A stretch of DNA of 64,000 bases from Limibacillus halophilus (GTDB taxonomy: Bacteria > Pseudomonadota > Alphaproteobacteria > Kiloniellales > CECT-8803). The translations under genes and the position numbers were made by a program. The stretch spans positions 434,001 to 498,000 of the forward strand of contig NZ_JACHXA010000001.1 of NCBI RefSeq assembly GCF_014191775.1, given 5' to 3'. Positions 1 through 64,000 of the stretch are shown piece by piece. Within the stretch, counting starts at the first letter, position 1; every line of letters begins with the position of its first letter. Under the pieces are notes generated by a model. It ran no database searches, was not told the origin of the DNA, and saw nothing but the letters and a program-made list of their open reading frames with translations.

Positions 1-690
1 CATGAAATGACCCTGAGTGCAGCACCACAGTTCGCCCTGGCCGTCCGGTCCGGCGCTTGCCAGACAGGCGTGCGGTTCAATGTAGCCCTGGTGTGTTGCC
101 TCGGTGCGGAAGCTGTGTTCGATGATCACATCGGCGGCGGCGAAGCCTTTTTCCACGTCCCCATGGCCGATCTCGATCCGCTTGACCACGTTGGAAGGTT
201 TCGTCGGCTTCTCCGCCAGCCCCTCGGTGAATATCTTTTCGTTCAGGACCGGCGCGTCCGGCTTCATAGCCTCGTCCACGTCGGTGACATGCGGCAGAAC
301 CTCGTAATCCACCACGATGAGTTTCGCCGCCTTACGCGCAATCGATGGACTGGTGGCCGCAACGGCAGCAACGGCATGGCCCTGATAGAGCGCTTTCTCA
401 CTGGCCATGACATTTTCCAGGATATCGCCGATGTCGCCGTCCAGACCGGTCGCAAAGTCGGCCCGGGTCACCACAGCCTTTACGCCCGGTAACGCCTCGG
501 CCTTGCTGGTATCGATCGAGCGGATGCGGGCATGGGCATGGGGGCTGCGGACGATTCGGCCCCAAAGCATGCCGGAGGCCGTGGCGTCGGCGCCGAAGCG
601 GGCACGTCCTGTGACCTTGTCCAGACCGTCGGGCCGCAGCGGGCTGGTGCCGACGGATTTGAATACGCGATTATTGTTGTCCAAGGGCAT
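1..690 (-). CDS. Molybdopterin-binding large subunit, xanthine/CO dehydrogenase family (partial)
   Basis: This is the N-terminal 230 codons of a CoxL/XdhB-type molybdenum hydroxylase subunit; the gene continues beyond the left edge. From the ATG at 688-690 the protein opens with the family's 'GTSPLRPDGLDKVTGRARFGAD' type start, then reads RSPHAHARI, LPGVKAVVT and YQGHAVAAVAA, the hallmarks of the aldehyde oxidase/xanthine dehydrogenase a/b hammerhead domain, followed by the start of the Mo-binding domain (ATxQGYIEPHA). A GGGGAG ribosome site precedes the start. It follows the [2Fe-2S] gene by three bases. The catalytic Glu and cofactor loops lie outside the window, so the substrate cannot be judged; the CoA-transferase and crotonase neighbours suggest an acyl-CoA substrate (inference). 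Confidence 0.93.
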   Translation of the reverse strand, partial: MPLDNNNRVFKSVGTSPLRPDGLDKVTGRARFGADATASGMLWGRIVRSPHAHARIRSIDTSKAEALPGVKAVVTRADFATGLDGDIGDILENVMASEKALYQGHAVAAVAATSPSIARKAAKLIVVDYEVLPHVTDVDEAMKPDAPVLNEKIFTEGLAEKPTKPSNVVKRIEIGHGDVEKGFAAADVIIEHSFRTEATHQGYIEPHACLASAGPDGQGELWCCTQGHFM

Positions 691-693
691 GGC

Positions 694-1170
694 TCAGGCT
701 CCCCTCATCTCGGCGGCGGTGTCGAGAACCGCACGGATAATCTTGTCATAACCGGTGCAGCGGCAAAGGTTGCCGGCAAGCCAGTAACGGACCTCGGTCT
801 CCGTGGGGTCCGGATTGCGTTCCAGCAATGACTTCGCCGCAACAAGGATGCCCGGCGTACAGATGCCGCATTGCAAGGCAGCATGCTCCAGGAATTTGCT
901 CTGCAGCGGATGCAGGGTATCGCCGTCGGCGACACCCTCGATGGTGCCGATCTCGCGCCCGTTCACCTCCGCTCCCAAGACCAAGCACGAACAAACCAGG
1001 CGTCCGTCCAGCGTCACGCTGCAGGCGCCGCAGTCGCCGGTGCCACAGCCTTCTTTGCTGCCGGTCAGGTTGAGGCGGTTGCGCAGAACATCGAGCAAGG
1101 TCTCGTCCGGCTCGCAGAGAAACTCCACCACGTCGCCATTGATTGTTGTAGAGACAGTCATCTGCTTCAT
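694..1170 (-). CDS. [2Fe-2S] small subunit of molybdenum hydroxylase (CoxS family)
   Basis: This 158-residue protein is the usual length for the electron-transfer subunit of CoxMSL-type hydroxylases. The N-terminal plant-ferredoxin fold shows Cys42, Cys47, Cys50 and Cys62 (GCGTGDCGAC...CSC). The C-terminal helical domain shows the second cluster as CGIC (101-104) and CRC (136-138). It would pass electrons from the Mo site of the large subunit to FAD of the medium subunit. Its ATG overlaps the medium-subunit stop as TAATG, so translation is coupled. No signal peptide, so a cytoplasmic complex. Confidence 0.95.
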   Translation of the reverse strand: MKQMTVSTTINGDVVEFLCEPDETLLDVLRNRLNLTGSKEGCGTGDCGACSVTLDGRLVCSCLVLGAEVNGREIGTIEGVADGDTLHPLQSKFLEHAALQCGICTPGILVAAKSLLERNPDPTETEVRYWLAGNLCRCTGYDKIIRAVLDTAAEMRGA

Positions 1171-2030
1171 TACTTTGCCCTCGCGCGTTCGTAAGCTATC
1201 AGTGCGGCGCGGCGCGTCAGAACGCCCGCGACTTTGATCCGAAATTCTTTGGTGCCGCGCTTGTCATCAATTGGCCTACAGGCTGCAGAGGCCGCTTTCG
1301 CAAGCTTTTCCAACGCGGCCGCTTCCAGGCTCGTGCCAATGATGGCCGCTGCGGCTTCCTCGACCAACAAGACCTGTGCGGCGACCGCGCCCAACGCAAC
1401 ACGCGCAGATGCGACCCGCCCGTCATCATCCAACGAAAGGCTGACGCCTGAACCCACAACGGCGATATCCATCTCCGTGCGTGGAATGAACCTCAAGTAG
1501 GCATCGCCTGAATGCGGGGGACGGCCAGGCAAGAACAGCGATGTCACAAACTCGCCCTTCTTCAGCGATGTCTTACCGGGCCCGGTGGGCACCTCTTCCA
1601 CAGGAACATCGCGTTCACCCTCGGGCCCTGCGATCCGCGCAAGGGCGCCAGCGGCAATCAGCGCGGGAACGCTGTCGGCAGCTGGCGAGGCATTGCAAAG
1701 GTTGCCGGACATGGTGGCGCGCCCCTGAACCTGGGTCGAGCCGATCAGGCCGGCGGCCTCCACGACCCCCGGCCAGAGCGCAATCAGGCCTGCGTGCTCA
1801 TTTAACTCCGCGCCGCTGACCGCCGCACCGATCCGGTAGCCACCATTTTCCTTGCGAATGTCGTGCATTCCGTCGATGCGCTTCAGATCGACAATGAGGT
1901 CGGGTTCGAAGCGTCCTGACCGGAGTTGCACCAGAAGATCGGTGCCCCCAGCCAATACACGGGCCATACCCGCTTCGGCCGCCAAGAGTTTGACGGCTCC
2001 CTCAATCGAACTTGGCGCTTCATATCGCAT
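1170..2030 (-). CDS. FAD-binding medium subunit of molybdenum hydroxylase (CoxM family)
   Basis: This subunit carries the two FAD-binding signatures of the family: AGGTDLLVQLR near residue 28 and MSGNLCNASPAADSVP near residue 108 (counted from the ATG at 2028-2030). I chose that ATG because GAGGG stands eight bases upstream; an in-frame TTG at 2043-2045 would add five residues. Order FAD, [2Fe-2S], Mo is that of coxMSL and of 2-furoyl-CoA dehydrogenase hmf operons. At about 286 residues there is no room for the extra [4Fe-4S] loop of 4-hydroxybenzoyl-CoA reductase, so an oxygen-insertion reaction is more likely than a reductive one. Confidence 0.94.
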   Translation of the reverse strand: MRYEAPSSIEGAVKLLAAEAGMARVLAGGTDLLVQLRSGRFEPDLIVDLKRIDGMHDIRKENGGYRIGAAVSGAELNEHAGLIALWPGVVEAAGLIGSTQVQGRATMSGNLCNASPAADSVPALIAAGALARIAGPEGERDVPVEEVPTGPGKTSLKKGEFVTSLFLPGRPPHSGDAYLRFIPRTEMDIAVVGSGVSLSLDDDGRVASARVALGAVAAQVLLVEEAAAAIIGTSLEAAALEKLAKAASAACRPIDDKRGTKEFRIKVAGVLTRRAALIAYERARAK

Positions 2031-2185
2031 GTTAGAATCCCTCAAGGAACTGACCTAAAACGAACCCAAATAACCGCCTCGAACAACCCCCCGGGGCATT
2101 GAATCTTTTTCCACTCAGGTTAGGGGTGGTAGCCCTGGCGATGCAAGCCGCGCAACCGATTTGTCGCGCCTTTTTATGGGCATGG

Positions 2186-2223
2186 CAATGTCGCGCGCCG
2201 GAGGCTAGCAGGCGCGACCATTG
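2186..2223 (-). other. Intercistronic stem-loop between CoA-transferase and coxM-like gene
   Basis: CAATGTCGCGC at 2186-2196 pairs with GCGCGA-C-CATTG at 2212-2223, an 11-bp stem with one bulge and a 15-nt loop. There is no U-run on the minus strand, so it is more likely an mRNA-stability or partial-termination element inside the leftward operon than a full terminator. The 225-bp gap around it (2031-2255) holds nothing else I can identify. Confidence 0.5.
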
Positions 2224-2255
2224 TCGAGCAAGCGTTCAGCGATCTTCGTGCGTGG

Positions 2256-3479
2256 TCAGGAGGCAAGAACGCCTTTGCCGGCGAGCTCGGCGATCGCTCG
2301 ATCATCCAAGCCAAGCTCCTTTAGAACTTCGGCATTGTGCTGGCCGTACAGTGGCGCCGCTGAATCGACGGCACCCGGCGTGCGCGAGAATTTTACCGGC
2401 AACCCGAGGCTGCGGACGCTGCCTGCCGAGGGGTGACGCAACTCCACCACCATGTCGCGCGCGAGGGTCTGGGGATGTGTGTGCATTTCGCCAACCGATA
2501 GAACCGGACCGGCAGGAACGCCTGCTGAATTTAACCGCTCCATCCAGTAGTTGGTGGGGTGCTGGACGAACACCGATTCTAACTCCTCGACAAGCGTATT
2601 CAGGTTGGCCATGCGGCTGGCGTTGTCGAGGAAGCGTGGGTCGCTCGAGAGCAGTTCGGCGTCTATAGCTTTTAGAAGGCGCTCCCAATTCGCCTGGTTG
2701 GCGGCGCCTACGTTGATATAGCCGTCGGCCGTTCTAAGCGCCTGATAGGGCGCGTTGAGCGGATGTGCCGAACCCATTGGGCCAGGAGATTGACCGGTCG
2801 CAAAGCAAATCGCGGACTGCCAATAGGTATGGGTGATACCGGCCTCGAAAAGCGAGGTATCGACAATCTGGCCCTTGCCGCTACGTCCGCGTTCAGCAAG
2901 TGCCGCCAGCACGCCCATCGCGGCCAGGATTCCAGCAGTGATGTCACTGACCGGTGCGCCGACTTTGACCGGCGGCCGTCCTTGCCCCTCGCCGGTGATC
3001 GACATAAGGCCGCTCATGCCCTGGGCTATCAAGTCGAAACCGCCCTTGTCGGCGAAGGGGCCGCTGCGGCCGAAGCCCGACAGCGAGCAATAGATGATCC
3101 CGGGATTTGTCGCGGCCAAAGTGTCATAACCCAGGCCCAGTTTCTCCATGGTCCCTTTTCGGTAGTTCTCGATGACGATGTCCGCGCCATCGATGAGGCG
3201 GCGTAAAAGTGTAACGCCCTCGGGCTGCTTGAGATCTACGGCGATCGCACGCTTGTTGCGATTCATCATCATGTAAGCCGCCGACTCACCGCCCTGTTTG
3301 GGCGGCACCATGCGTCGGGTATCGTCGCCGCCGGGAACCTTTTCGACCTTGATTACATCTGCGCCCATGTCGGCCAGCATCATGCCGCAAACCGGACCAG
3401 CCATGATGTGCGCCATTTCGATCACGCGAAGGCCGCTCAGCGGCCCCTTGCGCGCTTGGTTCTTTGCCTTGCCAGACAT
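2256..3479 (-). CDS. CaiB/BaiF family (class III) CoA-transferase
   Basis: This 407-residue enzyme matches the family length. It opens with LSGLRVIEMAHIMAGPVCGMMLADMGADVIKVE, typical of CaiB/Frc/BaiF, followed by NRNKRAIAVDLK, ENYRKGTMEKLGLGY and KGGFDLIAQGMSGL, whose Asp is the predicted catalytic nucleophile that carries the acyl-anhydride intermediate. It would move CoA from a donor thioester onto a carboxylic acid. It follows the crotonase gene by three bases. Together with the Mo hydroxylase it suggests activation of an acid to its CoA ester before ring or chain hydroxylation (inference). The exact acids cannot be read from sequence. Confidence 0.93.
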   Translation of the reverse strand: MSGKAKNQARKGPLSGLRVIEMAHIMAGPVCGMMLADMGADVIKVEKVPGGDDTRRMVPPKQGGESAAYMMMNRNKRAIAVDLKQPEGVTLLRRLIDGADIVIENYRKGTMEKLGLGYDTLAATNPGIIYCSLSGFGRSGPFADKGGFDLIAQGMSGLMSITGEGQGRPPVKVGAPVSDITAGILAAMGVLAALAERGRSGKGQIVDTSLFEAGITHTYWQSAICFATGQSPGPMGSAHPLNAPYQALRTADGYINVGAANQANWERLLKAIDAELLSSDPRFLDNASRMANLNTLVEELESVFVQHPTNYWMERLNSAGVPAGPVLSVGEMHTHPQTLARDMVVELRHPSAGSVRSLGLPVKFSRTPGAVDSAAPLYGQHNAEVLKELGLDDRAIAELAGKGVLAS

Positions 3480-3482
3480 AGA

Positions 3483-4262
3483 TCAGCGTCCTTTGAAGTC
3501 CGGTTTTTCCTTGGCCAGGAACGCCCGATAGCCGATGCCGAAATCCTCGGTTCCGTAACAGGCGAAACCCTCATCGAACTCAGCCTCGCTCAGCGGCGCC
3601 GCGTTTCGCAGGCGTTTGAGGAATTTCTTATGCCATCTTGCCACCAGCGGCGCGCCGTCCGCTATTCTTTCAGCGGTGGCATAGGCCTCGGATTCTACCG
3701 CATCATCGTCGACCACGCGGGTTACGATGCCCATATCTTGGGCTTCCTCGGCGCCGAAAATTCGGCCTTCCAGAAGAATCTCAAGCGCCCGCTTCTCGCC
3801 CACAAGATCGCGCAGACTCTCGATTTCGGGATAGGCCATGACGAGACCCAATCGATTGATCGGCGCGCCGAAGCGGCTAGAGCGTCCGCAGATGCGCAAA
3901 TCACAAAGTCCGGCAATCTCCATGCCGCCACCCACGCAGATACCCTCTATGAGCGCCAGTGTGGGTACCGGGCAATCACGGAGGGCCTGGAGGGTCCTGT
4001 GCATGAGCTTACCATAAGCCTTTGCCTGCTCGGGATTGCTCCGGTCCGTTTCGAACTCGCTGATGTCGTTGCCCGGAGAAAAGGCCTTGCCGCCTGCGCC
4101 GCGCAGGACAATACAGCGAAGTGATTCATCCGCGCCCAGTTCGATCAATAAGTCGCCAAGACGTTGCCACAGGGGTTTGGTCAGGGCGTTGAGCTTGTGC
4201 GGGCGATTCAAAGTAACCGTCGCCACGTTGCCCTTTCGCTCAACCAAAATGGCATCGCTCAT
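3483..4262 (-). CDS. Enoyl-CoA hydratase/isomerase (crotonase) family protein
   Basis: The 259-residue protein has the crotonase oxyanion-hole segments SPGNDISEF (62-70) and CVGGGMEIAG (109-118). Glu115 corresponds to the first hydratase Glu (Glu144 of rat mitochondrial hydratase). The second hydratase Glu (rat Glu164, in FGQPE) is replaced: the sequence here is FGAPINRLG, with Asn136. A classical two-Glu hydratase is therefore doubtful; CoA-thioester hydrolysis, isomerisation or ring opening is possible. It sits between the TRAP transporter and the CoA-transferase in the leftward operon. Confidence 0.9.
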   Translation of the reverse strand: MSDAILVERKGNVATVTLNRPHKLNALTKPLWQRLGDLLIELGADESLRCIVLRGAGGKAFSPGNDISEFETDRSNPEQAKAYGKLMHRTLQALRDCPVPTLALIEGICVGGGMEIAGLCDLRICGRSSRFGAPINRLGLVMAYPEIESLRDLVGEKRALEILLEGRIFGAEEAQDMGIVTRVVDDDAVESEAYATAERIADGAPLVARWHKKFLKRLRNAAPLSEAEFDEGFACYGTEDFGIGYRAFLAKEKPDFKGR

Positions 4263-4290
4263 TGCTCATGTTTCCTTTCTCAGCGCCCGC

Positions 4291-5574
4291 TCAACGATAG
4301 AAGTACTCGACCAGCGCCATGGGTATCCAGGGTACGTAGGTCACGATCAGCAACACGAACAGCAGGATGCCGATAAAGTGCACATTGGCTTTGCTGACTT
4401 CCCAGACATTCGCCTTGGCGATGGAGCAGGCCGTGATTAGAACGCTGGCGACCGGAGGCGTCTGTTGGCCGATAGCCAGGTTCAGCGTAACGACCAAGCC
4501 AAAGTGCACGGGGTCGATACCCACGGCCTTGATCAGGGGCAAAACCACGGGCACGACCAGGATAATGGCGGCCGCCGAATGCAGGAACAAACCGATGATC
4601 AGGAAGAAGACGTTGAGCAACGCCAGGATCATGTACTTGTTCTCGGTGAAAGACAGAATGCCGTTGGCCAACTGCTGCGGCAGTTTCTGCTCGGTCAGAT
4701 AAACGCCGACCAGGGCGGACGCCGCCACCAGCAGCATGACCACCGCAGTCTGCATCGCCCCCTCGACCATGGCTTCCTTCAGGAACCGCCAATCGACCTC
4801 CCGGTAGATCAGGCCGCCGATCAGGATGGCTGCCAGAACGGCAAAGCCGCCGCCTTCGGTCGCCGTGACGACACCGCCGAAAATCGACCCCAGGATAATG
4901 AGGGGCAGTAGCAAAGCCCAGGAGGCCTCTTTGAACGTCTCCCAGACACGGGACACCTGGAAGGTCTCTTCAACCGGCCAGTTATGACGTTTGGCGAGAT
5001 AGTAGATCATGACCATCATACCAAGGCCGCCCAGCAGGCCGGGGACGATGCCGGCCACGAACAGCTGCACCACGGAACTATCCGCCATGACAGCATAAAG
5101 GATCATCGGGATTGACGGTGGAATGATGATGGCGAGGCTGGCCGATGAAGAGGTCAGTGCGGCCGAGAAAGCTTTGGGGTAACCGCGTTTGCGCATCGCC
5201 GGGATGAGGATCGAGCCGATGGCCGCGACATCCGCCACGGCAGATCCGGAGATCTCCGCAAAGAAGAGCGAAACCCCCACGTTGACCATCGCCAGGCCGC
5301 CGCGCACAAAGCCTAACAACGCCGAGGCAAAGGCGATAATCCGGCGCGATAGGCCGGTTGAGTTCATGATCGCGCCTGCCAGGATGAACATCGGAATGGC
5401 GAGCAGCGGAAAGTTTGTCGCGCCGTCGAACATCACCAGTGCGACGTTCGGCAGTATCCAAAGGCCTTGAGTCGTCACCATGGCCACCACGGCAACAACC
5501 CCAAGGGCGACGGCGATCGGTACGTTGATCAGGATGAGGGCAACGAGCCCCAGAAGCATGAGGAGGAGGGTCAT
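4291..5574 (-). CDS. dctM: TRAP transporter large permease (DctM family)
   Basis: A 427-residue, very hydrophobic protein with about 12 membrane spans. Family motifs include the N-terminal LILINVPIAVALG, the conserved GSAVADVAAIGSILIPAMRKRGY loop and ATEGGGFAVLAA, and the C-terminal INxG-like NLAIGQQTPPVASVL. It is the ion-coupled translocation subunit taking substrate from the periplasmic binding protein. Its ATG overlaps the dctQ stop by four bases. This transporter is not closely related by eye to the two TRAP systems at 39-43 and 55-59 kb. Confidence 0.95.
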   Translation of the reverse strand: MTLLLMLLGLVALILINVPIAVALGVVAVVAMVTTQGLWILPNVALVMFDGATNFPLLAIPMFILAGAIMNSTGLSRRIIAFASALLGFVRGGLAMVNVGVSLFFAEISGSAVADVAAIGSILIPAMRKRGYPKAFSAALTSSSASLAIIIPPSIPMILYAVMADSSVVQLFVAGIVPGLLGGLGMMVMIYYLAKRHNWPVEETFQVSRVWETFKEASWALLLPLIILGSIFGGVVTATEGGGFAVLAAILIGGLIYREVDWRFLKEAMVEGAMQTAVVMLLVAASALVGVYLTEQKLPQQLANGILSFTENKYMILALLNVFFLIIGLFLHSAAAIILVVPVVLPLIKAVGIDPVHFGLVVTLNLAIGQQTPPVASVLITACSIAKANVWEVSKANVHFIGILLFVLLIVTYVPWIPMALVEYFYR

Positions 5575-6119
5575 AGGAAGTCCCCCGCTGGCTTGCAGGG
5601 CGTCACGTTAGGGGCGGTCGGATCGATCCTATCGCCGCCGTCCATCAAGTTTCGCAGATACGCCGGAAGGCTAACGAGCTCGGTCAGGATGAAAAGCGCT
5701 CCACCTATGGGAATGACCGATTGAGTGATTTGCTGCGAGACCCAGGTCAGGCTGATCAGGGACGAGCCCTGCAGGACTTGGACGACTTGCCAGCCGGTCC
5801 AGGTCATGATCAGGAAAAACCCGATAACGAAGACTTCGGCCAGCACAGCCGCGCTCATGCGAATGCGCGGCGGTAAGGAAAGCAGGAAGCCATCAAACCC
5901 GATGTGCGCGCGCTTCAAAGCTGCAAGGGCTGCCCCGTAGTACGTGAGCCATGCCAGCATGATCGAAGCCACTTCGTCATACCAGGACAGGGATGCGCCG
6001 AGCTTTCTGTAAACCACGGCGATAATGACCAGTGCGGTCAGGCCGACCATCAACAGAAGAGAGATGCCGACAAGCAGGCGTTCGAGCCAGCGTGAGAAGG
6101 ACGACAGAGGCTTAGCCAT
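5571..6119 (-). CDS. dctQ: TRAP transporter small permease (DctQ family)
   Basis: 182 residues with four predicted membrane spans (around 15-37, 48-66 as WYDEVASIMLAWLTYYGAA, 90-110 and 135-155). The conserved W-x-E/D-E-x(3)-L-x-W pattern of DctQ proteins is present as WYDEVASIMLAW. It forms the membrane complex with DctM downstream, with which it overlaps by four bases. No good Shine-Dalgarno sequence stands before the ATG at 6117-6119. The 152-bp gap to dctP contains a stem-loop. Confidence 0.93.
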   Translation of the reverse strand: MAKPLSSFSRWLERLLVGISLLLMVGLTALVIIAVVYRKLGASLSWYDEVASIMLAWLTYYGAALAALKRAHIGFDGFLLSLPPRIRMSAAVLAEVFVIGFFLIMTWTGWQVVQVLQGSSLISLTWVSQQITQSVIPIGGALFILTELVSLPAYLRNLMDGGDRIDPTAPNVTPCKPAGDFL

Positions 6120-6199
6120 GAATGTTTATGGACCCTTACTGGAGTGCCTGGGAAAGCGCAGAAATCGTCGACCCCCATGACAGTGGTCGTTGCGGTTGC

Positions 6200-6245
6200 C
6201 CTTGGAGCCCTGGCCGGAAGGGACAGACCGACCGGGGCTCCAAGG
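6200..6245 (-). other. Intercistronic stem-loop between dctP and dctQ
   Basis: CCTTGGAGCCC (6200-6210) is the exact inverse complement of GGGCTCCAAGG (6235-6245), an 11-bp perfect stem with a 24-nt loop. It lies directly 3' of dctP in the direction of transcription. No U-run follows. Such hairpins behind binding-protein genes commonly allow excess binding protein over permease by protecting the upstream mRNA; that role is inferred here. Confidence 0.55.
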
Positions 6246-6271
6246 ATTGCCGCCAGAGATCAAGCCGCGGT

Positions 6272-7258
6272 TCAGTTGGCCAGAGACAGGGCCTTATCGA
6301 CCATCTCTTTGCCGCCGGGCACCTGAGTTGCGAACTCTTCATAAATCCCGGCGCTGGCTTTCACGAAGGCGTCCTTGTCCGCATCGTTGACCGCCATGCC
6401 ACCGTCCTTGAGGACTTGCAGAAGCTCGACTTCCAGATTTGCCGCCGTCTCGTAGACGAAGGCTTGGGTTTCCTTAGCGGCTTCACTCAGCAGTGCCTGC
6501 ACATTCTCAGGCAGGGACGAGAATTTGTTCATCCCCACGGTGATGTAAGCAGGTGTGTAGACGTGGCCGGTCAGGGACAGGTACTTCTGCACTTCCTGGA
6601 ATTTCGCGCTGGTAATCTGTGCGAAGGGGTTTTCCTGTCCGTCGATGACCCCGGTCTGCAGCGCCACGAAAACCTCGGAGAAAGCCATCGGTGTTGGGTT
6701 TGCGCCGTAGGACTGGAACATCTTGACGCGCCATTCGCCCTTGGGCGTCCGCAGCTTGATACCCTTCAAGTCGTCGGGGACCGTTATCGGGCGAACATTG
6801 TTGGTGATGTGACGGAATCCGTTCTCCCAGATTGCCAAGACCTTGAAACCCTGCGCTTCGGCCGCAGGAGCGATCTGCGGCCAAAATACTTCGGCCTCGA
6901 TCCGTTTCATGTGTTCGCGATCCTTTACCAGATAGGGCATCTCGAAAACGCCGAACTCTGGAGCCACAGACGACATCACGCTCGATGGCAGAGCGAAATC
7001 CACCGTGCCGAGCTTCAGTTTGCTCAGCAACTCGCTGTCCTTGCCGAGCTGACTCGATCCGTAGGTTGCAACGCTGTATCCCGTTCCCGCGAGCTTGGCG
7101 TTGGCAACCTCGGCGAAGTGGTTGGCCGAAGCTTCAAAGAGCGAGCCGGGCTCTCCTACATGACCGAAGGTGAGTTCGGTTTGCGCTTCGGCGGAGACTG
7201 TGGCGAAGGCGGCTGCAGCCGCAAACCCCATCGCTAGTGCCAGTTTTCGAATAGACAT
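6272..7258 (-). CDS. dctP: TRAP transporter substrate-binding protein (DctP family)
   Basis: 328 residues with a Sec signal peptide (KLALAMGFAAAAAFATVSAEA, cleavage near residue 25) and a DctP-type fold: ELTFGHVGEPGSLFEASANHFAEVAN, GIKLRTPKGEWRVKMFQSYGANPTPMAFSEV with the arginine expected to bind the substrate carboxylate, and GVIDGQENPFAQI. The start has AGGA eight bases upstream. It collects a small carboxylate in the periplasm for DctQM. Being first after the aminotransferase, it belongs to the same leftward operon. Confidence 0.94.
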   Translation of the reverse strand: MSIRKLALAMGFAAAAAFATVSAEAQTELTFGHVGEPGSLFEASANHFAEVANAKLAGTGYSVATYGSSQLGKDSELLSKLKLGTVDFALPSSVMSSVAPEFGVFEMPYLVKDREHMKRIEAEVFWPQIAPAAEAQGFKVLAIWENGFRHITNNVRPITVPDDLKGIKLRTPKGEWRVKMFQSYGANPTPMAFSEVFVALQTGVIDGQENPFAQITSAKFQEVQKYLSLTGHVYTPAYITVGMNKFSSLPENVQALLSEAAKETQAFVYETAANLEVELLQVLKDGGMAVNDADKDAFVKASAGIYEEFATQVPGGKEMVDKALSLAN

Positions 7259-7364
7259 TGGTTCTTTCCTCCCGTTGAAATTGGCCGTTGCAATCGATCT
7301 TAGGCGTTTAGCGTCACGCTCTTTTGGGTCTCGTATAAACTCTTGGGTTCCCCTCGGGCCTCCT

Positions 7365-8573
7365 TCAGGCCTTTACCCGCAATTTCGGTTCTGCAGCGCT
7401 GTTGCCGGAGGTGGAAGCCAGATAATCCATAGCCCTCTGAGCTCCACCTCTTTGGTGCGGGACGCCCGCGAGAGATAATCCCATCTCAACACCCGCCAAT
7501 GTTCCCATCAGCATCAGGTCGTTGAAAGAACCCAGATGGCCGATCCGGAACACGCGGCCCTGGAGTTTTCCCAGGCCGCTTCCCAAGGACATGTCGAAGG
7601 CTTCCAGAACGGCCGCTCTAAAGGCATCGGCATCGTGTCCGTCGGGGAGCACGACAGCTGTCAGTGCATCCGAGTATTCGCGTTCGTCCTGGCAAAGAAC
7701 TTCAAGCCCCCAGGACTGTACGGCCTGACGAGTCGCCTCACCGTGGCGGGCGTGTCTGGCAAAGACGTTCTCCAACCCCTCCTCTTCGAGCATGGCGATC
7801 GCTTCCTGCAAACCATAAAGCAAGTTTGTGGCCGGCGTGTAGGGAAAGAAGCCCTTCTCATTCGGGCCCAACATATCGGACCAATCCCAGAAGGACCGCG
7901 CCATGCCGCCTTTCTCGGCGGCAGCCAAGGCTTTCTTGCTGATCGCGTTGAAGCTCAAACCCGGCGGCAGCATCAAACCTTTCTGCGAGCCGCCGACCGT
8001 CACATCGACACCCCAGGCATCATGCCGATACTCGATGGATCCGAGGGATGAGATTGTGTCCACCATGAGCAATGCCGGGTGCCGTTCAGCATCCATCGCC
8101 TTACGCACCTCGGCGATGCGCGAGGTGACACCCGTCGAGGTTTCGTTGTGGACACAGCACACGGCCTTGATCGTATGGGCCTTGTCTTTGGCAAGGCGCT
8201 CGGCGACGGCGGCCGGGTCAACGCCGCGGCGCCAATCCCCGGGAATGAACTCCACCTTCAGTCCGAGGCGCTGGGCCATCTTATGCCACAGACTGGCAAA
8301 ATGCCCGGTTTCGGCCATCAAGACCCGGTCCCCTGACGACAGGCAGTTTACGAGCGCTGCCTCCCATGCCCCGGTGCCGGAAGCCGGATAGATGATGACG
8401 GGAGACTCTGTCTGGAAAATACGCCGGATGCCGGCGAGTACGCTGGCGCCCAGTTCCTGAAACTCCGGTCCGCGATGGTCGATCGTGGGTCGGTCTATGG
8501 CGCGCAGAATTCGATCTGGTACGTTCGTTGGGCCGGGAATCTGAAGGAAGTGGCGTCCAGTATGCAGCGTCAT
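7365..8573 (-). CDS. Class V aminotransferase (serine/alanine-glyoxylate type)
   Basis: 402 residues, PLP-dependent. The N-terminus PGPTNVPDRILRAI and DHRGPEF are typical of serine-glyoxylate and alanine-glyoxylate aminotransferases; SGTGAWEAAL (65-74) binds the PLP phosphate, VDTISSLG (171-178) supplies the PLP-ring Asp, and GSQKGL holds the Schiff-base Lys198. It probably moves an amino group between an amino acid and glyoxylate or a related 2-oxo acid; related enzymes include ureidoglycine-glyoxylate and taurine-linked transaminases, so the donor is open. It is the first gene of the leftward run and is preceded by two copies of the putative GntR box. Confidence 0.92.
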   Translation of the reverse strand: MTLHTGRHFLQIPGPTNVPDRILRAIDRPTIDHRGPEFQELGASVLAGIRRIFQTESPVIIYPASGTGAWEAALVNCLSSGDRVLMAETGHFASLWHKMAQRLGLKVEFIPGDWRRGVDPAAVAERLAKDKAHTIKAVCCVHNETSTGVTSRIAEVRKAMDAERHPALLMVDTISSLGSIEYRHDAWGVDVTVGGSQKGLMLPPGLSFNAISKKALAAAEKGGMARSFWDWSDMLGPNEKGFFPYTPATNLLYGLQEAIAMLEEEGLENVFARHARHGEATRQAVQSWGLEVLCQDEREYSDALTAVVLPDGHDADAFRAAVLEAFDMSLGSGLGKLQGRVFRIGHLGSFNDLMLMGTLAGVEMGLSLAGVPHQRGGAQRAMDYLASTSGNSAAEPKLRVKA

Positions 8574-8611
8574 GCCGACCCTCTGATTAGAGCAAAAGCA
8601 GAAAATGAATT

Positions 8612-8621
8612 ATGCATACAA
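8612..8621. promoter_or_regulatory. Putative GntR/FCD operator, copy 1
   Basis: The core TGCATACA at 8613-8620 (context ATGCATACAA) is one of four copies of a near-palindromic box, consensus TTGCATACAA, found only in the two divergent promoter regions of this locus. It lies about 40 bp upstream of the aminotransferase start at 8573. FCD-subfamily GntR proteins usually bind short boxes of this kind, and one is encoded at 13145-13873. Binding itself is inferred. Confidence 0.6.
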
Positions 8622-8728
8622 TATGGAGGGCGACAAGGATTTTGAATTTTCCTGAATACGTCAGAAAGTCGGTAAAATTCAAAGCCTAAGGAGACCAATT
8701 ACCAACTGGCTGTTGAACCGAAAATATA

Positions 8729-8738
8729 TTGCATACAA
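8729..8738. promoter_or_regulatory. Putative GntR/FCD operator, copy 2
   Basis: TTGCATACAA, exact consensus, 117 bp from copy 1 and in the same orientation. It lies about 155 bp upstream of the aminotransferase start. The spacing between copies 1 and 2 is almost the same as between copies 3 and 4 (115 bp), about 11 helical turns each, which would suit looping or cooperative binding. Confidence 0.6.
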
Positions 8739-8785
8739 AAATTATCGTGCGGAATACGCTTTAGAGTCGTCGGGTCCAGTCGACT

Positions 8786-9821
8786 TTACTCATTGGACCG
8801 GTCATCGCCGGGGGACAAGGAGAGCGCTGCTCGAATAGCCTGCTCGGCGTCGGCAAAGCGCCCTACTTTGAGCAATAGGTTGCCTAACTGGAAGTGATTC
8901 TGCGGATCTTTTGGTGCGAGCTCGATGGCGCGCGCCAGCGCTTTCCGGGCCTGCTCAATTTGGTTCAGCCCGCCAAGGCTGATCCCCAGCTGTCGCCAAG
9001 CGACCGGATCAACGTCGGATTGCGCAAGAAGATCCTCTGCGAGGCGTTGCGGCCGGTTTCCAGACAATTCAGGGTTGATGCAATCCCTTCAAAGTCAATG
9101 GCCGCGCAGAAGTCGCTCAGGAGATCGCCGTCGTGGAAAGCCTCCGGATGGAAGGCGCGCGCAACTGTGTTGGGTTCTCCAAATACGTTATCGAACTTTT
9201 CGATCTTAATACGGTAGTTTGGAAAATACCCTGGCATGCAAATGTCGGAATGAGGGTTCATGCCTGATAAGAGGGCGCTTCTTGCCTCCTCCATGGAAGC
9301 GCCGTTTTTGATGTGCTCTTGAACGACGCTGTCCAGGTACTCGAAGTAGTTTCTGCAGTAAATCACAACGGTGACGTCGTCGCAGAATTCCAATAGGAAA
9401 TCTCGCAGTCTCTCCAGCGCGGCCTCGCTCAGGTCACTTATGCTCTCGCCAGATATTATCTTGGTGTTCGTCGAGCCGTTTGCGAGAAATCGCCGCAGAG
9501 ATTGTTCGACCAGATCTTGAACCAGATTCAGGTGATCCTTCGATCCAAGCTTGTGCCGGAGGCTAAGATGGTGCCCCAAGGGGTGATCGGCGAAACGTAG
9601 ATAGATTGGCCAACTATGGTTGGTCATGAAGGGGAAATAATCAATACCGCGTTCTTGAAGAACGCCTCGATTGGCGAACAGAGTCGATTGGAGGAAAGTA
9701 GTGCCACTTTTATGAAAGCCAGCGTGGATAATGACTCGACGACCCCCCCAGCATAGACCAAACCCTTTTTTCGTTTTGCGCGACGAACGCCAATCTTGCC
9801 AAGGTGACAGGCCCTTGTCAC
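8786..9821 (-). pseudogene. Broken sulfotransferase-like gene with C-terminal TPR segment (two frame changes)
   Basis: Reading leftwards, a GTG at 9819-9821 opens one frame that runs into a G7 tract (9743-9749 on the complement). A different frame then gives RRVIIHAGFHKSGTTFLQ, the 5'-phosphosulfate (PAPS) binding loop of sulfotransferases, and continues to about 9060 through VVIYCRNYFEYLDSVVQ (3'-phosphate site type). Near 9060 the sense passes to a third frame encoding about two TPR units (GLNQIEQARKALARAIELAPKDP) and ending at 8786. No ATG start exists for the sulfotransferase frame. I read it as a decayed gene, although slippage at the G7 tract or assembly error would look the same. Confidence 0.7.
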
Positions 9822-9972
9822 GGCGATGTCTTGAGTTCAGAAGTCAGTACCCATTTCGGTAGGGAAGTGGATGACGAGATCTTTTCGCAGGAGATTTTTG
9901 AGGCCACTGAGCGTAAAGTCGGCCCTGCCTCCGGGTTGATTTTTCGACTGAGACCATCCTTGCGATTTCACT

Positions 9973-9982
9973 TTGCATACAA
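9973..9982. promoter_or_regulatory. Putative GntR/FCD operator, copy 3
   Basis: TTGCATACAA, exact consensus, 157 bp upstream of the chosen dehydrogenase start and 115 bp from copy 4. It has the same orientation as the other three copies. Confidence 0.6.
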
Positions 9983-10087
9983 AACGCTGCCGCGGAATTC
10001 CCATGACCTCTTGCACAGCAACAATTACCAAAGATAAATCAAAGCGTTATGGATGCGCTGTCAATGGCATTCCCGGGAATTGTCATT

Positions 10088-10097
10088 TTGCATACAA
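10088..10097. promoter_or_regulatory. Putative GntR/FCD operator, copy 4
   Basis: TTGCATACAA, exact consensus, within TTTTGCATACAAAAT, so its flanks extend the dyad to TTTTGNATNCAAAA. It is the most symmetrical copy and the closest to the rightward transcript. Confidence 0.62.
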
Positions 10098-10138
10098 AAT
10101 GGTATCAGCGTGATCTGATTAACGGGAGTTCACTGCCC

Positions 10139-13100
10139 ATGACCATTAGGTCCACTGCCGGAAGGTCTGACACCGAAGGTGCCGCCGGAAAATCAGCGCG
10201 CCAAGCAGGGGCCAAGGGCGATCCGCGAATAGCAGCCCGGATTGGCCGCGCCATCGAGGGCGAGGTCCATTTCGATGCCTTCAGTCGGGGCCGTTATTCG
10301 ACCGACGCCTCGGTCTATCAGATTGAGCCTGTGGGAGTCGTCGTTCCGAAGACGATCGCTGACGTTGCTGCGGTAATCGAAATTGCCCGTGAAGAAGGGC
10401 TGCCACTGCTGCCGCGGGGCGGCGGCTCCTCGCAGTGTGGTCAGACGGTCGGCGAAGCCTTGGTTCTGGATGTCTCCAAATACCTGAACAACGTCATCGA
10501 CTTCGACCCCGGTTCCGCAACGGCGCGTGTTCAGCCCGGAATTGTGCTGGATAGTCTGAACGCCTTCTTGAAGCCCGAAGGGTTGTTCTTTCCCGTCGAC
10601 GTTTCCACAAGCAGTCGGGCCACTATCGGCGGCATGTCCGGGAACAATTCCTGTGGGTCGAGATCGCTGCGTTACGGAACAATGCGCGACAACGTGGCGG
10701 CTATCGACGCCATCCTGGCGGACGGAACGCCGGCGCGCTTCGAGGAGGTGGGGCGCGACCAGATTAAATATGGCCGGAATGAACCATCGCAAGTCCGCGA
10801 GCTGATCATCCGTTTGCTGTCTCTGGGCGATCGAGAAGCCGCGGAGATCGACGCGCGGTTTCCAAAGCTCATGCGCCGGGTCGGAGGATACAATATCGAT
10901 GCCCTCACGCCGGAACACGCGCGGCCCAATCTCGCACACTTGCTCGTCGGGTCGGAGGGCACGCTGGCCTTTTCCAGCGCCATTGATGTGAAACTGGCGA
11001 GGATACCGACCAAGAAAGTTCTGGGAGTTTGCCATTTCCCCTCGTTCTACCAGGCCATGAGCGCACCGCAGCACATCGTCAAACTGGGGCCGAGCGCGGT
11101 GGAGCTGGTTGATCGCACCATGATCGAACTGGGTCGTGAGATTCCTTTGTTCAGGCCGGTGGTGGACCGTTTCGTGCGAGGGCGGCCCGAGGCAATTCTG
11201 CTGGTCGAGTTTGCCGGAGACGATCACGAGGAAAATCTGCGCCGGCTGGCCGCCTTGGGTGAGTTGATGGGAGACCTTGGCTTCCGAGGCGGTGTCGTAG
11301 AGGCGCTGGAGCCCGAGTTCCAGCAATCGATCTGGGAGGTCCGCAAACAAGGCCTCAACATCATGATGTCGATGAAAGGCGACGGCAAACCAGTGTCCTT
11401 CATCGAAGATTGCGCAGTGGCGCTGGAAGACTTGGCCGACTACACGGCCCGTCTGGACGAGGTTTTTGCGCAGCATGGCACCAAGGGAACCTGGTACGCC
11501 CATGCCTCCGTCGGATGCCTTCATGTTCGGCCGGTCTTGAACATGAAAAGCGAAATCGAGGTCGGTAAGATGCGTGCCATCGCGGAGGAGGCCTTCGCGT
11601 TGGTTCGAGAGTACAAAGGCTCGCACTCGGGCGAGCACGGCGATGGCCTTGTACGCTCCGAGTTTCACCAGCCGATGTTCGGCGCGCGCATGGTGGAGTC
11701 CTTCAAGGAGGTCAAAAATCTGTTCGACCCGGACGGTCGGATGAATCCCGGCAAGATTGTCGATCCGCCGAAGATGGATGACCGAAGCCTCTTTCGGTAT
11801 AAGCCGGGCTACAAGACCGAGCCCTTGGAAACCGCTTTGGATTGGTCGGATTGGGGCGGTTTCGCCGGCGCTGTGGAGATGTGCAACAACAACGGCGCCT
11901 GCCGCAAGCTGGATGCAGGCGTTATGTGTCCTTCCTATCGTGTCACGAGAGACGAACAGCATTTGACCAGGGGCAGGGCAAACAGCTTGCGCCTTGCGAT
12001 CTCGGGCCAGTTGGGCACCGGCGCGTTGACAAGCGACGCCATGAGGGAAGCACTCGATCTTTGCGTCTCCTGCAAGGGCTGTAAGCGCGAATGTCCCACC
12101 GGCGTCGATATGGCCCGCATGAAGATTGAAGTGCAATATCAACGCAGCAAGACTCATCGCTTGAGCCTGCGCGACAGGCTCGTTGCCTATCTGCCGCGAT
12201 ACGCCCCTTGGGCCCGGCATTTCGGACCATTTCTCAACTTACGCGACCGCCTGCCGGGCTTGGCTGCGTTGAGCGAGCGGTTGCTGGGCTTGTCGGCGCA
12301 TCGACGTTTACCGAAGTGGCGCCGGGACTCCTTCAATCAGGATGGGGAAACCTTTGGTCCAGACGGGGGACGTGAAGTCGTTCTTTTCGCGGATACCTTC
12401 AACCGTGCCTTCGAGCCTGAGAACCTGAAAGCTGCTTTGCGAGTGCTCACCGCAGGTGGATACCGGGTGCATCTTCTGCGCCCCGCCGATGCCGTCGAGG
12501 GCGGTAAACGCCCTTTGTGCTGCGGACGAACATTTCTGGCAGCAGGTCTCGTTGATGAGGCGCGTACCGAGGCACGCCGACTGGTGGCGACCTTTAAGCC
12601 TTATGTCGATCGCGACGTTCCCATCATTGGGCTGGAGCCTTCCTGCTTGTTCACGCTGCGCGATGAACTGCAGGCCATGCTGCCCGGCGATGACAGCCGC
12701 AAGCTCGGAGAGCAGGCGTTGCTGTTCGAGGAGTTTCTGGATCGGGAAATGGATGCAGGCCATCTCAAGCTACCTCTCCATGCGCTGCCCGCGCAACGCC
12801 TGTGGCTGCATGGGCACTGCCACCAGAAGGCCTTCAATGTCATGGGGCCGGTCCAGCGCGTTCTTGGGCGGATTCCGGGTTCAGACGTGCGTTTGATTCC
12901 CTCGTCTTGTTGCGGCATGGCCGGGGCATTCGGGTATCAAGCCGAAACCTATGCTATATCCATGGCGATGGCTGAGTCGGCGCTGCTTCCTAAAGTGCGG
13001 CAAGCGGGTGATGACGAGTGGATTGTGGCGGACGGCACCTCCTGTCGCCATCAGATTGCGGACGGTGCGGGGCGGGCGGCACTCCATGTCGCCAGGGTCC

Positions 13101-13141
13101 TTGCTGCGGCCCTCGACAAAGATCAACCAGGGGGAGCCTGA
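10139..13141 (+). CDS. FAD- and [4Fe-4S]-dependent 2-hydroxyacid dehydrogenase (GlcD-GlcF fusion type)
   Basis: About 1,000 residues. The N-terminal half is a VAO-type FAD domain (VVVPKTIADVAAVIEIAREE, PRGGGSSQCGQ, STSSRATIGGMSGNNSCG, LLVGSEGTLAF), with the C-terminal FAD-oxidase cap ending in HSGEHGDG and DPDGRMNPGK. The second half holds two ferredoxin-like cluster sites (Cys near residue 580 as CNNNGAC...CP; CVSCKGCKRECP near 640) and two CCG motifs (near 793 and 923) of the GlcF/HdrB type. The layout is that of E. coli YdiJ (D-2-hydroxyglutarate dehydrogenase) and related D-lactate/glycolate oxidisers. GGGAG eight bases before the ATG at 10139 decides the start. The substrate is probably a D-2-hydroxyacid from the pathway of the facing operon. 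Confidence 0.92.
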   Translation: MTIRSTAGRSDTEGAAGKSARQAGAKGDPRIAARIGRAIEGEVHFDAFSRGRYSTDASVYQIEPVGVVVPKTIADVAAVIEIAREEGLPLLPRGGGSSQCGQTVGEALVLDVSKYLNNVIDFDPGSATARVQPGIVLDSLNAFLKPEGLFFPVDVSTSSRATIGGMSGNNSCGSRSLRYGTMRDNVAAIDAILADGTPARFEEVGRDQIKYGRNEPSQVRELIIRLLSLGDREAAEIDARFPKLMRRVGGYNIDALTPEHARPNLAHLLVGSEGTLAFSSAIDVKLARIPTKKVLGVCHFPSFYQAMSAPQHIVKLGPSAVELVDRTMIELGREIPLFRPVVDRFVRGRPEAILLVEFAGDDHEENLRRLAALGELMGDLGFRGGVVEALEPEFQQSIWEVRKQGLNIMMSMKGDGKPVSFIEDCAVALEDLADYTARLDEVFAQHGTKGTWYAHASVGCLHVRPVLNMKSEIEVGKMRAIAEEAFALVREYKGSHSGEHGDGLVRSEFHQPMFGARMVESFKEVKNLFDPDGRMNPGKIVDPPKMDDRSLFRYKPGYKTEPLETALDWSDWGGFAGAVEMCNNNGACRKLDAGVMCPSYRVTRDEQHLTRGRANSLRLAISGQLGTGALTSDAMREALDLCVSCKGCKRECPTGVDMARMKIEVQYQRSKTHRLSLRDRLVAYLPRYAPWARHFGPFLNLRDRLPGLAALSERLLGLSAHRRLPKWRRDSFNQDGETFGPDGGREVVLFADTFNRAFEPENLKAALRVLTAGGYRVHLLRPADAVEGGKRPLCCGRTFLAAGLVDEARTEARRLVATFKPYVDRDVPIIGLEPSCLFTLRDELQAMLPGDDSRKLGEQALLFEEFLDREMDAGHLKLPLHALPAQRLWLHGHCHQKAFNVMGPVQRVLGRIPGSDVRLIPSSCCGMAGAFGYQAETYAISMAMAESALLPKVRQAGDDEWIVADGTSCRHQIADGAGRAALHVARVLAAALDKDQPGGA

Positions 13142-13144
13142 TCT

Positions 13145-13873
13145 GTGAACGACAATGCTTCTGAAACAGTTGAGACCGATCGTTCGGCGCCGATAAGCCG
13201 TCAGTCGCTGCATGACGAACTTGTCCAACGCTTACGGTCGATGGTGATCGAAGGTGATCTAACGCCGGGAAGCCGTGTTCCCGAGCGCGTTCTTTGCGAG
13301 CGCTTTGCGGTTTCCCGAACACCTTTGCGCGAGGCGATGAAGGTCCTGGCGTCTGAAGGCTTGCTGGAACTGACACCTCATCGTGGTGCGGTCGTGCCCT
13401 GTCTGACACTCGAGGATCTGGAAGAGGTGTTTCCGGTTTTGGGCGCATTGGAAGGTTTGGCAGGCGAACTGGCTTGCAAACACGTCACCGAAGAAGACCT
13501 CGCCGAGGTCAGGGCGCTGCACTATCAAATGGTGTTGCACTATCAGCGCAGCGAGCTGCCCGAGTATTTCCGACTCAATCAAGCCATACACGAGAAAATC
13601 ATGGCGGTTGCCGGGAATGCGACGCTTCTGGATCAGCACCGCAGCCTGGCGGGTCGCGTCAGACGGGCGCGCTACCAGGCAAACATGTCTGCGGGTCGCT
13701 GGAAACACGCGGTCGAAGAGCACGAAGAGATTCTCAAAGCCCTGACCGCACGCGACGCGGAACGCTTAGGTCGCATCTTAAAGCAGCACCTGCAAAACAA
13801 ATGCGAAACGGTCAAGGAGGCTCTTCTCGCTGAATCCGGGCAAGGTGGCCCAACGGGTGCGAGCGGGCGATAG
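13145..13873 (+). CDS. GntR family transcriptional regulator, FCD subfamily
   Basis: 242 residues from a GTG start with GGGGGAG nine bases upstream. The N-terminal winged helix covers about 17-85 (LVQRLRSMVIEGDLTPGSRVPERVLCERFAVSRTPLREAMKVLASEGLLE), followed by an all-helical FCD ligand domain with the metal-site pattern of Asp/His residues (RLNQAIHEKIMAVAGN, HAVEEHEEILKAL). It follows the dehydrogenase stop by three bases and is co-transcribed with it. It most likely represses both arms of the locus through the four TTGCATACAA boxes, with a pathway acid as inducer. Confidence 0.93.
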   Translation: MNDNASETVETDRSAPISRQSLHDELVQRLRSMVIEGDLTPGSRVPERVLCERFAVSRTPLREAMKVLASEGLLELTPHRGAVVPCLTLEDLEEVFPVLGALEGLAGELACKHVTEEDLAEVRALHYQMVLHYQRSELPEYFRLNQAIHEKIMAVAGNATLLDQHRSLAGRVRRARYQANMSAGRWKHAVEEHEEILKALTARDAERLGRILKQHLQNKCETVKEALLAESGQGGPTGASGR

Positions 13874-13880
13874 ATGGATC

Positions 13881-13913
13881 AAGCGCAATAACACCGTCAT
13901 GTGTTTTGCGCTT
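13881..13913 (+). terminator. Candidate terminator hairpin after the GntR gene
   Basis: AAGCGCAA-T-AACAC (13881-13894) pairs with GTGTT-TTGCGCTT (13901-13913) around a CGTCAT loop: 13 pairs with one bulged T, seven bases past the GntR stop. A U-run is absent (CGCCATTACT follows), so termination may be partial. Confidence 0.6.
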
Positions 13914-13980
13914 CGCCATTACTCCATTTGTGGTACATTATTGAAATGTAACCCACCATATATTGTGGAACGCTCGCTCA

Positions 13981-15135
13981 ATGGATGACGTTGCCATCAA
14001 TTTTATGATCGCGTTGATAACGATGGTGTTGTCCGGCGCCTTTATCCTTACCTGGTTTGTCGAGAAAGCGTCTCTTTCCTTGGCATTGTGGTCCGCGGCC
14101 ATGCTGTCGATGGCGATTATCGCCATGGCTAATTCTTTCCTGCCAAAACTGATTGGTCAGGAGCAGATGAATCTCCTTAAGAGCGGTCTGACGATCCACC
14201 TTTTGCTGGTGTTTCTTGGGGTGCATCAAGGTTTCTCGGGGCGTCAGGACAAGCGCTCCAAGAACTTCCTGCTTTACACGTTCGGGGGATTGGTCGGCGT
14301 GAGCGCCTTGGCGTTCATGCATCAGGCGAGCGCGGTCTTTATCGGCTTGATCGCCGCCATGATCTCGGTGCTGGTCGCGCATCAGATCTACAAGTCCGAC
14401 GGACGTTTTTCGATCCTACGGGCTGCGGCGTTGGTCTTGTTCGCCATCAACGCCTGTTTCTTCATGGTGCTGGAATCGCTTCTCGGTGGGGTCTTGTCCG
14501 AGATGCGCGGCGCCGCCACGCTGGCGGTCAAGTACTGGTTGCTTATCTTCCTGATTACCGAAGCCTTCTTGTTGATGATGTTGACCGTTGAGCGGCTTTT
14601 TGCCGATTTGCACTATCAGGCGATGTTCGATGAGCTGACCAAACTTCCAAATCGCCGGTACTTGGAAGACCACGCCAGGAGGCTTTTTGCCCGAGCGCTG
14701 CGCAGCGACTCACCCTTTGCGGTACTTTTGTTGGACATCGATCATTTCAAATCGATCAATGACCGTTACGGCCATGAACAAGGCGACGGCATTTTGCGAG
14801 AGTTTTCAGCAGTTTGTCAGCGCATGGTTCGTTCAGCCGACTTTTTGGCTCGCTATGGCGGCGAGGAATTCGTGATCCTGCTGCCCGATACGGATCGCAC
14901 CGATGCGCTTCTTGTCAGCGAGCGATTGCGGCAGGAGGTCGCAAATCACCGCTTCGTCCTGGAAGACGGAAAACCGCAAAAAATCACCATCAGTGTCGGT
15001 CTATCCTTCGTACAGCCGCCTTTGGCGGACAGCGAGGAAACTGAAGAGACCCTCCTCGCCTCTATTTTGCGGCAGGCGGATGCCTCTTTGTATCGGGCCA
15101 AGGAAGGCGGCCGTGATCGTATAGAGGCGGCGTGA
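13981..15135 (+). CDS. Membrane-bound diguanylate cyclase (GGDEF)
   Basis: About 384 residues. The first 210 form roughly seven hydrophobic spans, a sensory membrane domain of unknown ligand. The rest is a GGDEF domain: FDELTKLPNRRYLEDH, LLLDIDHFKSINDRYGHEQGD, and the active loop RYGGEEF (GGEEF variant, active in known enzymes). An RSAD sits five residues before GGEEF, matching the RxxD inhibitory site for product feedback. It would make cyclic di-GMP from two GTP. The ATG at 13981 is preferred; an upstream TTG at 13963 would add six residues. It stands alone. Confidence 0.93.
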   Translation: MDDVAINFMIALITMVLSGAFILTWFVEKASLSLALWSAAMLSMAIIAMANSFLPKLIGQEQMNLLKSGLTIHLLLVFLGVHQGFSGRQDKRSKNFLLYTFGGLVGVSALAFMHQASAVFIGLIAAMISVLVAHQIYKSDGRFSILRAAALVLFAINACFFMVLESLLGGVLSEMRGAATLAVKYWLLIFLITEAFLLMMLTVERLFADLHYQAMFDELTKLPNRRYLEDHARRLFARALRSDSPFAVLLLDIDHFKSINDRYGHEQGDGILREFSAVCQRMVRSADFLARYGGEEFVILLPDTDRTDALLVSERLRQEVANHRFVLEDGKPQKITISVGLSFVQPPLADSEETEETLLASILRQADASLYRAKEGGRDRIEAA

Positions 15136-15162
15136 CTTTCTTTGGTACTCTCAGGCTAGCCC

Positions 15163-15966
15163 CTAGGTCGGTTGGCGATATCCCTCTTCGGCCAGCAATG
15201 CATCCAAACAGTCATCGGAAAGCGGTATAATCGGGTCGAAATCCCGGTGTGCGATCCATTCTTCCCGTTTGAATTGGCGGATGTGGTTCGAGACGGCACA
15301 AAGGCTAAGATAAACGATGGTTCGGTTGTAAGGGCTGATGTTCGGCGGACTGGCGTGGACCAGATTGCCATGGAACAATAAGACCGAACCGGCCGGTCCC
15401 AGCGGCGCCACGACGCCGCCTTCATCAGCCAGGCGCGAAACGGTTTCGCGATCCAGGGTCCAGAGGGGGTAGGAGGTCGTTTCCAGATCGTGCCCGGCTT
15501 GCAGGACGCCGCTCTTGTGGCTCCGAGGAATGAACATCAAGGGCCCATTTACGGCAGTTACATCCTCCAGAAACACAGCAATGTTCATGGCGCGAGGTTC
15601 AGGCATCGCATCATCACGTTGCCAAGTGCCATAGTCCTGGTGCCACTGCCAGACGGCGCCGTCGAACGCTGCCTTTGCGTTGACCTTGTACTGATGCATG
15701 TAAACTTGCTCACCGAGGATCTGCTCGATTGGTTCGATCAATCGCGGATGGGCGCCCAAGCGCCGAAACCCCTCGTTGTATCGATGTGCCGCAAAGGCGG
15801 TGCGGGCAACGCCGCTGCTTTCGCGCCAGACCTCCTTGCGGTCCAGGCCGTAGATTTTCTGTGCCTGTTCCAGGAGATAGGCCGCCGCCGTCCGGGAGAA
15901 ACACTCCGGCAGGAAAAGATAACCCTCCTCCTCGAACGTTCTCAGTTGTTCGCCTGTCAGCTTCAT
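15163..15966 (-). CDS. Phytanoyl-CoA dioxygenase (PhyH) family oxygenase
   Basis: 267 residues from the ATG at 15964-15966, chosen because GGGAG lies upstream and LTGEQLRTFEEEGYLFLPECF is the usual PhyH start; the open frame extends further upstream without similarity. The Fe(II) ligands are visible as WQWHQDYGTW (His-x-Asp) and a distal His in FHGNLVHASPPN, with a following Arg (NRTIVY) for 2-oxoglutarate. MNIAVFLEDVTAVNGPLMFIPRSHKSG is the family core. It would hydroxylate a small molecule using O2 and 2-oxoglutarate; ectoine hydroxylase is in the same family but cannot be claimed. Convergent with the cyclase, divergent from glpD. Confidence 0.9.
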   Translation of the reverse strand: MKLTGEQLRTFEEEGYLFLPECFSRTAAAYLLEQAQKIYGLDRKEVWRESSGVARTAFAAHRYNEGFRRLGAHPRLIEPIEQILGEQVYMHQYKVNAKAAFDGAVWQWHQDYGTWQRDDAMPEPRAMNIAVFLEDVTAVNGPLMFIPRSHKSGVLQAGHDLETTSYPLWTLDRETVSRLADEGGVVAPLGPAGSVLLFHGNLVHASPPNISPYNRTIVYLSLCAVSNHIRQFKREEWIAHRDFDPIIPLSDDCLDALLAEEGYRQPT

Positions 15967-16175
15967 GATCCATTTTCTCCCGATAGCACGCCCTCTCATA
16001 GGCAAAGAATAGTTCAGCATCAAGATCGATGACAGGCAAGGATCGCGACGGCTGAAGGGCTCTTTCCATGACATCGGGTTTTCGTGATAGGTTTGCCCTT
16101 GCCGGGGGCATTACGAAGACGCTGAATTCCTATATCGGGATAGAAAATCAACAAGAGACGCAGTGAACATCCACA

Positions 16176-17705
16176 ATGGCAGAAGTTCAAAGAAGCTATG
16201 ACATCGCCATCGTCGGCGGGGGCATCAACGGTTGCGGCATAGCGCGCGATGCGGCTGGTCGGGGACTGGCTGTCTTTCTTTGCGAACAGAATGATCTTGC
16301 AAGCGCTACCTCTTCGGCTTCTACGAAGCTGATTCACGGCGGCTTGCGATACTTGGAGTATTATGAGTTTCGTCTGGTACGCGAAGCGTTGCAGGAGCGA
16401 GAGGTGCTGTTGCGCATGGCGCCACACATAATCTGGCCGCTGCGATTCGTCCTGCCCCACCACAAGGGCTTGCGCCCAGCTTGGCTAATCCGTCTCGGTT
16501 TGTTCCTTTACGATCATCTCGGTGGGCGCAAGTTGCTTCCGGCGACCCGGAGCCTCAATCTGCGTCAGGATATCGCTGGCACGGCACTCAAAGACGCCTA
16601 CACGCGGGCTTTCGAATATTCGGATTGCTGGGTTCAGGATTCCAGGCTGGTAGTCTTGAATGCCCTGGACGCGCGCGAGAAGGGCGCCGATCTGCGCACA
16701 AGAACACGTTGCACGAAGGCCCGCCGCGAAGACGAGCTGTGGGTCCTGTCAATTGAAGACGAGAATGGAAATTGTGAAACGATCAGGGCGCGTGCGCTGG
16801 TGAATGCGGCAGGCCCATGGGTCACGGAGTTCCTAACGAAGGGTCTGGGGCTCAATGCCGCCGCGAAAGTCCGAATGGTCAAGGGAAGCCACATTATTCT
16901 GCCCCGGCTTTTTGAGCATGATCGCGCTTACATCTTTCAGAATTCCGACAACCGGATTGTTTTCGCAATACCCTACGAGCAGGATTTCACCCTGATAGGC
17001 ACGACCGACGAGGATTTCGAGGGCGACCCGGCGACGGCGGAAATTTCCAGGAAGGAGATCGGATACCTGATCGATGCGGTTAATGGATACTTCAAGACTG
17101 AGATAAGCGCGGAGGATGTGGTGACGACCTATGCCGGGGTGCGTCCGCTTTACGACGACGGGGCCAGCGCCGCCCAGTCCGCCACACGAGATTACGTGCT
17201 GAAGCTGCAAGGCACGGGGAACGAGGCGCCGCTCCTCAATATTTTCGGTGGCAAGATTACGACCTATCGTCGTTTGGCCGAGGCGGCCTTGGAGAAGCTG
17301 GAAGCGAGTTTAGGGACGCTTGGCCAGCCCTGGACCAAGGAGTCGCATCTTCCTGGGGGAGATTTCTCGTGGGATGGTGCGGAGCAGCTCGCTTTGGACT
17401 TGTGCCGGGACTTTCCGTTTCTTGAGCGCAAACTCGCACAGCGTCTGGTGCGAGCCTATGGAACCAGGGCGCGTGACTTGCTGGGGAAGGCGAGGTCGTT
17501 GCAAGACCTCGGCCAACAGTTCGGCGCCGACGTATACGAGGCCGAGGTCGTCTACCTGATGGATCGCGAATGGGCTTGCAGCGCCCGCGACGTCGTATGG
17601 CGCCGTAGCAAGTTGGTGTTGCGAATGACGCGAGAAGAGCAAGCTGCGCTAGACGACTGGATGAGTCGCCGTAGAGCAACCTCAAGAGGAGACGCAGCAG
17701 AATGA
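16176..17705 (+). CDS. glpD: Aerobic glycerol-3-phosphate dehydrogenase
   Basis: 509 residues, full length for GlpD. The N-terminal FAD site is [18 protein letters not shown] (14-31), followed by the signature [36 protein letters not shown] and [21 protein letters not shown] are typical of the C-terminal half. It oxidises sn-glycerol 3-phosphate to dihydroxyacetone phosphate and feeds electrons to quinone at the inner membrane. Its stop overlaps the glpK start (ATGA). No glpF or glpR accompanies the pair, so uptake and control must be elsewhere. The Shine-Dalgarno sequence is weak. Confidence 0.96.
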
Positions 17706-19198
17706 CGTCCTATATCCTCGCCATCGATCAGGGCACAACGTCATCGCGGGCGATCGTTTTCGACGCGGCGTGCGGCGTGGTTGCAACCGCACAGCAGGAG
17801 TTTGCCCAGCACTTTCCGGATTCCGGTTGGGTTGAACATGATCCGGAGGATCTCTGGCGCACGACCGTCGAAACCTGTCGCCAAGCCATGGAAAAAGCGG
17901 GGGCAACGGCGTCGGAAATTGCCGGGATAGGTATTACCAATCAGCGGGAAACGACTGTTGTTTGGGATCGGAAGTCGGGCAAGCCCCTACACAACGCGAT
18001 CGTTTGGCAGGACCGCAGAACCGCGCCGATTTGTCAGGCCCTCAAGGCAAAAGGGCTCGAATCACAGGTCACGGCGAGAACGGGCCTATTGCTGGACCCC
18101 TATTTTTCAGGCACCAAAGTGGCCTGGATTCTTGATAACGTCGAAGGCGCGCGCGCACGCGCCGAGGCGGGTGATCTGGCCTTTGGGACCGTGGATTGCT
18201 TTTTGCTCTGGCGTTTGACCGGCGGCGCTGTTCACGCCACCGATGCGACCAACGCGTCACGAACTCTGCTGTTCAACATTCACGAGGGAGATTGGGACGA
18301 GGAACTGCTGGAGATTTTCCGCGTCCCGCGTTCCGTGCTGCCGGATGTGCGCGATTGCGCGGCAGATTTCGGTGAGTCATTGCCTGATTTGTTTGGCGGC
18401 GCTATTCGCATTGCTGGGATTGCGGGCGACCAACAAGCCGCCACTGTCGGACAGGCCTGCTTTTCTCCCGGCATGATGAAATCTACCTACGGCACTGGCT
18501 GTTTTGCTTTGCTCAATACGGGACCGCAAAGCGTCATCTCCCGCAATCGCATGCTGACCACGATTGCTTACCAGCTCGATGGCAAGCGCAGCTATGCGCT
18601 TGAGGGGTCGATTTTCATCGCCGGAGCCGCTGTTCAATGGTTGCGCGATGGTCTGGGCGTTATCGATTCCGCTGAGCAAACCGCGGAGATGGCGGACCTC
18701 GCCGATCCTGCGCAGCAGGTTTATCTGGTGCCAGCCTTTACGGGCTTGGGCGCGCCCCACTGGGATGCCGATGCGCGCGGTGCGCTCTTCGGGCTGACCC
18801 GGAAAACCGGGCCGAATGAGTTGGCGCGCGCAGCGCTGGAGGCGGTCTGCTATCAAACCCGCGACCTTCTGGAAGCAATGCAGGGTGACTGGACGGATGC
18901 CAGCGGCGCCAAGACTGTGTTGCGCGTTGACGGCGGCATGGTGGCGAGTGATTGGACGCTGCAGTTCCTGGCCGACATCCTTCATTCACCCGTGGATCGC
19001 CCGACTATTCTCGAGACCACCGCGTTGGGCGCTGCCTACCTGGCCGGCCGCCAGGTGGAGCTATATGGAGATTTGGATGACTTCGCCAAGCTTTGGCATT
19101 TGGATCGGCGTTTCATGCCGCATATGAACGAAAACCAACGGGCGGCGAAATATGCCGGTTGGAAAGATGCGGTGGGACGTGTGCGCAGCGGCCGTTAG
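17702..19198 (+). CDS. glpK: Glycerol kinase
   Basis: 498 residues with the FGGY-kinase signatures: [13 protein letters not shown] (8-20, phosphate loop), [40 protein letters not shown], and [19 protein letters not shown] near residue 410. It phosphorylates glycerol with ATP to sn-glycerol 3-phosphate, the substrate of GlpD encoded just upstream; the four-base overlap implies translational coupling. Nothing in the sequence is unusual. Confidence 0.96.
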
Positions 19199-19201
19199 GT
19201 T

Positions 19202-20305
19202 CTAGCGACGCAACAACTGACAGACATATTCTCCAATCGCCAGTGACGATGTCAGGCCGGGACTTTCCATGCCAAAGAGATTGACCAACCCGGCTATGCC
19301 ATGGTGCGCCGGGCCATCGATGCGGAAATCCGGTACGGCTTCGCCAGGCGCATGAATCTTAGGGCGGATACCGCTGTAACCTGGCTCCAGCGCGCCATCC
19401 GGCAATGCGGGCCAGTACTTGCGGACGGACTCATAGAACTTCGTCGCGCGTGACGGATCCAACCGGTAATCGTCAGGTTCGTCAATCCATTCGATATCGG
19501 GGCCAAAACGGGGGCGCCCGGCAAGGTCCAATGTCAGATGGATGCCAAGCACACCGGCTTCGGGCATTGGGTACACCAGCCTGGAGAAGGGCGAACGGCC
19601 TTGCAGCGTGAAGTAACATCCCCGCGCAAACCGTTGATGGGCGACGTGCCGTGGATCCAGGCCAGCCATTTTGCGGGCGATCTGCTCTGCGTAAAGCCCC
19701 GCGGCGTTCACCAGGATGCTGGTTTTCAAGGTCATGGGCTCCGCGCCGCCCGTTCTGACGGTATGGCCATCTTCGCTCAACGCGATATCCATGACCGGGG
19801 TGTTGAAGGCCAGGAAACCGCCGGAATCCTCTAGGCCACCTTGCAACGAGAGCATGAGATCATGGGAATTAATGATGCCCGTGGAGGGCGATAGCAGAGC
19901 GCCAACCGTTTCCAACTCAGGCTCCAGGCTTTTGGCTTCGTCCGCCGTCAGGCGCTGGGTCTCGACACCATTTTCCGTTGCGCGCCTTGCAATCGCATCC
20001 AGTGCGGGGAGTTGGTCATCGGCGGAAGCGACGACTAGCTTTTCGCAGCGTCGGTAGCCGACGCCATGGCGTTCGCAGTAGGTGTAAAGCATCTTTTTGC
20101 CAGCGACGCAAAGCCGTGCCTTCAAGCTTCCGGGAGGGTAGTAAAGGCCCGCATGGATAACCTCGGAATTGCGTGATGATGTCTCGGAGCCAATGCAGTT
20201 TGCGCGCTCCACAACAACAACCTCACGCCCGGTCGCGGCGAGGGCTTCGGCAATCGCCAGTCCGATGACGCCGGCGCCAATGACAACGACCTCTACTTTC
20301 TCCAC
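19202..20305 (-). CDS. L-2-hydroxyglutarate oxidase-like FAD-dependent oxidoreductase
   Basis: 367 residues with a Rossmann start VVVIGAGVIGLAIAEALA (6-23) and ERANCIGSETSSRNSEVIHAGLYYP, the DAO/LhgO family pattern. GVLGIHLTLDLAGRPRFGPD and PGYSGIRPKIHAPG match L-2-hydroxyglutarate dehydrogenases (LhgO/YgaF, human L2HGDH). It would oxidise L-2-hydroxyglutarate or a close L-2-hydroxy acid to the oxo acid, giving electrons to quinone or oxygen. It starts with GTG at 20303-20305. It is convergent with glpK, with only three bases between stops. Substrate assignment is moderately secure. Confidence 0.88.
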   Translation of the reverse strand: MEKVEVVVIGAGVIGLAIAEALAATGREVVVVERANCIGSETSSRNSEVIHAGLYYPPGSLKARLCVAGKKMLYTYCERHGVGYRRCEKLVVASADDQLPALDAIARRATENGVETQRLTADEAKSLEPELETVGALLSPSTGIINSHDLMLSLQGGLEDSGGFLAFNTPVMDIALSEDGHTVRTGGAEPMTLKTSILVNAAGLYAEQIARKMAGLDPRHVAHQRFARGCYFTLQGRSPFSRLVYPMPEAGVLGIHLTLDLAGRPRFGPDIEWIDEPDDYRLDPSRATKFYESVRKYWPALPDGALEPGYSGIRPKIHAPGEAVPDFRIDGPAHHGIAGLVNLFGMESPGLTSSLAIGEYVCQLLRR

Positions 20306-20425
20306 CTTGATGAACCTCTACTGGAATCGAAACCGCTGCGTCGTGACGCGTCGGTACTGTCTAGCGGTTGTCGCTGGGGAATGCCACGACTTAGCTGGTC
20401 TCGTTGGTCGTCAAGCCTGGGAGTA

Positions 20426-21664
20426 TCAAGTTGCGGCAAGCTCCTGGCGGATGGCGACCAGGGAACGCAACGTCTCGCGCGTGAAGGTCGGGATCAGATA
20501 ATCGGGCCAGGTTGACAGCTTGACGGCCATGAAGTCCGCTTCCGGATCAATGTAGATCATCTGGCCGAAGACACCGCGCGCCATGAAGTCCCCGCGCGCT
20601 ATGTCGTTGATCCACCACTTGTTGCGGTATGCTCCGTTTGGGCTGGTCTGCCTATAGATATCACCGAACTTGCTATGATCTCCGCTTCGGCAATCCTCGA
20701 CCCAGGCAGCCGGTACGATTCGCCGCTGGTTCAGTTCGCCGCCGTTGAGCATCATCAGACCAAAGCGTGCGTAATCGCGCAGGCAGGCATTGAAGCCGCC
20801 GTCGGCAAGGGCGGTGCCAGCGGAGTCCACGGTAAAATAGGCGTCTCTCTCCGCGCCCAATGGCCCCCAAATGTACTGTGAAAGCAAATCGACGAGGAGT
20901 TGGCCGGTAGCGCGCTCAAGCGTCCAGGCAAGAACGTCGGTTTCGATAGAGCGATAGTCGAACCGCTGTCCGTGCTCGCGTACCTTGGGGAGGGTGATAA
21001 TCACGTCCCGGATGGTCTCCGGTGTTCGCCCGCGATGCGGCGGCCGCCACCCGGAAGCGACATCGATGCGTGTCATATCCGAATCGGGATGGCCGTAATC
21101 CTCGATGAAGCGGACACCGCTGGTCATATCGAGAAGATGGCGAGCGGTTGCGTCGGCAAAGCCGCTGGGCGCAAGTTCAGGGACGATGTCGGCCAGGGGG
21201 CGTTGGGGGTCTAAAAACCCCTCATGAATCAGAATCCCGGCCAAGGTGCCAACCAGTGACTTAGACACCGATTGCGCCAAATGCAGGCGCGTCGCCGTCA
21301 TGTCGTTGAAATAAAGCTCCGTGACCACCTTGCCGCGATGCATAACCAGGAAGCCGTCGGTGTAGGTATCCTGAAGGCTGGCTTCGATGGTTTTGCTGTT
21401 GCCGTCCTCGGTTTCGAATTCAATGGCGCCGAGATCGGCCTTCTGTTCCGGCAGAATGCTCGCCGGCCCTTCGCTTCGATGTACTTCGGCGGTGGGGATC
21501 AAGCTGCGCACATTCTGGAAACTCCAACGGTTGAACGGAGGCAGATCCCAGTTTTCCAACGTCGGGCGCTTTTCAGGCGGTGGCGGGAACCCCTGCATGA
21601 TGCCAAGCTCGCGCGCCGTTTTGGGGCGTGAGAATGCGCTTCTAGGCAGGGATTTACTCATCAA
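20426..21664 (-). CDS. Beta-lactamase-fold serine hydrolase (class C / NylB-esterase type)
   Basis: 412 residues. SVSK at 132-135 gives the nucleophile Ser132 and base Lys135, and YRS at 237-239 supplies the tyrosine of the class C Y-x-N/S motif. The usual KTG/HTG element is replaced by a GVFGQ-type strand (GVFGQMIYIDP). These features fit 6-aminohexanoate-oligomer hydrolase-like and EstB-like enzymes rather than true beta-lactamases. No signal peptide is evident, so it is probably cytoplasmic. It lies 72 bp behind the polyamine-type binding-protein gene, in the same direction, and may hydrolyse an imported amide or ester. Confidence 0.88.
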   Translation of the reverse strand: MMSKSLPRSAFSRPKTARELGIMQGFPPPPEKRPTLENWDLPPFNRWSFQNVRSLIPTAEVHRSEGPASILPEQKADLGAIEFETEDGNSKTIEASLQDTYTDGFLVMHRGKVVTELYFNDMTATRLHLAQSVSKSLVGTLAGILIHEGFLDPQRPLADIVPELAPSGFADATARHLLDMTSGVRFIEDYGHPDSDMTRIDVASGWRPPHRGRTPETIRDVIITLPKVREHGQRFDYRSIETDVLAWTLERATGQLLVDLLSQYIWGPLGAERDAYFTVDSAGTALADGGFNACLRDYARFGLMMLNGGELNQRRIVPAAWVEDCRSGDHSKFGDIYRQTSPNGAYRNKWWINDIARGDFMARGVFGQMIYIDPEADFMAVKLSTWPDYLIPTFTRETLRSLVAIRQELAAT

Positions 21665-21691
21665 GTTTTCCAGTTCGACTCATCAGGCGGC

Positions 21692-21724
21692 CTCCAGGGG
21701 GAGAGCTTGGCTCTTCCCCCGGAG
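21692..21724 (-). terminator. Candidate hairpin 3' of the polyamine-type binding-protein gene
   Basis: A stem of about 14 pairs with two unpaired bases, CTCC-A-GGGGGAGAGC paired with GCTCTTCCCCC-GGAG around a three-base loop, lies 13 bp past the binding-protein stop. No U-run follows on the minus strand, so read-through into the serine hydrolase is possible. Confidence 0.55.
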
Positions 21725-21736
21725 TATGCCTGTCGG

Positions 21737-22774
21737 TTACTTCTTCAGAGCGGTCCAGATCTTGTTGTAGAGATCCGCAACCTCCTGATCGCAAGGCGTC
21801 ACGAAGTCAGGTGCCGGTACGCCTTCGGGTGGCACGATTTCCGGAGCACTCAGCATCTCTGGGTCCATGTACTGTTCACTGCCTTTGATGCCGTTGGCAT
21901 AGCGCGCGAAGTTGGAAATCAACGCGGCGTTTTCCGGCGCCATGATGAAGTTGACGAAGAGCTTGGCGTTCTCCAGGTTCGGAGCGCCCTTCAACACGGC
22001 CACATTGTCCATCCAGCCGGTGTAGCCTTCCTTCGGGTAGGCATACTGCAGCGTCGGTCGCTGGGCACGGGCGCGCATCGCTGCGCCGTTCCAGTTCTGC
22101 GATAGATCGACATCACCGGAAGTCAGCTTTTCGATGGTGCTGTAATCCATCGTACGCCAATGCTCTTTGGCTTTGAGCAACATCGCCGTCAACTCTTTGA
22201 GTTGCTCTTTGTTCTTGTTGCAGCGTGGGTAGCCGAGATAGCGCAGACCGGCATTGATCACGTCGTTGGTGTCGTTGAGCATATTGATCCGACCCTGCAG
22301 TTCGGCTGGGGGATCGAACAGAAGCGCCAGGGTGTTGACGTCACCTTTGTAGACGGCGGTATCAACCGTGAAGGACGTCGTGCCCCACTGCCAAGGAACC
22401 GAGTATTCACGACCTGGGTCCCAATACACATCGACCCAATTGGGATCCATGTGCTTGAAGTTCGACATCTTATTGGGTTCGATCTTCTCGAGCAGACCTT
22501 CCTTGATCATGATGGCGATCATGTAGTCGCCGGGGACCACGATGTCGTAGCCCGTGCTGCCCTGTTTGACCTTGGCGAGCATGGTCTCGTTGGAATCGTA
22601 CCCGTCGAGCGTGACCTTGACGTCGTGCTCTTTCTCGAACTTCTCAATCAACTCGGGGCTGGTGTAGTTACCCCAGTTGTAGATGTTGAGTTCACCAGCT
22701 GCGCTGGCCGGGTTGCTGCTGATGCCGACGGCAATCGCCGCGGCGGCAACCATTGATAACAATCGGGTCTTCAT
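21737..22774 (-). CDS. Polyamine-type ABC transporter substrate-binding protein (PotD/PotF family)
   Basis: 345 residues with a signal peptide cleaved after about residue 25 (NPASAAGELNIYNW). LNIYNWGNYTSPELIEKFEKEHDVKV is the classic PotD/PotF start; SNETMLAKVKQGSTGYDIVVPGDYM and EYSVPWQWGTTSF continue the family. GAGGAGG stands seven bases before the ATG. The binding protein is last in the operon, after ATPase and both permeases. Ligand is likely a polyamine or another cationic or amino-acid-derived compound; the acidic ligand cage cannot be checked without alignment. Confidence 0.93.
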   Translation of the reverse strand: MKTRLLSMVAAAAIAVGISSNPASAAGELNIYNWGNYTSPELIEKFEKEHDVKVTLDGYDSNETMLAKVKQGSTGYDIVVPGDYMIAIMIKEGLLEKIEPNKMSNFKHMDPNWVDVYWDPGREYSVPWQWGTTSFTVDTAVYKGDVNTLALLFDPPAELQGRINMLNDTNDVINAGLRYLGYPRCNKNKEQLKELTAMLLKAKEHWRTMDYSTIEKLTSGDVDLSQNWNGAAMRARAQRPTLQYAYPKEGYTGWMDNVAVLKGAPNLENAKLFVNFIMAPENAALISNFARYANGIKGSEQYMDPEMLSAPEIVPPEGVPAPDFVTPCDQEVADLYNKIWTALKK

Positions 22775-22813
22775 AGTTCAGCCTCCTCTGCTGAAAGGGT
22801 GCTTTCCCGCGCC

Positions 22814-23644
22814 CTATTTGCGCTTTCCTTCGATGATGAAGAACAGCGTCACGAAAAGGACCGAGATCAGCAGGAACACGCTGGAGATAGCGTTAATCTC
22901 CGGTGTGATTTCGCGCCGTATCTGGCCCAGAATGTAAATCGGTAGGGTTGTCTCGCCTGGCCCAGCGACCAGCAAGCTGATGATCACGTCGTCGAGCGAA
23001 ACCACAAAAGCCAACATCGCCCCTGCGACAATGCCGGGCATAAGAAGTGGAAGCGTGACCCGGCGAAAAATCTGAAAGGGTTTTGCATAGAGATCCGCCG
23101 CCGCGCGTTCGAGCGTTAAATCCATGTCCTCCAGCCGCGCCCGGATTGGCATATACGCAAAGGGGATGCAGAAGACCGTATGGGCCACCATCAGATAGCC
23201 GATGCCCGAAACACCGGTCAGCTGCTTGATCAAGGCAAAGAACGACAGGGTTGCGATCGCGGTGACGATCTCAGGCACCATCAGCGGCTGGTTGACGATG
23301 GTGTAGGCCGCGGCCTGTCCCTTGAAAGGCGCCGTTCGCGTCGTCGCCAAGGCTGCCATCGTTGCAAAGATGGTCGAAAAGACCGTAGCCACCAGGGCGA
23401 CCTCGACAGAGATCAGAGCGGCGCGCTGGATGCCCGCGTTCTCGTAGGCGGCCATGTACCAACGCAGACTGAACTCCGTCCAGAGCGTGACCGAGCGGTT
23501 GTCGTTGAAGGAATAGAGTACCAGCATGAAAATGGGCGCATAGAGCACGAAGATGCACAGCCAGGCCATCTGGGTGAATCCCGGCTGATACCGAAGGTCC
23601 TTCTGGCGCCCCCCGAACCTGAGTGCTTGCTTGAGGTCAGCCAT
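22814..23644 (-). CDS. Polyamine-type ABC transporter permease (PotC family)
   Basis: 276 residues, six membrane spans, with the cytoplasmic EAA-type coupling loop LERAAADLYAKPFQIFRRVTLPLLMPGI near residue 180. FMLVLYSFNDNRSVTLWTEFSLRWY is typical of PotC/YdcV periplasmic loop 1. The start overlaps the PotB-like gene end by eight bases, so the two permeases are coupled. Confidence 0.94.
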   Translation of the reverse strand: MADLKQALRFGGRQKDLRYQPGFTQMAWLCIFVLYAPIFMLVLYSFNDNRSVTLWTEFSLRWYMAAYENAGIQRAALISVEVALVATVFSTIFATMAALATTRTAPFKGQAAAYTIVNQPLMVPEIVTAIATLSFFALIKQLTGVSGIGYLMVAHTVFCIPFAYMPIRARLEDMDLTLERAAADLYAKPFQIFRRVTLPLLMPGIVAGAMLAFVVSLDDVIISLLVAGPGETTLPIYILGQIRREITPEINAISSVFLLISVLFVTLFFIIEGKRK

Positions 23645-24626
23645 GTCCGCCGGCCCCCTGCCCCTGCTTCGCGTTCTTCATGTAGATCAACAAGGCCACC
23701 ATGACGATGGTCATGAGGATCAGGGCCGCCGCGGAACCGAAGGGCCAGTTGCGCGAAGAGCCGAACTGAATGGCGATCAAGTTGCCAATCATCAGCTTCT
23801 TGCCGCCGCCCAGCAGCTCGGGCGTGATGTAGGCACCCAAGCCGGGTATGAACACCAGGATGCATCCGGCGATGATACCGGGTTTGGCCATTGGAATGAT
23901 GATCCGGCGCAGCACCATGAAGCGATTGGCATAAAGATCGTAAGCCGCTTCGACCAAACGAAAATCCAATTTCTCCAGGCTGGCGTAGAGCGGCAGGACC
24001 ATGAAGGGCAGGTAGCTGTAGATCAGCCCCATGCAGACCGCGAAATCGGTGTAGAGGATGTTGATCGGCTGCTCGATCAAGCCGACGCCTTGCAGCCCAT
24101 GATTGATGACCCCTTCGTCGCGAATGATCAGCAGCATTGCATAGGTGCGAATCAGCAGATTGGTCCAGAAGGGCAGCGTCACCAGGAAAAGCCAGAAATT
24201 GCGCTGCTCGCGAGGCTTCGTCGCAATAAAGTAAGCGGTGGGAAACCCGATCACCAGAGTGCCCAGCGTGGCAATCAGCGCCAGTCCTACAGAACGACCG
24301 TAGATCTGCAGGTATGAGGTGTGAAAGACCAGGGTGTCGTCGAAAATATCCCGCTCAAAAAGAAACTGGATATAGGCCTCAAGCGAGAAATTCCAGGTGA
24401 CACCTCCATAGGACCCCGGCTCCAGGAACGAATAGACGAGGATGATGAACAAGGGGGTGATGCCGAACAACAGGATTGTAGCAATCGCAGGAGTCAGGAG
24501 CATAAGCCGGGTGTTGCGGCTGCGCCGCAGCAGATCGGCGGTCGTCTTCTCCAGCCGTTGCCGTGCCGCCGCGCTTTGCGGCGATCTGGCCGCACGGCTT
24601 TCGGTGGTGTCGACGGGCTTGGCCAT
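23637..24626 (-). CDS. Polyamine-type ABC transporter permease (PotB family)
   Basis: 329 residues. A cytoplasmic N-terminal extension of about 40 residues rich in Arg/Ala (RSRNTRLMLLTPAIATILLFGITPLFIILVYSF) precedes six membrane spans. The coupling loop is EAAYDLYANRFMVLRRIIIPMAKPGIIAG near residue 245. The ATG overlaps the ATPase stop by one base (TGATG). It forms the transmembrane pore with the PotC-like protein. Confidence 0.94.
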   Translation of the reverse strand: MAKPVDTTESRAARSPQSAAARQRLEKTTADLLRRSRNTRLMLLTPAIATILLFGITPLFIILVYSFLEPGSYGGVTWNFSLEAYIQFLFERDIFDDTLVFHTSYLQIYGRSVGLALIATLGTLVIGFPTAYFIATKPREQRNFWLFLVTLPFWTNLLIRTYAMLLIIRDEGVINHGLQGVGLIEQPINILYTDFAVCMGLIYSYLPFMVLPLYASLEKLDFRLVEAAYDLYANRFMVLRRIIIPMAKPGIIAGCILVFIPGLGAYITPELLGGGKKLMIGNLIAIQFGSSRNWPFGSAAALILMTIVMVALLIYMKNAKQGQGAGGHG

Positions 24627-25729
24627 CAGTCCACCAGAACCTGTAAGGTGCCGTCAGGAATCGCAACACCAAGGCGCTGACCAACTTCATAGTCCGACTG
24701 TGCACCGTGGCGATTCTGCACTTCAACGACCAGTGCATCGCCTTCAGCGCTTTCCAGGTGATAGTGCGTTCCCGTGCCGAAGTAGACGACGTTACGCACG
24801 GTGGCGTTCAGCGCGGCATCCTGCTCATTGTCGGTGATGGTGACGTGCTCGGGTCGGACGGCAACGTTCACCTGGCCGGGTTTCATCTGGGCGTCGGGTA
24901 AACTGGCGTTGCGTTCCTTGCCGGAGGGCAAGCGAACCCGCGCCACACCCGAATCACTGGAAAGCAGTTCGGCGTTCAGAATGTTGATCTCACCGATAAA
25001 GTCGGCGACGAAACGGCGCGCCGGGTGATCGTAGATATCCTGGGGTGCGCCAACCTGCAGGATGCGACCTTCGCTCATGACGGCGATGCGGTCCGACATG
25101 GTGAGCGCTTCTTCCTGATCGTGAGTGACGAAAATGAAGGTAATGCCGGTCTCGCTCTGCAAACGCTTGAGTTCGATCTGCATTTCCTTTCGCAGCTTCA
25201 AATCCAGCGCCGACAGCGGTTCATCCAAAAGCAGGACTTTCGGATGCGGCGCTAATGCGCGCGCCAGGGCTACGCGCTGTTGTTGTCCGCCGGATAGTTG
25301 GTCGGTCCGCCGGTTGGCCAGCTCTTCCATGCGCACCAAGGCCAACATGCGTGCGACGGTTGCGTCGATCTCGCTCCTTGGCTCGCCCAGCATCTCCAAT
25401 CCGAAGCCGATATTCCCGGCCACGGTCATATGGGGGAACAGCGCGTACTGCTGAAAAACGGTGTTGACCGGCCGCTGATAGGGCGGCAGGCCTTCAAGGT
25501 GTTCGCCAAACAGAAGAATCTCACCTTCGGTCGGCTGCTCGAAGCCGGCGATCAAGCGTAAAAGTGTCGTTTTCCCGCAGCCCGAAGGGCCGAGGAGAGT
25601 AAAGAACTCGTTGTCATTGATCGTCAGCGATACGTCATCCAGCGCTACCACAGCCCGCTCGCTGCCAGCACCGTAAATTTTTCGTACAGAGCGGGCTTCG
25701 ATTGCCGCTTTATTTATGCTTTTCTCCAA
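24626..25729 (-). CDS. Polyamine-type ABC transporter ATP-binding protein (PotA family)
   Basis: 367 residues. Walker A is GPSGCGKTT, the Q-loop region [13 protein letters not shown] and [15 protein letters not shown], the signature [15 protein letters not shown], Walker [13 protein letters not shown], and the switch His in [12 protein letters not shown]-terminal TOBE domain ([10 protein letters not shown]) follows, as in PotA. It is the first gene of the transport operon, 130 bp downstream of luxR, with a palindromic candidate operator in the gap. Confidence 0.95.
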
Positions 25730-25809
25730 ACTCGCCGTCTCCCTGTTCTAGTCCGGCGCCATCATGAGATGGATAGCAAAAGCGTACGGGACAGCTTCAA
25801 GCGTGTATA

Positions 25810-25825
25810 TATCCCCCTGGGGATA
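25810..25825. promoter_or_regulatory. Palindrome TATCCCC-CT-GGGGATA, candidate operator
   Basis: A perfect 7-bp inverted repeat with a two-base spacer sits between the LuxR-type regulator gene and the PotA-like ATPase, about 80 bp upstream of the ATPase start. Its size and symmetry suit a dimeric helix-turn-helix protein, most simply the adjacent LuxR protein. The link is inferred from position only. Confidence 0.5.
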
Positions 25826-25859
25826 GACGGTCGGAAGCAGGCATTTTACCGCGGCCGGT

Positions 25860-26666
25860 TCAGCCCAGGGTTTGCAGAAAACTCGCAAAGAGCTCGCTTT
25901 GCGAGGTGATCCCGAGTTTCCTATAAATGCTTTTGCGGTGCAGCTTAACGGTCCCGGGGCTGATATCGGTCAGCCGTGCAATCGACTTACTGGAATGCCC
26001 TTTCAAGATGAGCCCGGCGATCTCCATCTCGCGGGCCGTCAGGTCTTCGCGTCCGAAAGCATCGATAGCCAGATCGACACCCAGAAGAGCTTCGGATTCC
26101 AGCTCGTTCGCTACGCCTGACTCTTCCGCGGGGTGATAGGGGCGCCCAGCCAGGAAGTGCCTGCGCACCAATGCCGCAAAGATCGGAAAGCCGCCCCGAA
26201 AGGCGTCGAGTTGCCGTCGCGTGAAGCGTGGCTCTTCGGCGCGGCGCCCAATAGACAGAAAAAAGGTGCGACGGTCCGGGAGGTCGATCAAGAAGCCTAC
26301 TTCATCCTTCAACCCAATCGCCTTGTAATAGCGCCGATAGTAAGCGGTTTGCTGGAAACGATCGGGAGCGATCTCGTTGAGGTGGAGGACGGCGTCACTC
26401 ATTCCAGAGCGATAGGCATCATAAAAGGGATCCAGAAGGTAGGCGCCTTCAAGGTATTGGTCGACGACTTCCACCCGACGGTGGGCGCGAACGTTATCGT
26501 AAAGGTGCGCCGGTCGCCGTGATCCGTCGAGCGCCACAGCAAAGGCGCCTACGAAGGGCGCCAGTGCGCGCAGATAGTTAATACCGGTTTCCATGAAGGC
26601 CGCGGTGCCCAACGCATCGATTGCCTGCGCTGCCCACTCTTCCGGACTATCCTCGCTGCCCTTCAA
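25860..26666 (-). CDS. LuxR family transcriptional regulator
   Basis: 268 residues. The C-terminal GerE/LuxR helix-turn-helix is clear at about 202-262 (DLTAREMEIAGLILKGHSSKSIARLTDISPGTVKLHRKSIYRKLGI). The N-terminal 190 residues show no receiver motif and are not a recognised acyl-homoserine lactone domain; a GAF/PAS-like sensor of unknown ligand is possible. It faces the same way as the potA-B-C-F operon and serine hydrolase and probably controls them. Confidence 0.9.
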   Translation of the reverse strand: MKGSEDSPEEWAAQAIDALGTAAFMETGINYLRALAPFVGAFAVALDGSRRPAHLYDNVRAHRRVEVVDQYLEGAYLLDPFYDAYRSGMSDAVLHLNEIAPDRFQQTAYYRRYYKAIGLKDEVGFLIDLPDRRTFFLSIGRRAEEPRFTRRQLDAFRGGFPIFAALVRRHFLAGRPYHPAEESGVANELESEALLGVDLAIDAFGREDLTAREMEIAGLILKGHSSKSIARLTDISPGTVKLHRKSIYRKLGITSQSELFASFLQTLG

Positions 26667-26787
26667 GCTGGTCTCCCTTACGCCACGTCATCGCGACGAT
26701 ACCGCGAGATAATCCAATCATGCCAAGCAAATCAAATCCAGAGGGCAATGCGGCAATTTCCGGCCTGACGGCACGCTCGCGCAGCGG

Positions 26788-27390
26788 TTAGCGAAACGTA
26801 CGAACCGCCGCCAAAATGCGTGAAACGGAGGTGATCCAGCAGGCTGCCCCGAAGATAAGGGCGACAGTGGCAAAACTGTCAGGAAACAGACAGAAGATCA
26901 CGAACAGAAGGATTGTCTCGCTGCCCTCTGTCAGGCCGCCCAGGTAAAAGAGTGATTTAGAGCCCCCGATCTCCGTGGACATCCCCCGTTTGGCCGCAAA
27001 GACTGCATAGGCAAGAAAAGAACTGCCGGTTCCAACGAAAGACAAGATCAGGAAGGCGGCAGCCAGGGCGTCGTCGGGCCGCGCCAGTCCAAAGGCGAAC
27101 ACCACGGCGGCATAGAAGATGAAATCAAGGACGATATCCAGGAAACCACCCAGATCGCTTGGTCCGATGATTCGCGCCACGGCACCATCCAGGCCGTCCA
27201 GGACCCGATTGGCAAGAATGAAGAACAGCCCAATCAGATAAAGTTCGTTAGCGATCGTAGGGATAGCCAGTAGACCAACCAGGAAACCAAAGAGCGTCAC
27301 AGCGTTCGCGGTTACTCCAAGTCGGGCGGTGACGCGCGCCATTCGCTGCAACGGTGGCTCGACCCAAGGTCGCAGAATTCTGTCCAGCAT
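26788..27390 (-). CDS. CDP-alcohol phosphatidyltransferase family protein
   Basis: About 200 residues with six hydrophobic segments. The family motif D-G-x2-D-G-x2-A-R-x8-G-x3-D-x3-D is complete: DGLDGAVARIIGPSDLGGF followed by LDIVLDF. It moves a phospho-alcohol from a CDP-alcohol onto a second alcohol at the membrane, in phospholipid or osmolyte head-group synthesis. I prefer the ATG at 27388-27390 (MLDRILRPWVEPPL, usual family start); upstream ATGs at 27399 and 27429 are possible. The acceptor cannot be deduced. Confidence 0.88.
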   Translation of the reverse strand: MLDRILRPWVEPPLQRMARVTARLGVTANAVTLFGFLVGLLAIPTIANELYLIGLFFILANRVLDGLDGAVARIIGPSDLGGFLDIVLDFIFYAAVVFAFGLARPDDALAAAFLILSFVGTGSSFLAYAVFAAKRGMSTEIGGSKSLFYLGGLTEGSETILLFVIFCLFPDSFATVALIFGAACWITSVSRILAAVRTFR

Positions 27391-27491
27391 GCCTCTCATC
27401 CAAAAGGGTTGGCATATCAACAATGCCACAGCCGAAGCATTCGCAGCTAGTGGCGCAATTACTCTCCTCCGCTGCGTCCAATCAAGATTCC

Positions 27492-27530
27492 CTCTTAAGA
27501 GTAAAGGGCCTAGAAGATTTTCTTAAGAGA
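27492..27530. promoter_or_regulatory. Two palindromic TCTTAAGAG repeats upstream of the SPOR gene
   Basis: CTCTTAAGAG at 27492-27501 is a perfect 10-bp palindrome, and TCTTAAGAGA at 27521-27530 shares nine of its bases, 28 bp further on. They lie 40-75 bp upstream of the SPOR-domain gene in an AT-rich promoter-like stretch. A dimeric regulator site is plausible; the regulator is unknown. Confidence 0.4.
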
Positions 27531-27568
27531 CAAAAAAGCGAAAATAATATATATGTAATTTGAGATAA

Positions 27569-29236
27569 ATGAGGGATTCCGTGAGCGATATTCCTGATCA
27601 GATACCCCGGTTTCTAGATATTCGGCCGTCTCCGGCGGAGAAAGAATGGATGCGCGGTGGGCTGAAGCAACCCGGCGGCAAGCTGCTTTTGTTCGACGAG
27701 GAAGATGAACCTATCGACCCGACCATCGTACGCCGTTGCCTTGATCAGCTGTGGGTTGAGCCCTGGCAGGTTGGCGATCAGAAGCCTCACAGCGTTTTCC
27801 TCGCCTGCCGATTGACGCCCTTGGGACGGCGTTTGATAACCGATGAGCGCGACCTGGCGCCCGGCGTGGTCGGATCGGTCAGCGGCGTTTCCGGGGAACC
27901 AAAGAGTGCTGCCGAGCGCGAAAAAAGCAGCAGAATGCTGCTTGAAGCTCTGGAGGTTATGTACCGGAGAGAGCGGAGCGGATGGCCGGAGCTTTCCAGA
28001 GTGCGCCGGCCGGTTATCCTTGGGTCGGTCCTCGTTTCCCTCCTTGCCCTGTTCATCGTGACTTGGCAAACCTCGAAAATATTCAGGTCACCCGAACCTT
28101 CGATATCAAGTCCCGCGGCTGATGGGACACCTCTGCTATCAGGAGCACAAGCCCCGCCGGCTGCTTCGCCGCTGATATCCGACTCGCTTGACCAGGAAAC
28201 TCTATCATCCCCACCGGCCGTGGCCCCGTTGATTGAGCCGTCGGAAACTGACGTTGCATCGCCCCCCAAAGAGGGTGCCGCTGACACCGCTACAGAGGTT
28301 TCCCTGATCCCGCTGTCGGGAATTAAGGAGCTTGATAAGGCGGCCGATACCCCTGACGTTGGCGGGAAATCGATGGCACCAATGGTGGAGCCATCTGTGC
28401 AAGCAGATTCATCCAACCCCATCAGGTTAGCGCCGAGCACAGTTGCAACCGAAGTGCCTGCGACACCTGAATCGACCCCAGAGGCCGTAATCGCAGACGC
28501 CGTAACCCCAGAGCCCACACCTGAGGTTGCATCTCTTGATGCGGCGGCCCTTCAACAGGAAGAGGCTGAGCCACAGCCGCTTATTGTTGAGAAGCAAAAT
28601 GGCGAAACTGCTTCAGTGGAAAGCGCCGGGGCGACAACCGCCGTGCCTGCACAGCCGACAACCGCGGTCGCGGCCCCTGGAACCTTTTCGGTCAGCAAGT
28701 TGAAAGGGCCGTTGATTGGCGAGTCGATGTCGAAGCCGATCAGCGTGGACGCGGTGGAAACGCCGACGCCAAAGGTTATGGTGGAGGTTGCCGTTTTGCC
28801 TGTCGAGAAACCCCTGTTGCCTGAGCCCGTCGCCCAAACCCCCACACCTGAAACGCAAGCGATTGAACCTCTTACCGAAGCGCCGCCCTTGCAACCCAGC
28901 AAGCCGGCGACGGGTGCCCAGGTGGCAAAGATCGAGAAGACGGAAATTCCAGCCACAGCAAGCATGGCTCAATCGGGGGGATACAAGATCCAGTTCGGCG
29001 CGTTTCGGGTCAAAGAGGGCGCGATGAAGTTCCATGCGCAGATTTCCGATAGCTACCGCACTTATCTTGATGGTGCTGGTGTCGCTCTAGAGCCGATAGG
29101 TGCGCCCGACGACAGTGGGTTACATATGGTGCGTAGCGGTCTGATTGTTCGTCGTTCGGATGCAATTGCGTTGTGCCAGAAGATCAAGAACGGCGGTGAC
29201 GACTGCTTTGTCTTCGCCTCCAAGCCCGCACGCTAG
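27569..29236 (+). CDS. Single-pass SPOR-domain protein with long Pro/Ala-rich linker
   Basis: 555 residues. A cytoplasmic N-terminal 145 residues with no recognised domain is followed by a single membrane span (about 149-166, VILGSVLVSLLALFIVTW). Next comes a roughly 300-residue low-complexity linker rich in Pro, Ala, Glu and Thr (repeated 'TPE' and 'VAP' elements), and then a C-terminal SPOR domain (from about 475: GGYKIQFGAFRVKEGAMKF to CFVFASK). SPOR domains bind denuded glycan strands at the division septum, so envelope or division function is likely. The cytoplasmic part (LGRRLITDERDLAP) is unusual for FtsN-like proteins. Confidence 0.85.
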   Translation: MRDSVSDIPDQIPRFLDIRPSPAEKEWMRGGLKQPGGKLLLFDEEDEPIDPTIVRRCLDQLWVEPWQVGDQKPHSVFLACRLTPLGRRLITDERDLAPGVVGSVSGVSGEPKSAAEREKSSRMLLEALEVMYRRERSGWPELSRVRRPVILGSVLVSLLALFIVTWQTSKIFRSPEPSISSPAADGTPLLSGAQAPPAASPLISDSLDQETLSSPPAVAPLIEPSETDVASPPKEGAADTATEVSLIPLSGIKELDKAADTPDVGGKSMAPMVEPSVQADSSNPIRLAPSTVATEVPATPESTPEAVIADAVTPEPTPEVASLDAAALQQEEAEPQPLIVEKQNGETASVESAGATTAVPAQPTTAVAAPGTFSVSKLKGPLIGESMSKPISVDAVETPTPKVMVEVAVLPVEKPLLPEPVAQTPTPETQAIEPLTEAPPLQPSKPATGAQVAKIEKTEIPATASMAQSGGYKIQFGAFRVKEGAMKFHAQISDSYRTYLDGAGVALEPIGAPDDSGLHMVRSGLIVRRSDAIALCQKIKNGGDDCFVFASKPAR

Positions 29237-29246
29237 CGCAGTTCGC

Positions 29247-29651
29247 TCAGGCGGTCATGGATTGCTTGCCGGCCTCTTCCGGTTTGCTTGAGCGCGCCCG
29301 TTCTATAAGCGACAGGCCAATGCGAAGCGCAGTGTAATCTTCATCCTGCGGCGTCACCCAGGAGCAGACTTCCCGTTTGGCCAATGCCACGTCGCAGCCT
29401 TGTGAATTGAGAATTCCCGCCAGGCTCCGCCCATACTCGACAAGAAAGGCCTTTGCCGATTGCAGATTATCTTCCTGCATTCGTGCGTGAGCCTTCATGG
29501 CGAGATCGTAGGCCCGGGATTCGGCCTTGCTCAGGTGCTCCAAGAACGGCGAGATCGTCGCGGCAATTGCGTCCAGACCGGCTCTCTGGTCCGATTGGAG
29601 AAGGCTGTAGGCCACCTCCAACCGATTACAGTTCTTGCACGTAGTAGGCAT
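29247..29651 (-). CDS. Hypothetical protein with N-terminal CxxC
   Basis: 134 residues, not recognised. It starts TCKNCNRLEVAY with a CxxC pair, then is mostly helical and charged (AESRAYDLAMKAHARMQEDNLQSAKAF). Two more cysteines (Cys104-region GCD and EVCSW) could complete a metal site. The codon use resembles the neighbours and the frame is open over its whole length, convergent with the SPOR gene (10 bases between stops), so I take it as real. No function is proposed. Confidence 0.7.
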   Translation of the reverse strand: MPTTCKNCNRLEVAYSLLQSDQRAGLDAIAATISPFLEHLSKAESRAYDLAMKAHARMQEDNLQSAKAFLVEYGRSLAGILNSQGCDVALAKREVCSWVTPQDEDYTALRIGLSLIERARSSKPEEAGKQSMTA

Positions 29652-29758
29652 CGCTTTTCTCCAGGGCCATGAACATGCATGACAAATCGAATGCCTAGAT
29701 TTTGAGGCGAATTACTTAATAAATAATTGCGTGGCGAGAATCAGAAGGTAAGCAGCGC

Positions 29759-30412
29759 TCAAGACGATGCGGGAGATTGAGGCGGTGTGAGTTGTTGGTT
29801 GATATACTGGTGGCAAATATCAATGGCCTGTTTTTGAGAAATCACCTTGTCGTGGATCGACAATCCCAGCCACAAACCGTCCATCAGCCCAATCAGTGCC
29901 AAGGCGGCGCGTCGATAATCAATTTGTACGTGGGCTTCCTGCGCAGCATCCTCGAACAGCGTTTCGACGCGGTCGATATAGTCGCGGTACAGTTGCCGGT
30001 TTGCTTTGCGCACGGATGTGTTGAAGCGCACTTCATGCCAGAAACTGAGGAAAGCATGCCGGTTCAACTCCGTGAAAACCGGTGGTGTGAGCAGCGCTGA
30101 AGGGACGGTTTTCAGACGCGCGACTGCCGAGGGACCGCTGCGTGAGACGGCTTCGTGTACCTGTTCGCTGATAGTGTTGAAAAGATGCTGGAAGGCGGCC
30201 GCGAGCAGATCCTCTTTGCTGTTGTAGTAGTGGCCGATCAGGCCGCGGGAGCTTCCCGCGGCCTCGCAGATCGTCCGAACGGTGGTGCCGCCGACGCCAT
30301 GCTCCGCAAGTGAGCGAATGGTCCCTTCGATCAGGGCGCGACGACGGAACTCGTTTATTTCCGGGTGGGTGCGCGGTCGCAGTGTCGCGGTACGCGCTAC
30401 GGGTTTTTTCAC
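29759..30412 (-). CDS. TetR/AcrR family regulator (BetI-like)
   Basis: 218 residues from a GTG at 30410-30412 with GGAGG upstream; a second GTG at 30470-30472 would overlap the preceding gene and add 20 residues. The helix-turn-helix is GTTVRTICEAAGSSRGLIGHYYNSKEDLLAAAF, close to BetI (KGLIxHYF..KxxLL). The ligand domain has the BetI-type HAFLSFWHEVRFN and LIGLMDGLWLGLSI. It lies directly behind the peptide-type binding-protein gene and probably represses it; a BetI-box-like palindrome lies upstream of that gene at 32197-32216. Confidence 0.9.
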   Translation of the reverse strand: MKKPVARTATLRPRTHPEINEFRRRALIEGTIRSLAEHGVGGTTVRTICEAAGSSRGLIGHYYNSKEDLLAAAFQHLFNTISEQVHEAVSRSGPSAVARLKTVPSALLTPPVFTELNRHAFLSFWHEVRFNTSVRKANRQLYRDYIDRVETLFEDAAQEAHVQIDYRRAALALIGLMDGLWLGLSIHDKVISQKQAIDICHQYINQQLTPPQSPASS

Positions 30413-30450
30413 CTCTGTCCCGACCTCCAAGGTTATGACGCGGTTGTGGA

Positions 30451-32076
30451 TCAACTCTTGTTGAACCACCACCTCTCGAAGAACATCCGGCCGTCGACCT
30501 CTAGGTTGTTGGCAAGATCGCCGTGCCCGACCTTATCCGAAACGGCGAAGACGTCGTTGGCGAACAAAGGTATAACAACCCCGCCGTCGCTGTGAACAAG
30601 GAGTTGCATTTCTCGGTACATCTCCATGCGGCGGGCGTTGTCCAGTTCGGCCCGGGCAGCCACCAGTAACTCATTGAAGCGCGGGTTGTTCCAGTAGGAA
30701 TCGTTCCAGGCCGCTCCCGCGGAGTAGGCTTGGGTGAAGATGCCGTCGGCGGTCGGCGTTCCATACCAGTAGCAGGCGGACCAGGGCTTTTGCATCCAGA
30801 CGTTGGACCAGTAGCCGTCCGACGGCTCGCGGACCACCTCGATGTTGATGCCCGCCTTGGCGGCGTGCTCCTGGTACAAGACACAGGCGTCGACGGCACC
30901 GGCGAAGGCAGCGTCCGCGCCGCTGAGGTTGATTTCGAGTGACGATAGCCCGGCTTGCTTGAGGTAATGCTTCGCCTTGTCGGGGTCGTAGTCGGTTTGT
31001 GGGATATCGCTCGCATGGAAGCCATAGGCCGGGCTAATCGGGTGATCGTTGCCGATCGTGCCGTGTCCATAAAGGATGGTGTCCAGCAGTGCTTGCCGGT
31101 CCAATGCGTGTTTCAGGGCCATGCGGACGTTGATGTCATCGAAGGGTGCGGTATCGGTTCGCATAGGAAAGGTATAATGGGTCTTTCCCTCAACTTCGCG
31201 CACTTCCACATTGCTCAACGCGGCCAAGCGGTCCGCCGTCTTCAGGTCGATGCGGTCAATCGCATCAACTTCGCCGCTGATCAAAGCATTCTGCCGGGCG
31301 GTTACATCTACGATGGCCAAGAGCTCGCAGCTATCGAAATGCGCGCGATCACCGGCCTGCCAATATGCGGGATTGCGCTCGAAATCCGCGCGAATGCCGG
31401 GCTCGAACTTTTTGAGCTTGTAGGGACCGCAGCCGTTTCCTGACAGCCAATCCAAGGTACCGTCTGCGTTGGCGGGATAGATCGGGAAGTTGAAGCTGCT
31501 GAGTTTGAAGGGGAAGTCCGCGTCTCCAGCGGCCAAGGTCACGACGACTTCCAGTGGACCCTCCGCCTTGACGCTGGTGATTGGCTCGACGATGGGCTTT
31601 GCGGTCGAGGTGGAATCAGGACCGCGATGATGGTTGATGGCGGCGACCACGTCTGCTGGCGTCACCGGTCGGCCGTCATGGAATGTTAGTCCGCTGCGCA
31701 GCTTGAACCGCCATTGCGAGGCATCCGCCGAAGCTTCCCAACTTTCAGCAAGCTTCGGCAGCAGGCGGCCAGCCGCGTCCACCTCGGTAAGCGTGTTGGA
31801 GATTGTATAGTGCATGACAACGGTGAATCCGTTGTTGACGTGCGCCGGATCCAGGGAATCCGACGTATCGCCGTGCCCCATGCCGAAGCGCATATGGCCG
31901 CCTTTGCGGGGTGTCGCGGCGTGCGCGGGCAGGGCACCCGATGCTGTGACCAAGCCGGCCGTTAGAGCCGTTCCGAGGGCCGTCGTCACGCCGAGGGCGC
32001 TTGCTTGGCGCAGGAAATCACGCCGCGCGATCCTACCGCTACGCAGCAGGTCTTTGAGTCGGTTCAAGTCGTCCAT
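30451..32076 (-). CDS. ABC transporter substrate-binding protein, family 5 (peptide/opine type), Tat-exported
   Basis: 541 residues. The N-terminus has a twin-arginine signal, IARRDFLRQASALGVTTALG, with the cleavage site near AHA-AT (about residue 54). The DppA/OppA-type body is evident: LPKLAESWEASADASQWRFKLRSGLTFHDGRPVTPADVV and NVRMALKHALDRQALL. It captures a peptide, opine or amino-acid-like ligand in the periplasm. No permease or ATPase genes adjoin it, so it is an orphan binding protein in this window, paired only with the BetI-like regulator. Confidence 0.93.
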   Translation of the reverse strand: MDDLNRLKDLLRSGRIARRDFLRQASALGVTTALGTALTAGLVTASGALPAHAATPRKGGHMRFGMGHGDTSDSLDPAHVNNGFTVVMHYTISNTLTEVDAAGRLLPKLAESWEASADASQWRFKLRSGLTFHDGRPVTPADVVAAINHHRGPDSTSTAKPIVEPITSVKAEGPLEVVVTLAAGDADFPFKLSSFNFPIYPANADGTLDWLSGNGCGPYKLKKFEPGIRADFERNPAYWQAGDRAHFDSCELLAIVDVTARQNALISGEVDAIDRIDLKTADRLAALSNVEVREVEGKTHYTFPMRTDTAPFDDINVRMALKHALDRQALLDTILYGHGTIGNDHPISPAYGFHASDIPQTDYDPDKAKHYLKQAGLSSLEINLSGADAAFAGAVDACVLYQEHAAKAGINIEVVREPSDGYWSNVWMQKPWSACYWYGTPTADGIFTQAYSAGAAWNDSYWNNPRFNELLVAARAELDNARRMEMYREMQLLVHSDGGVVIPLFANDVFAVSDKVGHGDLANNLEVDGRMFFERWWFNKS

Positions 32077-32196
32077 CTTGGTTCTCTCCCTGTCAGAAGC
32101 CTTCCCAGTCGCTTGTTGGAAAGGTCGGTGGATGGCTGGTGGCTCAGGTTTCTTCGAGGTGGTTGCATGCGTCTCGGTTTCATTCTTATCAAAAAG

Positions 32197-32216
32197 TTTG
32201 TTGAGCGTCCAACAAA
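32197..32216. promoter_or_regulatory. BetI-like operator in divergent promoter region
   Basis: TTTGTTG-AGCGTC-CAACAAA is a perfect 7-bp inverted repeat. Its complement contains TTGGACGCTCAA, one base from TTGGACGTTCAA, the core I recall of the E. coli bet BetI site. It lies 121 bp upstream of the Tat-exported binding protein and 123 bp upstream of the divergent oxygenase, nearly midway, so the BetI-like regulator could control both. Confidence 0.55.
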
Positions 32217-32244
32217 AATATGAAACAGTTGTAGCCGATAAACC

Positions 32245-32272
32245 GCGACCTATCCCGGTTCAGGTCGCTTTT
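32245..32272 (+). terminator. Weak hairpin followed by TTTT in the divergent region
   Basis: GCGACCT (32245-32251) pairs with AGGTCGC (32262-32268), followed by TTTTC. It has intrinsic-terminator form on the plus strand but no upstream gene ends here; a leader attenuator or part of a regulatory site before the oxygenase gene is possible. Confidence 0.3.
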
Positions 32273-32338
32273 CAGCCTGTAAGGTCGGAAGGATGACGGA
32301 GTCCAGCCGTCGAGTGCGATGGAAAGGAATGGCTCAGA

Positions 32339-33178
32339 ATGCGCGGCGATTTCACTCAACCCCAGAAGGTCATTAATCTTGACGCCTATCCGCTGGACCA
32401 GCGGGACAGCCCGACAAGACGCGCAGTGATCGATCGATGCCGGCGCGAATTGGAGGCGCAGCAGTACTGTGTTCTGCCGAACTTCATTCTTTCGACAGCC
32501 CGCCAGCGAGCGGTCGAGGATGCCCTGGAGCGCCAGGAGCAGGCACACCATATCAGTTCGCGCCGCAACTGCTACTTGCAGCGCCAACCGGACCCTGCCC
32601 TGCCCGCGGACCATCCCCGCAACATTTTCATGGAGGCCAGTTCGCGAATGATCGCCTACGATCATCTGCCGGACGATTCACCTCTGAAAACCTTGTACCA
32701 TTGGGATGAAACCCGCGCTTTCATTGCGGAAATCGTTGGGGTCAAGGAGCTGTTCGATAACGAGGATCCCTACCAGCCGGTCAACACGCTTTGCTTTCAT
32801 GACGGTGATCGTTCGTCCTGGCACTTCGATTCCTGCAATGCTTTTACAGTCACCTTGATGTTGCAGGCACCCGAGGGTGGTGGTGACTTCGAGATCGTCC
32901 CGAACGCGCGAAGCGATGATGACCAGAATCACGCCTATGTCGCCAGCTTCCTTCAGGGGAAGCGGTCGGGGGACGCTATCCGGGTTTCCCGTGAGCCGGG
33001 CGCTCTATGTATATTTCGGGGCTGCAATTCGTTGCACCGCGTATCGCCTGTATCTGGGAACACGCGCCGCTTGATGGGTGTTTTCGTTTACGAGAATGAA
33101 CCAGGGGTCATTGGCGACCCAGAGGTCAACGAGACGGTCTATGGTGCGCGTGTTACCGCGGGCCCTGCGGCCTCATGA
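32339..33178 (+). CDS. HalD/BesD-like Fe(II)/2-oxoglutarate oxygenase (predicted amino acid hydroxylase)
   Basis: 279 residues. The iron site is WHFD (His162, Asp164) with distal His233 in SLHRVSPV and Arg243/244 for 2-oxoglutarate. The flanking pattern ([50 protein letters not shown]) matches by memory the HalD/BesD family of free amino acid halogenases and hydroxylases. Halogenases carry Gly in place of the metal Asp; Asp164 here predicts hydroxylation. A proline racemase family gene ends within its 3' end on the other strand (six-base overlap). Substrate unknown; an amino acid is likely. Confidence 0.78.
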
Positions 33179-34204
33179 CAGTTTCGGCCAGGTGTCTGAA
33201 AGGCGGTAGCCTTGCGGCCAGGGATCGTCCGGGTCCAACATGACCTGATGGGTGCCCGTGATCCAGGCCCGCCCGCTGATGACGGGCACGATAGCGGGCC
33301 GGCCGGCAATCTCGGTCGTTCGTTCGATCCGGCAATGAAACTCCGAGCCGATGATGGAGCGTGCCTGATAATGATCATCCAAGGTCATGTGCCCCTTGGC
33401 ATGGAGGACCGCCATACGGGCCGAACAACCGGTGCCGGTCGGTGAGCGATCAATCTTGCCGGGGCGCACCGTCACCGCATTGGCGCCGCTGAGCCGCTTG
33501 CCCTTTCGATCCAAGGGGCCGGCGAATTGGCAAAAGGAGATGTGGTCCCACTCGTGGTTGACGGGATGCGTGAAGCCCAACTGTTGATTGGCGGCTTCGG
33601 TGATCTTGATTCCCGCCGCCGCCAGATCACGTGCTTCGTGAGGCGCAATCTCAAATCCCAAGGAAGCCGAATCGACGATGACAAAACTGTCCCCGCCATA
33701 AGCCGTGTCCACCTTCAGGGTTCCCAGCCCCTCGACCTCCAGTTTGGCGTCGATTTTGTCGGCGAAAGAAGCAACGTTGGTGACCGTAATGCGCTGTGCT
33801 TTGCCGTCGCGACATTCCGCCAAAACCTCAACGAGGCCGCCGGGTGCCTCTAGAATCATGCGTGTTTCCGGCTCGCTCATCGGCAGTATTCCGCTGTCGA
33901 GCAGTACGGTGGCGACACAGATCGAATTTGATCCGGACATGGGCGGTGTATCTTCCGGCTCCATGATGATCCAGCCCATCTGGGCGCGCGGGTCCTTGGG
34001 CGGCACCAGAAGATTGATGTGCCTGAAGACGCCGCCGCGCGGCTCATTGAGCACTAGATTGCGCAGGCGTTGGTCGTTGGCGATGAAATTGCGTTGCTCC
34101 CAGAGAGTTTCACCCGGCGGCGGGGCTACGCCGCCGACAATCACGTCGCCAACCTCCCCTTCGGCGTGGCAACTGACAATATGGATGACCTGGCTGCTTC
34201 GCAT
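33173..34204 (-). CDS. Proline racemase family protein (hydroxyproline epimerase/dehydratase type)
   Basis: 343 residues, family length. The two catalytic positions read MSGSNSICV (Ser90 in place of the first Cys of MCGHG) and [12 protein letters not shown] (Cys260). Cys/Cys pairs are proline racemases and 4-hydroxyproline epimerases, Cys/Thr pairs are trans-3-hydroxyproline dehydratases, and Ser/Cys pairs have been linked to hydroxyproline 2-epimerases. This Ser/Cys enzyme therefore most likely epimerises a 3- or 4-hydroxyproline. A truncated hydroxyproline dehydratase-like gene lies 30 bp upstream in the same direction, supporting hydroxyproline use. Confidence 0.88.
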
Positions 34205-34233
34205 CGACTCCCCCTACTCCAATCGGCCGGATC

Positions 34234-34653
34234 TCATCCGGTAATCTGAAAAAGCGACTGACCGAGGACATCATAACGCAACTCGACCCGCAAACCAGGA
34301 GCGTCGCCGGCGCGCATCTTACAGTTTATGCGCTTGGGAGCGCCCTTGGCGTTGGTGACCGAAACATAAGAGTTGGAATCGGTGGCAGCGAGGCGAAACG
34401 GCTCGGGCGTCGAGTGTGCCAGATGGGAGATGGCAGCCGTCACGATATCGCCGCCCCAAGAATCTTCGATCGTCATCGGCAAGCCAAAAGTAACGCAAAG
34501 ATCCCTTATCTGGCGGGCCTTGGTAATGCCGCCCACCTTGGAGATCTTGAGATGGATAGCATCCATCGCGCCGTTGGCATGAGCGCGCTGCAAGGCGCCT
34601 ATCTCATCGATGTTTTCATCCAGGATAAACGGCAGATTGGTTGCTTGCCTATT
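34234..34653 (-). pseudogene. C-terminal remnant of enolase-superfamily dehydratase (cis-3-hydroxyproline dehydratase-like)
   Basis: Only the C-terminal third of a mandelate racemase/muconate lactonizing enzyme remains: [40 protein letters not shown] with the C-terminal catalytic Lys of KISK, and [22 protein letters not shown]. The pattern resembles cis-3-hydroxy-L-proline dehydratases. A full enzyme needs about 350-380 residues and an N-terminal KxK-type base and metal ligands, all absent; the open frame upstream (to 34701) runs into the methyltransferase gene and shows no similarity. I read it as truncated by recombination. Confidence 0.75.
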
Positions 34654-34660
34654 TCCCTCC

Positions 34661-35668
34661 TCAGCCGGCGCCGGGCAAGGTCCAGGGTGCGCGCGTTGCA
34701 CCGCCGGTGGAATGGCTGATCGCCGCCGGTTGGTCTTTCTGGGCCAGAATTACCAAACCTTCGACGGGAAGGCCCTTTTCGCGGCGGAGTGCGGCGCGAT
34801 CTTGAGCCAGAAGGGAAAATCCGTTCCCCGAGAGCCAGGCGCGCAGGGCCATCGGATCGTGGCGGAAGCGCTGACCGGGGCCGAGGCTATAGGCGGATCG
34901 GAGGTCGTCGGGCGTTTCCAAATCCGCTTCCACGGTGAAGAGCAGCAAACCACCCGGTTTCAACCGCCCGGCACAACTGCTGAAGGTGGAAGCAAGATCG
35001 CCCAAATAGTTGAAGACGTCCGCGGCGATAAGCAGATCGTAACGCAGACAAAGATCATCCGGTGGGGTTGCGATGTCGCCCGATTGAAGCGCGCGATAAA
35101 GGCCCTTCGCCCGCGCCTGCGCAAGCATTCCGGGTGATATATCCAGGCCGTCCATGACGCCGCCCAGCACCGAGAATATCTCGCCGGCGAGGCCAGTGCC
35201 GCAACCAAGGTCCAGGATTGTGGGGCTCTCTGGAAGGTTCTGCTTGAAGGCTTGGAGCGTTTGCCAGAGCAAACGCGGTCCACAGTAGCCGAGACGATCC
35301 ACGAGTTGGGTTTCGAAAGCGGGCGCTATCTGGTCGAAAAGCTGCCGCACGTATGCTGGAGGGAGCCGCTCAGGCGTATCCGCAGCGCCCAGCAAAGCCA
35401 GTCGCGGTGAGGATCCCAGACGGTCGCTGGGGTCGTGTTCAAGATATTTGCGGAAGGCTGCGGCACCGGCATCTTTATCACCGGCCAGCTCCAGTGCCTC
35501 ACCCAGTACGAACCAAGCTTCGGCCCAGGACGGGGCCAAGGCGACGGCCTCGCGGGCCAGTTCCGCCGCGCCGGAGCCATCGCCGTCATCAAGAAGCGCC
35601 AAGGCTACGTCAAGCCGCCGTCCCGCCCCTGCTCGTTCATAGGTCACTTGCAATCCATCCGGAATCAC
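34661..35668 (-). CDS. TPR-containing SAM-dependent methyltransferase
   Basis: 335 residues. About two TPR-like repeats occupy 20-85 ([42 protein letters not shown]). The methyltransferase domain has motif [15 protein letters not shown] (151-164), [13 protein letters not shown] (post I) and [14 protein letters not shown] (motif II), followed by [13 protein letters not shown]. This layout matches the family of putative TPR methyltransferases common in Rhodospirillales. The last 20 residues ([18 protein letters not shown]) look unrelated and may derive from the junction with the neighbouring enolase remnant. Substrate unknown. Confidence 0.87.
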
Positions 35669-35732
35669 ATGCTGACGGGGCGACAGCCCGCGTTCCCGCA
35701 GGAGCGCATAGATATTCCGATTGCCGGATAAT

Positions 35733-36359
35733 TCAAGTGGGATTTGCTGTGGTCTCCGACATCGCGGTCAAGGTGGCTTCCAACTCGGCAATCCGTTGCT
35801 TGAGCGGGATTATGGCCTCTTGAACTTCGGCGGTGGAGTAGCGCGGCGTGATGTGCTGCGGGCAGTTCCAGTCAAAGGCCTCGATGCGAATCACGATACC
35901 GCGTTCTACCTTGGCGCGGTACTCCGGAAGCTCCAGGCGATTGAGGATGGTGTTTTCCTCCAAGTCCACCAAGCGGGCACGACCCAGTATCTTCAAGCGG
36001 GTGCGATGGGCATAGTCCATGAAGAAGAGCGATACCCTGTCATCCGTCATCATGTTGCCGACGCTGATGTACTGCCGGTTGCCGCGAAAATCGGCAAAAC
36101 CAATCGTTCGTTCATCCAGAACACGCACAAACCCCGGCGGTCCGCCGCGATGCTGGACGTAGGGCCAGCCTGTTTCGCTGACCGAAGCCATGTAAAAGCT
36201 ATCGCGCTCACCAATGAACCCTGCCTCTCGGGGGCCAAGTACCTGGTTCACCGGCTCTTCGATCACTTCGAAGCGCGCGTAGCTCTTCCGACTACCGTGG
36301 GCCTCTTGCAGCTTCTTGATTGTTTCCGTGAAGGCGATGTCTGCATAGCGGTGGGACAT
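35733..36359 (-). CDS. Pyridoxamine 5'-phosphate oxidase family FMN-binding split-barrel protein
   Basis: 208 residues. The split-barrel segment is clear (FIGERDSFYMASVSETGWPYVQHRGGPPGFVRVLD, IGFADFRGNRQYISVGNM, VSLFFMDYAHRTRLKILGRARLV), a PPOX-class pattern of general flavin proteins rather than true PdxH. A short C-terminal coiled coil (IIPLKQRIAELEATLTAM) is added. Such proteins act as flavin-linked reductases or sensors; the substrate cannot be given. It is divergent from a LysR gene, 128 bp apart, a common regulator-target arrangement. Confidence 0.88.
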   Translation of the reverse strand: MSHRYADIAFTETIKKLQEAHGSRKSYARFEVIEEPVNQVLGPREAGFIGERDSFYMASVSETGWPYVQHRGGPPGFVRVLDERTIGFADFRGNRQYISVGNMMTDDRVSLFFMDYAHRTRLKILGRARLVDLEENTILNRLELPEYRAKVERGIVIRIEAFDWNCPQHITPRYSTAEVQEAIIPLKQRIAELEATLTAMSETTANPT

Positions 36360-36430
36360 GGTGACTCTCGTATACTGGTTAGATCATCGGTGGCTATTGA
36401 TCACCGGCACAAAGGAAGATGGCATTCGAC

Positions 36431-36473
36431 GTGAAATAAAATAATATAAGGAATATGAAATACTTTATTTCGC
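36431..36473. promoter_or_regulatory. Inverted repeat in PPOX/LysR divergent promoter
   Basis: GTGAAATAAA (36431-36440) and TTTATTTCGC (36464-36473) are inverse complements in nine of ten positions, centres about 33 bp apart, in a very AT-rich stretch immediately before the LysR start. The spacing suits two half-sites of a LysR tetramer on one helix face, but a simple hairpin in the leader is also possible. Confidence 0.4.
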
Positions 36474-36487
36474 TAAAAGGAATAAAG

Positions 36488-37432
36488 ATGGACCGTGTGC
36501 ATGAAATGGAGGTTTTGGTCGCGATTGCCGACGTCGGCAGTTTTGCCGCGGCGGGGCGGCGTCTGCATATCTCTCCTCCGGCGGTGACGCGTGCCGTTGC
36601 TTCGCTCGAGGCGCGCCTTGGTGTGCGGCTGCTCAATCGGACGACCCGCAGCTTGAGCATGACCGAGGCCGGCGTGCGGTTTCTGGAAACCGCCCGTTCG
36701 GTGCTTGCCGGTATCGAGGCTGCGGAGAAAGAGGCATTGGGGGAGATGGCCGCCCCCCAAGGGCGACTGACCGTCACCACGTCGTTCACATTCGGGCGAA
36801 CGGCACTGGCGCCGATCGTCTCCGAATTTCTAGGCGCCCACCCTCAAGTCAGCCTCTCCGTACTGCTGATCGACAGAACGGTAAATTTGGTTGAAGAAGG
36901 TATCGACGTTGCCGTGCGTATTGGACCACTTTCTGACTCGAGCCTTATTGCAAGGCGTGTCGGACAAGTCAGGCGCTTGCTGGTAGCAAGTCCGAAGTAT
37001 CTGGATAGGCGTGGCTGGCCACAAAATCCCAGCGATCTGAAACTTCATTCCATAATCGCATTTACTGGCTTGGTGGCAAATCGCAAGTGGGGATACCTTG
37101 ACCGTGGCGGGGTCGCTTACCAATCGTTTGAGCCGCGCTTGGAGATTAATGATGCAGCCACTGCAATTGCCGCCGCCACCGCTGGCGATGGGATAACGGT
37201 GGCTTTGTCCTACATGGTCGCGGAGCAGCTTCGAAGCGGTGCCCTTGTGCCGGTGCTGGAGCCGGTCACGCCGCCCCCGGTTCCGGTTCACCTGGTGCAC
37301 CCCCATAACCGCTTGGTGGCGCCGAAGGTTCGGGCTTTCATTGATTTTGCCGCACCAAAACTGAGCCGGAGGCTGCAAGAGTTGGCGGTCGATCCTCTGG
37401 GAGAAACGCCGGGCGCCGAAGCGCCCGGCTGA
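36488..37432 (+). CDS. LysR family transcriptional regulator
   Basis: 314 residues from the ATG at 36488, which has AAGGA six bases upstream; the frame is open from 36455. The N-terminal winged helix reads MEVLVAIADVGSFAAAGRRLHISPPAVTRAVASLEARLGVRLLNRTTRSLSMTEAG, followed by a periplasmic-binding-like ligand domain of the PBP2_CrgA type (IDRTVNLVEEGIDVAVRIGPLSDSSLIARRVG). It likely regulates itself and the divergent PPOX gene. Convergent with the isochorismatase gene (three bases between stops). Confidence 0.94.
   Translation: MDRVHEMEVLVAIADVGSFAAAGRRLHISPPAVTRAVASLEARLGVRLLNRTTRSLSMTEAGVRFLETARSVLAGIEAAEKEALGEMAAPQGRLTVTTSFTFGRTALAPIVSEFLGAHPQVSLSVLLIDRTVNLVEEGIDVAVRIGPLSDSSLIARRVGQVRRLLVASPKYLDRRGWPQNPSDLKLHSIIAFTGLVANRKWGYLDRGGVAYQSFEPRLEINDAATAIAAATAGDGITVALSYMVAEQLRSGALVPVLEPVTPPPVPVHLVHPHNRLVAPKVRAFIDFAAPKLSRRLQELAVDPLGETPGAEAPG
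37409..37428. terminator. Hairpin at the LysR 3' end between convergent genes
   Basis: CCGGGCGC-CGAA-GCGCCCGG is a perfect 8-bp stem with a four-base loop embedded in the last codons of the LysR gene, next to the convergent isochorismatase stop at 37436. Neither side has a long U-run. It may serve as a two-way termination or blocking structure. Confidence 0.5.
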
Positions 37433-37435
37433 TCC

Positions 37436-38080
37436 TCAGTTATTTCTGCGGCCGGTTTCCTCGATGTACTCGATCATGGCGTCAGCGCTGGAAATGTCCG
37501 CGTAGCGACGGGACAGATCGCGCAGGTTATCGAGGTGCGGCTGCTCCTCGTGATCGCCGACGCAGTCCTCCGGTACGATGGTTCGGAATCCCCATTGGAA
37601 GCTGTCGATGCTTGATGCGCGAATGCAACCGCTGGTGATGCAGCCGGTGACAATCACTGTATCGACGCGCTCCTTGAGGAAGAAGGGGACGACGGGCGTC
37701 TGAAAGAAGATGGACGGCCCGGTTTTGCAGACGACGACGTCGTAATCTTCCTGATAGATCATCGGGTCTAGCTCGGTGCAGGGATGGCCATGGATCAGCT
37801 CCTCGCGCACTGCGCCGACCTTCCAGTAAGGCATGTCCCTTTCGCTTTTGTAGGCCGTGTAGCAGGTTGCGATCGGAACGTTATTGCGCCGCGCGACCTC
37901 CAGCAGGCGTGCGGTGTTCTCCAGGCCGCGCATAACCATCGGGGCACCGCCCAGTCGGTACTTGGATTCCGTAAATGCTTTTTGATAGTCGATGACGACA
38001 ATTCCGGGTTTTTGACCCAAGCCGACTTCGATCGCGCCGTAGCTGCGCTTCTGGTAATCAATAGGTTCTACATTACTCAT
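37436..38080 (-). CDS. Isochorismatase-family cysteine amidohydrolase (N-carbamoylsarcosine amidase/NicF type)
   Basis: 214 residues. The catalytic triad is visible: Asp31 (VVIDYQKAF), Lys119 (VVCKTGPS) and Cys152 (TSGCIRASS), with the cis-peptide loop VTGCIT before it. SGCIRASSIDSFQWGFRTIVPEDCVGD resembles N-carbamoylsarcosine amidohydrolase and maleamate amidohydrolase (NicF). It would release ammonia (and CO2 for a carbamoyl substrate) from a small amide. It is the last gene of the dctP-tetR-dctQ-dctM-amidohydrolase run, which suggests the transported compound is an amide or gives one. Confidence 0.9.
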   Translation of the reverse strand: MSNVEPIDYQKRSYGAIEVGLGQKPGIVVIDYQKAFTESKYRLGGAPMVMRGLENTARLLEVARRNNVPIATCYTAYKSERDMPYWKVGAVREELIHGHPCTELDPMIYQEDYDVVVCKTGPSIFFQTPVVPFFLKERVDTVIVTGCITSGCIRASSIDSFQWGFRTIVPEDCVGDHEEQPHLDNLRDLSRRYADISSADAMIEYIEETGRRNN

Positions 38081-38113
38081 TTCTTACTCCTAATTCCGGC
38101 AGTGTGGAAACTC

Positions 38114-39343
38114 TCAAGGCAGCAGGTTCTTATAGAACTTGCCTTCCTTCATGATGGCGGTGAGGTTCTTTTCCGGCTCGGTTAGAACCGTCACGTCCTC
38201 TAGTGGATTGCTCTCGACCACTAGAAGATCGGCGCGTGCACCCTGCTCGACGACGCCGAACTCGCCGTCGCGCAGGAAAGCTTCGGCGGCGGTGCAGGTT
38301 GCTGCACGGATAAGCTCTGCAGCAGGGACGACATCCTTGCGAAGATTGAATTCGTTGAGCTGGTGGCGTTGCATGCTGCCCAGCAGATCGGAACCATAGA
38401 TCATGCGCACGCCGGCGTTTTGGGCCATCTCCAGGGCGCGGGCGCCAGCGTCAAGCACGTCGTAGACCTTCATTTGCAACTCCGGCGCCATGCCCGCTTC
38501 AACACCTTCGCTGGCCAACGCGTTGTAAGTGGCCAGGGTCGGGGTCAGGAAGGCCCCATACTTCAAGAAAGCCTCGCAGCTTTGCTCGTCCATCAGGTTG
38601 CCGTGCTCGATGGTCCTGACACCGCGTGACAGCAGGCGGTTGATTGCCCGAGCAGTATAGGCGTGCGCCATGACGTGCAGATTGGCTGCGGTGGCCTCTT
38701 CAACGATGGCGTCGATTTCATCCAGTGCGAATTGCGTGCTGTCGATCCGGTCAGTCGGCGACGACACGCCACCGGAGGCCATGATCTTGATGTGCGTCGC
38801 GCCTTTGCGAATTTCGTCACGTGCGGCACGCCGGACTTCCGGAATACCGTCGCAAACGAGACCAAGTCCGGCACAGCAGAAACATTGGTCCAAATCGTGG
38901 TCGCCGACGCCGCGCATGTCCCCATGGCCGCCGGTTTGCGACAAGGCGTGACCGCAGAAGAGAACGCGGGGCCCGATTAGCTTGTCCTCGTCGACCGCGC
39001 GCGAAAGGCCGTAATCCGCACCACCCGCGTCTCGCACGGTGGTAAAGCCACGCATCAGCATGTCCCGAAGTAAATCGCCGCTGCGCGCCGCTACATAAAA
39101 GGGCGACAGGCGCTTGAGCATCGGAAAGTCCGGCGTGATCGCGGTGACATGGACGTGGCCGTCGCAAAGCCCCGGCATCAGATAGCGGCCCTTGATGTCA
39201 ATGACTTTTGCGCCGTCGGCCTTCAGGGGCGTCTGGGATACCTCGGTGATCTTGCCGTCGGTGACTAGAACCGAGTGGTCCGGCAGGATCGTGCCGGCGC
39301 GGGTATCGAGTACATTGGCATTGGTGAAAATAGTCGTGGTCAC
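38114..39343 (-). CDS. Metal-dependent amidohydrolase family protein
   Basis: 409 residues. Amidohydrolase-superfamily metal ligands: HVH (His63, His65) in PGLCDGHVHVTA, Lys in THIKIMASGGVSS, His in VMAHAYTARAI and EHGNLMD, and the final Asp in MIYGSDLLG. The pattern belongs to the imidazolonepropionase-like/Xaa-Pro dipeptidase-like subgroup. An expected reaction is hydrolysis of a cyclic or linear C-N bond. It sits between the TRAP permease and the isochorismatase-type enzyme (gaps 27 and 33 bp). Substrate undetermined. Confidence 0.9.
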   Translation of the reverse strand: MTTTIFTNANVLDTRAGTILPDHSVLVTDGKITEVSQTPLKADGAKVIDIKGRYLMPGLCDGHVHVTAITPDFPMLKRLSPFYVAARSGDLLRDMLMRGFTTVRDAGGADYGLSRAVDEDKLIGPRVLFCGHALSQTGGHGDMRGVGDHDLDQCFCCAGLGLVCDGIPEVRRAARDEIRKGATHIKIMASGGVSSPTDRIDSTQFALDEIDAIVEEATAANLHVMAHAYTARAINRLLSRGVRTIEHGNLMDEQSCEAFLKYGAFLTPTLATYNALASEGVEAGMAPELQMKVYDVLDAGARALEMAQNAGVRMIYGSDLLGSMQRHQLNEFNLRKDVVPAAELIRAATCTAAEAFLRDGEFGVVEQGARADLLVVESNPLEDVTVLTEPEKNLTAIMKEGKFYKNLLP

Positions 39344-39370
39344 TTTTAGTCTCCCTAATAAGCAGGCGCG

Positions 39371-40681
39371 TCAGCGGTAAGCCAGCGTTGGCAAGAACAG
39401 CGACATGGCTGGGAAAATGATGATGAGGAGCAGGGCAACGAGGTCCATGACCACGAACCAGGTCACGCCCTTGAAGACCTCTTGCAGGGTGACGAGGTTC
39501 CCCAACGCCCCCTTGATGACGTAAACGTTCAATCCGATTGGCGGCGTAACCAGCCCGATTTCGAGAAGCTTGATGACAATGATTCCGAACCAGACGAGAT
39601 CAAATCCGGCACCGTCCACCAGCGGCAGGATCAGCGGCAAAGTCAAAAGCAGCAAACCGATCGAATCGATGAACATGCCCAGGATCACGTAAATCACCGT
39701 GACCGCCAGCAGGATCCACCAGATCTGATCACTGACCCCCAGGATCAACTCGGAGAAGGCTACCGGCACGCCGCTAAGCGCAAGGAAGCGCGTGAAAAAG
39801 ACAGAGCCGATGAGAATGATGAAGATGCTGGAGGTGCTGTTCGCGGTATTGATCAGGGCGCTCTTGATGGCCTCGCGCGTCAATGCTCCACGGCTGTAGG
39901 CGATGACGGCCGCCACGAAAGCACCGATGGCGCCAGCCTCAGTAGGGGAAAAGATACCGGTGAAAATGCCACCCAGCACGGAAAGGATAAGGACTGGCAA
40001 TGGCCAGATATCCTTGAAGGCCGCGATTTTTTCAGCGCGGGTCACCTCGATCTGAACGGTGCCGGCAAGGCTCGGATTAGCGCGCACGCGGACAACGATC
40101 ATCGCCATGTAAAGCAACGCCGACACAATGCCCGGCAAGAACCCGGCCATGAAAAGCTGACCGACGGAAACCTGGGCATAGACACCGTAGAGAATCAGCA
40201 AAACGCTTGGTGGAATCAAAGACCCAAGGGTGCCGGACGCGGCAATGGTGCCGGTTGCAAGTCCTTTGTCATAGCAGTTGGCGAGCATTTCAGGGACTGC
40301 AATACGGGACATTGCCGCCGCCGTGGCGACGCTGGAGCCAGAGGCCGCAGCAAAAAACGCGCAGGCAGCGACGCTGGATACGGCGAGGCCGCCCGGAAGC
40401 CGCGCCAACATCAGGCGCATCGCCGAGAACAAACCCTTGGTCATATCCGTTGTGGAGCAGATGTACCCCATCAGGAGGAACATCGGCGCTGCCGTTAGCT
40501 CCCATTGCCCAACGAAATCAAACGGCGTTGCCGAAATCAAACCCCAGGACACGCGTATCGAGGTCATCGCCGCAACGCCGACGATGGAGACGAGGCCAAG
40601 CGTAAGCCCGATGGGCACCCGCAGAGCTATGAGCAGAAGCGTAACGACAATGCCTGCGACGCCGATGTCCAGATTAGTCAT
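39371..40681 (-). CDS. dctM: TRAP transporter large permease (DctM family)
   Basis: 436 residues, about 12 membrane spans. It is clearly paralogous to the DctM at 55644-56951: both share GQWELTAAPMFLLMGY/GDWNLTAIPMFLLMGY, RLPGGLAV, AASGSSVATA, GTLGSLIPPS and KLLEIGLxTPPxGLNVYV. It forms the transport channel for the binding protein at 41961 with the DctQ encoded 15 bp upstream. Confidence 0.95.
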   Translation of the reverse strand: MTNLDIGVAGIVVTLLLIALRVPIGLTLGLVSIVGVAAMTSIRVSWGLISATPFDFVGQWELTAAPMFLLMGYICSTTDMTKGLFSAMRLMLARLPGGLAVSSVAACAFFAAASGSSVATAAAMSRIAVPEMLANCYDKGLATGTIAASGTLGSLIPPSVLLILYGVYAQVSVGQLFMAGFLPGIVSALLYMAMIVVRVRANPSLAGTVQIEVTRAEKIAAFKDIWPLPVLILSVLGGIFTGIFSPTEAGAIGAFVAAVIAYSRGALTREAIKSALINTANSTSSIFIILIGSVFFTRFLALSGVPVAFSELILGVSDQIWWILLAVTVIYVILGMFIDSIGLLLLTLPLILPLVDGAGFDLVWFGIIVIKLLEIGLVTPPIGLNVYVIKGALGNLVTLQEVFKGVTWFVVMDLVALLLIIIFPAMSLFLPTLAYR

Positions 40682-40696
40682 GGTGAGGCTGGCTCT

Positions 40697-41245
40697 CTAA
40701 AGTGCACGGCGCAGACGGAGCGCCCGCACCAGGTTTGCGAGAATGGCGAGGCAGATTCCTGCAAAACCGATAGGCAAGGCCCACCGGCTCGGCCAGATGT
40801 AGAAAAGGAAGTTGGACATGATGGTTTCCAGACGATCTGTAGACCGCCAGGCATCGAGGAAACTTTGGTATCCAAGCATTCCGAAGTAGATCAACCCGAG
40901 CAGGCAGGCAAAGAGATACAGTGCGAACTGCAGGGGTTTGGGCAGGAACTGCACGAAGAGATCCACGCGAATATGTTCGCCCTTCAATTCGACATAACCC
41001 AGCGGCAGGAAAACGGCGATCACCATGTGATAGAAGGAGACGGTTTCCAGCGTGCCGATCACGGAACTGTTGAATAAGAAACGCAACGCGACGTCGATGC
41101 TCACGTGCAGCATCATGACCGCCATGAACAGGCAGCCCACGACAAGGAAGGCCTTGTTCAGCCCTTCGAAGAGGCGCTCAAGGTAGCCGTCAGTGGCGCT
41201 GTAGTCGTTGTCGTGACCGGATAGGTCCAGTGGATCGCTGGCCAT
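40697..41245 (-). CDS. dctQ: TRAP transporter small permease (DctQ family)
   Basis: 182 residues with four predicted spans (LFMAVMMLHVSIDVALRFL, FYHMVIAVFLPLGYVELKGEHIRVDLF, ALYLFACLLGLIYFGMLGY, PIGFAGICLAILANLV). The sequence is close to the DctQ at 55049 (shared YYMV/YHMV, VFLPL, EHIxVDLFV, IWPSxxxLPI). It begins two bases after the TetR-type gene stop, so a regulator gene sits inside the transport operon. Confidence 0.93.
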   Translation of the reverse strand: MASDPLDLSGHDNDYSATDGYLERLFEGLNKAFLVVGCLFMAVMMLHVSIDVALRFLFNSSVIGTLETVSFYHMVIAVFLPLGYVELKGEHIRVDLFVQFLPKPLQFALYLFACLLGLIYFGMLGYQSFLDAWRSTDRLETIMSNFLFYIWPSRWALPIGFAGICLAILANLVRALRLRRAL

Positions 41246-41247
41246 GG

Positions 41248-41868
41248 TCAGCCTTTCTGATCTTTGTTTTTTAGGATGCCTGCGGTTTCCAGTGTCTGTT
41301 TCCAGAAATCCAACATGTCATGAAAAAGTTGTGGGTCGTCGCGCCAAACCGATTGTGTGCCCATGCCGCGCAAAAAACAGAGCGTCACGTTCAGCGCCAG
41401 TCGCCTGTCGCGCGGTTCGCTGGACGAGCGAAGCAACAACTGTTCCCAGATCTCGTCGAGCGAGGCGTTGTATTCCAGCGCCACGGGCACAAGAGCCGCC
41501 TTGATTACGGGGTCGGTGCGCGCAGCGGTCACGAACTCCAGCGTGATCATGTACATCGGACCTGAGAAGCGCTCCCACAGATTTGCGAGAAACGCATCGA
41601 AGTCGATCTCACCGCTGTCCACGCCCTCCGCCATCTGGCGGACTTCGCGGATTTCATCGCGCAGCAGGTGCCTCAGCGCTTCTTTGAGAAGCAGATCCTT
41701 GCTCGGATAGTGGTGCAGCAATGCGCCCCGGGAAACGCCGGCCCGGTGGGCAACGTCGACGGTTGAGGTATCCCGCAAACCTTGTTCCAGCAAGCAGGTT
41801 AGCGTCACATCCAGAATTTTACGCTGCGTTTTGCGCGATCGCTCTGCCTGTGTGCGTCGAACCTGCAT
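41248..41868 (-). CDS. TetR/AcrR family regulator (BetI-like)
   Basis: 206 residues. The helix-turn-helix is RDTSTVDVAHRAGVSRGALLHHYPSKDLLLKEAL (about 35-68); the C-terminal part (FLANLWERFSGPMYMITLEFVTAARTDP, LNVTLCFLRGMG) is of the BetI/TetR_C_6 kind. It lies between dctP and dctQ, 92 bp after dctP and two bases before dctQ, so it is co-transcribed with the transporter and probably represses it in response to the imported compound or a product. Confidence 0.9.
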   Translation of the reverse strand: MQVRRTQAERSRKTQRKILDVTLTCLLEQGLRDTSTVDVAHRAGVSRGALLHHYPSKDLLLKEALRHLLRDEIREVRQMAEGVDSGEIDFDAFLANLWERFSGPMYMITLEFVTAARTDPVIKAALVPVALEYNASLDEIWEQLLLRSSSEPRDRRLALNVTLCFLRGMGTQSVWRDDPQLFHDMLDFWKQTLETAGILKNKDQKG

Positions 41869-41960
41869 GGAACCTCCAGACGATTAATTAGGCGAAGGGG
41901 CAGACCGGGATGCCTGAAGGAACAAGATTGTACCACAGAGGCTCCGGCCTGCCCTTTCCA

Positions 41961-43100
41961 TTACTGAACGCCGTAGGTGGCTGGGTCCAGCGTGTCGTAG
42001 ATTTCACTGAGCGCCAGAGCGGTCAGGGCATCTTCGTCATTGCGGTCGACGCTGGCGATCAGCTTCTCCCACTTCGCATAAACGGCGCGGAAATCGTCAA
42101 TGACTTCCTTCCCGTTCGTCAGGCCGTACTTCTCTTCGGCAGTCTTGTAGACCAGCCCAAGAGCTTTCTCGCGGTAGCTTTCAACAGAGGCCATCAGATC
42201 GGCTTCGGGCTGATAGATCGTGTTGCCCTTGCTTTTGCCTTCTTCAAGGGCGCTATCGGCGCGCTTGATATAGTTGATGTTCATGCGGGCCATGGCGCGG
42301 GCGGTGGCTTCCATAAGAATGCGGCGGTCGGCCGGCTTCAGGCTTGCCCAGAAGCCCGGATTGTAACCCCACTGTGGGCCGGACCAATACATGCCAGTGG
42401 GTAGGATCGTCGTGTACTTGGCGACTTCCCACAAAGACCGGTCGATCAGGTCGTTGCCGGCATTGGACGCACAATCCAGCGTGCCGCGCTCCAGGCCAGT
42501 GTACATCTCGCTGGAGGGTACGTTGACGGGAATTCCGCCAACTTCCTCAACCCACAACGACACGGTCGAACCGGCAGTGCGGATACGCTTGCCCTTAATC
42601 TCTTCGAGATTACGGATCGGTTCCCGGCAGAAGAGAATGTATGGAGGCGTGGCGTATGAGCCGAGGTAGACGACGCCCTTGTCCTTCCACTCCTGGAGCT
42701 GCGTGGCGTTGTGTACGCTGAAATCCGTCACGGCGAAAATCGCCACCAGAGCGTCAGAGTAGTTGAACCCAAGTTCCTGAACCGCGTTGGCAACTGGAAG
42801 CTCGGAGGGTGTGTAGACCGCAGCGTGGTGGGCAACCTGGACAACGTTGTCACGGATGCCCTGAAGGTTGGCGCGCGGCGCCAACAGGACCGTACCGGTA
42901 TAAACCTCGGGCACCAGCGATCCGCCGGAGAGCTCCTTTACCATCTCCGCCCATTCGATGTAGCCATACTTGGAATGGGGGTGTTCGGCAGAATAAAAGG
43001 AATTGGCGATAAACTCGGTTTGCGCCGTGGCGGGTGCGCCGCCAAGGGCTGCGGAAATTGCCGCGCAAGCATCGGCAATCATAAGCGTTAGTTTCTTCAT
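41961..43100 (-). CDS. dctP: TRAP transporter substrate-binding protein (DctP family)
   Basis: 379 residues from the second ATG (43098-43100), which is eight bases from GGAGG; the first ATG is too close to it. Signal peptide KLTLMIADACAAISAALGGAPATAQ. Long DctP type, paralogous to the protein at 57898: both contain VPSSEMxTGLERGxLDCASNAxNDL and RSLWxVAKYT. VKELSGGSLVPEVYTGT and the Arg in KGKRIRTAG suggest a carboxylate-bearing ligand. Divergent from the SDR gene. Confidence 0.94.
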   Translation of the reverse strand: MKKLTLMIADACAAISAALGGAPATAQTEFIANSFYSAEHPHSKYGYIEWAEMVKELSGGSLVPEVYTGTVLLAPRANLQGIRDNVVQVAHHAAVYTPSELPVANAVQELGFNYSDALVAIFAVTDFSVHNATQLQEWKDKGVVYLGSYATPPYILFCREPIRNLEEIKGKRIRTAGSTVSLWVEEVGGIPVNVPSSEMYTGLERGTLDCASNAGNDLIDRSLWEVAKYTTILPTGMYWSGPQWGYNPGFWASLKPADRRILMEATARAMARMNINYIKRADSALEEGKSKGNTIYQPEADLMASVESYREKALGLVYKTAEEKYGLTNGKEVIDDFRAVYAKWEKLIASVDRNDEDALTALALSEIYDTLDPATYGVQ

Positions 43101-43195
43101 AGACATAGCCTCCGTAGGGGTCAGAGAACCTGGGAAAGTCGCTTCGGCCCAAAATGTCGTTCTTCAGCCGTCGCGACCGCGGACATTTCTTATAG

Positions 43196-43238
43196 TTAGT
43201 GAAAAACTAATTTGTAAGAAACAAACAGTCAAGACTGT
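43196..43238. promoter_or_regulatory. Two inverted repeats in dctP/SDR divergent promoter
   Basis: TTAGT-GAAAA-ACTAA (43196-43210) and ACAGTC-AA-GACTGT (43225-43238) lie side by side in the AT-rich 228-bp divergent region between dctP and the SDR gene. Either could be the operator of the BetI-like regulator encoded in the operon. Assignment is by position only. Confidence 0.45.
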
Positions 43239-43328
43239 CTGTAAGTGAAAATTGTTACCTCTCCGCGTTGCATCCCTCCTATCGGGGCGTCAGGCTGAGC
43301 CAGGCTTTCGAAACCGGGAGAATGCATT

Positions 43329-44150
43329 ATGCGGTTCAAGAACAAGACCATCCTCGTCACCGGAGGCAGTGCCGGGATCGGTCGCGCCATTGTTCTAAAA
43401 GCTTTGGCGGAAGGCGCCAGCGTGGCCTTTTGCGGGCGGAGCCGGGAACGCGGACTCGGCTTGTTAAAGGACTGCGGAGACGACCCCCGCTTATGCTTCA
43501 TACAGGCGGATGTGCGTGAGGAGAAGCAAGCGCGCGACCTCGTCGAACAGTGCCTAGCCTGGACCGGTGCCCTGGACATAGTAGTGAACAATGTCGGTGC
43601 AGGCGCCAGACATGCGGGCGTTGAGAAGACCGACCCGCCTACCGCGCGGTTCCAGAAGATGATCAAGTCCAACCTTGATGTAGCTTACTTCGTTGCAACA
43701 AGCGCCCTGCCCTATCTGGCGCAGTCGGCAGTAAAGCGAGGGTCTGGCGCGATTATAAACATCACCTCGACCGCCAGCCTGCACGGTACATGGGGGCATT
43801 ACGGCGTAGCGAAGGCGGCATTGGAAGCCTTGACCCGAAGTCTGGCGGTAGAGGGGGCGCCTAAGGGCGTGCGTGTCAACGCGGTCTCGCCGGGATGGAT
43901 CAAGACATTCGAAACCGCCGAGGAAGGCAAATCCGCGGCGTGGGAGCGGCAGGCGTCGCTTTTCGGCCGGATGGGGCAGCCCGATGAGATAGCCTGCGCC
44001 ACTTTGTTTCTGGCCTCGGATGACGCTTCCTTCATTACCGGGACAACGTTGGTGGTTGACGGTGGTCTCTCGATCACGGACCCGGCTTCTCAGACTTACC
44101 TGGCTGAGCACGGCGGCTGGCGCCTTTTCTCGGGCGTGCTTGCACCGTGA
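43329..44150 (+). CDS. Short-chain dehydrogenase/reductase (SDR)
   Basis: 273 residues, classical SDR. NAD(P) binding TGGSAGIGRAI (11-21), NNVGAG (about 88-93), catalytic Ser in NITSTAS and YGVAKAAL (Tyr-x3-Lys), and the C-terminal FITGTTLVVDGGL. The residue after the second strand (CGRSRERG) has Arg, favouring NADP(H). A GGGAG sequence precedes the ATG. It would oxidise or reduce a hydroxyl/carbonyl of a pathway intermediate. Divergent from dctP, ends at a strong hairpin. Confidence 0.92.
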   Translation: MRFKNKTILVTGGSAGIGRAIVLKALAEGASVAFCGRSRERGLGLLKDCGDDPRLCFIQADVREEKQARDLVEQCLAWTGALDIVVNNVGAGARHAGVEKTDPPTARFQKMIKSNLDVAYFVATSALPYLAQSAVKRGSGAIINITSTASLHGTWGHYGVAKAALEALTRSLAVEGAPKGVRVNAVSPGWIKTFETAEEGKSAAWERQASLFGRMGQPDEIACATLFLASDDASFITGTTLVVDGGLSITDPASQTYLAEHGGWRLFSGVLAP

Positions 44151-44180
44151 CCCCACAGCTCTTTCGTGGAGCGTGAATTA

Positions 44181-44212
44181 AAGGGCGGCCCTAATCCCCC
44201 AGGGCCGCCCAC
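44181..44212 (-). terminator. Hairpin terminator between convergent SDR and amine oxidase genes
   Basis: GGGCGGCCCT (44183-44192) pairs perfectly with AGGGCCGCCC (44201-44210) around an eight-base loop. Read leftwards the stem is followed by TTTAATTC, so it best terminates the minus-strand oxidase gene; on the plus strand a C-rich tail follows. Confidence 0.7.
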
Positions 44213-44261
44213 CCTCCCGGCAGAGGGTGTTGGGATTGCAATAGTGGATTGGAGGCGTGAC

Positions 44262-45554
44262 CTAGAATCCCAAACGGTCGCGCAGCCCGTACCAAACCAC
44301 CAGCGAGGTCACGGCCGGCTTTCGCAGACCGTAGAATGGAATTCGATTTGGTTGAGTGACCGGGAAATCCAGATCTTCGACGGCTTTGCCAGCCAAGCGT
44401 TCAGCCAGGACCTTGCCGAGCGCGGTGGCCATTGCCACGCCCCGACCGTTGAAGCCCAGCGCAGCATGCAGGCCTGGCGCCGGCTCATTCAAATGCGGGA
44501 AATGGTCCTGGGTCATGGCGACAAGTCCGCCCCAGGCATGTTCCCACTCCACCTCTCCGATTTGCGGGAACAAGCGGTGCGTCACATGCTTGAGCACGGA
44601 GAAACGGGCCCTTAGACCTGCGTCGGTAAAGCCGCCTCGACCGCCCATGAGTAAGCGCCCTGTCGCATCCAGTCTGAAATAGTTTAGGAGTCTGCGCGTG
44701 TCGCTGCTGACATGGCCTTCCGGGAAAATACTCCGCCGGACATTCTCGGAGAGCGGCTTGGTTGCGACCTGTATGGAACGGAATGGAACTACGGTTTTCG
44801 CCAAGCCGGGCCACAGGTGGTCGGTATAACCGTTGGTGCAAAGCGCCACCTGTTTGGCGCGCACTTCGCCGTGCGGAGTTTTAATCAGGAACCCCTGGCC
44901 GGTCTTTTCGAGGCTTTCGGCGGGGCTGTCGCTGTAAATGTCGACCCCAAGACTGCGGACCGCGGCGGCTAGTCCGAGCGCGTAATTAAGCGGGTGAACG
45001 GAGCCGCCTCTTCTGTCCAGCGTGCCGCCGGCGTAGGCTCCGGTGCCGATCAACCGTGCAGTCTCGGACTTGGATAGGTGCTCGATTTTGGCACCCCTAC
45101 GTTGCCACTGCTCGGCGCGGCGGGCCAACAGATCAAGCGCACTGGAATCGTGTGCCGCCTGTATCCATCCGTTGTCCTGTAGATCGCATTCGATGCCATA
45201 GCGTCGGATCAGATCGAAAACCAGGGACGGCCCCTCGCCCGATATACGTACCATCCGGCCGCCCATCTCCGGCCCGTAGAGCTTTTCTATCGTGTCGGGG
45301 TCTTCCTTGAGTCCGGGTATCACTTGCCCGCCGTTGCGGCCGGAAGCACCCCATCCAGGGGTCCGCGCTTCGATCACCACCGGCTTCAACCCGCGCTCGG
45401 CTAAGTGAAGGGCGCAAGACAGGCCGGCAAAACCTGCACCAACGATAGCTGTATCGACGGTCAGGGACTCTTCCAGATGCCGGCGTGGCAGCGCTTGGTT
45501 GGCGGTCGCTTCCCAGAGGGAATTGGCAAGAAGAGGACGCTCGCGTTCAATCAT
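44262..45554 (-). CDS. FAD-dependent amine oxidoreductase (PuuB/OrdL family)
   Basis: 430 residues. FAD-binding TAIVGAGFAGLSCALHLAERGLKPVVIEA (34-62), then GWGASGRNGGQVIPGL, the signature of gamma-glutamylputrescine oxidoreductase and related DAO-type enzymes. HAWGGLVAMTQDHFPHL and GFNGRGVAMATALGKVLA close the FAD site. It oxidises a secondary or primary amine (sarcosine, gamma-glutamylputrescine or similar) to an aldehyde or imine. It lies 53 bp behind a PuuR-like regulator and a DMT transporter in the same direction. Confidence 0.92.
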   Translation of the reverse strand: MIERERPLLANSLWEATANQALPRRHLEESLTVDTAIVGAGFAGLSCALHLAERGLKPVVIEARTPGWGASGRNGGQVIPGLKEDPDTIEKLYGPEMGGRMVRISGEGPSLVFDLIRRYGIECDLQDNGWIQAAHDSSALDLLARRAEQWQRRGAKIEHLSKSETARLIGTGAYAGGTLDRRGGSVHPLNYALGLAAAVRSLGVDIYSDSPAESLEKTGQGFLIKTPHGEVRAKQVALCTNGYTDHLWPGLAKTVVPFRSIQVATKPLSENVRRSIFPEGHVSSDTRRLLNYFRLDATGRLLMGGRGGFTDAGLRARFSVLKHVTHRLFPQIGEVEWEHAWGGLVAMTQDHFPHLNEPAPGLHAALGFNGRGVAMATALGKVLAERLAGKAVEDLDFPVTQPNRIPFYGLRKPAVTSLVVWYGLRDRLGF

Positions 45555-45607
45555 TGGTCAGGCCATCCGTTTCGGGCGTGTGTTGCTTGGGTTGCTCTCA
45601 GAGGTCA

Positions 45608-46207
45608 TCAGTAGACGGCAGGAGTCACGGTCCAGATCACTTGGCAAACTTCTTCGCCGATCGCCCAGAAGCGACATAACTGCCTGGCATCAAAAGCAAA
45701 TGCGTCCCCCGGCATAAGCTCGAACTGCTTGCCGTCAATCTCCAAACCCAGCGTACCGGAAACAACCGTCCCACACTTCGCGCCGTCTGGATTGTTATAA
45801 GGCTCTTTGCCGGAGCCGCCTTGGGGCTGGATGATGATTAGCATCATCTGTATTCCGGGGCAGGAGTCAGGCGTCATCAACTCCTTGGTCATACCCTTTT
45901 CACCCAGATCAAGAATGCGCCGATTAGCGGTGCGGACGATATAATCCGAGTCGTTCTTCTCGTCGGCCTCCTTCCCGTCGAACAGCCAGCCCATTGGCAT
46001 GTCCAATGCTTCGCAGATCTGCTTGAGGGAATGAAGCGAAGGAGCTGAAATACCGCGCTCTATATGGCTCAATTGGCCGATGGAGACGCCGCTGTTTTGT
46101 GCCACTACCGCAAGCGATAGCCCCCTGACCTTGCGGCGCAACCGCAGCTTCTGGCCAATCGAGCCGTCGATTTCCGATTTGCGCGTTCTCTTTTGCATCA
46201 AAGACAA
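45608..46207 (-). CDS. XRE-cupin transcriptional regulator (PuuR-like)
   Basis: 199 residues. An N-terminal XRE helix-turn-helix (LRLRRKVRGLSLAVVAQNSGVSIGQLSHIERGISAPSLHSLKQICEAL, about 20-67) is joined to a C-terminal cupin (GTVVSGTLGLEIDGKQFELMPGDAFAFDARQLCRFWAIG). PuuR and related regulators of amine catabolism have this layout. I take the TTG at 46205-46207 as start because GGGGAG is eight bases upstream; the ATG at 46198 is 17 bases away. It likely controls the downstream amine oxidase and the upstream exporter. Confidence 0.91.
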   Translation of the reverse strand: MSLMQKRTRKSEIDGSIGQKLRLRRKVRGLSLAVVAQNSGVSIGQLSHIERGISAPSLHSLKQICEALDMPMGWLFDGKEADEKNDSDYIVRTANRRILDLGEKGMTKELMTPDSCPGIQMMLIIIQPQGGSGKEPYNNPDGAKCGTVVSGTLGLEIDGKQFELMPGDAFAFDARQLCRFWAIGEEVCQVIWTVTPAVY

Positions 46208-46240
46208 AGGTATGACTCCCCTTCATTATTGTTGTTTTGC

Positions 46241-46249
46241 TTAGATTGA
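46241..46249. promoter_or_regulatory. TTAGATTGA element upstream of the XRE-cupin gene
   Basis: This 9-mer recurs exactly at 47484-47492 before the first hyuA gene, and a near copy (TAGATTAAA) lies at 47437-47445. All three are in short AT-rich promoter stretches around the PuuR-like regulator and its divergent neighbours. A shared regulator site is possible; the elements are short and AT-rich, so chance is not excluded. Confidence 0.3.
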
Positions 46250-46311
46250 AAAAAATACAAAAAAAATTCAACCGAAAATTTAGAATCAGACTGAAAAGAA
46301 ATCATCGGCTG

Positions 46312-47262
46312 TCAACCAGGAGTGTTGGTCTGCGGTGGCACGGCAGATCGTTGAAAGGATAGGAAGGCGCCAACCAAGATGAAAAGCGCGCTTATGAGCA
46401 GTGACGAATGAAGCGGCTCATCCAAAACAAGATTGCTCAGAAACACGCCGAAAACAGGTGAGAGGAGCAGAAACTGCCCCGCGCTTGCGGCCGATATCCT
46501 GCTGAGCGCTTGTGCCCAGCACCAGAAGCCGAAGCTGGTAGGCACGATCCAGTTGTACAATAAGATGGCTAGGTACTGCGGCGTCGGGCTAAAGGCAGTC
46601 CCTCGCTCCATGATCATGGCCAAGAGCGATACCGATACCGCTGCAACAGCCAACTGCCAGAACACCTGTTGCCAGAAGCTGCTGCGCCAGCGCCGGGTTC
46701 TGTATAGCACGGCGCCGGTGGCCCAGCCGATGGTGGCGATCAAGGCGATGGCTGAACCGAGAAAGGCATTGCCGCTATCCCAGGTCATTGTCCAGGGCTC
46801 GGTGAGCAGCACCAGACCCAATAAACCTAAGGCGCCGCCGGCAACCGCGGTCGGTGTCGTGCGCTCACCCAGCAACCAGATACTAATCAGCAGCGCCCAA
46901 ACCGGCATGGAGTAAGCGATCAAAACGGTCCTGCTTGCTTCGATCCAGAGCATGGCAATTGAGGTCAAGCCGGTCATCAAGGCGACCTGTAGAAAGCCGA
47001 TGGCGCCGAGCAAGAGCCGCTCGCCCGGCTCCGGCAGCAGGACTCTGCCCCTGCCAAGCGAAACCAGGCATAGGCCGACGATGGCTGTCGCCCCCAGAAA
47101 GCGCAGGGCGTTGAAGGTCAAGGGGCCGCTATCCTGTAGGGCCAACTTGACCCAAGTGTAGTTACCCCCCCAGGCAAAGACGAGGACGCTTAGGAACAGC
47201 AATGTGATGATCACGTATTTAGGTGTGTTCGCCGCCGTCGCTGGCGTTTGTGCTGTCGGCAT
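46312..47262 (-). CDS. DMT superfamily transporter (EamA, RhaT-like)
   Basis: 316 residues with ten predicted membrane spans in two EamA repeats (LLFLSVLVFAWGGNYTWVKLAL near 20; AGGALGLLGLVLLTEPW near 140; second repeat from 'GNAFLGSAIALIATIGWATGAVLY'). DMT proteins export metabolites or amino acids. It precedes the PuuR-like regulator on the same strand (104 bp) and is divergent from hyuA. The transported compound is unknown. Confidence 0.92.
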   Translation of the reverse strand: MPTAQTPATAANTPKYVIITLLFLSVLVFAWGGNYTWVKLALQDSGPLTFNALRFLGATAIVGLCLVSLGRGRVLLPEPGERLLLGAIGFLQVALMTGLTSIAMLWIEASRTVLIAYSMPVWALLISIWLLGERTTPTAVAGGALGLLGLVLLTEPWTMTWDSGNAFLGSAIALIATIGWATGAVLYRTRRWRSSFWQQVFWQLAVAAVSVSLLAMIMERGTAFSPTPQYLAILLYNWIVPTSFGFWCWAQALSRISAASAGQFLLLSPVFGVFLSNLVLDEPLHSSLLISALFILVGAFLSFQRSAVPPQTNTPG

Positions 47263-47483
47263 CAGGTGTGCACTCTCAATCTTTCAAGATGTCCCAAATG
47301 GAATCGACCCCGCCGCGAAAAGGCGCGTTTGTTTCCCTGATCCGATCGGTGCTCCCAGCGTCGTCTTGAGGGAGGCGGCACAGCACATTCCAGGGCATTA
47401 TTTCCTGCTCATCGTCTTTGGTGTTCGCCGCTAATGTAGATTAAAGTTTCGTTTTTGCAAAAATTTTTATAGAAAATATTCAA

Positions 47484-47492
47484 TTAGATTGA
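47484..47492. promoter_or_regulatory. TTAGATTGA element upstream of hyuA
   Basis: Second exact copy of the 9-mer at 46241-46249, placed 56 bp before the hyuA start, in the 285-bp divergent region 47263-47547 between the DMT transporter and hyuA. Apart from this, the near copy at 47437 and AT-rich promoter-like sequence, I see nothing in that region. Confidence 0.3.
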
Positions 47493-47547
47493 TAGTCGTA
47501 ATGGAACTGCATCGGCAGATCGATGAGAAAACTGGAGGAGAGTATAG

Positions 47548-49563
47548 ATGCGCGTTGGCGTCGAAGTCGGGGGAACCTTTACGGACCTGGTAGCTATCGG
47601 AAAGGAAGGAATACGTGTCGCCAAGGTGCCGAGTGTCCCTTCCCGTCCGGACGAAGGCGCCTTTAATGCGTTGCTTGCCAGCGGGCTGACGATCGCCGAG
47701 ATCGAGGATCTGGCTCACGGATCAACCGTGGCTACCAACGCTGTTCTGGAGCGTAAAGGCTTTCCGACCGCTTTCGTGACAACCGAAGGATTCCGGGACA
47801 TCCTGGCGCTGCAACGCCACAACCGCACGAGCATTTACGATCTAGAGTATCAGAAGCCCGCGCCGGTGGTTAAGCGCGCCGATTGCTTCGAAGTTTCGGA
47901 ACGTATCTTGGCTGACGGCAGCGTGCTTACTGCGTTGGACGAAGCCAAGGTGGAGACGGCATTGATTCCCGCGCTTAAGAACGGTGGTTATGAAGCTGTC
48001 GCCGTTTGCTTGCTGAATGCCTATGCGAACCCGGCACACGAGGAGCAGCTTCGATCGATCATTCAGGCGCGGCTTCCGGATTTGCACGTGACCTTGTCTT
48101 CCGCTGTGACGCGCGAGTTTCGCGAGTATGAGCGGGCATCGACGGCAGCGATTTCCGCCTATGTTCAGCCGGTGATCGACCGCTATATCGGGCGTTTCGA
48201 GGGGCGCCTTGCGGAGAATGGATTCAAAGGTCGGTTCAGTGTCATGCAGTCCAACGGCGGACGCCTGCCCGCCGAGGCCATGCGTCAAAGCGCTGTGACC
48301 GCCTTGCTTTCCGGCCCGGCCGCTGGCGTCATGGGCGCCACACGGCAAGCCAGCCGGTCCGGCTACGAGAATCTCATTACGCTGGATATCGGAGGGACTT
48401 CTACCGATGTCAGCGTCGTTACCGGCGGAAAGCCCGGCCTGACGAACGAGTTCATGATCGACGGTCTGCCGGTAAGGATTCCGGTCATCGACATCAATAC
48501 CGTCGGCGCCGGCGGCGGCAGCATTATCTGGATCGATGAAGGAGGCATGCTGCGCGCCGGACCGCAATCCGCGGGCGCCGACCCCGGCCCGGCGTGTTAC
48601 GGTCGCGGCGGTAAGTTGCCGACGATCACAGACGCACATGTCATCCGTCAGACCATGCGCCCCGAAGCTTTTCTCGGCGGTCGCATGCAGATTGACCCGG
48701 AAGCGTCGCGCGCAGTCTTCAAGCCGATTGCCGAGCACTTTGGCATGACGTTGGAGGAAGCTGCGGATAGCGCGATCCAATTGGCGAATGCGAACATCGT
48801 TCGCGCCATTCAGCTTATCTCGACCGAGCGCGGCAAGGACCCGCGTGACTATGTGATGATTCCCTATGGCGGTGCCGGGCCTTTGCACGCGGCCCAGGTG
48901 GCCCAGGATCTGGGCATCCGCACCATTGTCGTACCGCCCAATGCAGGTGTCATGTCGGCCTACGGCCTGATCGCCTCCGATTTTGTTCAGTTTGAGAGCA
49001 TGACCCACCGTGCCGTCGTCGATGTTGGGGCCGGCGACCTGGTGCGCGGCATTTTCAAGGAAATGAAGGATCGGGCGCTGACGCGCTTCCACGAACTGGG
49101 GCTAGATAGCAATCTTCGACTGGATTTCATCGCGGATATGCGTTTCGTCGGCCAGGCCTTTGAGGTGCCTGTTGCCTTGAGCGAGGCGGAGGTGGCCAAG
49201 CTGGACGGCGCCGCAATTCAGCGGCTTTTCGGCACCGCTCACGAGAAGATCTATTTCTTTGGCGCCAGCTCGGATAAGCCGATCGAGTTTGTGTCCTTCC
49301 GATTGGGTATTTCCGCCGAGTTGGCGGATCTGCCGGTGCTGGTCGAGACCGGTGATTACAGTGTCGAAGCCAGTGAGATCGAACTCTTTGATCAACGCCA
49401 GAAGTGGCAGGGCACCCTGATGAGCCGCAGCCAGATCGGCGATGGGCAAATCTTGACAGGGCCGATGCTGCTGGAGGATTCGACCTCTACTTTATTCGTG
49501 CCTGCCGGCTGGAGCGCGGCGCAGGACGAGAACCACAATTTGATTCTGACGAGGGCCGAATAA
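47548..49563 (+). CDS. hyuA: Hydantoinase/oxoprolinase subunit A (HyuA family), first copy
   Basis: 671 residues, full length. The ASKHA-type nucleotide fold shows VGVEVGGTFTDLVAIG (3-18), HGSTVATNAVLERKG (52-66), LDIGGTSTDVSVV (about 280) and GAGGGSIIWIDEGGMLRAGPQSAGADPGPACYG. Together with HyuB it hydrolyses a cyclic amide (5-oxoproline, N-methylhydantoin, hydantoin) or carboxylates acetone-like ketones, with ATP. GGAGGAG eight bases upstream marks a strong start. It is first in a hyuA-hyuB-hyuA-hyuB-dctQ-dctM-nitrilase operon. Confidence 0.94.
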   Translation: MRVGVEVGGTFTDLVAIGKEGIRVAKVPSVPSRPDEGAFNALLASGLTIAEIEDLAHGSTVATNAVLERKGFPTAFVTTEGFRDILALQRHNRTSIYDLEYQKPAPVVKRADCFEVSERILADGSVLTALDEAKVETALIPALKNGGYEAVAVCLLNAYANPAHEEQLRSIIQARLPDLHVTLSSAVTREFREYERASTAAISAYVQPVIDRYIGRFEGRLAENGFKGRFSVMQSNGGRLPAEAMRQSAVTALLSGPAAGVMGATRQASRSGYENLITLDIGGTSTDVSVVTGGKPGLTNEFMIDGLPVRIPVIDINTVGAGGGSIIWIDEGGMLRAGPQSAGADPGPACYGRGGKLPTITDAHVIRQTMRPEAFLGGRMQIDPEASRAVFKPIAEHFGMTLEEAADSAIQLANANIVRAIQLISTERGKDPRDYVMIPYGGAGPLHAAQVAQDLGIRTIVVPPNAGVMSAYGLIASDFVQFESMTHRAVVDVGAGDLVRGIFKEMKDRALTRFHELGLDSNLRLDFIADMRFVGQAFEVPVALSEAEVAKLDGAAIQRLFGTAHEKIYFFGASSDKPIEFVSFRLGISAELADLPVLVETGDYSVEASEIELFDQRQKWQGTLMSRSQIGDGQILTGPMLLEDSTSTLFVPAGWSAAQDENHNLILTRAE

Positions 49564-51263
49564 TGCCGGAAGCAAATACAAGGACCGATATCATGAGCAC
49601 ATTAGACCCAGTTGACTATGCGGTCATCAGCCAAGGTTTGATCGCGGCGGCCCGTGAAATGGGCGCCAAGTTGATCCGCTCGGCATACTCCACCATCGTC
49701 CGAGAGGCCTCCGACGCTTCCGCCGCACTCCTGGACAGAGATGGGAACGTTGTTGCCCAAGCGGAACTCATCCCGATGCAACTCGGTCCGATGGCCGACA
49801 CCTTCCGCGCTTGTGCGGCGCTCTATCCGGTCGATGAGCTTGTTGAAGGCGATTTCTACATCAACAACGATCCCTTCGCAGGTGGTCAGCATCTACAGGA
49901 CGTATTCATTTATTCGCCGATCTTTGTCGACGGGAAGGTAATCGGATTTGCCGGCACAGTTGCTCACCACCTTGACCTTGGCGGTGGCAACCCCGGCCTG
50001 ACCACGGCCGCAGCGGACGTTCATGCCGAAGGCTTTATCTTTCCGCCATCCAAGTACAACCTGAAGCGGGATTGGTACGGTGGGCCGTTGGAGCGTCTGG
50101 TGGCCGCGAATATTCGCGTGCCCGCCCAGACCATCGGCGACTTCAACGCGCAGTTCGCCGCCAACGCGATCGGCGGTCAGCGCGTCACGCAGATCTGTGA
50201 GAAATATGGAGTGGATTCGGTCACTGCGGTCATGACCGAACTGATGGACTACTCGGAGCGCCGATTCCGTGCTGCGCTGATCGAAATTCCGGACGGTACT
50301 TATTATGGCGAAGACGCCTTGGACGATGACGGCCTGACCGACAAGCCGCTTGAGGTCAAGGCAACCCTTGTTGTTAAGGGCGACACCATCAGTGTCGACT
50401 TTGCCGGTAGCTGCCCGCAGGTGACCCGTAATCTGAACTGCCCGTTCTCTTCTACGGTTTCCTCAACACTCAGTGCCATTAAATCGGTTCTGACCAGTCC
50501 TGACATTCCCTTCAATGAGGGTGTAAAGCGGCCGATCAGCATCACGGCGCCAAAGGGCTCCCTGCTGAACCCCAACTACCCGGCGCCGGTGCGCGCCCGC
50601 ATGGAAGCCGGATATCGTTGCTTCAATGCCGTGATGAAGGCTTTGGCACAGATCGTGCCGGACCGGGTCATTGCGGGTGGGAACGATACGACAACAGTCA
50701 CCTCGATCTCGCATTTGGACGAGGGCAAGTACCGCGTCTATCTGGAAGTGTTTGGCGGCGGCTACGGCGCGTCATTAAATACGGACGGCTGTGATGCCGT
50801 CGATGCTCCGCTTTCCAATTGCGCCAATACGCCGATTGAGGCGACGGATATGGACTTCTCCCATTTTCGGATTGTCGGTTATGGCTTGCTGCCGGATTCT
50901 TGCGGCCATGGCCGCCATCGCGGCGGCCTCGGCTTTTACCGTCGTTATGAAATCCTCAAGGACGACGTCAATTTTGCGATCTATGCCGATCGATTCCGCC
51001 TGTCTCCCTATGGTCTGTTTGGCGGCACCGATGGAGAGGTCGCGCGTTGTGAGGTGGAGCGGGGCGGTGAGATCATTTCGGTGAAAAGCAAGGACATGCT
51101 GGATCTCCGCAAGGGCGATATTCTGACCCTTTATACCGCGGGCGGGGCAGGTTATGGCCCGGTCGGCGAACGGCCAAGCGAGGCCGTTCGGAGGGATGTC
51201 GAGCATGGCTATATCACGCCGGAGACCGCCAAGTCGGTCTATGGTTTTGAAGCGGCGGAGTGA
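49563..51263 (+). CDS. hyuB: Hydantoinase/oxoprolinase subunit B (HyuB family), first copy
   Basis: 566 residues. The ATG at 49563 overlaps the hyuA stop (TAATG); an internal ATG at 49593 has its own AAGGA and is an alternative. Family segments: LDPVDYAVISQGLIAAAREMGAKLIRSAYS, EASDASAALLDRDGNVVAQAELIP, INNDPFAGGQHLQDVFIYSPIF, HHLDLGGGNPG, and YTAGGAGYGPVGERP at the end. It supplies the hydrolytic metal site for HyuA. Substrate cannot be read off. Confidence 0.94.
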   Translation: MPEANTRTDIMSTLDPVDYAVISQGLIAAAREMGAKLIRSAYSTIVREASDASAALLDRDGNVVAQAELIPMQLGPMADTFRACAALYPVDELVEGDFYINNDPFAGGQHLQDVFIYSPIFVDGKVIGFAGTVAHHLDLGGGNPGLTTAAADVHAEGFIFPPSKYNLKRDWYGGPLERLVAANIRVPAQTIGDFNAQFAANAIGGQRVTQICEKYGVDSVTAVMTELMDYSERRFRAALIEIPDGTYYGEDALDDDGLTDKPLEVKATLVVKGDTISVDFAGSCPQVTRNLNCPFSSTVSSTLSAIKSVLTSPDIPFNEGVKRPISITAPKGSLLNPNYPAPVRARMEAGYRCFNAVMKALAQIVPDRVIAGGNDTTTVTSISHLDEGKYRVYLEVFGGGYGASLNTDGCDAVDAPLSNCANTPIEATDMDFSHFRIVGYGLLPDSCGHGRHRGGLGFYRRYEILKDDVNFAIYADRFRLSPYGLFGGTDGEVARCEVERGGEIISVKSKDMLDLRKGDILTLYTAGGAGYGPVGERPSEAVRRDVEHGYITPETAKSVYGFEAAE

Positions 51264-51269
51264 AGTAGC

Positions 51270-53327
51270 ATGGCAACGGATGAGCGTGAGGTTAGCCTTG
51301 GCATCGATATTGGGGGAACCTTCACCGATATCGTTTGTGTGACAGACGACGGACCGAAAATTTTCAAGGTTCCTTCGACACGGTCCAACCCAAGCATCGC
51401 CGTCAGAAACGCTATCGCGCAGCTCAAAGACGAGCATGGGGTTGCGCCTGATAGCATCACCCGTTTTGCCCACGGCACGACGGTGGCGACCAACGCTGTG
51501 CTGGAGCGCAAGGGTGCCAGGATCGGCATCATCGCAACGCGCGGTTTCAAGGATGTGCTCGAGATCGGACGCCAGATGCGGCGGGAGATGTATGACCTGA
51601 AGCTAAGGTCGCAGACTCCTGCTTGGCTAGCGCCAGGCGCTCGGCGTGTTGAAGTCGATGAGCGTGTATCCGCGGATGGCTCGGTCGTTACAGCGCTTTC
51701 CATGGATAGCGTCCGTCTCGCCGTTGATGAATTGCTGGAACAGAAAGTCGAGGCCATCGCCGTAACGCTGCTGTTTTCATTCTTGAATCCGGCTCATGAG
51801 CGCGCGATTGCGGCCTACATTGCCGAGGTGGCACCTGATCTGCCGGTTTCGTTGTCCTCTGAAGTAGATCCGGCCTTCCGAGAGTACGAACGTACGGTCG
51901 TTACGGCTTTCGACAGCTATGTGAAGCCGGTCGTCGATCGCTACCTGCGGGAAATGGAGGAATCGCTTGCGGCCTCTGGGATGCCTGCGCCATTGCAGAT
52001 CATGCAGTCGCGTGGTGGACTTGCGATCTCTTCCGTTGCACGGCTTCGTCCGGTGAGGCTGTTCCTCTCCGGTCCCGCTGGTGGCGTGATTGGCGGACTT
52101 TCCGAATCCGCCCAAGCAGGCATTGATAAAATTATCACGATCGATGTTGGTGGCACCTCCAGCGATATTGCCTTGGTTGACGGCGGTGAGGCGCTTGTAC
52201 GTTCGGAAACGTCGATAGCTGGATATAGTGTACGCGTACCTATGGTTGATATTGAAACCTTGGGGGCCGGCGGCGGCAGTCTTGTCTGGTTGGATTCCGC
52301 GAAGGGTATGCGCGTTGGGCCGGAATCCGCTGGTGCAGAACCGGGCCCCGTCTGTTATGGCCGGGGCGGTACGCAGCCGACCGTGACGGATGCATCAATT
52401 GTTCTGGGCTATCTCGATCCCGGCTATTTTGCTGGCGGCACGTTGCGGCTCGATCCGGCATTGGCGGAGGACGCCATCCGCAGGGAAGTGGCCGAGCCAA
52501 TGGGGTTCTCGGTGCCGGAAGCGGCTCTTGGCATCCATCGGATAGCCAACGCTCAGATGGCCGAAGGCATTCGTCTGGTGTCTTTGAACAGAGGCTTGGA
52601 CCCACGCGAGTTCGTGCTGGTTCCTCTGGGTGGTGCAGGCGCTCTCCATGCGGTGCCGCTGGCGGAGGAGCTTGGTATTCGGCGCGTTCTAGTGCCTCGC
52701 TATCCGGGCGTCCTTTCCGCGGCGGGTTTGTTGGCAGCGCCCATCGAGCATGAGGTTGCCGCCGCTTATCCGATGCCCTTGAACGACGCCATTACGGACG
52801 ACCTTGCGAAGTTTCTTTCGACACTGGACGCCCAGGCGGGGGACCTTATGGCCGCCGAGAACCTGTCCGGCCTGAAGGTTGAGACCCGTTACTCCGCCGA
52901 TGTTTGCTACATGGGCCAAAGTTCAACATTGGAGGTGGTGTTGGACCTGTCCGGCACCGATCCCATCGGGGCATTGTACAAGCGCTTCGAGGAAACCCAC
53001 CGCCGCATCTTTGGTCACGCCACGGGCGCGCCTGCAAGGATCGTCAATCTGAGGACCGTCCATCGGGCGCAGCTCGCGCCGCCCAATCTGACGGCGCGGG
53101 CGAATGGTGCTGCCAAGCAAGCGCATAAGGGATCGCGACTCGCTTGGTTCGAGGGCCTTTCTTCAGCGGTGGAGACAGCGGTTTACGATCGCGATGGCCT
53201 GACGTCGGGCGAGCGTTTCGAAGGTCCGGCCATTGTCGAGCAGTCGGATACCACGACCCTTGTGCCGCCCGGTTGGCAGGCCCTGGTCGTCGAGGGAAAT
53301 TCTCTGCTCATCGAGCGCAAGGAGTAA
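51270..53327 (+). CDS. hyuA: Hydantoinase/oxoprolinase subunit A (HyuA family), second copy
   Basis: 685 residues. The same motifs appear in diverged form: GIDIGGTFTDIVCV (11-24), HGTTVATNAVLERKGARIGIIATRGFKDVLEIGRQMR, TIDVGGTSSDIALVDGGE, ETLGAGGGSLVWLD. The sequence differs widely from the first copy, so this is an old duplication or an independent acquisition, with perhaps a second substrate or stereochemistry. It starts six bases after the first hyuB stop and overlaps the next gene region. Confidence 0.94.
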   Translation: MATDEREVSLGIDIGGTFTDIVCVTDDGPKIFKVPSTRSNPSIAVRNAIAQLKDEHGVAPDSITRFAHGTTVATNAVLERKGARIGIIATRGFKDVLEIGRQMRREMYDLKLRSQTPAWLAPGARRVEVDERVSADGSVVTALSMDSVRLAVDELLEQKVEAIAVTLLFSFLNPAHERAIAAYIAEVAPDLPVSLSSEVDPAFREYERTVVTAFDSYVKPVVDRYLREMEESLAASGMPAPLQIMQSRGGLAISSVARLRPVRLFLSGPAGGVIGGLSESAQAGIDKIITIDVGGTSSDIALVDGGEALVRSETSIAGYSVRVPMVDIETLGAGGGSLVWLDSAKGMRVGPESAGAEPGPVCYGRGGTQPTVTDASIVLGYLDPGYFAGGTLRLDPALAEDAIRREVAEPMGFSVPEAALGIHRIANAQMAEGIRLVSLNRGLDPREFVLVPLGGAGALHAVPLAEELGIRRVLVPRYPGVLSAAGLLAAPIEHEVAAAYPMPLNDAITDDLAKFLSTLDAQAGDLMAAENLSGLKVETRYSADVCYMGQSSTLEVVLDLSGTDPIGALYKRFEETHRRIFGHATGAPARIVNLRTVHRAQLAPPNLTARANGAAKQAHKGSRLAWFEGLSSAVETAVYDRDGLTSGERFEGPAIVEQSDTTTLVPPGWQALVVEGNSLLIERKE

Positions 53328-53332
53328 TGAAG

Positions 53333-55030
53333 ATGGTTTCGAAAACAGTTGGTGGCGTCGATCCGATTACGTTGGAAGTCGTTCGAAACAAGCTGGACGG
53401 AATCGCCCAGGAAATGGAGGTCACGCTCTTCAAGAGTTCTTGTTCCCCCATTGTCAAGGAAGGGCTGGACGCCTCAGCATCGCTTTTCATGCTGGACGGC
53501 ACGACGCTTTCACAGGCTTGTGCCGTGCCAATCCACCTGGGCACACTGATACCGGCGGTCGCCGAGATCATTCGGAAGTTCCCTCCCGAGACCATGACCG
53601 ACGGCGATATTTACCTGCTGAACGATCCCTACCATGGGGGTACGCATCTACCCGATATCGCGGTCGTGATGCCAATTTTCGCCAACGGCCGACCGGTGGC
53701 GTTGGCGGCTACCATGACCCATCACCAGGACGTCGGCGGAATGAGCGCCGGATCGGTGCCCACGAACTCTACTGAGATTTACCAGGAAGGCCTGCGGTTG
53801 CCCGCTGTTCGTTGGGCGCACGGTGGCGTATTCGACGAAACACTGACAGCCTTGCTGCGGCTGAATGTCCGGATTCCGGATATCTTCCTGGGAGATTTAC
53901 ATGCTCAGATTGCGGCCTGCAAGATCGGTGCATTACGCCTCGCGGGATTGGTGGACAAGCATGGCAACAACGCCTGTTTGACGATGTTCCAGTTGCTGAT
54001 CGAGCGCGCCGAAGCCATGACCCGCGATGCCTTGAAGAAAATTCCGAACGGCACCTACCGCTTCACCGATTGGTTGGATAATGACGGAATCGATCTGGAC
54101 AAACGGGTTCGCGTCGAAGTCGCGGTCACTCTTGCGGACGGCGATATCCATTTCGACCTGACGGGCAGCAGCCCGCAGGTGCGCGGTCCGATCAACTGCG
54201 TACCCTCGGGCAGCCTGGCCGCTGCCTGCTATGCGGTACGGGCCGTTACCGACCCGTCGATCCCCAACAATGGCGGGTGTTTCAAGCCCATCCGTCTCAC
54301 TTTGCCAGAGGGTACATTAGTCAATCCGAAGTCGCCGGCGCCGGTAAATGCGCGGACCGCGACAATCAAGCGGATCACCGGCTGCATGCTTTCGGCGCTT
54401 GCCGAGGCGCTGCCCGGCAAAGTTCCCGCCCCCAACGCGGGTCAGTTGCTTGTCATGGCTTTTGGTGGTGCGCGGCGCTCGGGCGAGGCCTTCGTGACTG
54501 GGGAGTTGATCGCGGGCGGTAGTGGCGCCGGTAACGATCTGGATGGTGTCGATGCGATAGAGACTGACGCAACGAACTGTATGAATCTGCCTGCCGAAGC
54601 CATGGAGATGGAGGCGCCTTTGCGCATCAACAGGGTTGCGTTGCGCCGGGATTCCGGCGGCGCCGGGTCTTCGCGCGGGGGCCTTGGTGTGATCAAGGAG
54701 TTCGAGATTCTCGACGATGTAAGTGGGCCGGTGTCTTTCTCCCACCGTGGCGAGCGCCATTTCGTTCCGGCCGGCGGACTTAACGGTGGCAAGGAAGGCG
54801 GGGTCGCCAGGTCCCGGATTTTCAGGGTCGACGGCGCAGTTGAGGAGATTCGCTCCAAGACCGTAACACAACTTCACCGGGGCGATCGTCTGGTGGTCGA
54901 AACTGCAGGTGGAGGTGGATGGGGCGAGCCTGAAAAGCGTGCCAACTCAGCCATTGCATCGGACATTGCAAACGGTAAGGTGTCGCCCGAATCGGCCGCC
55001 GAATCCTACGGCTGGAACGGCGGATCATAA
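53333..55030 (+). CDS. hyuB: Hydantoinase/oxoprolinase subunit B (HyuB family), second copy
   Basis: 565 residues. Two ATGs, 53327 (overlapping the hyuA stop) and 53333, compete; AAGGAG is eight bases from the second and only two from the first, so I chose 53333. Family segments: VDPITLEVVRNKLDGIAQEMEVTLFKSSCSPIVKEGLDASASLF, LNDPYHGGTHLPDIAVVMPIF, HHQDVGGMSAGSVPTNSTEIYQEGLRLP, and VETAGGGGWGEP. It pairs with the second HyuA. The 'SSCSP' segment replaces 'RSAYS' of the first copy, typical of a separate HyuB clade. Confidence 0.94.
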   Translation: MVSKTVGGVDPITLEVVRNKLDGIAQEMEVTLFKSSCSPIVKEGLDASASLFMLDGTTLSQACAVPIHLGTLIPAVAEIIRKFPPETMTDGDIYLLNDPYHGGTHLPDIAVVMPIFANGRPVALAATMTHHQDVGGMSAGSVPTNSTEIYQEGLRLPAVRWAHGGVFDETLTALLRLNVRIPDIFLGDLHAQIAACKIGALRLAGLVDKHGNNACLTMFQLLIERAEAMTRDALKKIPNGTYRFTDWLDNDGIDLDKRVRVEVAVTLADGDIHFDLTGSSPQVRGPINCVPSGSLAAACYAVRAVTDPSIPNNGGCFKPIRLTLPEGTLVNPKSPAPVNARTATIKRITGCMLSALAEALPGKVPAPNAGQLLVMAFGGARRSGEAFVTGELIAGGSGAGNDLDGVDAIETDATNCMNLPAEAMEMEAPLRINRVALRRDSGGAGSSRGGLGVIKEFEILDDVSGPVSFSHRGERHFVPAGGLNGGKEGGVARSRIFRVDGAVEEIRSKTVTQLHRGDRLVVETAGGGGWGEPEKRANSAIASDIANGKVSPESAAESYGWNGGS

Positions 55031-55048
55031 GAGTTCTAGGGGAGAGAA

Positions 55049-55651
55049 GTGGAACAACGATCTAGCGAGACGGCGGCAAACCACGCCTCGGCGGCGGAGC
55101 GTTTCATCAGCTCCTTCGCGAAGGGCCTGACTGTCGTGGGCGGCATCAGCCTTGTGCTGATGATGGTCCAAATGGTGCTCGATGTGTTTATGAGTAACGT
55201 TTTTCATGCACCTATCGAGAGCAACCTGGAGGTGGTCTCAATTTACTACATGGTTGCGGTGGTTTTCTTGCCCCTGGCCATTGTGGAGTTACGGCACGAG
55301 CACATCCAGGTAGATCTTTTTGTTCGATTGCTACCTAAATTGGCGCAGCGGGGGCTCTATATCATGGGCAACCTGATTAGTGCCGTGTTCTTCGGAATTC
55401 TGGCCTATCAGACATGGCTCGACGCCGTTAAGTCCTTTCGCATACAGGAAATGGTGATGGGGGTCGATTTCATCGAAATCTGGCCGTCCAAATTCATCCT
55501 GCCGATCAGTTTCGCAGTCATTCTGATGGCGATCCTTCTCCACGCTTGGAAAGCATTGAGGCAGCCGGACTTCGACCCGACGCCGAGTGCACCAACATCT
55601 TTGGAAGAACAGGATTCGGCTCAGCCGGCCCAGGGGCAGAAGCATGGATAA
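55049..55651 (+). CDS. dctQ: TRAP transporter small permease (DctQ family)
   Basis: 200 residues from a GTG at 55049 with GGGGAGAGAA directly upstream. Four predicted spans: VGGISLVLMMVQMVLDVFM, EVVSIYYMVAVVFLPLAIVEL, YIMGNLISAVFFGILAY and FILPISFAVILMAILL. Paralogous to the DctQ at 40697. It is co-transcribed with the hyu genes, 18 bp after the second hyuB stop, so the transporter very probably imports the Hyu substrate. Confidence 0.93.
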   Translation: MEQRSSETAANHASAAERFISSFAKGLTVVGGISLVLMMVQMVLDVFMSNVFHAPIESNLEVVSIYYMVAVVFLPLAIVELRHEHIQVDLFVRLLPKLAQRGLYIMGNLISAVFFGILAYQTWLDAVKSFRIQEMVMGVDFIEIWPSKFILPISFAVILMAILLHAWKALRQPDFDPTPSAPTSLEEQDSAQPAQGQKHG

Positions 55652-56951
55652 TGTACTGATCGGTTTCATTGGGCTGGCCGCCGGACTGGTCCTCATTGGA
55701 CTGAGGATTCAGATTGGCGTGGCCGTCGGTTTTGTATCCTTCATCGGCATTGGCGTGATCCTGAATATGAAAGCTGCGTGGGGCATGCTGACGGCAGTCC
55801 CCTTCAACTTCGTCGGCGACTGGAACCTGACGGCAATCCCGATGTTCCTGCTGATGGGCTACGTGGCGTCTTCGTCGGGCCTGACACAGGGTTTGTTCAA
55901 GGCGATGCGGATCTTTCTGTCGCGCTTGCCCGGTGGCTTGGCGGTTGCCAGTGTAGGCGCTTGTGCGCTGATGTCGGCGGCTTCCGGCTCCAGTGTTGCC
56001 ACGGCCTCTTCTATGGCGCGAATCGCAACACCGGAAATGCTGCGGTATCGCTATAATCCGGGCCTTGCGACAGGCGTGGTCGCTACCGCCGGTACCTTGG
56101 GCTCCTTGATTCCGCCAAGTATTCTGATGGTGCTATACGGCTATTATGCCGAGGTCTCCATCTCTCAGTTGTTCATTGCCGGTATTGTCCCCGGCTTGCT
56201 TTCGGCGGTGATGCTGTCCCTGATGATCATCACCCGGGTCAAGATCAATCCGGAGCTGGCGCCACGGGTTGAGGAGGTCTTTTCTGCGCAGGAAAAGTGG
56301 GATGCCCTAAAAGAGGTTTGGCCCCTTCCTGTGCTTGTGCTGGGTGTGCTCGTCGGTATCTTCATCGGGCTATTCACGCCGACGGAAGCAGGCGCTGTTG
56401 GCGCGTTCCTGGCGATCGTCCTGGCAGCCGTCCGTCGGACCCTTTCCTGGCCGGTGCTCAAGGACGCGATTCTCAGCACCCTTTCGAGTACTGCTGGCAT
56501 CTTCATGGTCGTGATCGGCACCGTTCTGCTGGGCAAGTTTATGGCTCTGAGCGGCGTACCTACCTTCATCGCGAAAGAGCTACTGATGTTCGGCGGCGAC
56601 GAGTTGACCGTGATCATCATGGTTACCGTGCTCTACCTGGCCCTTGGCATGTTCCTGGACTCCATCGGTATACTGCTGTTGACGCTGCCGATTATCTTGC
56701 CGGTTGCACGTGAAGCCGGAATCGACTTCATCTGGTTTGGCATCATCCTTATAAAGCTGCTCGAAATCGGGCTTATCACGCCCCCCGTAGGGCTCAATGT
56801 TTACGTGATGAAGGCCGCCCTTGGCAGTATCGTAAGCCTGCAGGAGATTTTCCGGGGCGTTACCTGGTTCGTCATAATCGAGATCGTAACCCTTGCGATT
56901 ATCGTGGCATTCCCGCTGCTATCGCTCTGGTTGCCCGCATTGATGCAGTAA
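55644..56951 (+). CDS. dctM: TRAP transporter large permease (DctM family)
   Basis: 435 residues from the ATG at 55644, inside the last codons of dctQ (eight-base overlap). About 12 spans; AASGSSVATASSMARIATPEM, GTLGSLIPPSILMVLYG and KLLEIGLITPPVGLNVYVMKAALG are near-identical to the copy at 39371. Its cognate binding protein is encoded at 57898, beyond the nitrilase and on the opposite strand. Confidence 0.95.
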   Translation: MDNVLIGFIGLAAGLVLIGLRIQIGVAVGFVSFIGIGVILNMKAAWGMLTAVPFNFVGDWNLTAIPMFLLMGYVASSSGLTQGLFKAMRIFLSRLPGGLAVASVGACALMSAASGSSVATASSMARIATPEMLRYRYNPGLATGVVATAGTLGSLIPPSILMVLYGYYAEVSISQLFIAGIVPGLLSAVMLSLMIITRVKINPELAPRVEEVFSAQEKWDALKEVWPLPVLVLGVLVGIFIGLFTPTEAGAVGAFLAIVLAAVRRTLSWPVLKDAILSTLSSTAGIFMVVIGTVLLGKFMALSGVPTFIAKELLMFGGDELTVIIMVTVLYLALGMFLDSIGILLLTLPIILPVAREAGIDFIWFGIILIKLLEIGLITPPVGLNVYVMKAALGSIVSLQEIFRGVTWFVIIEIVTLAIIVAFPLLSLWLPALMQ

Positions 56952-56965
56952 GGAGTTGAAGATTT

Positions 56966-57820
56966 ATGCCCAGTCAATCTGATCGGCTTGTCGTTTCGGC
57001 CATTCAGATCACCGCAGTGGACGGTGAAAAGGACGCTACGGTTGAGAAGATGCTCAACTTGATCGACCAAGCGGGGGAGCGGGGAACGCGCCTTTGTGTC
57101 CTGCCGGAACTATGGACTGGCCTTGGGTTCTCCGATGCGACGGTTTACCGGTCGATCGCCGAGCCAATTCCGGGTCCCGTGACCAACTTGCTGGCGGAAA
57201 AAGCCAAGAAGTACGGCATGTATATCGGTGGATCGCTTTATGAGGAGGCGGCCGACGGGCGTTACCACAACAGCCTGCCGCTTATCGATCCGCAGGGTTT
57301 GATCGTCGGCACCTATCGGAAAACGCATCTGTTCGACGCACCCAACCGGACTGACATTCCTCCGGGCATCCGCGAATCCGATAAGATTACCGCCGGCGAT
57401 TGTCTTGACGTGCTTCAAACGGACGTGGGTCGCGTTGGCCTTTCCGTCTGCTCTGATCTGCGTTTCCCGGAGATCTACCGGGAGATGGCGCTCCAGGGGA
57501 CCGATATCATGGTTTGTGCGTCTGCATTCCTCAGCCCGCGTTACGATCACTGGGAGTTCTTCCTGCGCGCTCGTGCGACCGAGAACCAGTGCTTTGTCGT
57601 GGCTTCGGGACAGTATGGCGTGGAGCCCAAATCCGGGCTGGCATTTGTCGGGCGGAGTATGATCGTGGACCCTTGGGGGACCGTCGTGGCAACGGCATCC
57701 GATACGGAGTGTTGCGTAACCGCGGAGATCGACTTGTCGTTCATCGAGGAAGTGCGCCGCCGCTATCCTTTGCTGGATCAACGCCGTCCGGCGCTTTATC
57801 GGACCCTCCGAGGTTCCTGA
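56966..57820 (+). CDS. Carbon-nitrogen hydrolase (nitrilase superfamily)
   Basis: 284 residues. Catalytic triad Glu48 (LPELW), Lys119 (YRKTHLFD) and Cys162 (SVCSDLRFPE). TYRKTHLFDAPN and GDCLDVLQTDVGRVGLSVCSDLRFPEIYREMA suggest the omega-amidase/predicted amidase or N-carbamoyl amino acid hydrolase branches rather than true nitrilases. As last gene of the hyu-TRAP operon it could cleave the N-carbamoyl or amide product of HyuAB ring opening (inference). It ends at a strong bidirectional terminator. Confidence 0.92.
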   Translation: MPSQSDRLVVSAIQITAVDGEKDATVEKMLNLIDQAGERGTRLCVLPELWTGLGFSDATVYRSIAEPIPGPVTNLLAEKAKKYGMYIGGSLYEEAADGRYHNSLPLIDPQGLIVGTYRKTHLFDAPNRTDIPPGIRESDKITAGDCLDVLQTDVGRVGLSVCSDLRFPEIYREMALQGTDIMVCASAFLSPRYDHWEFFLRARATENQCFVVASGQYGVEPKSGLAFVGRSMIVDPWGTVVATASDTECCVTAEIDLSFIEEVRRRYPLLDQRRPALYRTLRGS

Positions 57821-57842
57821 GATCGGATGGAATACCGTAGAA

Positions 57843-57873
57843 AAAAGGGCCTCTCCATCGGAGAGGCCCTTTT
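57843..57873. terminator. Bidirectional intrinsic terminator
   Basis: AAAAGGGCCTCTCC (57843-57856) pairs perfectly over 14 bases with GGAGAGGCCCTTTT (57860-57873), three-base loop. The plus strand continues CTTTC after TTTT, and the minus strand has six T's, so it ends both the rightward hyu-TRAP-nitrilase operon and the leftward dctP gene. Confidence 0.93.
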
Positions 57874-57897
57874 CTTTCGTCTGTCTTCAGACCGAAC

Positions 57898-59031
57898 TCA
57901 GTTGCCGTAGGAAGCGGCGTCGATCCGGCTGTAAAGATTGTCTTTCAGAACCTTCTTGAGCGCGGCGGCATCCGCCCGGTCAATGCCATCGAGCAAGCCT
58001 TCCCACTTGGTCAACGTTGCCTCGAAGCGAGCTACCAGACCCTCGGGATCAGGAACGTTGAAGCGCTCCGTACCTTCCTTGATAGCCGTGGCCCGGACGA
58101 TATTCGCGGCAAACTCGTTCGTCGCCGCCAGATCTTCGGCCGAGGCTTGAGTGACTGTCACGCCATGCGACGGCGCTTCAGCCAACGCCTCTTCGGCCGC
58201 GTTAACGTAGCCGATCATCGTGTCGACCAAGGTGTCGGAAATGGTGTCCAGGATGATGCGGCGCTGACCGGCTTCCAAATCGCCCCAGAAATCCTTGTTG
58301 AAGGCGTATTCCCAACCGGCGAAATAGACACCGAGGGGAATGTTATAGGTGTACTTCGCAACGTCCCAAAGAGACCGGCTCTTCAGATCATTGGCTGCGT
58401 TGGAGGCGCAATCCAGTTGTCCACGCTCCAGGCCGGTGAACATCTCCGAAGAGGGGACGCTGACCGGAACGGCGCCGATGCTGCGTGCCCATTCAGCATG
58501 CACCGGTCCGGGCATGCGGATTTTCAGGCCCTTCATGTCATCCAGGCTTTTGACTTCCTTGGCACACATGATGGTGTACTGCGGCGTCGCATAGCCGCCG
58601 GCAAAGACAATGCCAAGAGAATCGAAGCGGGCTTTCATCTCCGGATCGTTCATGAAGAAATCCGTCACTGCGAAGGAAGACGTCATGATGTCGCGCAGCC
58701 CGAAGCCAAGGATCGAAAGCGTATTGTCCTCGGGCAGGTCGGTCGGTGTGTAGGTGCCAGCGTGGTAGGTCAGATGCGCAATGCCATCCTGCAGACCGCT
58801 CAGATGCGCGTTAGGCGGCAGCAATGCGGTGCCGGTAAACAGGTTAACCTTGATGTCGCCATTCGAGGCGGCCTCAAGCGTTTTGGCCCACTCAACGTAG
58901 CCGTACTTGGTCAAGGGGTGCGTATCCGGGAACCAGATGCTCGCATTGATTTCGGTGGCTGCCTGTGCGCCGGTCGTCATTGCCAGGGCAGCGGCCAGCC
59001 CCATCCCTGCCGCGCGGATATTAAATTTCAT
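57898..59031 (-). CDS. dctP: TRAP transporter substrate-binding protein (DctP family)
   Basis: 377 residues, signal peptide GMGLAAALAMTTGAQA (cleaved near residue 24), GGGAG six bases before the ATG. Close paralogue of the binding protein at 41961: TKYGYVEWAKTLEAAS, PSSEMFTGLERGQLDCASNAANDL and SRSLWDVAKYT. It is convergent with the operon that carries its likely permeases, so binding protein and permease are expressed from separate promoters. The region 59032-59285 upstream holds its promoter (AT-rich, no clear operator seen). Confidence 0.94.
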   Translation of the reverse strand: MKFNIRAAGMGLAAALAMTTGAQAATEINASIWFPDTHPLTKYGYVEWAKTLEAASNGDIKVNLFTGTALLPPNAHLSGLQDGIAHLTYHAGTYTPTDLPEDNTLSILGFGLRDIMTSSFAVTDFFMNDPEMKARFDSLGIVFAGGYATPQYTIMCAKEVKSLDDMKGLKIRMPGPVHAEWARSIGAVPVSVPSSEMFTGLERGQLDCASNAANDLKSRSLWDVAKYTYNIPLGVYFAGWEYAFNKDFWGDLEAGQRRIILDTISDTLVDTMIGYVNAAEEALAEAPSHGVTVTQASAEDLAATNEFAANIVRATAIKEGTERFNVPDPEGLVARFEATLTKWEGLLDGIDRADAAALKKVLKDNLYSRIDAASYGN

Positions 59032-59285
59032 AGCCTTCTCCCATCCATGAATTCTCAGAGTATGTTCTGCGGCGGGCGATGCTGTCGCCGCGGCCGGAAC
59101 ACGAGCATTCAGTCTAAGGATGCTTTTTATTTATTCAACAAAAATGAAAAAAATGTCACAATTTTTAACCCATGTTAGCAATTATCCCCGTTGTTCTACA
59201 GTGAACTTGATTTTCTAACCACCTATGAGAAGAAAAAAGCGCAGCGGGAATCACGCCGAGGTGTTAATAACCCGGCCGTGGTCAG

Positions 59286-60170
59286 TCAGGGCTCAGGCTT
59301 GGCGGCCGTGGGGTAGAGGCGAAGCCATACCGGAAGATGGTCCGAGGCGCAGGTTTCCTGGTCGATCCAGATGTCGACGAGACCTGCCGCCAGTCTGTCA
59401 CTGACAAAAAAGTAGTCGCGACAATGCAAACCCTGCGGCCACTGTTTTGGGTCGTCTAGGCCGCAAGTGCCGTCATGCGGGGCATCACCCTTCAAGACCC
59501 GCCAGGCATCCTGGAAGAGATTGCCGGACCGGCCTTCGATGGACGATAGCATGGCACGATAAACCGCGTCGTTAGGCTCAGCGTTAAAATCTCCGCAGAC
59601 AATGGCATCCTGCGGGCGCGGCACCGCAGCGTAGGGGCCTTCTGATACGGTCGCTGCAACCAGCCGCTCGTTATCATGGGCTTCTTGCTGCAGGGCTTTC
59701 AAGCGTTCCACCTGTGCCTTACGCTGCGGTTCCGAATGAAACTCCAGGTGTGTTGTAATGATGCGCAACGGGTGCTCGCCCGATTGAACGACCACTTCTG
59801 TCGCCTGACGCGGCATGTGCTTGACGCCCGCCGCGGCGGGTTGCGGCAGCGGGTGCCGGAAGACTTGAATGACGGGGAGTCGTGACAGAACCAGATTGCC
59901 GAACTCCAGTGTTCGGTTGTTTACCCCGCTTGCCGCTTGCCGCTCGATCGCCGGGCCATAGACAGCGCGATAGCCATCGAACAAGGCAGCCAAAGCTGCG
60001 ACCTGGTCTTCTGCAGCAGAGGGCCCCAAGCTTGGCAGGAATCTTGCGACTTCCTGGAGGCAGACGACTTCCGGCCTGCCTTTCTCCAGGATTCGTGCCG
60101 CGATGCGCTCCAACGAAGCGATGCCGTCTGTACCGAGACCGAACTGGATATTCCAGGTAACAATCTCCAT
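59286..60170 (-). CDS. Endonuclease/exonuclease/phosphatase family protein
   Basis: 294 residues from the ATG at 60168-60170, which overlaps the permease stop (TGATG); the frame is open much further upstream without similarity. EEP-superfamily residues: TWNIQ (5-9), VCLQEV with the metal Glu, ITTHLEFH, CGDFNAEPND and ASDHLP at the end. Such metal-dependent enzymes cleave phosphoesters in nucleic acids, phosphoinositides, sphingomyelin or glycerophosphodiesters. No signal peptide. Being the last gene of a UgpABEC-like operon, it may act on an imported phosphodiester (inference). Confidence 0.9.
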   Translation of the reverse strand: MEIVTWNIQFGLGTDGIASLERIAARILEKGRPEVVCLQEVARFLPSLGPSAAEDQVAALAALFDGYRAVYGPAIERQAASGVNNRTLEFGNLVLSRLPVIQVFRHPLPQPAAAGVKHMPRQATEVVVQSGEHPLRIITTHLEFHSEPQRKAQVERLKALQQEAHDNERLVAATVSEGPYAAVPRPQDAIVCGDFNAEPNDAVYRAMLSSIEGRSGNLFQDAWRVLKGDAPHDGTCGLDDPKQWPQGLHCRDYFFVSDRLAAGLVDIWIDQETCASDHLPVWLRLYPTAAKPEP

Positions 60171-60991
60171 CACTTGATGCCTGCGTGCATGAAGGATTGG
60201 ACAAACTGGCGTTGGAACAACAGGAAGGCAACCAGCAGCGGCGCGACGGCGAGCAGCGTTCCGGCTGTTATGATTGACCAATCGACCCCGGACTCCGGCG
60301 CGCCGAAGATTGCCAGACCAACGGTCAAGGGACGAGTTGAAACCGAGTTGGTGATAATCAGAGGCCAGAGAAAATTGTTCCAGTGATGACTGATGGAAAC
60401 CAGCCCAAAGGCAATGTAGGTAGGCTTTGCCAGCGGGACGAAGACACGCCACAGGATCGAAATTTCCGAGCAACCCTCGATGCGGGCGGCGTCTTCTAGT
60501 TCCTTTGGGATCGTCTTGAACGTTTGGCGCAACAGGAAGATGCCAAACGCACTGGCCATATAGGGGAGGCCGATGGCCAGGATGCTGTCGACCAAGCCAA
60601 GATTGCTCATCGTCCGGTAGTTCTCGACGATCAGAACTTCGGGCATGATCATTAATTGTAGAAGCACCAAGGCAAAAGCCAGATTCTTACCCCAGAAGTC
60701 ATAACGGGCGAAGGCGTAGGCCGCCAGGGTGCACAGGAAAAGCTGCGCGATCAGTATCATCGTCACAAGTAAGAAGGTGTTGACGAAGTACCGGCCAAAG
60801 GGCGCCTGCGACCAGGCGGTGGCGAAATTTTCCAGTGTAAGAGGCGCAAGAAGATCGAAGCGGGTGGCGTACTCCGGAGGATGGAAGGCTGCCCAGAATG
60901 CATAAACCAACGGCAGCAGCCACAGAACGGCCACCATCCAGGCGCCGATGATCTCTAGCCAGCGTCCCGGTGTGTTTCTGACCGCGCTCAT
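60170..60991 (-). CDS. ABC transporter permease (MalG/UgpE family)
   Basis: 273 residues, six spans, with the coupling loop PKELEDAARIEGCSEISILWRVFVPLAKPTYIA near residue 175. VYAFWAAFHPPEYATRFD is UgpE-like. Its ATG overlaps the UgpA-like gene stop by four bases. It forms the membrane pore of a carbohydrate or glycerol-3-phosphate type importer. Confidence 0.93.
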   Translation of the reverse strand: MSAVRNTPGRWLEIIGAWMVAVLWLLPLVYAFWAAFHPPEYATRFDLLAPLTLENFATAWSQAPFGRYFVNTFLLVTMILIAQLFLCTLAAYAFARYDFWGKNLAFALVLLQLMIMPEVLIVENYRTMSNLGLVDSILAIGLPYMASAFGIFLLRQTFKTIPKELEDAARIEGCSEISILWRVFVPLAKPTYIAFGLVSISHHWNNFLWPLIITNSVSTRPLTVGLAIFGAPESGVDWSIITAGTLLAVAPLLVAFLLFQRQFVQSFMHAGIK

Positions 60992-61872
60992 CTGTAGTGA
61001 ATCCTTTTGTCGAGCGCGGTGAACTTACCGACCGCTATCAAGGCCAGCAGCAGGAGGAGTACAACGGTCAAGGTCGAAGCGTAGGACTGATCGAAGAAGC
61101 TGAAAGCCACTTCGTAGATGTAATAGAGCAGAAGCGATGAGGCGTTGTCCGGCCCACCCTTGGTCAGGATGAATAAATGATCCACAAGTTTGAAGGAGTT
61201 GATCACTGCGTTAATCAGGACGAAGAGCGTGGTCGGCATCAATAGTGGGAATGTTACGCGCCAGAAGAAGTACCAGCGGCTGGCACCTTCCAGGCGCCCG
61301 GCTTCCTCTAATTCATGGGGTAGAGATTGCAGGGCGGCCAGGTAGAAGATCATGAAGAAACCGGCTTCCTTCCAAACGGTCATCACGATGATACAGGCAA
61401 GAACCGTGTCCGGGTCGCCCAACCAGTTCTGAGAGTGAAAGCCGAACACCCGCGTCACTTGGTCGAGCAAACCAATATCGGGCGAATAGAAGAAAAGCCA
61501 GATGTTCGCCACGGCGATCATCGGCAGGACGGTCGGCGTGAAGTAGGCCATGCGCACGACGCCTCGCAGCGGCAGTCGTTCGTTGACCCAGAGCGCCATT
61601 AAGATCGCAATGGCGACGCTGGTCGGAATGGTGCCGACTGCATACCAAAGGTTGTTTGTCAGGACTTTCCAGAAGACCGGATCTTCCAGCATGTAGGCAT
61701 AATTGTCGAGCCCGACGAACTTGCTTGGCCGTCGGGCTGTTCCCGAGGAAAAGAAGCTTTGCAGCAACGTTGCAACGGCGGGGTAATGGGTAAATGCCAC
61801 AAGCAGGGTCGCGGCAGGCATCAACAGCAGCCAGCCGTAAACCTGGTTCTTGATGAATCTGGGCCCACCCAT
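60988..61872 (-). CDS. ABC transporter permease (MalF/UgpA family)
   Basis: 294 residues, six spans. The coupling loop is PHELEEAGRLEGASRWYFFWRVTFPLLMPTTLFV near residue 200; FVGLDNYAYMLEDPVFWKVLTNNLWY is the usual UgpA periplasmic segment. It lies 73 bp downstream of the binding-protein gene, from which a strong hairpin separates it, and overlaps the next permease. Confidence 0.93.
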   Translation of the reverse strand: MGGPRFIKNQVYGWLLLMPAATLLVAFTHYPAVATLLQSFFSSGTARRPSKFVGLDNYAYMLEDPVFWKVLTNNLWYAVGTIPTSVAIAILMALWVNERLPLRGVVRMAYFTPTVLPMIAVANIWLFFYSPDIGLLDQVTRVFGFHSQNWLGDPDTVLACIIVMTVWKEAGFFMIFYLAALQSLPHELEEAGRLEGASRWYFFWRVTFPLLMPTTLFVLINAVINSFKLVDHLFILTKGGPDNASSLLLYYIYEVAFSFFDQSYASTLTVVLLLLLALIAVGKFTALDKRIHYR

Positions 61873-61895
61873 GTGTTGTTACTCCGAGAAAGGTC

Positions 61896-61923
61896 CCGAG
61901 GGCGCGGCTTGCCGCGCCCTCGG
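61896..61923 (-). other. Strong intercistronic hairpin between binding-protein and permease genes
   Basis: CCGAGGGCGCGGC (61896-61908) and GCCGCGCCCTCGG (61911-61923) form a perfect 13-bp stem with a TT loop, 22 bp past the binding-protein stop and 23 bp before the permease start. There is no U-run (GGACCTTTC follows on the minus strand), so it probably stabilises the binding-protein mRNA and lets only part of transcription continue, as in the malE-malF gap of E. coli. Confidence 0.75.
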
Positions 61924-61945
61924 AAACAAGGAGGCATTCCGTCTG

Positions 61946-63238
61946 TTAGCGATACCGCCGCAACAGGCCGTCAGCAGCTTTCTGAGCCTCGGTAAGAGCT
62001 TCGGTCGGTGACTTACTACCGGTCAGGGCCGCCTGAATGGCGTCGTCGAGCAGTTTTCGTACCCGGCCTGTCTGGTAGGTCGAAAGCTCAGCCGTTGCAA
62101 ATTCGAGCTGATCACGAGCCACCGCGGCCGGCGGGAACTCGACCACGTAGTTCTTTAGCTTGTCAGTCTCATAGGCATCGGGGCGCGTGCCGATGTAACC
62201 GGTCTTGATGCTCCATTCCGCTGTTCGTTCGGGCTGTGTCAAGAACTTAATCAGCTTCAAAGCGGCCTGCTGTTCGGCCTCGCTGGTGTCCTTGAAGATG
62301 TAGAAGTTGCCACCGCCGGTTGGCGTTCCGCGGCTGACCTTCGAGGGTAGCATCGCTACACCGAAATCAAAGCTTGCGTTGTCCTTCACGGCGGTCAGAT
62401 TGCCCGTGGAGTGCCACATAATGGCGGTTTTGCCTTCCAGGAAGTTCTGCCGCAAGGTACCCCATTCGATGGTCCCTTCCGGCATTACGCCCATTTCCGA
62501 TCCAAGGCCTTTCCAGTACTCCAAAGCTTCGATGGTGGCGGGTGCGTCGAAAAAGGTCGTGGCGCCGTCTCCACTCATCAGAACCTGACCGTTCTGCTTG
62601 GTCAACGCGCCGAACATCCAGTAGGGATACCCGGTGGAGGGGATCATGGCGCCCCATCTCTCGACGGTGCCGTCGCCTGCCTTCTTGACGAGCTTCTTGC
62701 CCATGGAGGCAAGCTCATCCCAGGTTTGCGGCGGATTCTCGGGGTCCAGGCCGGCTTCGCGGAAAGCATCCTTGTTGTAGTACATCACGATGGTCGAGCG
62801 CTGGAAGGGAATACCCCAGGTCTTGTCATCGGTAATACCGTTCTCCATGAGAGCCGGGTAAAAGCCCTTCAACCAAGCCTTGTCTTCCTCGCTGCTCACG
62901 ATGTCGTCGAAGGCAATGATCGCGTCTTGCTCGATCAACTCGTAAATATCGATGGAGAACATGACGGCAAGCTGAGCGGGCTCACCACTCTTCAGCGCTG
63001 CCAGCGCCTTGATGCGCGCGTCGTTGTAGTTGCCGGCGTAGATGGCGTTGACATCGATGTCCGGGTTCTCCGCTTCGAAGTCGGCAACCAGCTTATCGAC
63101 CACCTCGGTCAAGGGTCCGCCGACCGCTACGGGGTAATACATGGTCAATTCGGTCTTTGCGTCCGCTGTCGCGGTGGCGGCCAGGCCCACGAGGGCTACG
63201 GCGGCTCCGAATGCGGTATTTCTGATGATCCTAAACAT
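61946..63238 (-). CDS. ABC transporter substrate-binding protein (UgpB-like, family 1)
   Basis: 430 residues from the ATG at 63236-63238, with GGAGGAA about nine bases upstream; an in-frame ATG at 63256 would add six residues and overlap that site. Signal peptide GAAVALVGLAATATADA. TELTMYYPVAVGGPLTEVVDKLVADFEAENPDIDV and YYNKDAFREAGLDPENPPQTWDEL are typical of family 1 sugar/glycerol-3-phosphate binding proteins. Ligand undetermined; UgpB similarity is by eye. Confidence 0.92.
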   Translation of the reverse strand: MFRIIRNTAFGAAVALVGLAATATADAKTELTMYYPVAVGGPLTEVVDKLVADFEAENPDIDVNAIYAGNYNDARIKALAALKSGEPAQLAVMFSIDIYELIEQDAIIAFDDIVSSEEDKAWLKGFYPALMENGITDDKTWGIPFQRSTIVMYYNKDAFREAGLDPENPPQTWDELASMGKKLVKKAGDGTVERWGAMIPSTGYPYWMFGALTKQNGQVLMSGDGATTFFDAPATIEALEYWKGLGSEMGVMPEGTIEWGTLRQNFLEGKTAIMWHSTGNLTAVKDNASFDFGVAMLPSKVSRGTPTGGGNFYIFKDTSEAEQQAALKLIKFLTQPERTAEWSIKTGYIGTRPDAYETDKLKNYVVEFPPAAVARDQLEFATAELSTYQTGRVRKLLDDAIQAALTGSKSPTEALTEAQKAADGLLRRYR

Positions 63239-63398
63239 GGGATTCTGTTCCTCCATGGTTTGCCGTATTTTGAGAGTTCCGGAAGAAACCGACTTCCAAT
63301 CCTCCCATCTCAGGGGCCTTGCTTGATCCGAGGTGACGGAAACGTTTCTTTATCATTGCCTCGGAATAACCGGTGCCCAGACCGGTGAACTCAAGAAA

Positions 63399-64000
63399 CT
63401 AACTGACTGCAGCCCTCACTCCTTGGGCATCGAATAGGTGCGCCGCCGTCGGGTTCCAGCCGATATGCACCGCTTCGCCCAGTTTCAGGTTGCTATGGCC
63501 GGCCGTGCGTACCGCCAGGCCCTGGCCACCAATTTCAAGGCTGACAACGGAATCGGCGCCCAAGTAGTCGATGGCGGTGACCCTTGCTGGCACGCCCTCG
63601 TCACAAAACTCAATGTCCTCGGGTCGCAAGCCGAGATGCCAGCCCTCGTCTGCCTCAAATGATATGGCCCCTTGGTCCCCCAGGCCGACTATACCCGTGC
63701 CGTTGGCCGTTCTCGAAAGACGCAGAAGGTTCATAGGGGGAAGTCCGAGAAAACGAGCGGCGAAGGCGGTTTGGGGGCGATTGTAGAGCGTGTCTGGGGT
63801 GCCGATTTGTTCGCATCGACCGTCACGCAGCAACACAACCTGATCAGCCATCGACATAGCTTCCGTCTGGTCGTGAGTGACATAGACCATCGTGATTCCC
63901 AACTTCCGTTGCAGGCCACGAATCTCAGCCCGCATTTCACCGCGCAGCTTGGCGTCGAGGTTCGACAGCGGTTCGTCCATCAGGCAAACTGGGTACTCGG
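63399..64000 (-). CDS. ABC transporter ATP-binding protein (UgpC/MalK family), partial
   Basis: The C-terminal 200 codons of the ATPase; the start, Walker A and signature lie beyond the right edge. Walker B reads VCLMDEPLSNLD, followed by the switch His in YVTHDQTEAMSMAD, then NRPQTAFAARFLGLPPMNLL and a TOBE domain (HLGLRPEDIEF). 'GLPPMNLL' resembles UgpC 'GSPAMNFL'. It is the first gene of this ABC operon seen here; the 160-bp gap to the binding-protein gene contains only a weak ACCGGT/ACCGGT hairpin (63368-63385). VCL in place of the usual VFL before Walker B is minor. Confidence 0.93.
   Translation of the reverse strand, partial: EYPVCLMDEPLSNLDAKLRGEMRAEIRGLQRKLGITMVYVTHDQTEAMSMADQVVLLRDGRCEQIGTPDTLYNRPQTAFAARFLGLPPMNLLRLSRTANGTGIVGLGDQGAISFEADEGWHLGLRPEDIEFCDEGVPARVTAIDYLGADSVVSLEIGGQGLAVRTAGHSNLKLGEAVHIGWNPTAAHLFDAQGVRAAVS

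Follow-up and report, generated by a model that had tools for sequence, protein, structure and literature searches.

Two diverged HyuAB pairs, a TRAP transporter and a nitrilase-family amidase in a candidate cyclic-amide catabolic island of Limibacillus halophilus

The window analyzed here, a 64,000-nucleotide stretch of the Limibacillus halophilus genome (contig NZ_JACHXA010000001.1, positions 434,001 to 498,000), carries seven plus-strand genes that ORF calls and profile searches place in the order hyuA1-hyuB1-hyuA2-hyuB2-dctQ-dctM-amidase (Table 1), as an earlier sequence-only reading had proposed. Successive junctions measure -4, +6, -4, +18, -8, and +14 bp; hyuB1 starts at an ATG within a longer ORF opening at 49404, and hyuB2 at an ATG within an ORF opening at 53144. 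The tight spacing or overlap and the single terminator described in that reading were likewise found, with junctions spanning -8 to +18 bp and a stem downstream of the amidase gene. By this layout the seven genes are one operon ending at a strong terminator, with a single mRNA predicted. A sequence scan of positions 46500-60500 returned two promoter-like sites where 5.2 were expected; both lie on the minus strand, and the scan therefore gave no sign of an internal promoter.

Table 1. Features of the hyuAB locus, with positions counted from the first nucleotide of the window.
Feature	Position	Strand	Support
FAD-dependent DAO-family amine/amino-acid oxidase	44262..45554	-	Pfam DAO 254 bits; AmaA pipecolate oxidase model 347 bits, cut-off of 600 not reached
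XRE/cupin (PuuR-like) regulator	45608..46201	-	HTH_3 and Cupin_2; PuuR model 68 bits, cut-off of 211 not reached
EamA/DMT-family transporter, divergent from hyuA1	46312..47262	-	Pfam EamA; conserved in relatives
HyuA1, 671 aa, ATP-binding subunit, Glu-motif clade	47548..49563	+	Pfam Hydantoinase_A 313 bits; tree and motif counts
HyuB1, 567 aa, metal-site subunit	49560..51263	+	Pfam Hydantoinase_B 526 bits; quartet aligned to CapB
HyuA2, 685 aa, ATP-binding subunit, canonical DIGGTFTD	51270..53327	+	Pfam 315 bits; separate A2 clade
HyuB2, 568 aa, metal-site subunit, intact quartet	53324..55030	+	Pfam 574 bits; alignment to CapB
DctQ, small TRAP permease subunit	55049..55651	+	Pfam DctQ 74.7 bits
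DctM, large TRAP permease subunit	55644..56951	+	Pfam DctM 282 bits; TIGR00786 above its cut-off
Nitrilase-superfamily amidase, 284 aa	56966..57820	+	Pfam CN_hydrolase 202.6 bits; triad Glu48-Lys119-Cys162 aligned to Nit2
Bidirectional terminator separating the amidase gene from convergent dctP	57843..57873	.	14-pair stem with a loop of 3 bases, flanked on either side by A/T runs
DctP, TRAP solute-binding protein	57898..59031	-	Pfam DctP 103 bits; linkage in relatives

The sequence-only reading had also placed a DctP at 57898; the gene is there, on the minus strand and convergent with the operon, so that Pfam matches account for all three TRAP components (DctP, DctQ, and DctM). The best PDB match of this DctP reached only 72 bits, and we therefore transferred no ligand by homology. 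The same reading had the seven operon genes right and overlooked the divergent genes for a DMT transporter, an XRE/cupin regulator, and a DAO-family oxidase, through which the conserved unit reaches upstream past hyuA1, from 47262 down to 44262. An exact copy of TCAAT-N3-ATTGA lies at 47480, upstream of hyuA1 (n = 1). With one mismatch allowed, four copies occur in the window against 1.6 expected, a number reached in 6 of 100 shuffles, and the 8-mers common to the upstream regions are mostly AT-rich and weak; on these grounds no operator is claimed here.

The two HyuAB sets were described beforehand as strongly different, and the alignments agree: HyuA1 and HyuA2 share 37% identity, HyuB1 and HyuB2 35%. 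HyuA2 has all three ASKHA motifs (DxGGTxTD, DxGGT, GxxPGP). HyuA1 keeps the second and third intact, and its first reads EVGGTFTD, with Glu6 in place of the Asp of the others. Across a 71-row HyuA alignment this residue is Glu in 25 rows, Asp in 45, and a gap in one. A whole-protein search restricted to near relatives (E <= 1e-150) found Glu at 27 of 28 loci, the other being unreadable. This is a fairer count than that of a scan with the pattern MRVG[VI]EVG, which itself includes the Glu, so that the Glu found at every readable locus (79 of 79) is not independent evidence; the scan moreover draws on the 80 best of the 549 stretches confirmed, and its counts lean to near relatives. In caprolactamase, mutants of CapA D11 and D295 and of the CapB metal quartet lost most or all activity (PMC8453981). 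The Ala mutant of the CapA Asp that corresponds to Glu6 retains 0.05% conversion, so that ATP use by A1 is a tentative proposal.

Aligned to CapB, HyuB1 has the metal quartet Asp52, His111, Asp114, and His136, and the quartet of HyuB2 is also complete. Homologues of B1, present at 76 of the 80 A1 loci, have the first three ligands (Asp, His, Asp) in 76 of 76 cases and the second His in 74, the other two being unaligned there; in B2 homologues all four ligands occur in 18 of 18. The CapB-type pocket positions differ between the two: the vicinal Cys410-Cys411 of CapB is Ser-Cys in B1 and Ala-Thr in B2, while Leu38 is replaced by Glu in both. To judge from these motifs, A1B1 and A2B2 probably both catalyze ATP-dependent ring opening.

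Few members of the HyuAB-type family have been characterized, according to PMC5214803, which gives two genes per enzyme, A-B order, lack of a gamma subunit, and shorter B subunits as marks of the hydrolase branch. Each pair here is in A-B order with a 4-bp overlap and no gamma gene, the layout of the HydAB branch, and together with B subunits of 567 and 568 aa this places both pairs in the hydrolase branch by those marks. The layout also bears on whether A1, B1, A2, and B2 could form one heteromeric complex resembling acetophenone carboxylase (Apc), in which one HyuA would activate bicarbonate and the other the substrate. Apc does contain a pair of HyuA-like subunits, one a proposed bicarbonate kinase (PMC5214803), and Glu6 suggests that A1 and A2 may differ in ATP use. 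However, Apc, with the gene order alpha'-gamma-alpha-beta, combines a single beta subunit with a small gamma subunit, whereas at this locus every HyuA is paired with a complete HyuB of its own and no gamma gene lies between, and there are genomes with either pair alone. We regard a single complex as very improbable.

In the 71-row tree HyuA1 and HyuA2 sit in two separate, well-supported clades, neither of which was seen to join a characterized clade; CapA joined neither. The AcxA and ApcC references branch outside both, on long branches, and the A2 members of the contiguous A1B1-A2B2 operon form their own subclade. A phylogeny had been put forward as the check on whether both sets fall in one characterized clade, and no such grouping was seen in this tree. 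Approximately unbiased (AU) tests, run on 38 of the 71 rows with a simpler model, did not reject A1 with CapA (p 0.147), A2 with CapA (p 0.664), or A1 and A2 as one clade (p 0.056), which weakens the case for setting A1 and A2 apart from CapA. The same tests rejected a clade of the N-methylhydantoinase 7hk5 with A1 (p 0.0004) or with A2 (p 0.022).

Divergence of this order also weighs on simple redundancy, that is, both pairs acting as 5-oxoprolinases in pyroglutamate salvage. The family relation to 5-oxoprolinases and gamma-glutamyltransferase homologues at 5 of 83 A1 loci are consistent with such a role. Against it stand the wide divergence of A1 and A2, the dissimilar CapB-type pocket positions of B1 and B2, and two further ORFs of the genome with a HyuA domain (1,227 and 1,221 aa), long enough to encode fused A-B enzymes, the architecture of eukaryotic oxoprolinases (PMC11033972). 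Redundancy is the reading to which we give the least credence.

On a hydantoin route, a HyuAB pair would open a hydantoin to an N-carbamoyl amino acid, with the nitrilase-family enzyme as the carbamoylase, and DAO would oxidize an N-methyl or D-amino acid (for example, N-methylhydantoin to sarcosine). The best PDB match of A1 is indeed named an N-methylhydantoinase (437 bits), Paroceanicella has an N-carbamoyl-D-amino-acid hydrolase one gene away from its DAO homologue, and in Paracoccus ferrooxidans HyuAB and TRAP genes lie close to sarcosine oxidase genes. The tree position of 7hk5 relative to A1 speaks against this route, as do the amidase scores, which fall from Nit2 (143 bits) through N-carbamoylputrescine amidohydrolase (109) to D-carbamoylase (83). 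Neither a hydantoin racemase nor an M20 carbamoylase was found among the genes at 44262-59031. We consider the hydantoin route unlikely.

The seven-gene order is kept in Fodinicurvata fenggangensis, in its congener G008, and in a Hyphomicrobiaceae MAG, and a further genome (G009) has A1B1-A2B2-Q-M with a convergent DctP and without the amidase; the arrangement is therefore not due to chance. Contiguous A1B1-A2B2 occurs in six genomes, the window included, one of the other five on an incomplete contig. DctP adjoins A1B1-Q-M or stands in P-Q-M order in three relatives (L084, L140, L149), and the EamA/DMT transporter is conserved at the locus in five (G007, G008, G009, L085, G116). Gene calls in relatives rest on our own choice of ORFs, and errors in them are possible. 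Class-wide searches scored up to three candidates per genome for HyuA and HyuB and up to six for the amidase. A1 and B2 co-occur above expectation (8 of 14 B2 genomes, P 2.3e-7, with identity cut-offs set post hoc, kinship uncorrected, and one genome at 46% identity, G263, outside the A1 set). The amidase (>=65% identity) was found in 8 of 384 class genomes, seven of them with A1 (P 1.6e-8, likewise with post hoc thresholds and uncorrected for kinship), and it also occurs without HyuAB nearby.

DAO and XRE genes are the commonest partners found for the A1-type pair: among 83 A1-type loci, including one pair inferred to be the same contig (L070 and L113), DAO occurs in 20, XRE in 21, and both in 16, and a labeled transporter is present in 24 of the 25 loci with either. 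At the thresholds used, 58 of the 83 have neither, and the mode of action of many A1B1 pairs may thus be a different one; 27 of the 83 loci are shorter than 19 kb. DAO was not found in the stretch of G009 examined. In Variovorax SRS16, HyuA, HyuB, and an FAD oxidase gene are contiguous. Among distant amidase homologues, one of 39% identity in Thermomicrobium roseum is separated from a HyuAB pair by about 2.6 kb; two archaeal stretches with such homologues had no HyuAB found in them, and distant homologues were set aside as linkage evidence.

Whether the two pairs act in series or in parallel turns on how far they are separable. A serial pathway would have A1B1 and A2B2 open two rings, or successive cyclic intermediates, of one compound, with amidase and DAO finishing the process. 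The tight packing of seven genes with a single transporter, the contiguous operon retained in six genomes with its own A2 subclade, and the co-occurrence of A1 and B2 all suit such a scheme. Yet B2 (>=55% identity) is absent from 17 of 25 class genomes with an A1-type HyuA, A2B2 is present in at least five class genomes with no A1 match, and neither A1 nor B1 lies beside A2 in 5 of the 14 B2 genomes (three of these five are <90% complete); in one genome (G130) B1 adjoins A2 with no A1 match. As each pair is found without the other, neither needs the other's product. The sequence-only reading had the amidase act last; an obligatory series completed by this enzyme does not fit its absence from the G009 operon or its presence away from HyuAB. 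Serial action thus strikes us as improbable, and the independent distributions, together with the separate A1B1 and A2B2 operons within one cluster of G116, favor parallel use.

On balance we lean toward an island for the catabolism of related cyclic amides, with two parallel ATP-dependent ring-openers, one TRAP transporter, and a DAO acting on the freed amine. What is observed here comprises the genes, their conserved motifs and linkage, the existence of two clades, and the co-occurrence; from this we infer the substrate class, step order, parallel use, and regulation as follows. DctP-DctQ-DctM would import cyclic amides, that is, lactams or hydantoin-like rings, probably carboxylated. A1B1 and A2B2 would work independently on related rings, which may be two compounds or two stereoisomers: HyuA with ATP would form an activated (phospho- or carboxy-) intermediate, and HyuB would hydrolyze it at the metal site. 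The divergent DAO would oxidize the amine freed by ring opening, the amidase would take off an open-chain amide group, if present, and the XRE/cupin protein may regulate the locus. The position of the DAO gene outside the hyuAB transcript and the missing amidase of G009 count against this account.

More tentatively, the Glu-motif HyuA clade could be a functionally distinct ATP-dependent lactamase branch with altered phosphoryl or carboxyphosphate chemistry, which with A2B2 would make up an undescribed natural cyclic-amide pathway of alphaproteobacteria and some betaproteobacteria; one possible substrate is an N-substituted lactam acid, in one or both enantiomers. HyuAB genes occur widely, and substrates are known for few family members; because this locus links two unassigned clades to a transporter, an oxidase, an amidase, and a regulator, DctP ligand screening and two enzyme assays could name both substrates together. 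Where caprolactamase depends on an Asp, the A1 clade has a conserved Glu, a substitution that offers a natural test of ATP use in the family. Should the enzymes prove to open new lactams, they would be relevant to lactam bioremediation and nylon-monomer work.

The enzyme types are already known; for their combination here and its substrate we found no description in the literature searched, nor any pathway with this layout, as the sequence-only reading had supposed. Acetone and acetophenone carboxylases (Acx/Apc) belong to the same superfamily, with HyuA-like kinase and HyuB-like metal subunits, but the different gene order, absent gamma subunit, and tree position rule out that assignment, and the B subunits here are shorter. 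CapAB of Pseudomonas jessenii (PDB 6yra) and OplAB of P. putida share with this locus the two-subunit architecture of ATP-dependent lactam hydrolases, the DxGGT and GxxPGP motifs (in A2 also DxGGTxTD), and the Asp-His-Asp-His metal site. Unlike CapAB, the proteins here lack the vicinal Cys pair, have Tyr136 and Leu38 replaced, and carry Glu in motif 1 of A1; in P. jessenii, capB precedes capA. NCBIfam scores of 480.5 and 572.5 for CapA and 255.6 and 290.5 for CapB, below curated cut-offs of 1000 bits, led us to reject caprolactamase membership. The N-methylhydantoinase 7hk5, which tops the PDB matches of A1, B1, and B2 and ranks second for A2, is a fused A-B chain of 1288 aa, in contrast to the separate genes here. 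The amidase, a nitrilase-superfamily member by its CN_hydrolase match and residues E48, K119, and C162, is closest to Nit2/omega-amidase in the PDB (143 bits) and to deaminated-glutathione amidase in NCBIfam, with Glu-Lys-Cys kept; a score of 153.4 against a cut-off of 355 bits excludes it from the latter family, and unlike either enzyme it is linked to HyuAB operons.

Among described layouts, the N-methylpyrrolidone (nmp) cluster comes closest; there, ring opening by a HyuAB-type amidohydrolase is followed by oxidation of the freed amine. Compared by gene labels only, nmpABCDEF of Alicycliphilus BQ1 and Paracoccus clusters a HyuA/HyuB-type pair with an amino-acid oxidase, as does the present locus with the DAO at 44262-45554 beside HyuAB. 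The gene set tabulated in PMC6987047 lists nmpA, nmpB, and an "aminoacid oxidase," nmpC, and deletion of nmpB abolishes NMP degradation (PMC12866759). A succinate-semialdehyde dehydrogenase (nmpF) is listed for nmp, whereas none is among the genes at 44262-59031; and where nmp has one HyuAB pair, judging from its tabulated gene names, the Limibacillus locus has two.

The seven genes named by the sequence-only reading, two HyuA-HyuB pairs (A1/B1 and A2/B2), the TRAP subunits DctQ (Q) and DctM (M), and a nitrilase-family amidase, lie where that reading placed them and carry the domains it assigned, tightly packed and ending at one terminator. Their junctions measure -4, +6, -4, +18, -8, and +14 bp with the B1 and B2 starts listed in the table. 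The terminal hairpin can act for the operon as well as for dctP, which converges with it. Scanning 46500-60500 gave two promoter-like sites, each on the minus strand, and hence nothing to suggest a promoter inside the predicted operon. Upstream lie a FAD oxidase (DAO), an XRE/cupin regulator (XRE), and an EamA/DMT transporter (DMT). A palindrome, not clearly conserved in relatives, is a possible XRE operator.

Coordinates of features in the window and in two relatives' loci
Sequence	Position	Strand or orientation	Feature
Window	32339-33178	+	2OG-Fe(II) oxygenase, overlapping the next gene by 6 bp
Window	33173-34204	-	Proline-racemase-family protein
Window	37436-43106	-	Second TRAP locus (DctM 39371, DctP 41961)
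Window	44262-45554	Divergent from hyuA1	DAO-family FAD oxidase
Window	45608-46201	Divergent from hyuA1	XRE/cupin regulator
Window	46312-47262	Divergent from hyuA1	DMT transporter
Window	47480-47492		Perfect palindrome TCAAT-TAG-ATTGA, upstream of hyuA1
Window	49560		ATG start of B1
Window	53324		ATG start of B2
Window	57843-57873		Hairpin, 14 pairs, A/T runs flanking both sides
Window	57898-59031	Convergent with operon	dctP
L083 (Fodinicurvata fenggangensis)	8032-8673		Isochorismatase-family hydrolase gene inserted between XRE and DMT
L207 (genome G116)	6775-12262		A2, then two tandem B2 homologues

The whole operon with convergent DctP recurs in Fodinicurvata fenggangensis (L083; L067 of genome G007) and in a congener (G008, L068). 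In a Hyphomicrobiaceae MAG (L087) the complete operon is preceded by DAO and by a homologue of XRE (31%). G009 has the operon and convergent DctP together with DMT and XRE genes, but no amidase. On a short contig of G130 (L211), B1-A2-B2 can be read, A1 cannot, and the contig ends soon after. Contiguous A1B1-A2B2 is found in six genomes including the window's (G130 without a readable A1), and the amidase in four of the five with a readable operon end. The hydrolase inserted in L083 has RutB and biuret amidohydrolase as top models, both under their cut-offs.

As the sequence-only reading held, the two pairs differ strongly (A1 vs. A2, 37% identity; B1 vs. B2, 35%). In a 71-row tree with four PDB references, A1-type (21 rows) and A2-type (12 rows) proteins each formed one branch with SH-aLRT 100, the operon-borne A2 members being a subclade with support 97. 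AU tests on 38 rows with three PDB references rejected grouping with 7hk5, a PDB chain named N-methylhydantoinase, for A1 (p 0.0004) and A2 (p 0.022), and did not reject A1 with CapA of the Pseudomonas jessenii caprolactamase (p 0.147), A2 with CapA (p 0.664, the constrained tree scoring slightly better), or A1 and A2 joined in one clade (p 0.056). In these comparisons the sets are distinct clades. Neither could be placed within a characterised clade, and caprolactamase may be a remote sister group of A2.

The Asp-His-Asp-His metal quartet is intact in B1 and B2. They depart from CapB in the pocket described for it: neither has the vicinal Cys pair, and Glu replaces Leu38 in both. The first ATP motif is the canonical DIGGTFTD in A2 and EVGGTFTD in A1. 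Of the 71 rows of the tree alignment, 45 have Asp at the first residue of this motif, 25 have Glu, and one has a gap there; the Glu rows form one supported branch (SH-aLRT 97), and a whole-protein search of 28 loci found Glu in 27, with one unreadable. The conserved Glu of A1 is notable because CapA carrying D11A, a change at the same position, converted 0.05% in 19 h (PMC8453981). We infer that A1 still uses ATP.

For the A1B1 module we took the best 80 of 549 confirmed GTDB stretches from a scan with the A1 alignment (12 of the 80 from Reyranella), plus L069, L070, and L255. Among these 83 loci (best 80 of 549 plus three), A1 is present in 83 and B1 in 77. Within the flanks covered, DAO occurs in 20 and XRE in 21, with 16 loci carrying both, DctM in 15, an old-yellow-enzyme reductase in 11, the amidase in 6, and a gamma-glutamyltransferase (GGT) homologue in 5, one of the two GGT types being under its model cut-off. 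Neither DAO nor XRE was detected at the thresholds used in 58 of the 83, and 27 of the 83 are shorter than 19 kb. A labelled transporter, either TRAP or ABC with branched-chain-amino-acid-type or peptide-type binding proteins, occurs at 24 of the 25 DAO- or XRE-bearing loci.

Of the 385 class genomes searched with B2, 14 besides the window's own have a match at ≥55% identity (G130 in two pieces, G349 partial). A1-type HyuA is encoded somewhere in eight of them (P 2.3e-7, ignoring kinship and with a cut-off chosen after matches were seen), an excess that would also fit obligatory action of A1B1 and A2B2 in series. Each pair can, however, occur without the other: B2 at this identity is absent from 17 of the 25 A1 genomes searched in the class, and, of the six B2 genomes with no A1 match, G130 has B1 beside A2 while the other five (G181, G186, G284, G349, and G426; two ≥90% complete) have neither. 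Parallel substrates entering through one common transporter therefore seem more likely than an obligatory series. A2B2 accompanies other TRAP genes in L199, L201, and L203, whose genomes carry A1 elsewhere; DAO homologues adjoin it in L200 (38%) and L207 (36%), and XRE homologues lie nearby in L201, L207, and L212. G116 holds both modules as separate operons of one ~24 kb cluster (DMT-XRE / A1-B1-amidase, P-Q-M with P for DctP, then DAO, XRE, DAO-A2-B2-B2), with one HyuA and two HyuB (55% and 57%) in its A2B2 part (L207). Paraburkholderia LEh10 (L132) has a B2 homologue ~3.6 kb past the DAO of an A1B1 cluster.

The amidase keeps Glu48-Lys119-Cys162 and scores 143 bits with Nit2, 109 with N-carbamoylputrescine amidohydrolase, 83 with D-carbamoylase, and 153 of 355 with the dGSH-amidase model. 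In 384 class genomes, not counting the window's own and including 25 with A1-type HyuA, it occurs at ≥65% identity in eight, seven with A1-type HyuA (P 1.6e-8), and at ≥47% in 14, seven with it (P 5.3e-6), both P values ignoring kinship and using cut-offs set after matches were seen. Against a strict tie to HyuAB, close orthologues (72-73% identity) occur in four genomes of the same order that have no A1-type HyuA (G019-G022). In these genomes the amidase shares its stretch with a DMSO-reductase-like molybdoenzyme (model-checked only in G020, L072). In L071-L073 (G019-G021) the stretch also encodes a fumarate-reductase-like flavoprotein and a fumarase/tartrate dehydratase alpha, both identified by models in L071, so the amidase may have a different role in this setting. 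In G415, G245, and G338 (L257, L258, and L259) its orthologue is part of a conserved cluster with a class IV aminotransferase, an Fe-S protein, and a TPP-requiring enzyme, the last exceeding the PRK06154 cut-off in L257. A GGT is the direct neighbour of a 49% homologue in G429.

In the window's second TRAP locus, DctM shares 55% and DctP 39% identity with its counterpart in the operon. The locus also has an isochorismatase-family hydrolase, a TetR-like gene, and a Xaa-Pro-dipeptidase-like amidohydrolase (245 bits, under the cut-off of 500). Since a 73% homologue of the last lies beside another HyuAB-TRAP locus in G008 (L076), the second locus may encode a sister pathway for cyclic amides or dipeptides. 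The oxygenase beside the proline-racemase-family gene matches halogenase models, HalD above its cut-off (50 bits) and WelO5 below.

Two further HyuA-containing ORFs of the genome (1,227 and 1,221 aa), long enough for fused A-B enzymes, make plain 5-oxoproline a less likely substrate. OplAB opens a lactam with ATP and bicarbonate (PMC11033972). In line with the earlier impression that no described pathway has this layout, searches of open papers listed none on an operon that combines two HyuAB pairs with TRAP and an amidase; subscription papers were mostly outside the search. The closest described layout is the N-methylpyrrolidone cluster, with HyuAB-type nmpA/nmpB and amino-acid oxidase nmpC (PMC6987047); nmpB deletion abolished N-methylpyrrolidone use (PMC12866759). 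A Variovorax SRS16 plasmid likewise carries HyuA, HyuB, and a FAD oxidase side by side, and a Paracoccus plasmid has HyuAB-TRAP close to sarcosine oxidase genes; HyuAB with TRAP is therefore not unusual by itself. The operon is a well-conserved putative catabolic island whose enzyme types are known but newly combined; sequence comparison does not place its two HyuAB clades in characterised ones, and one active-site change is conserved.
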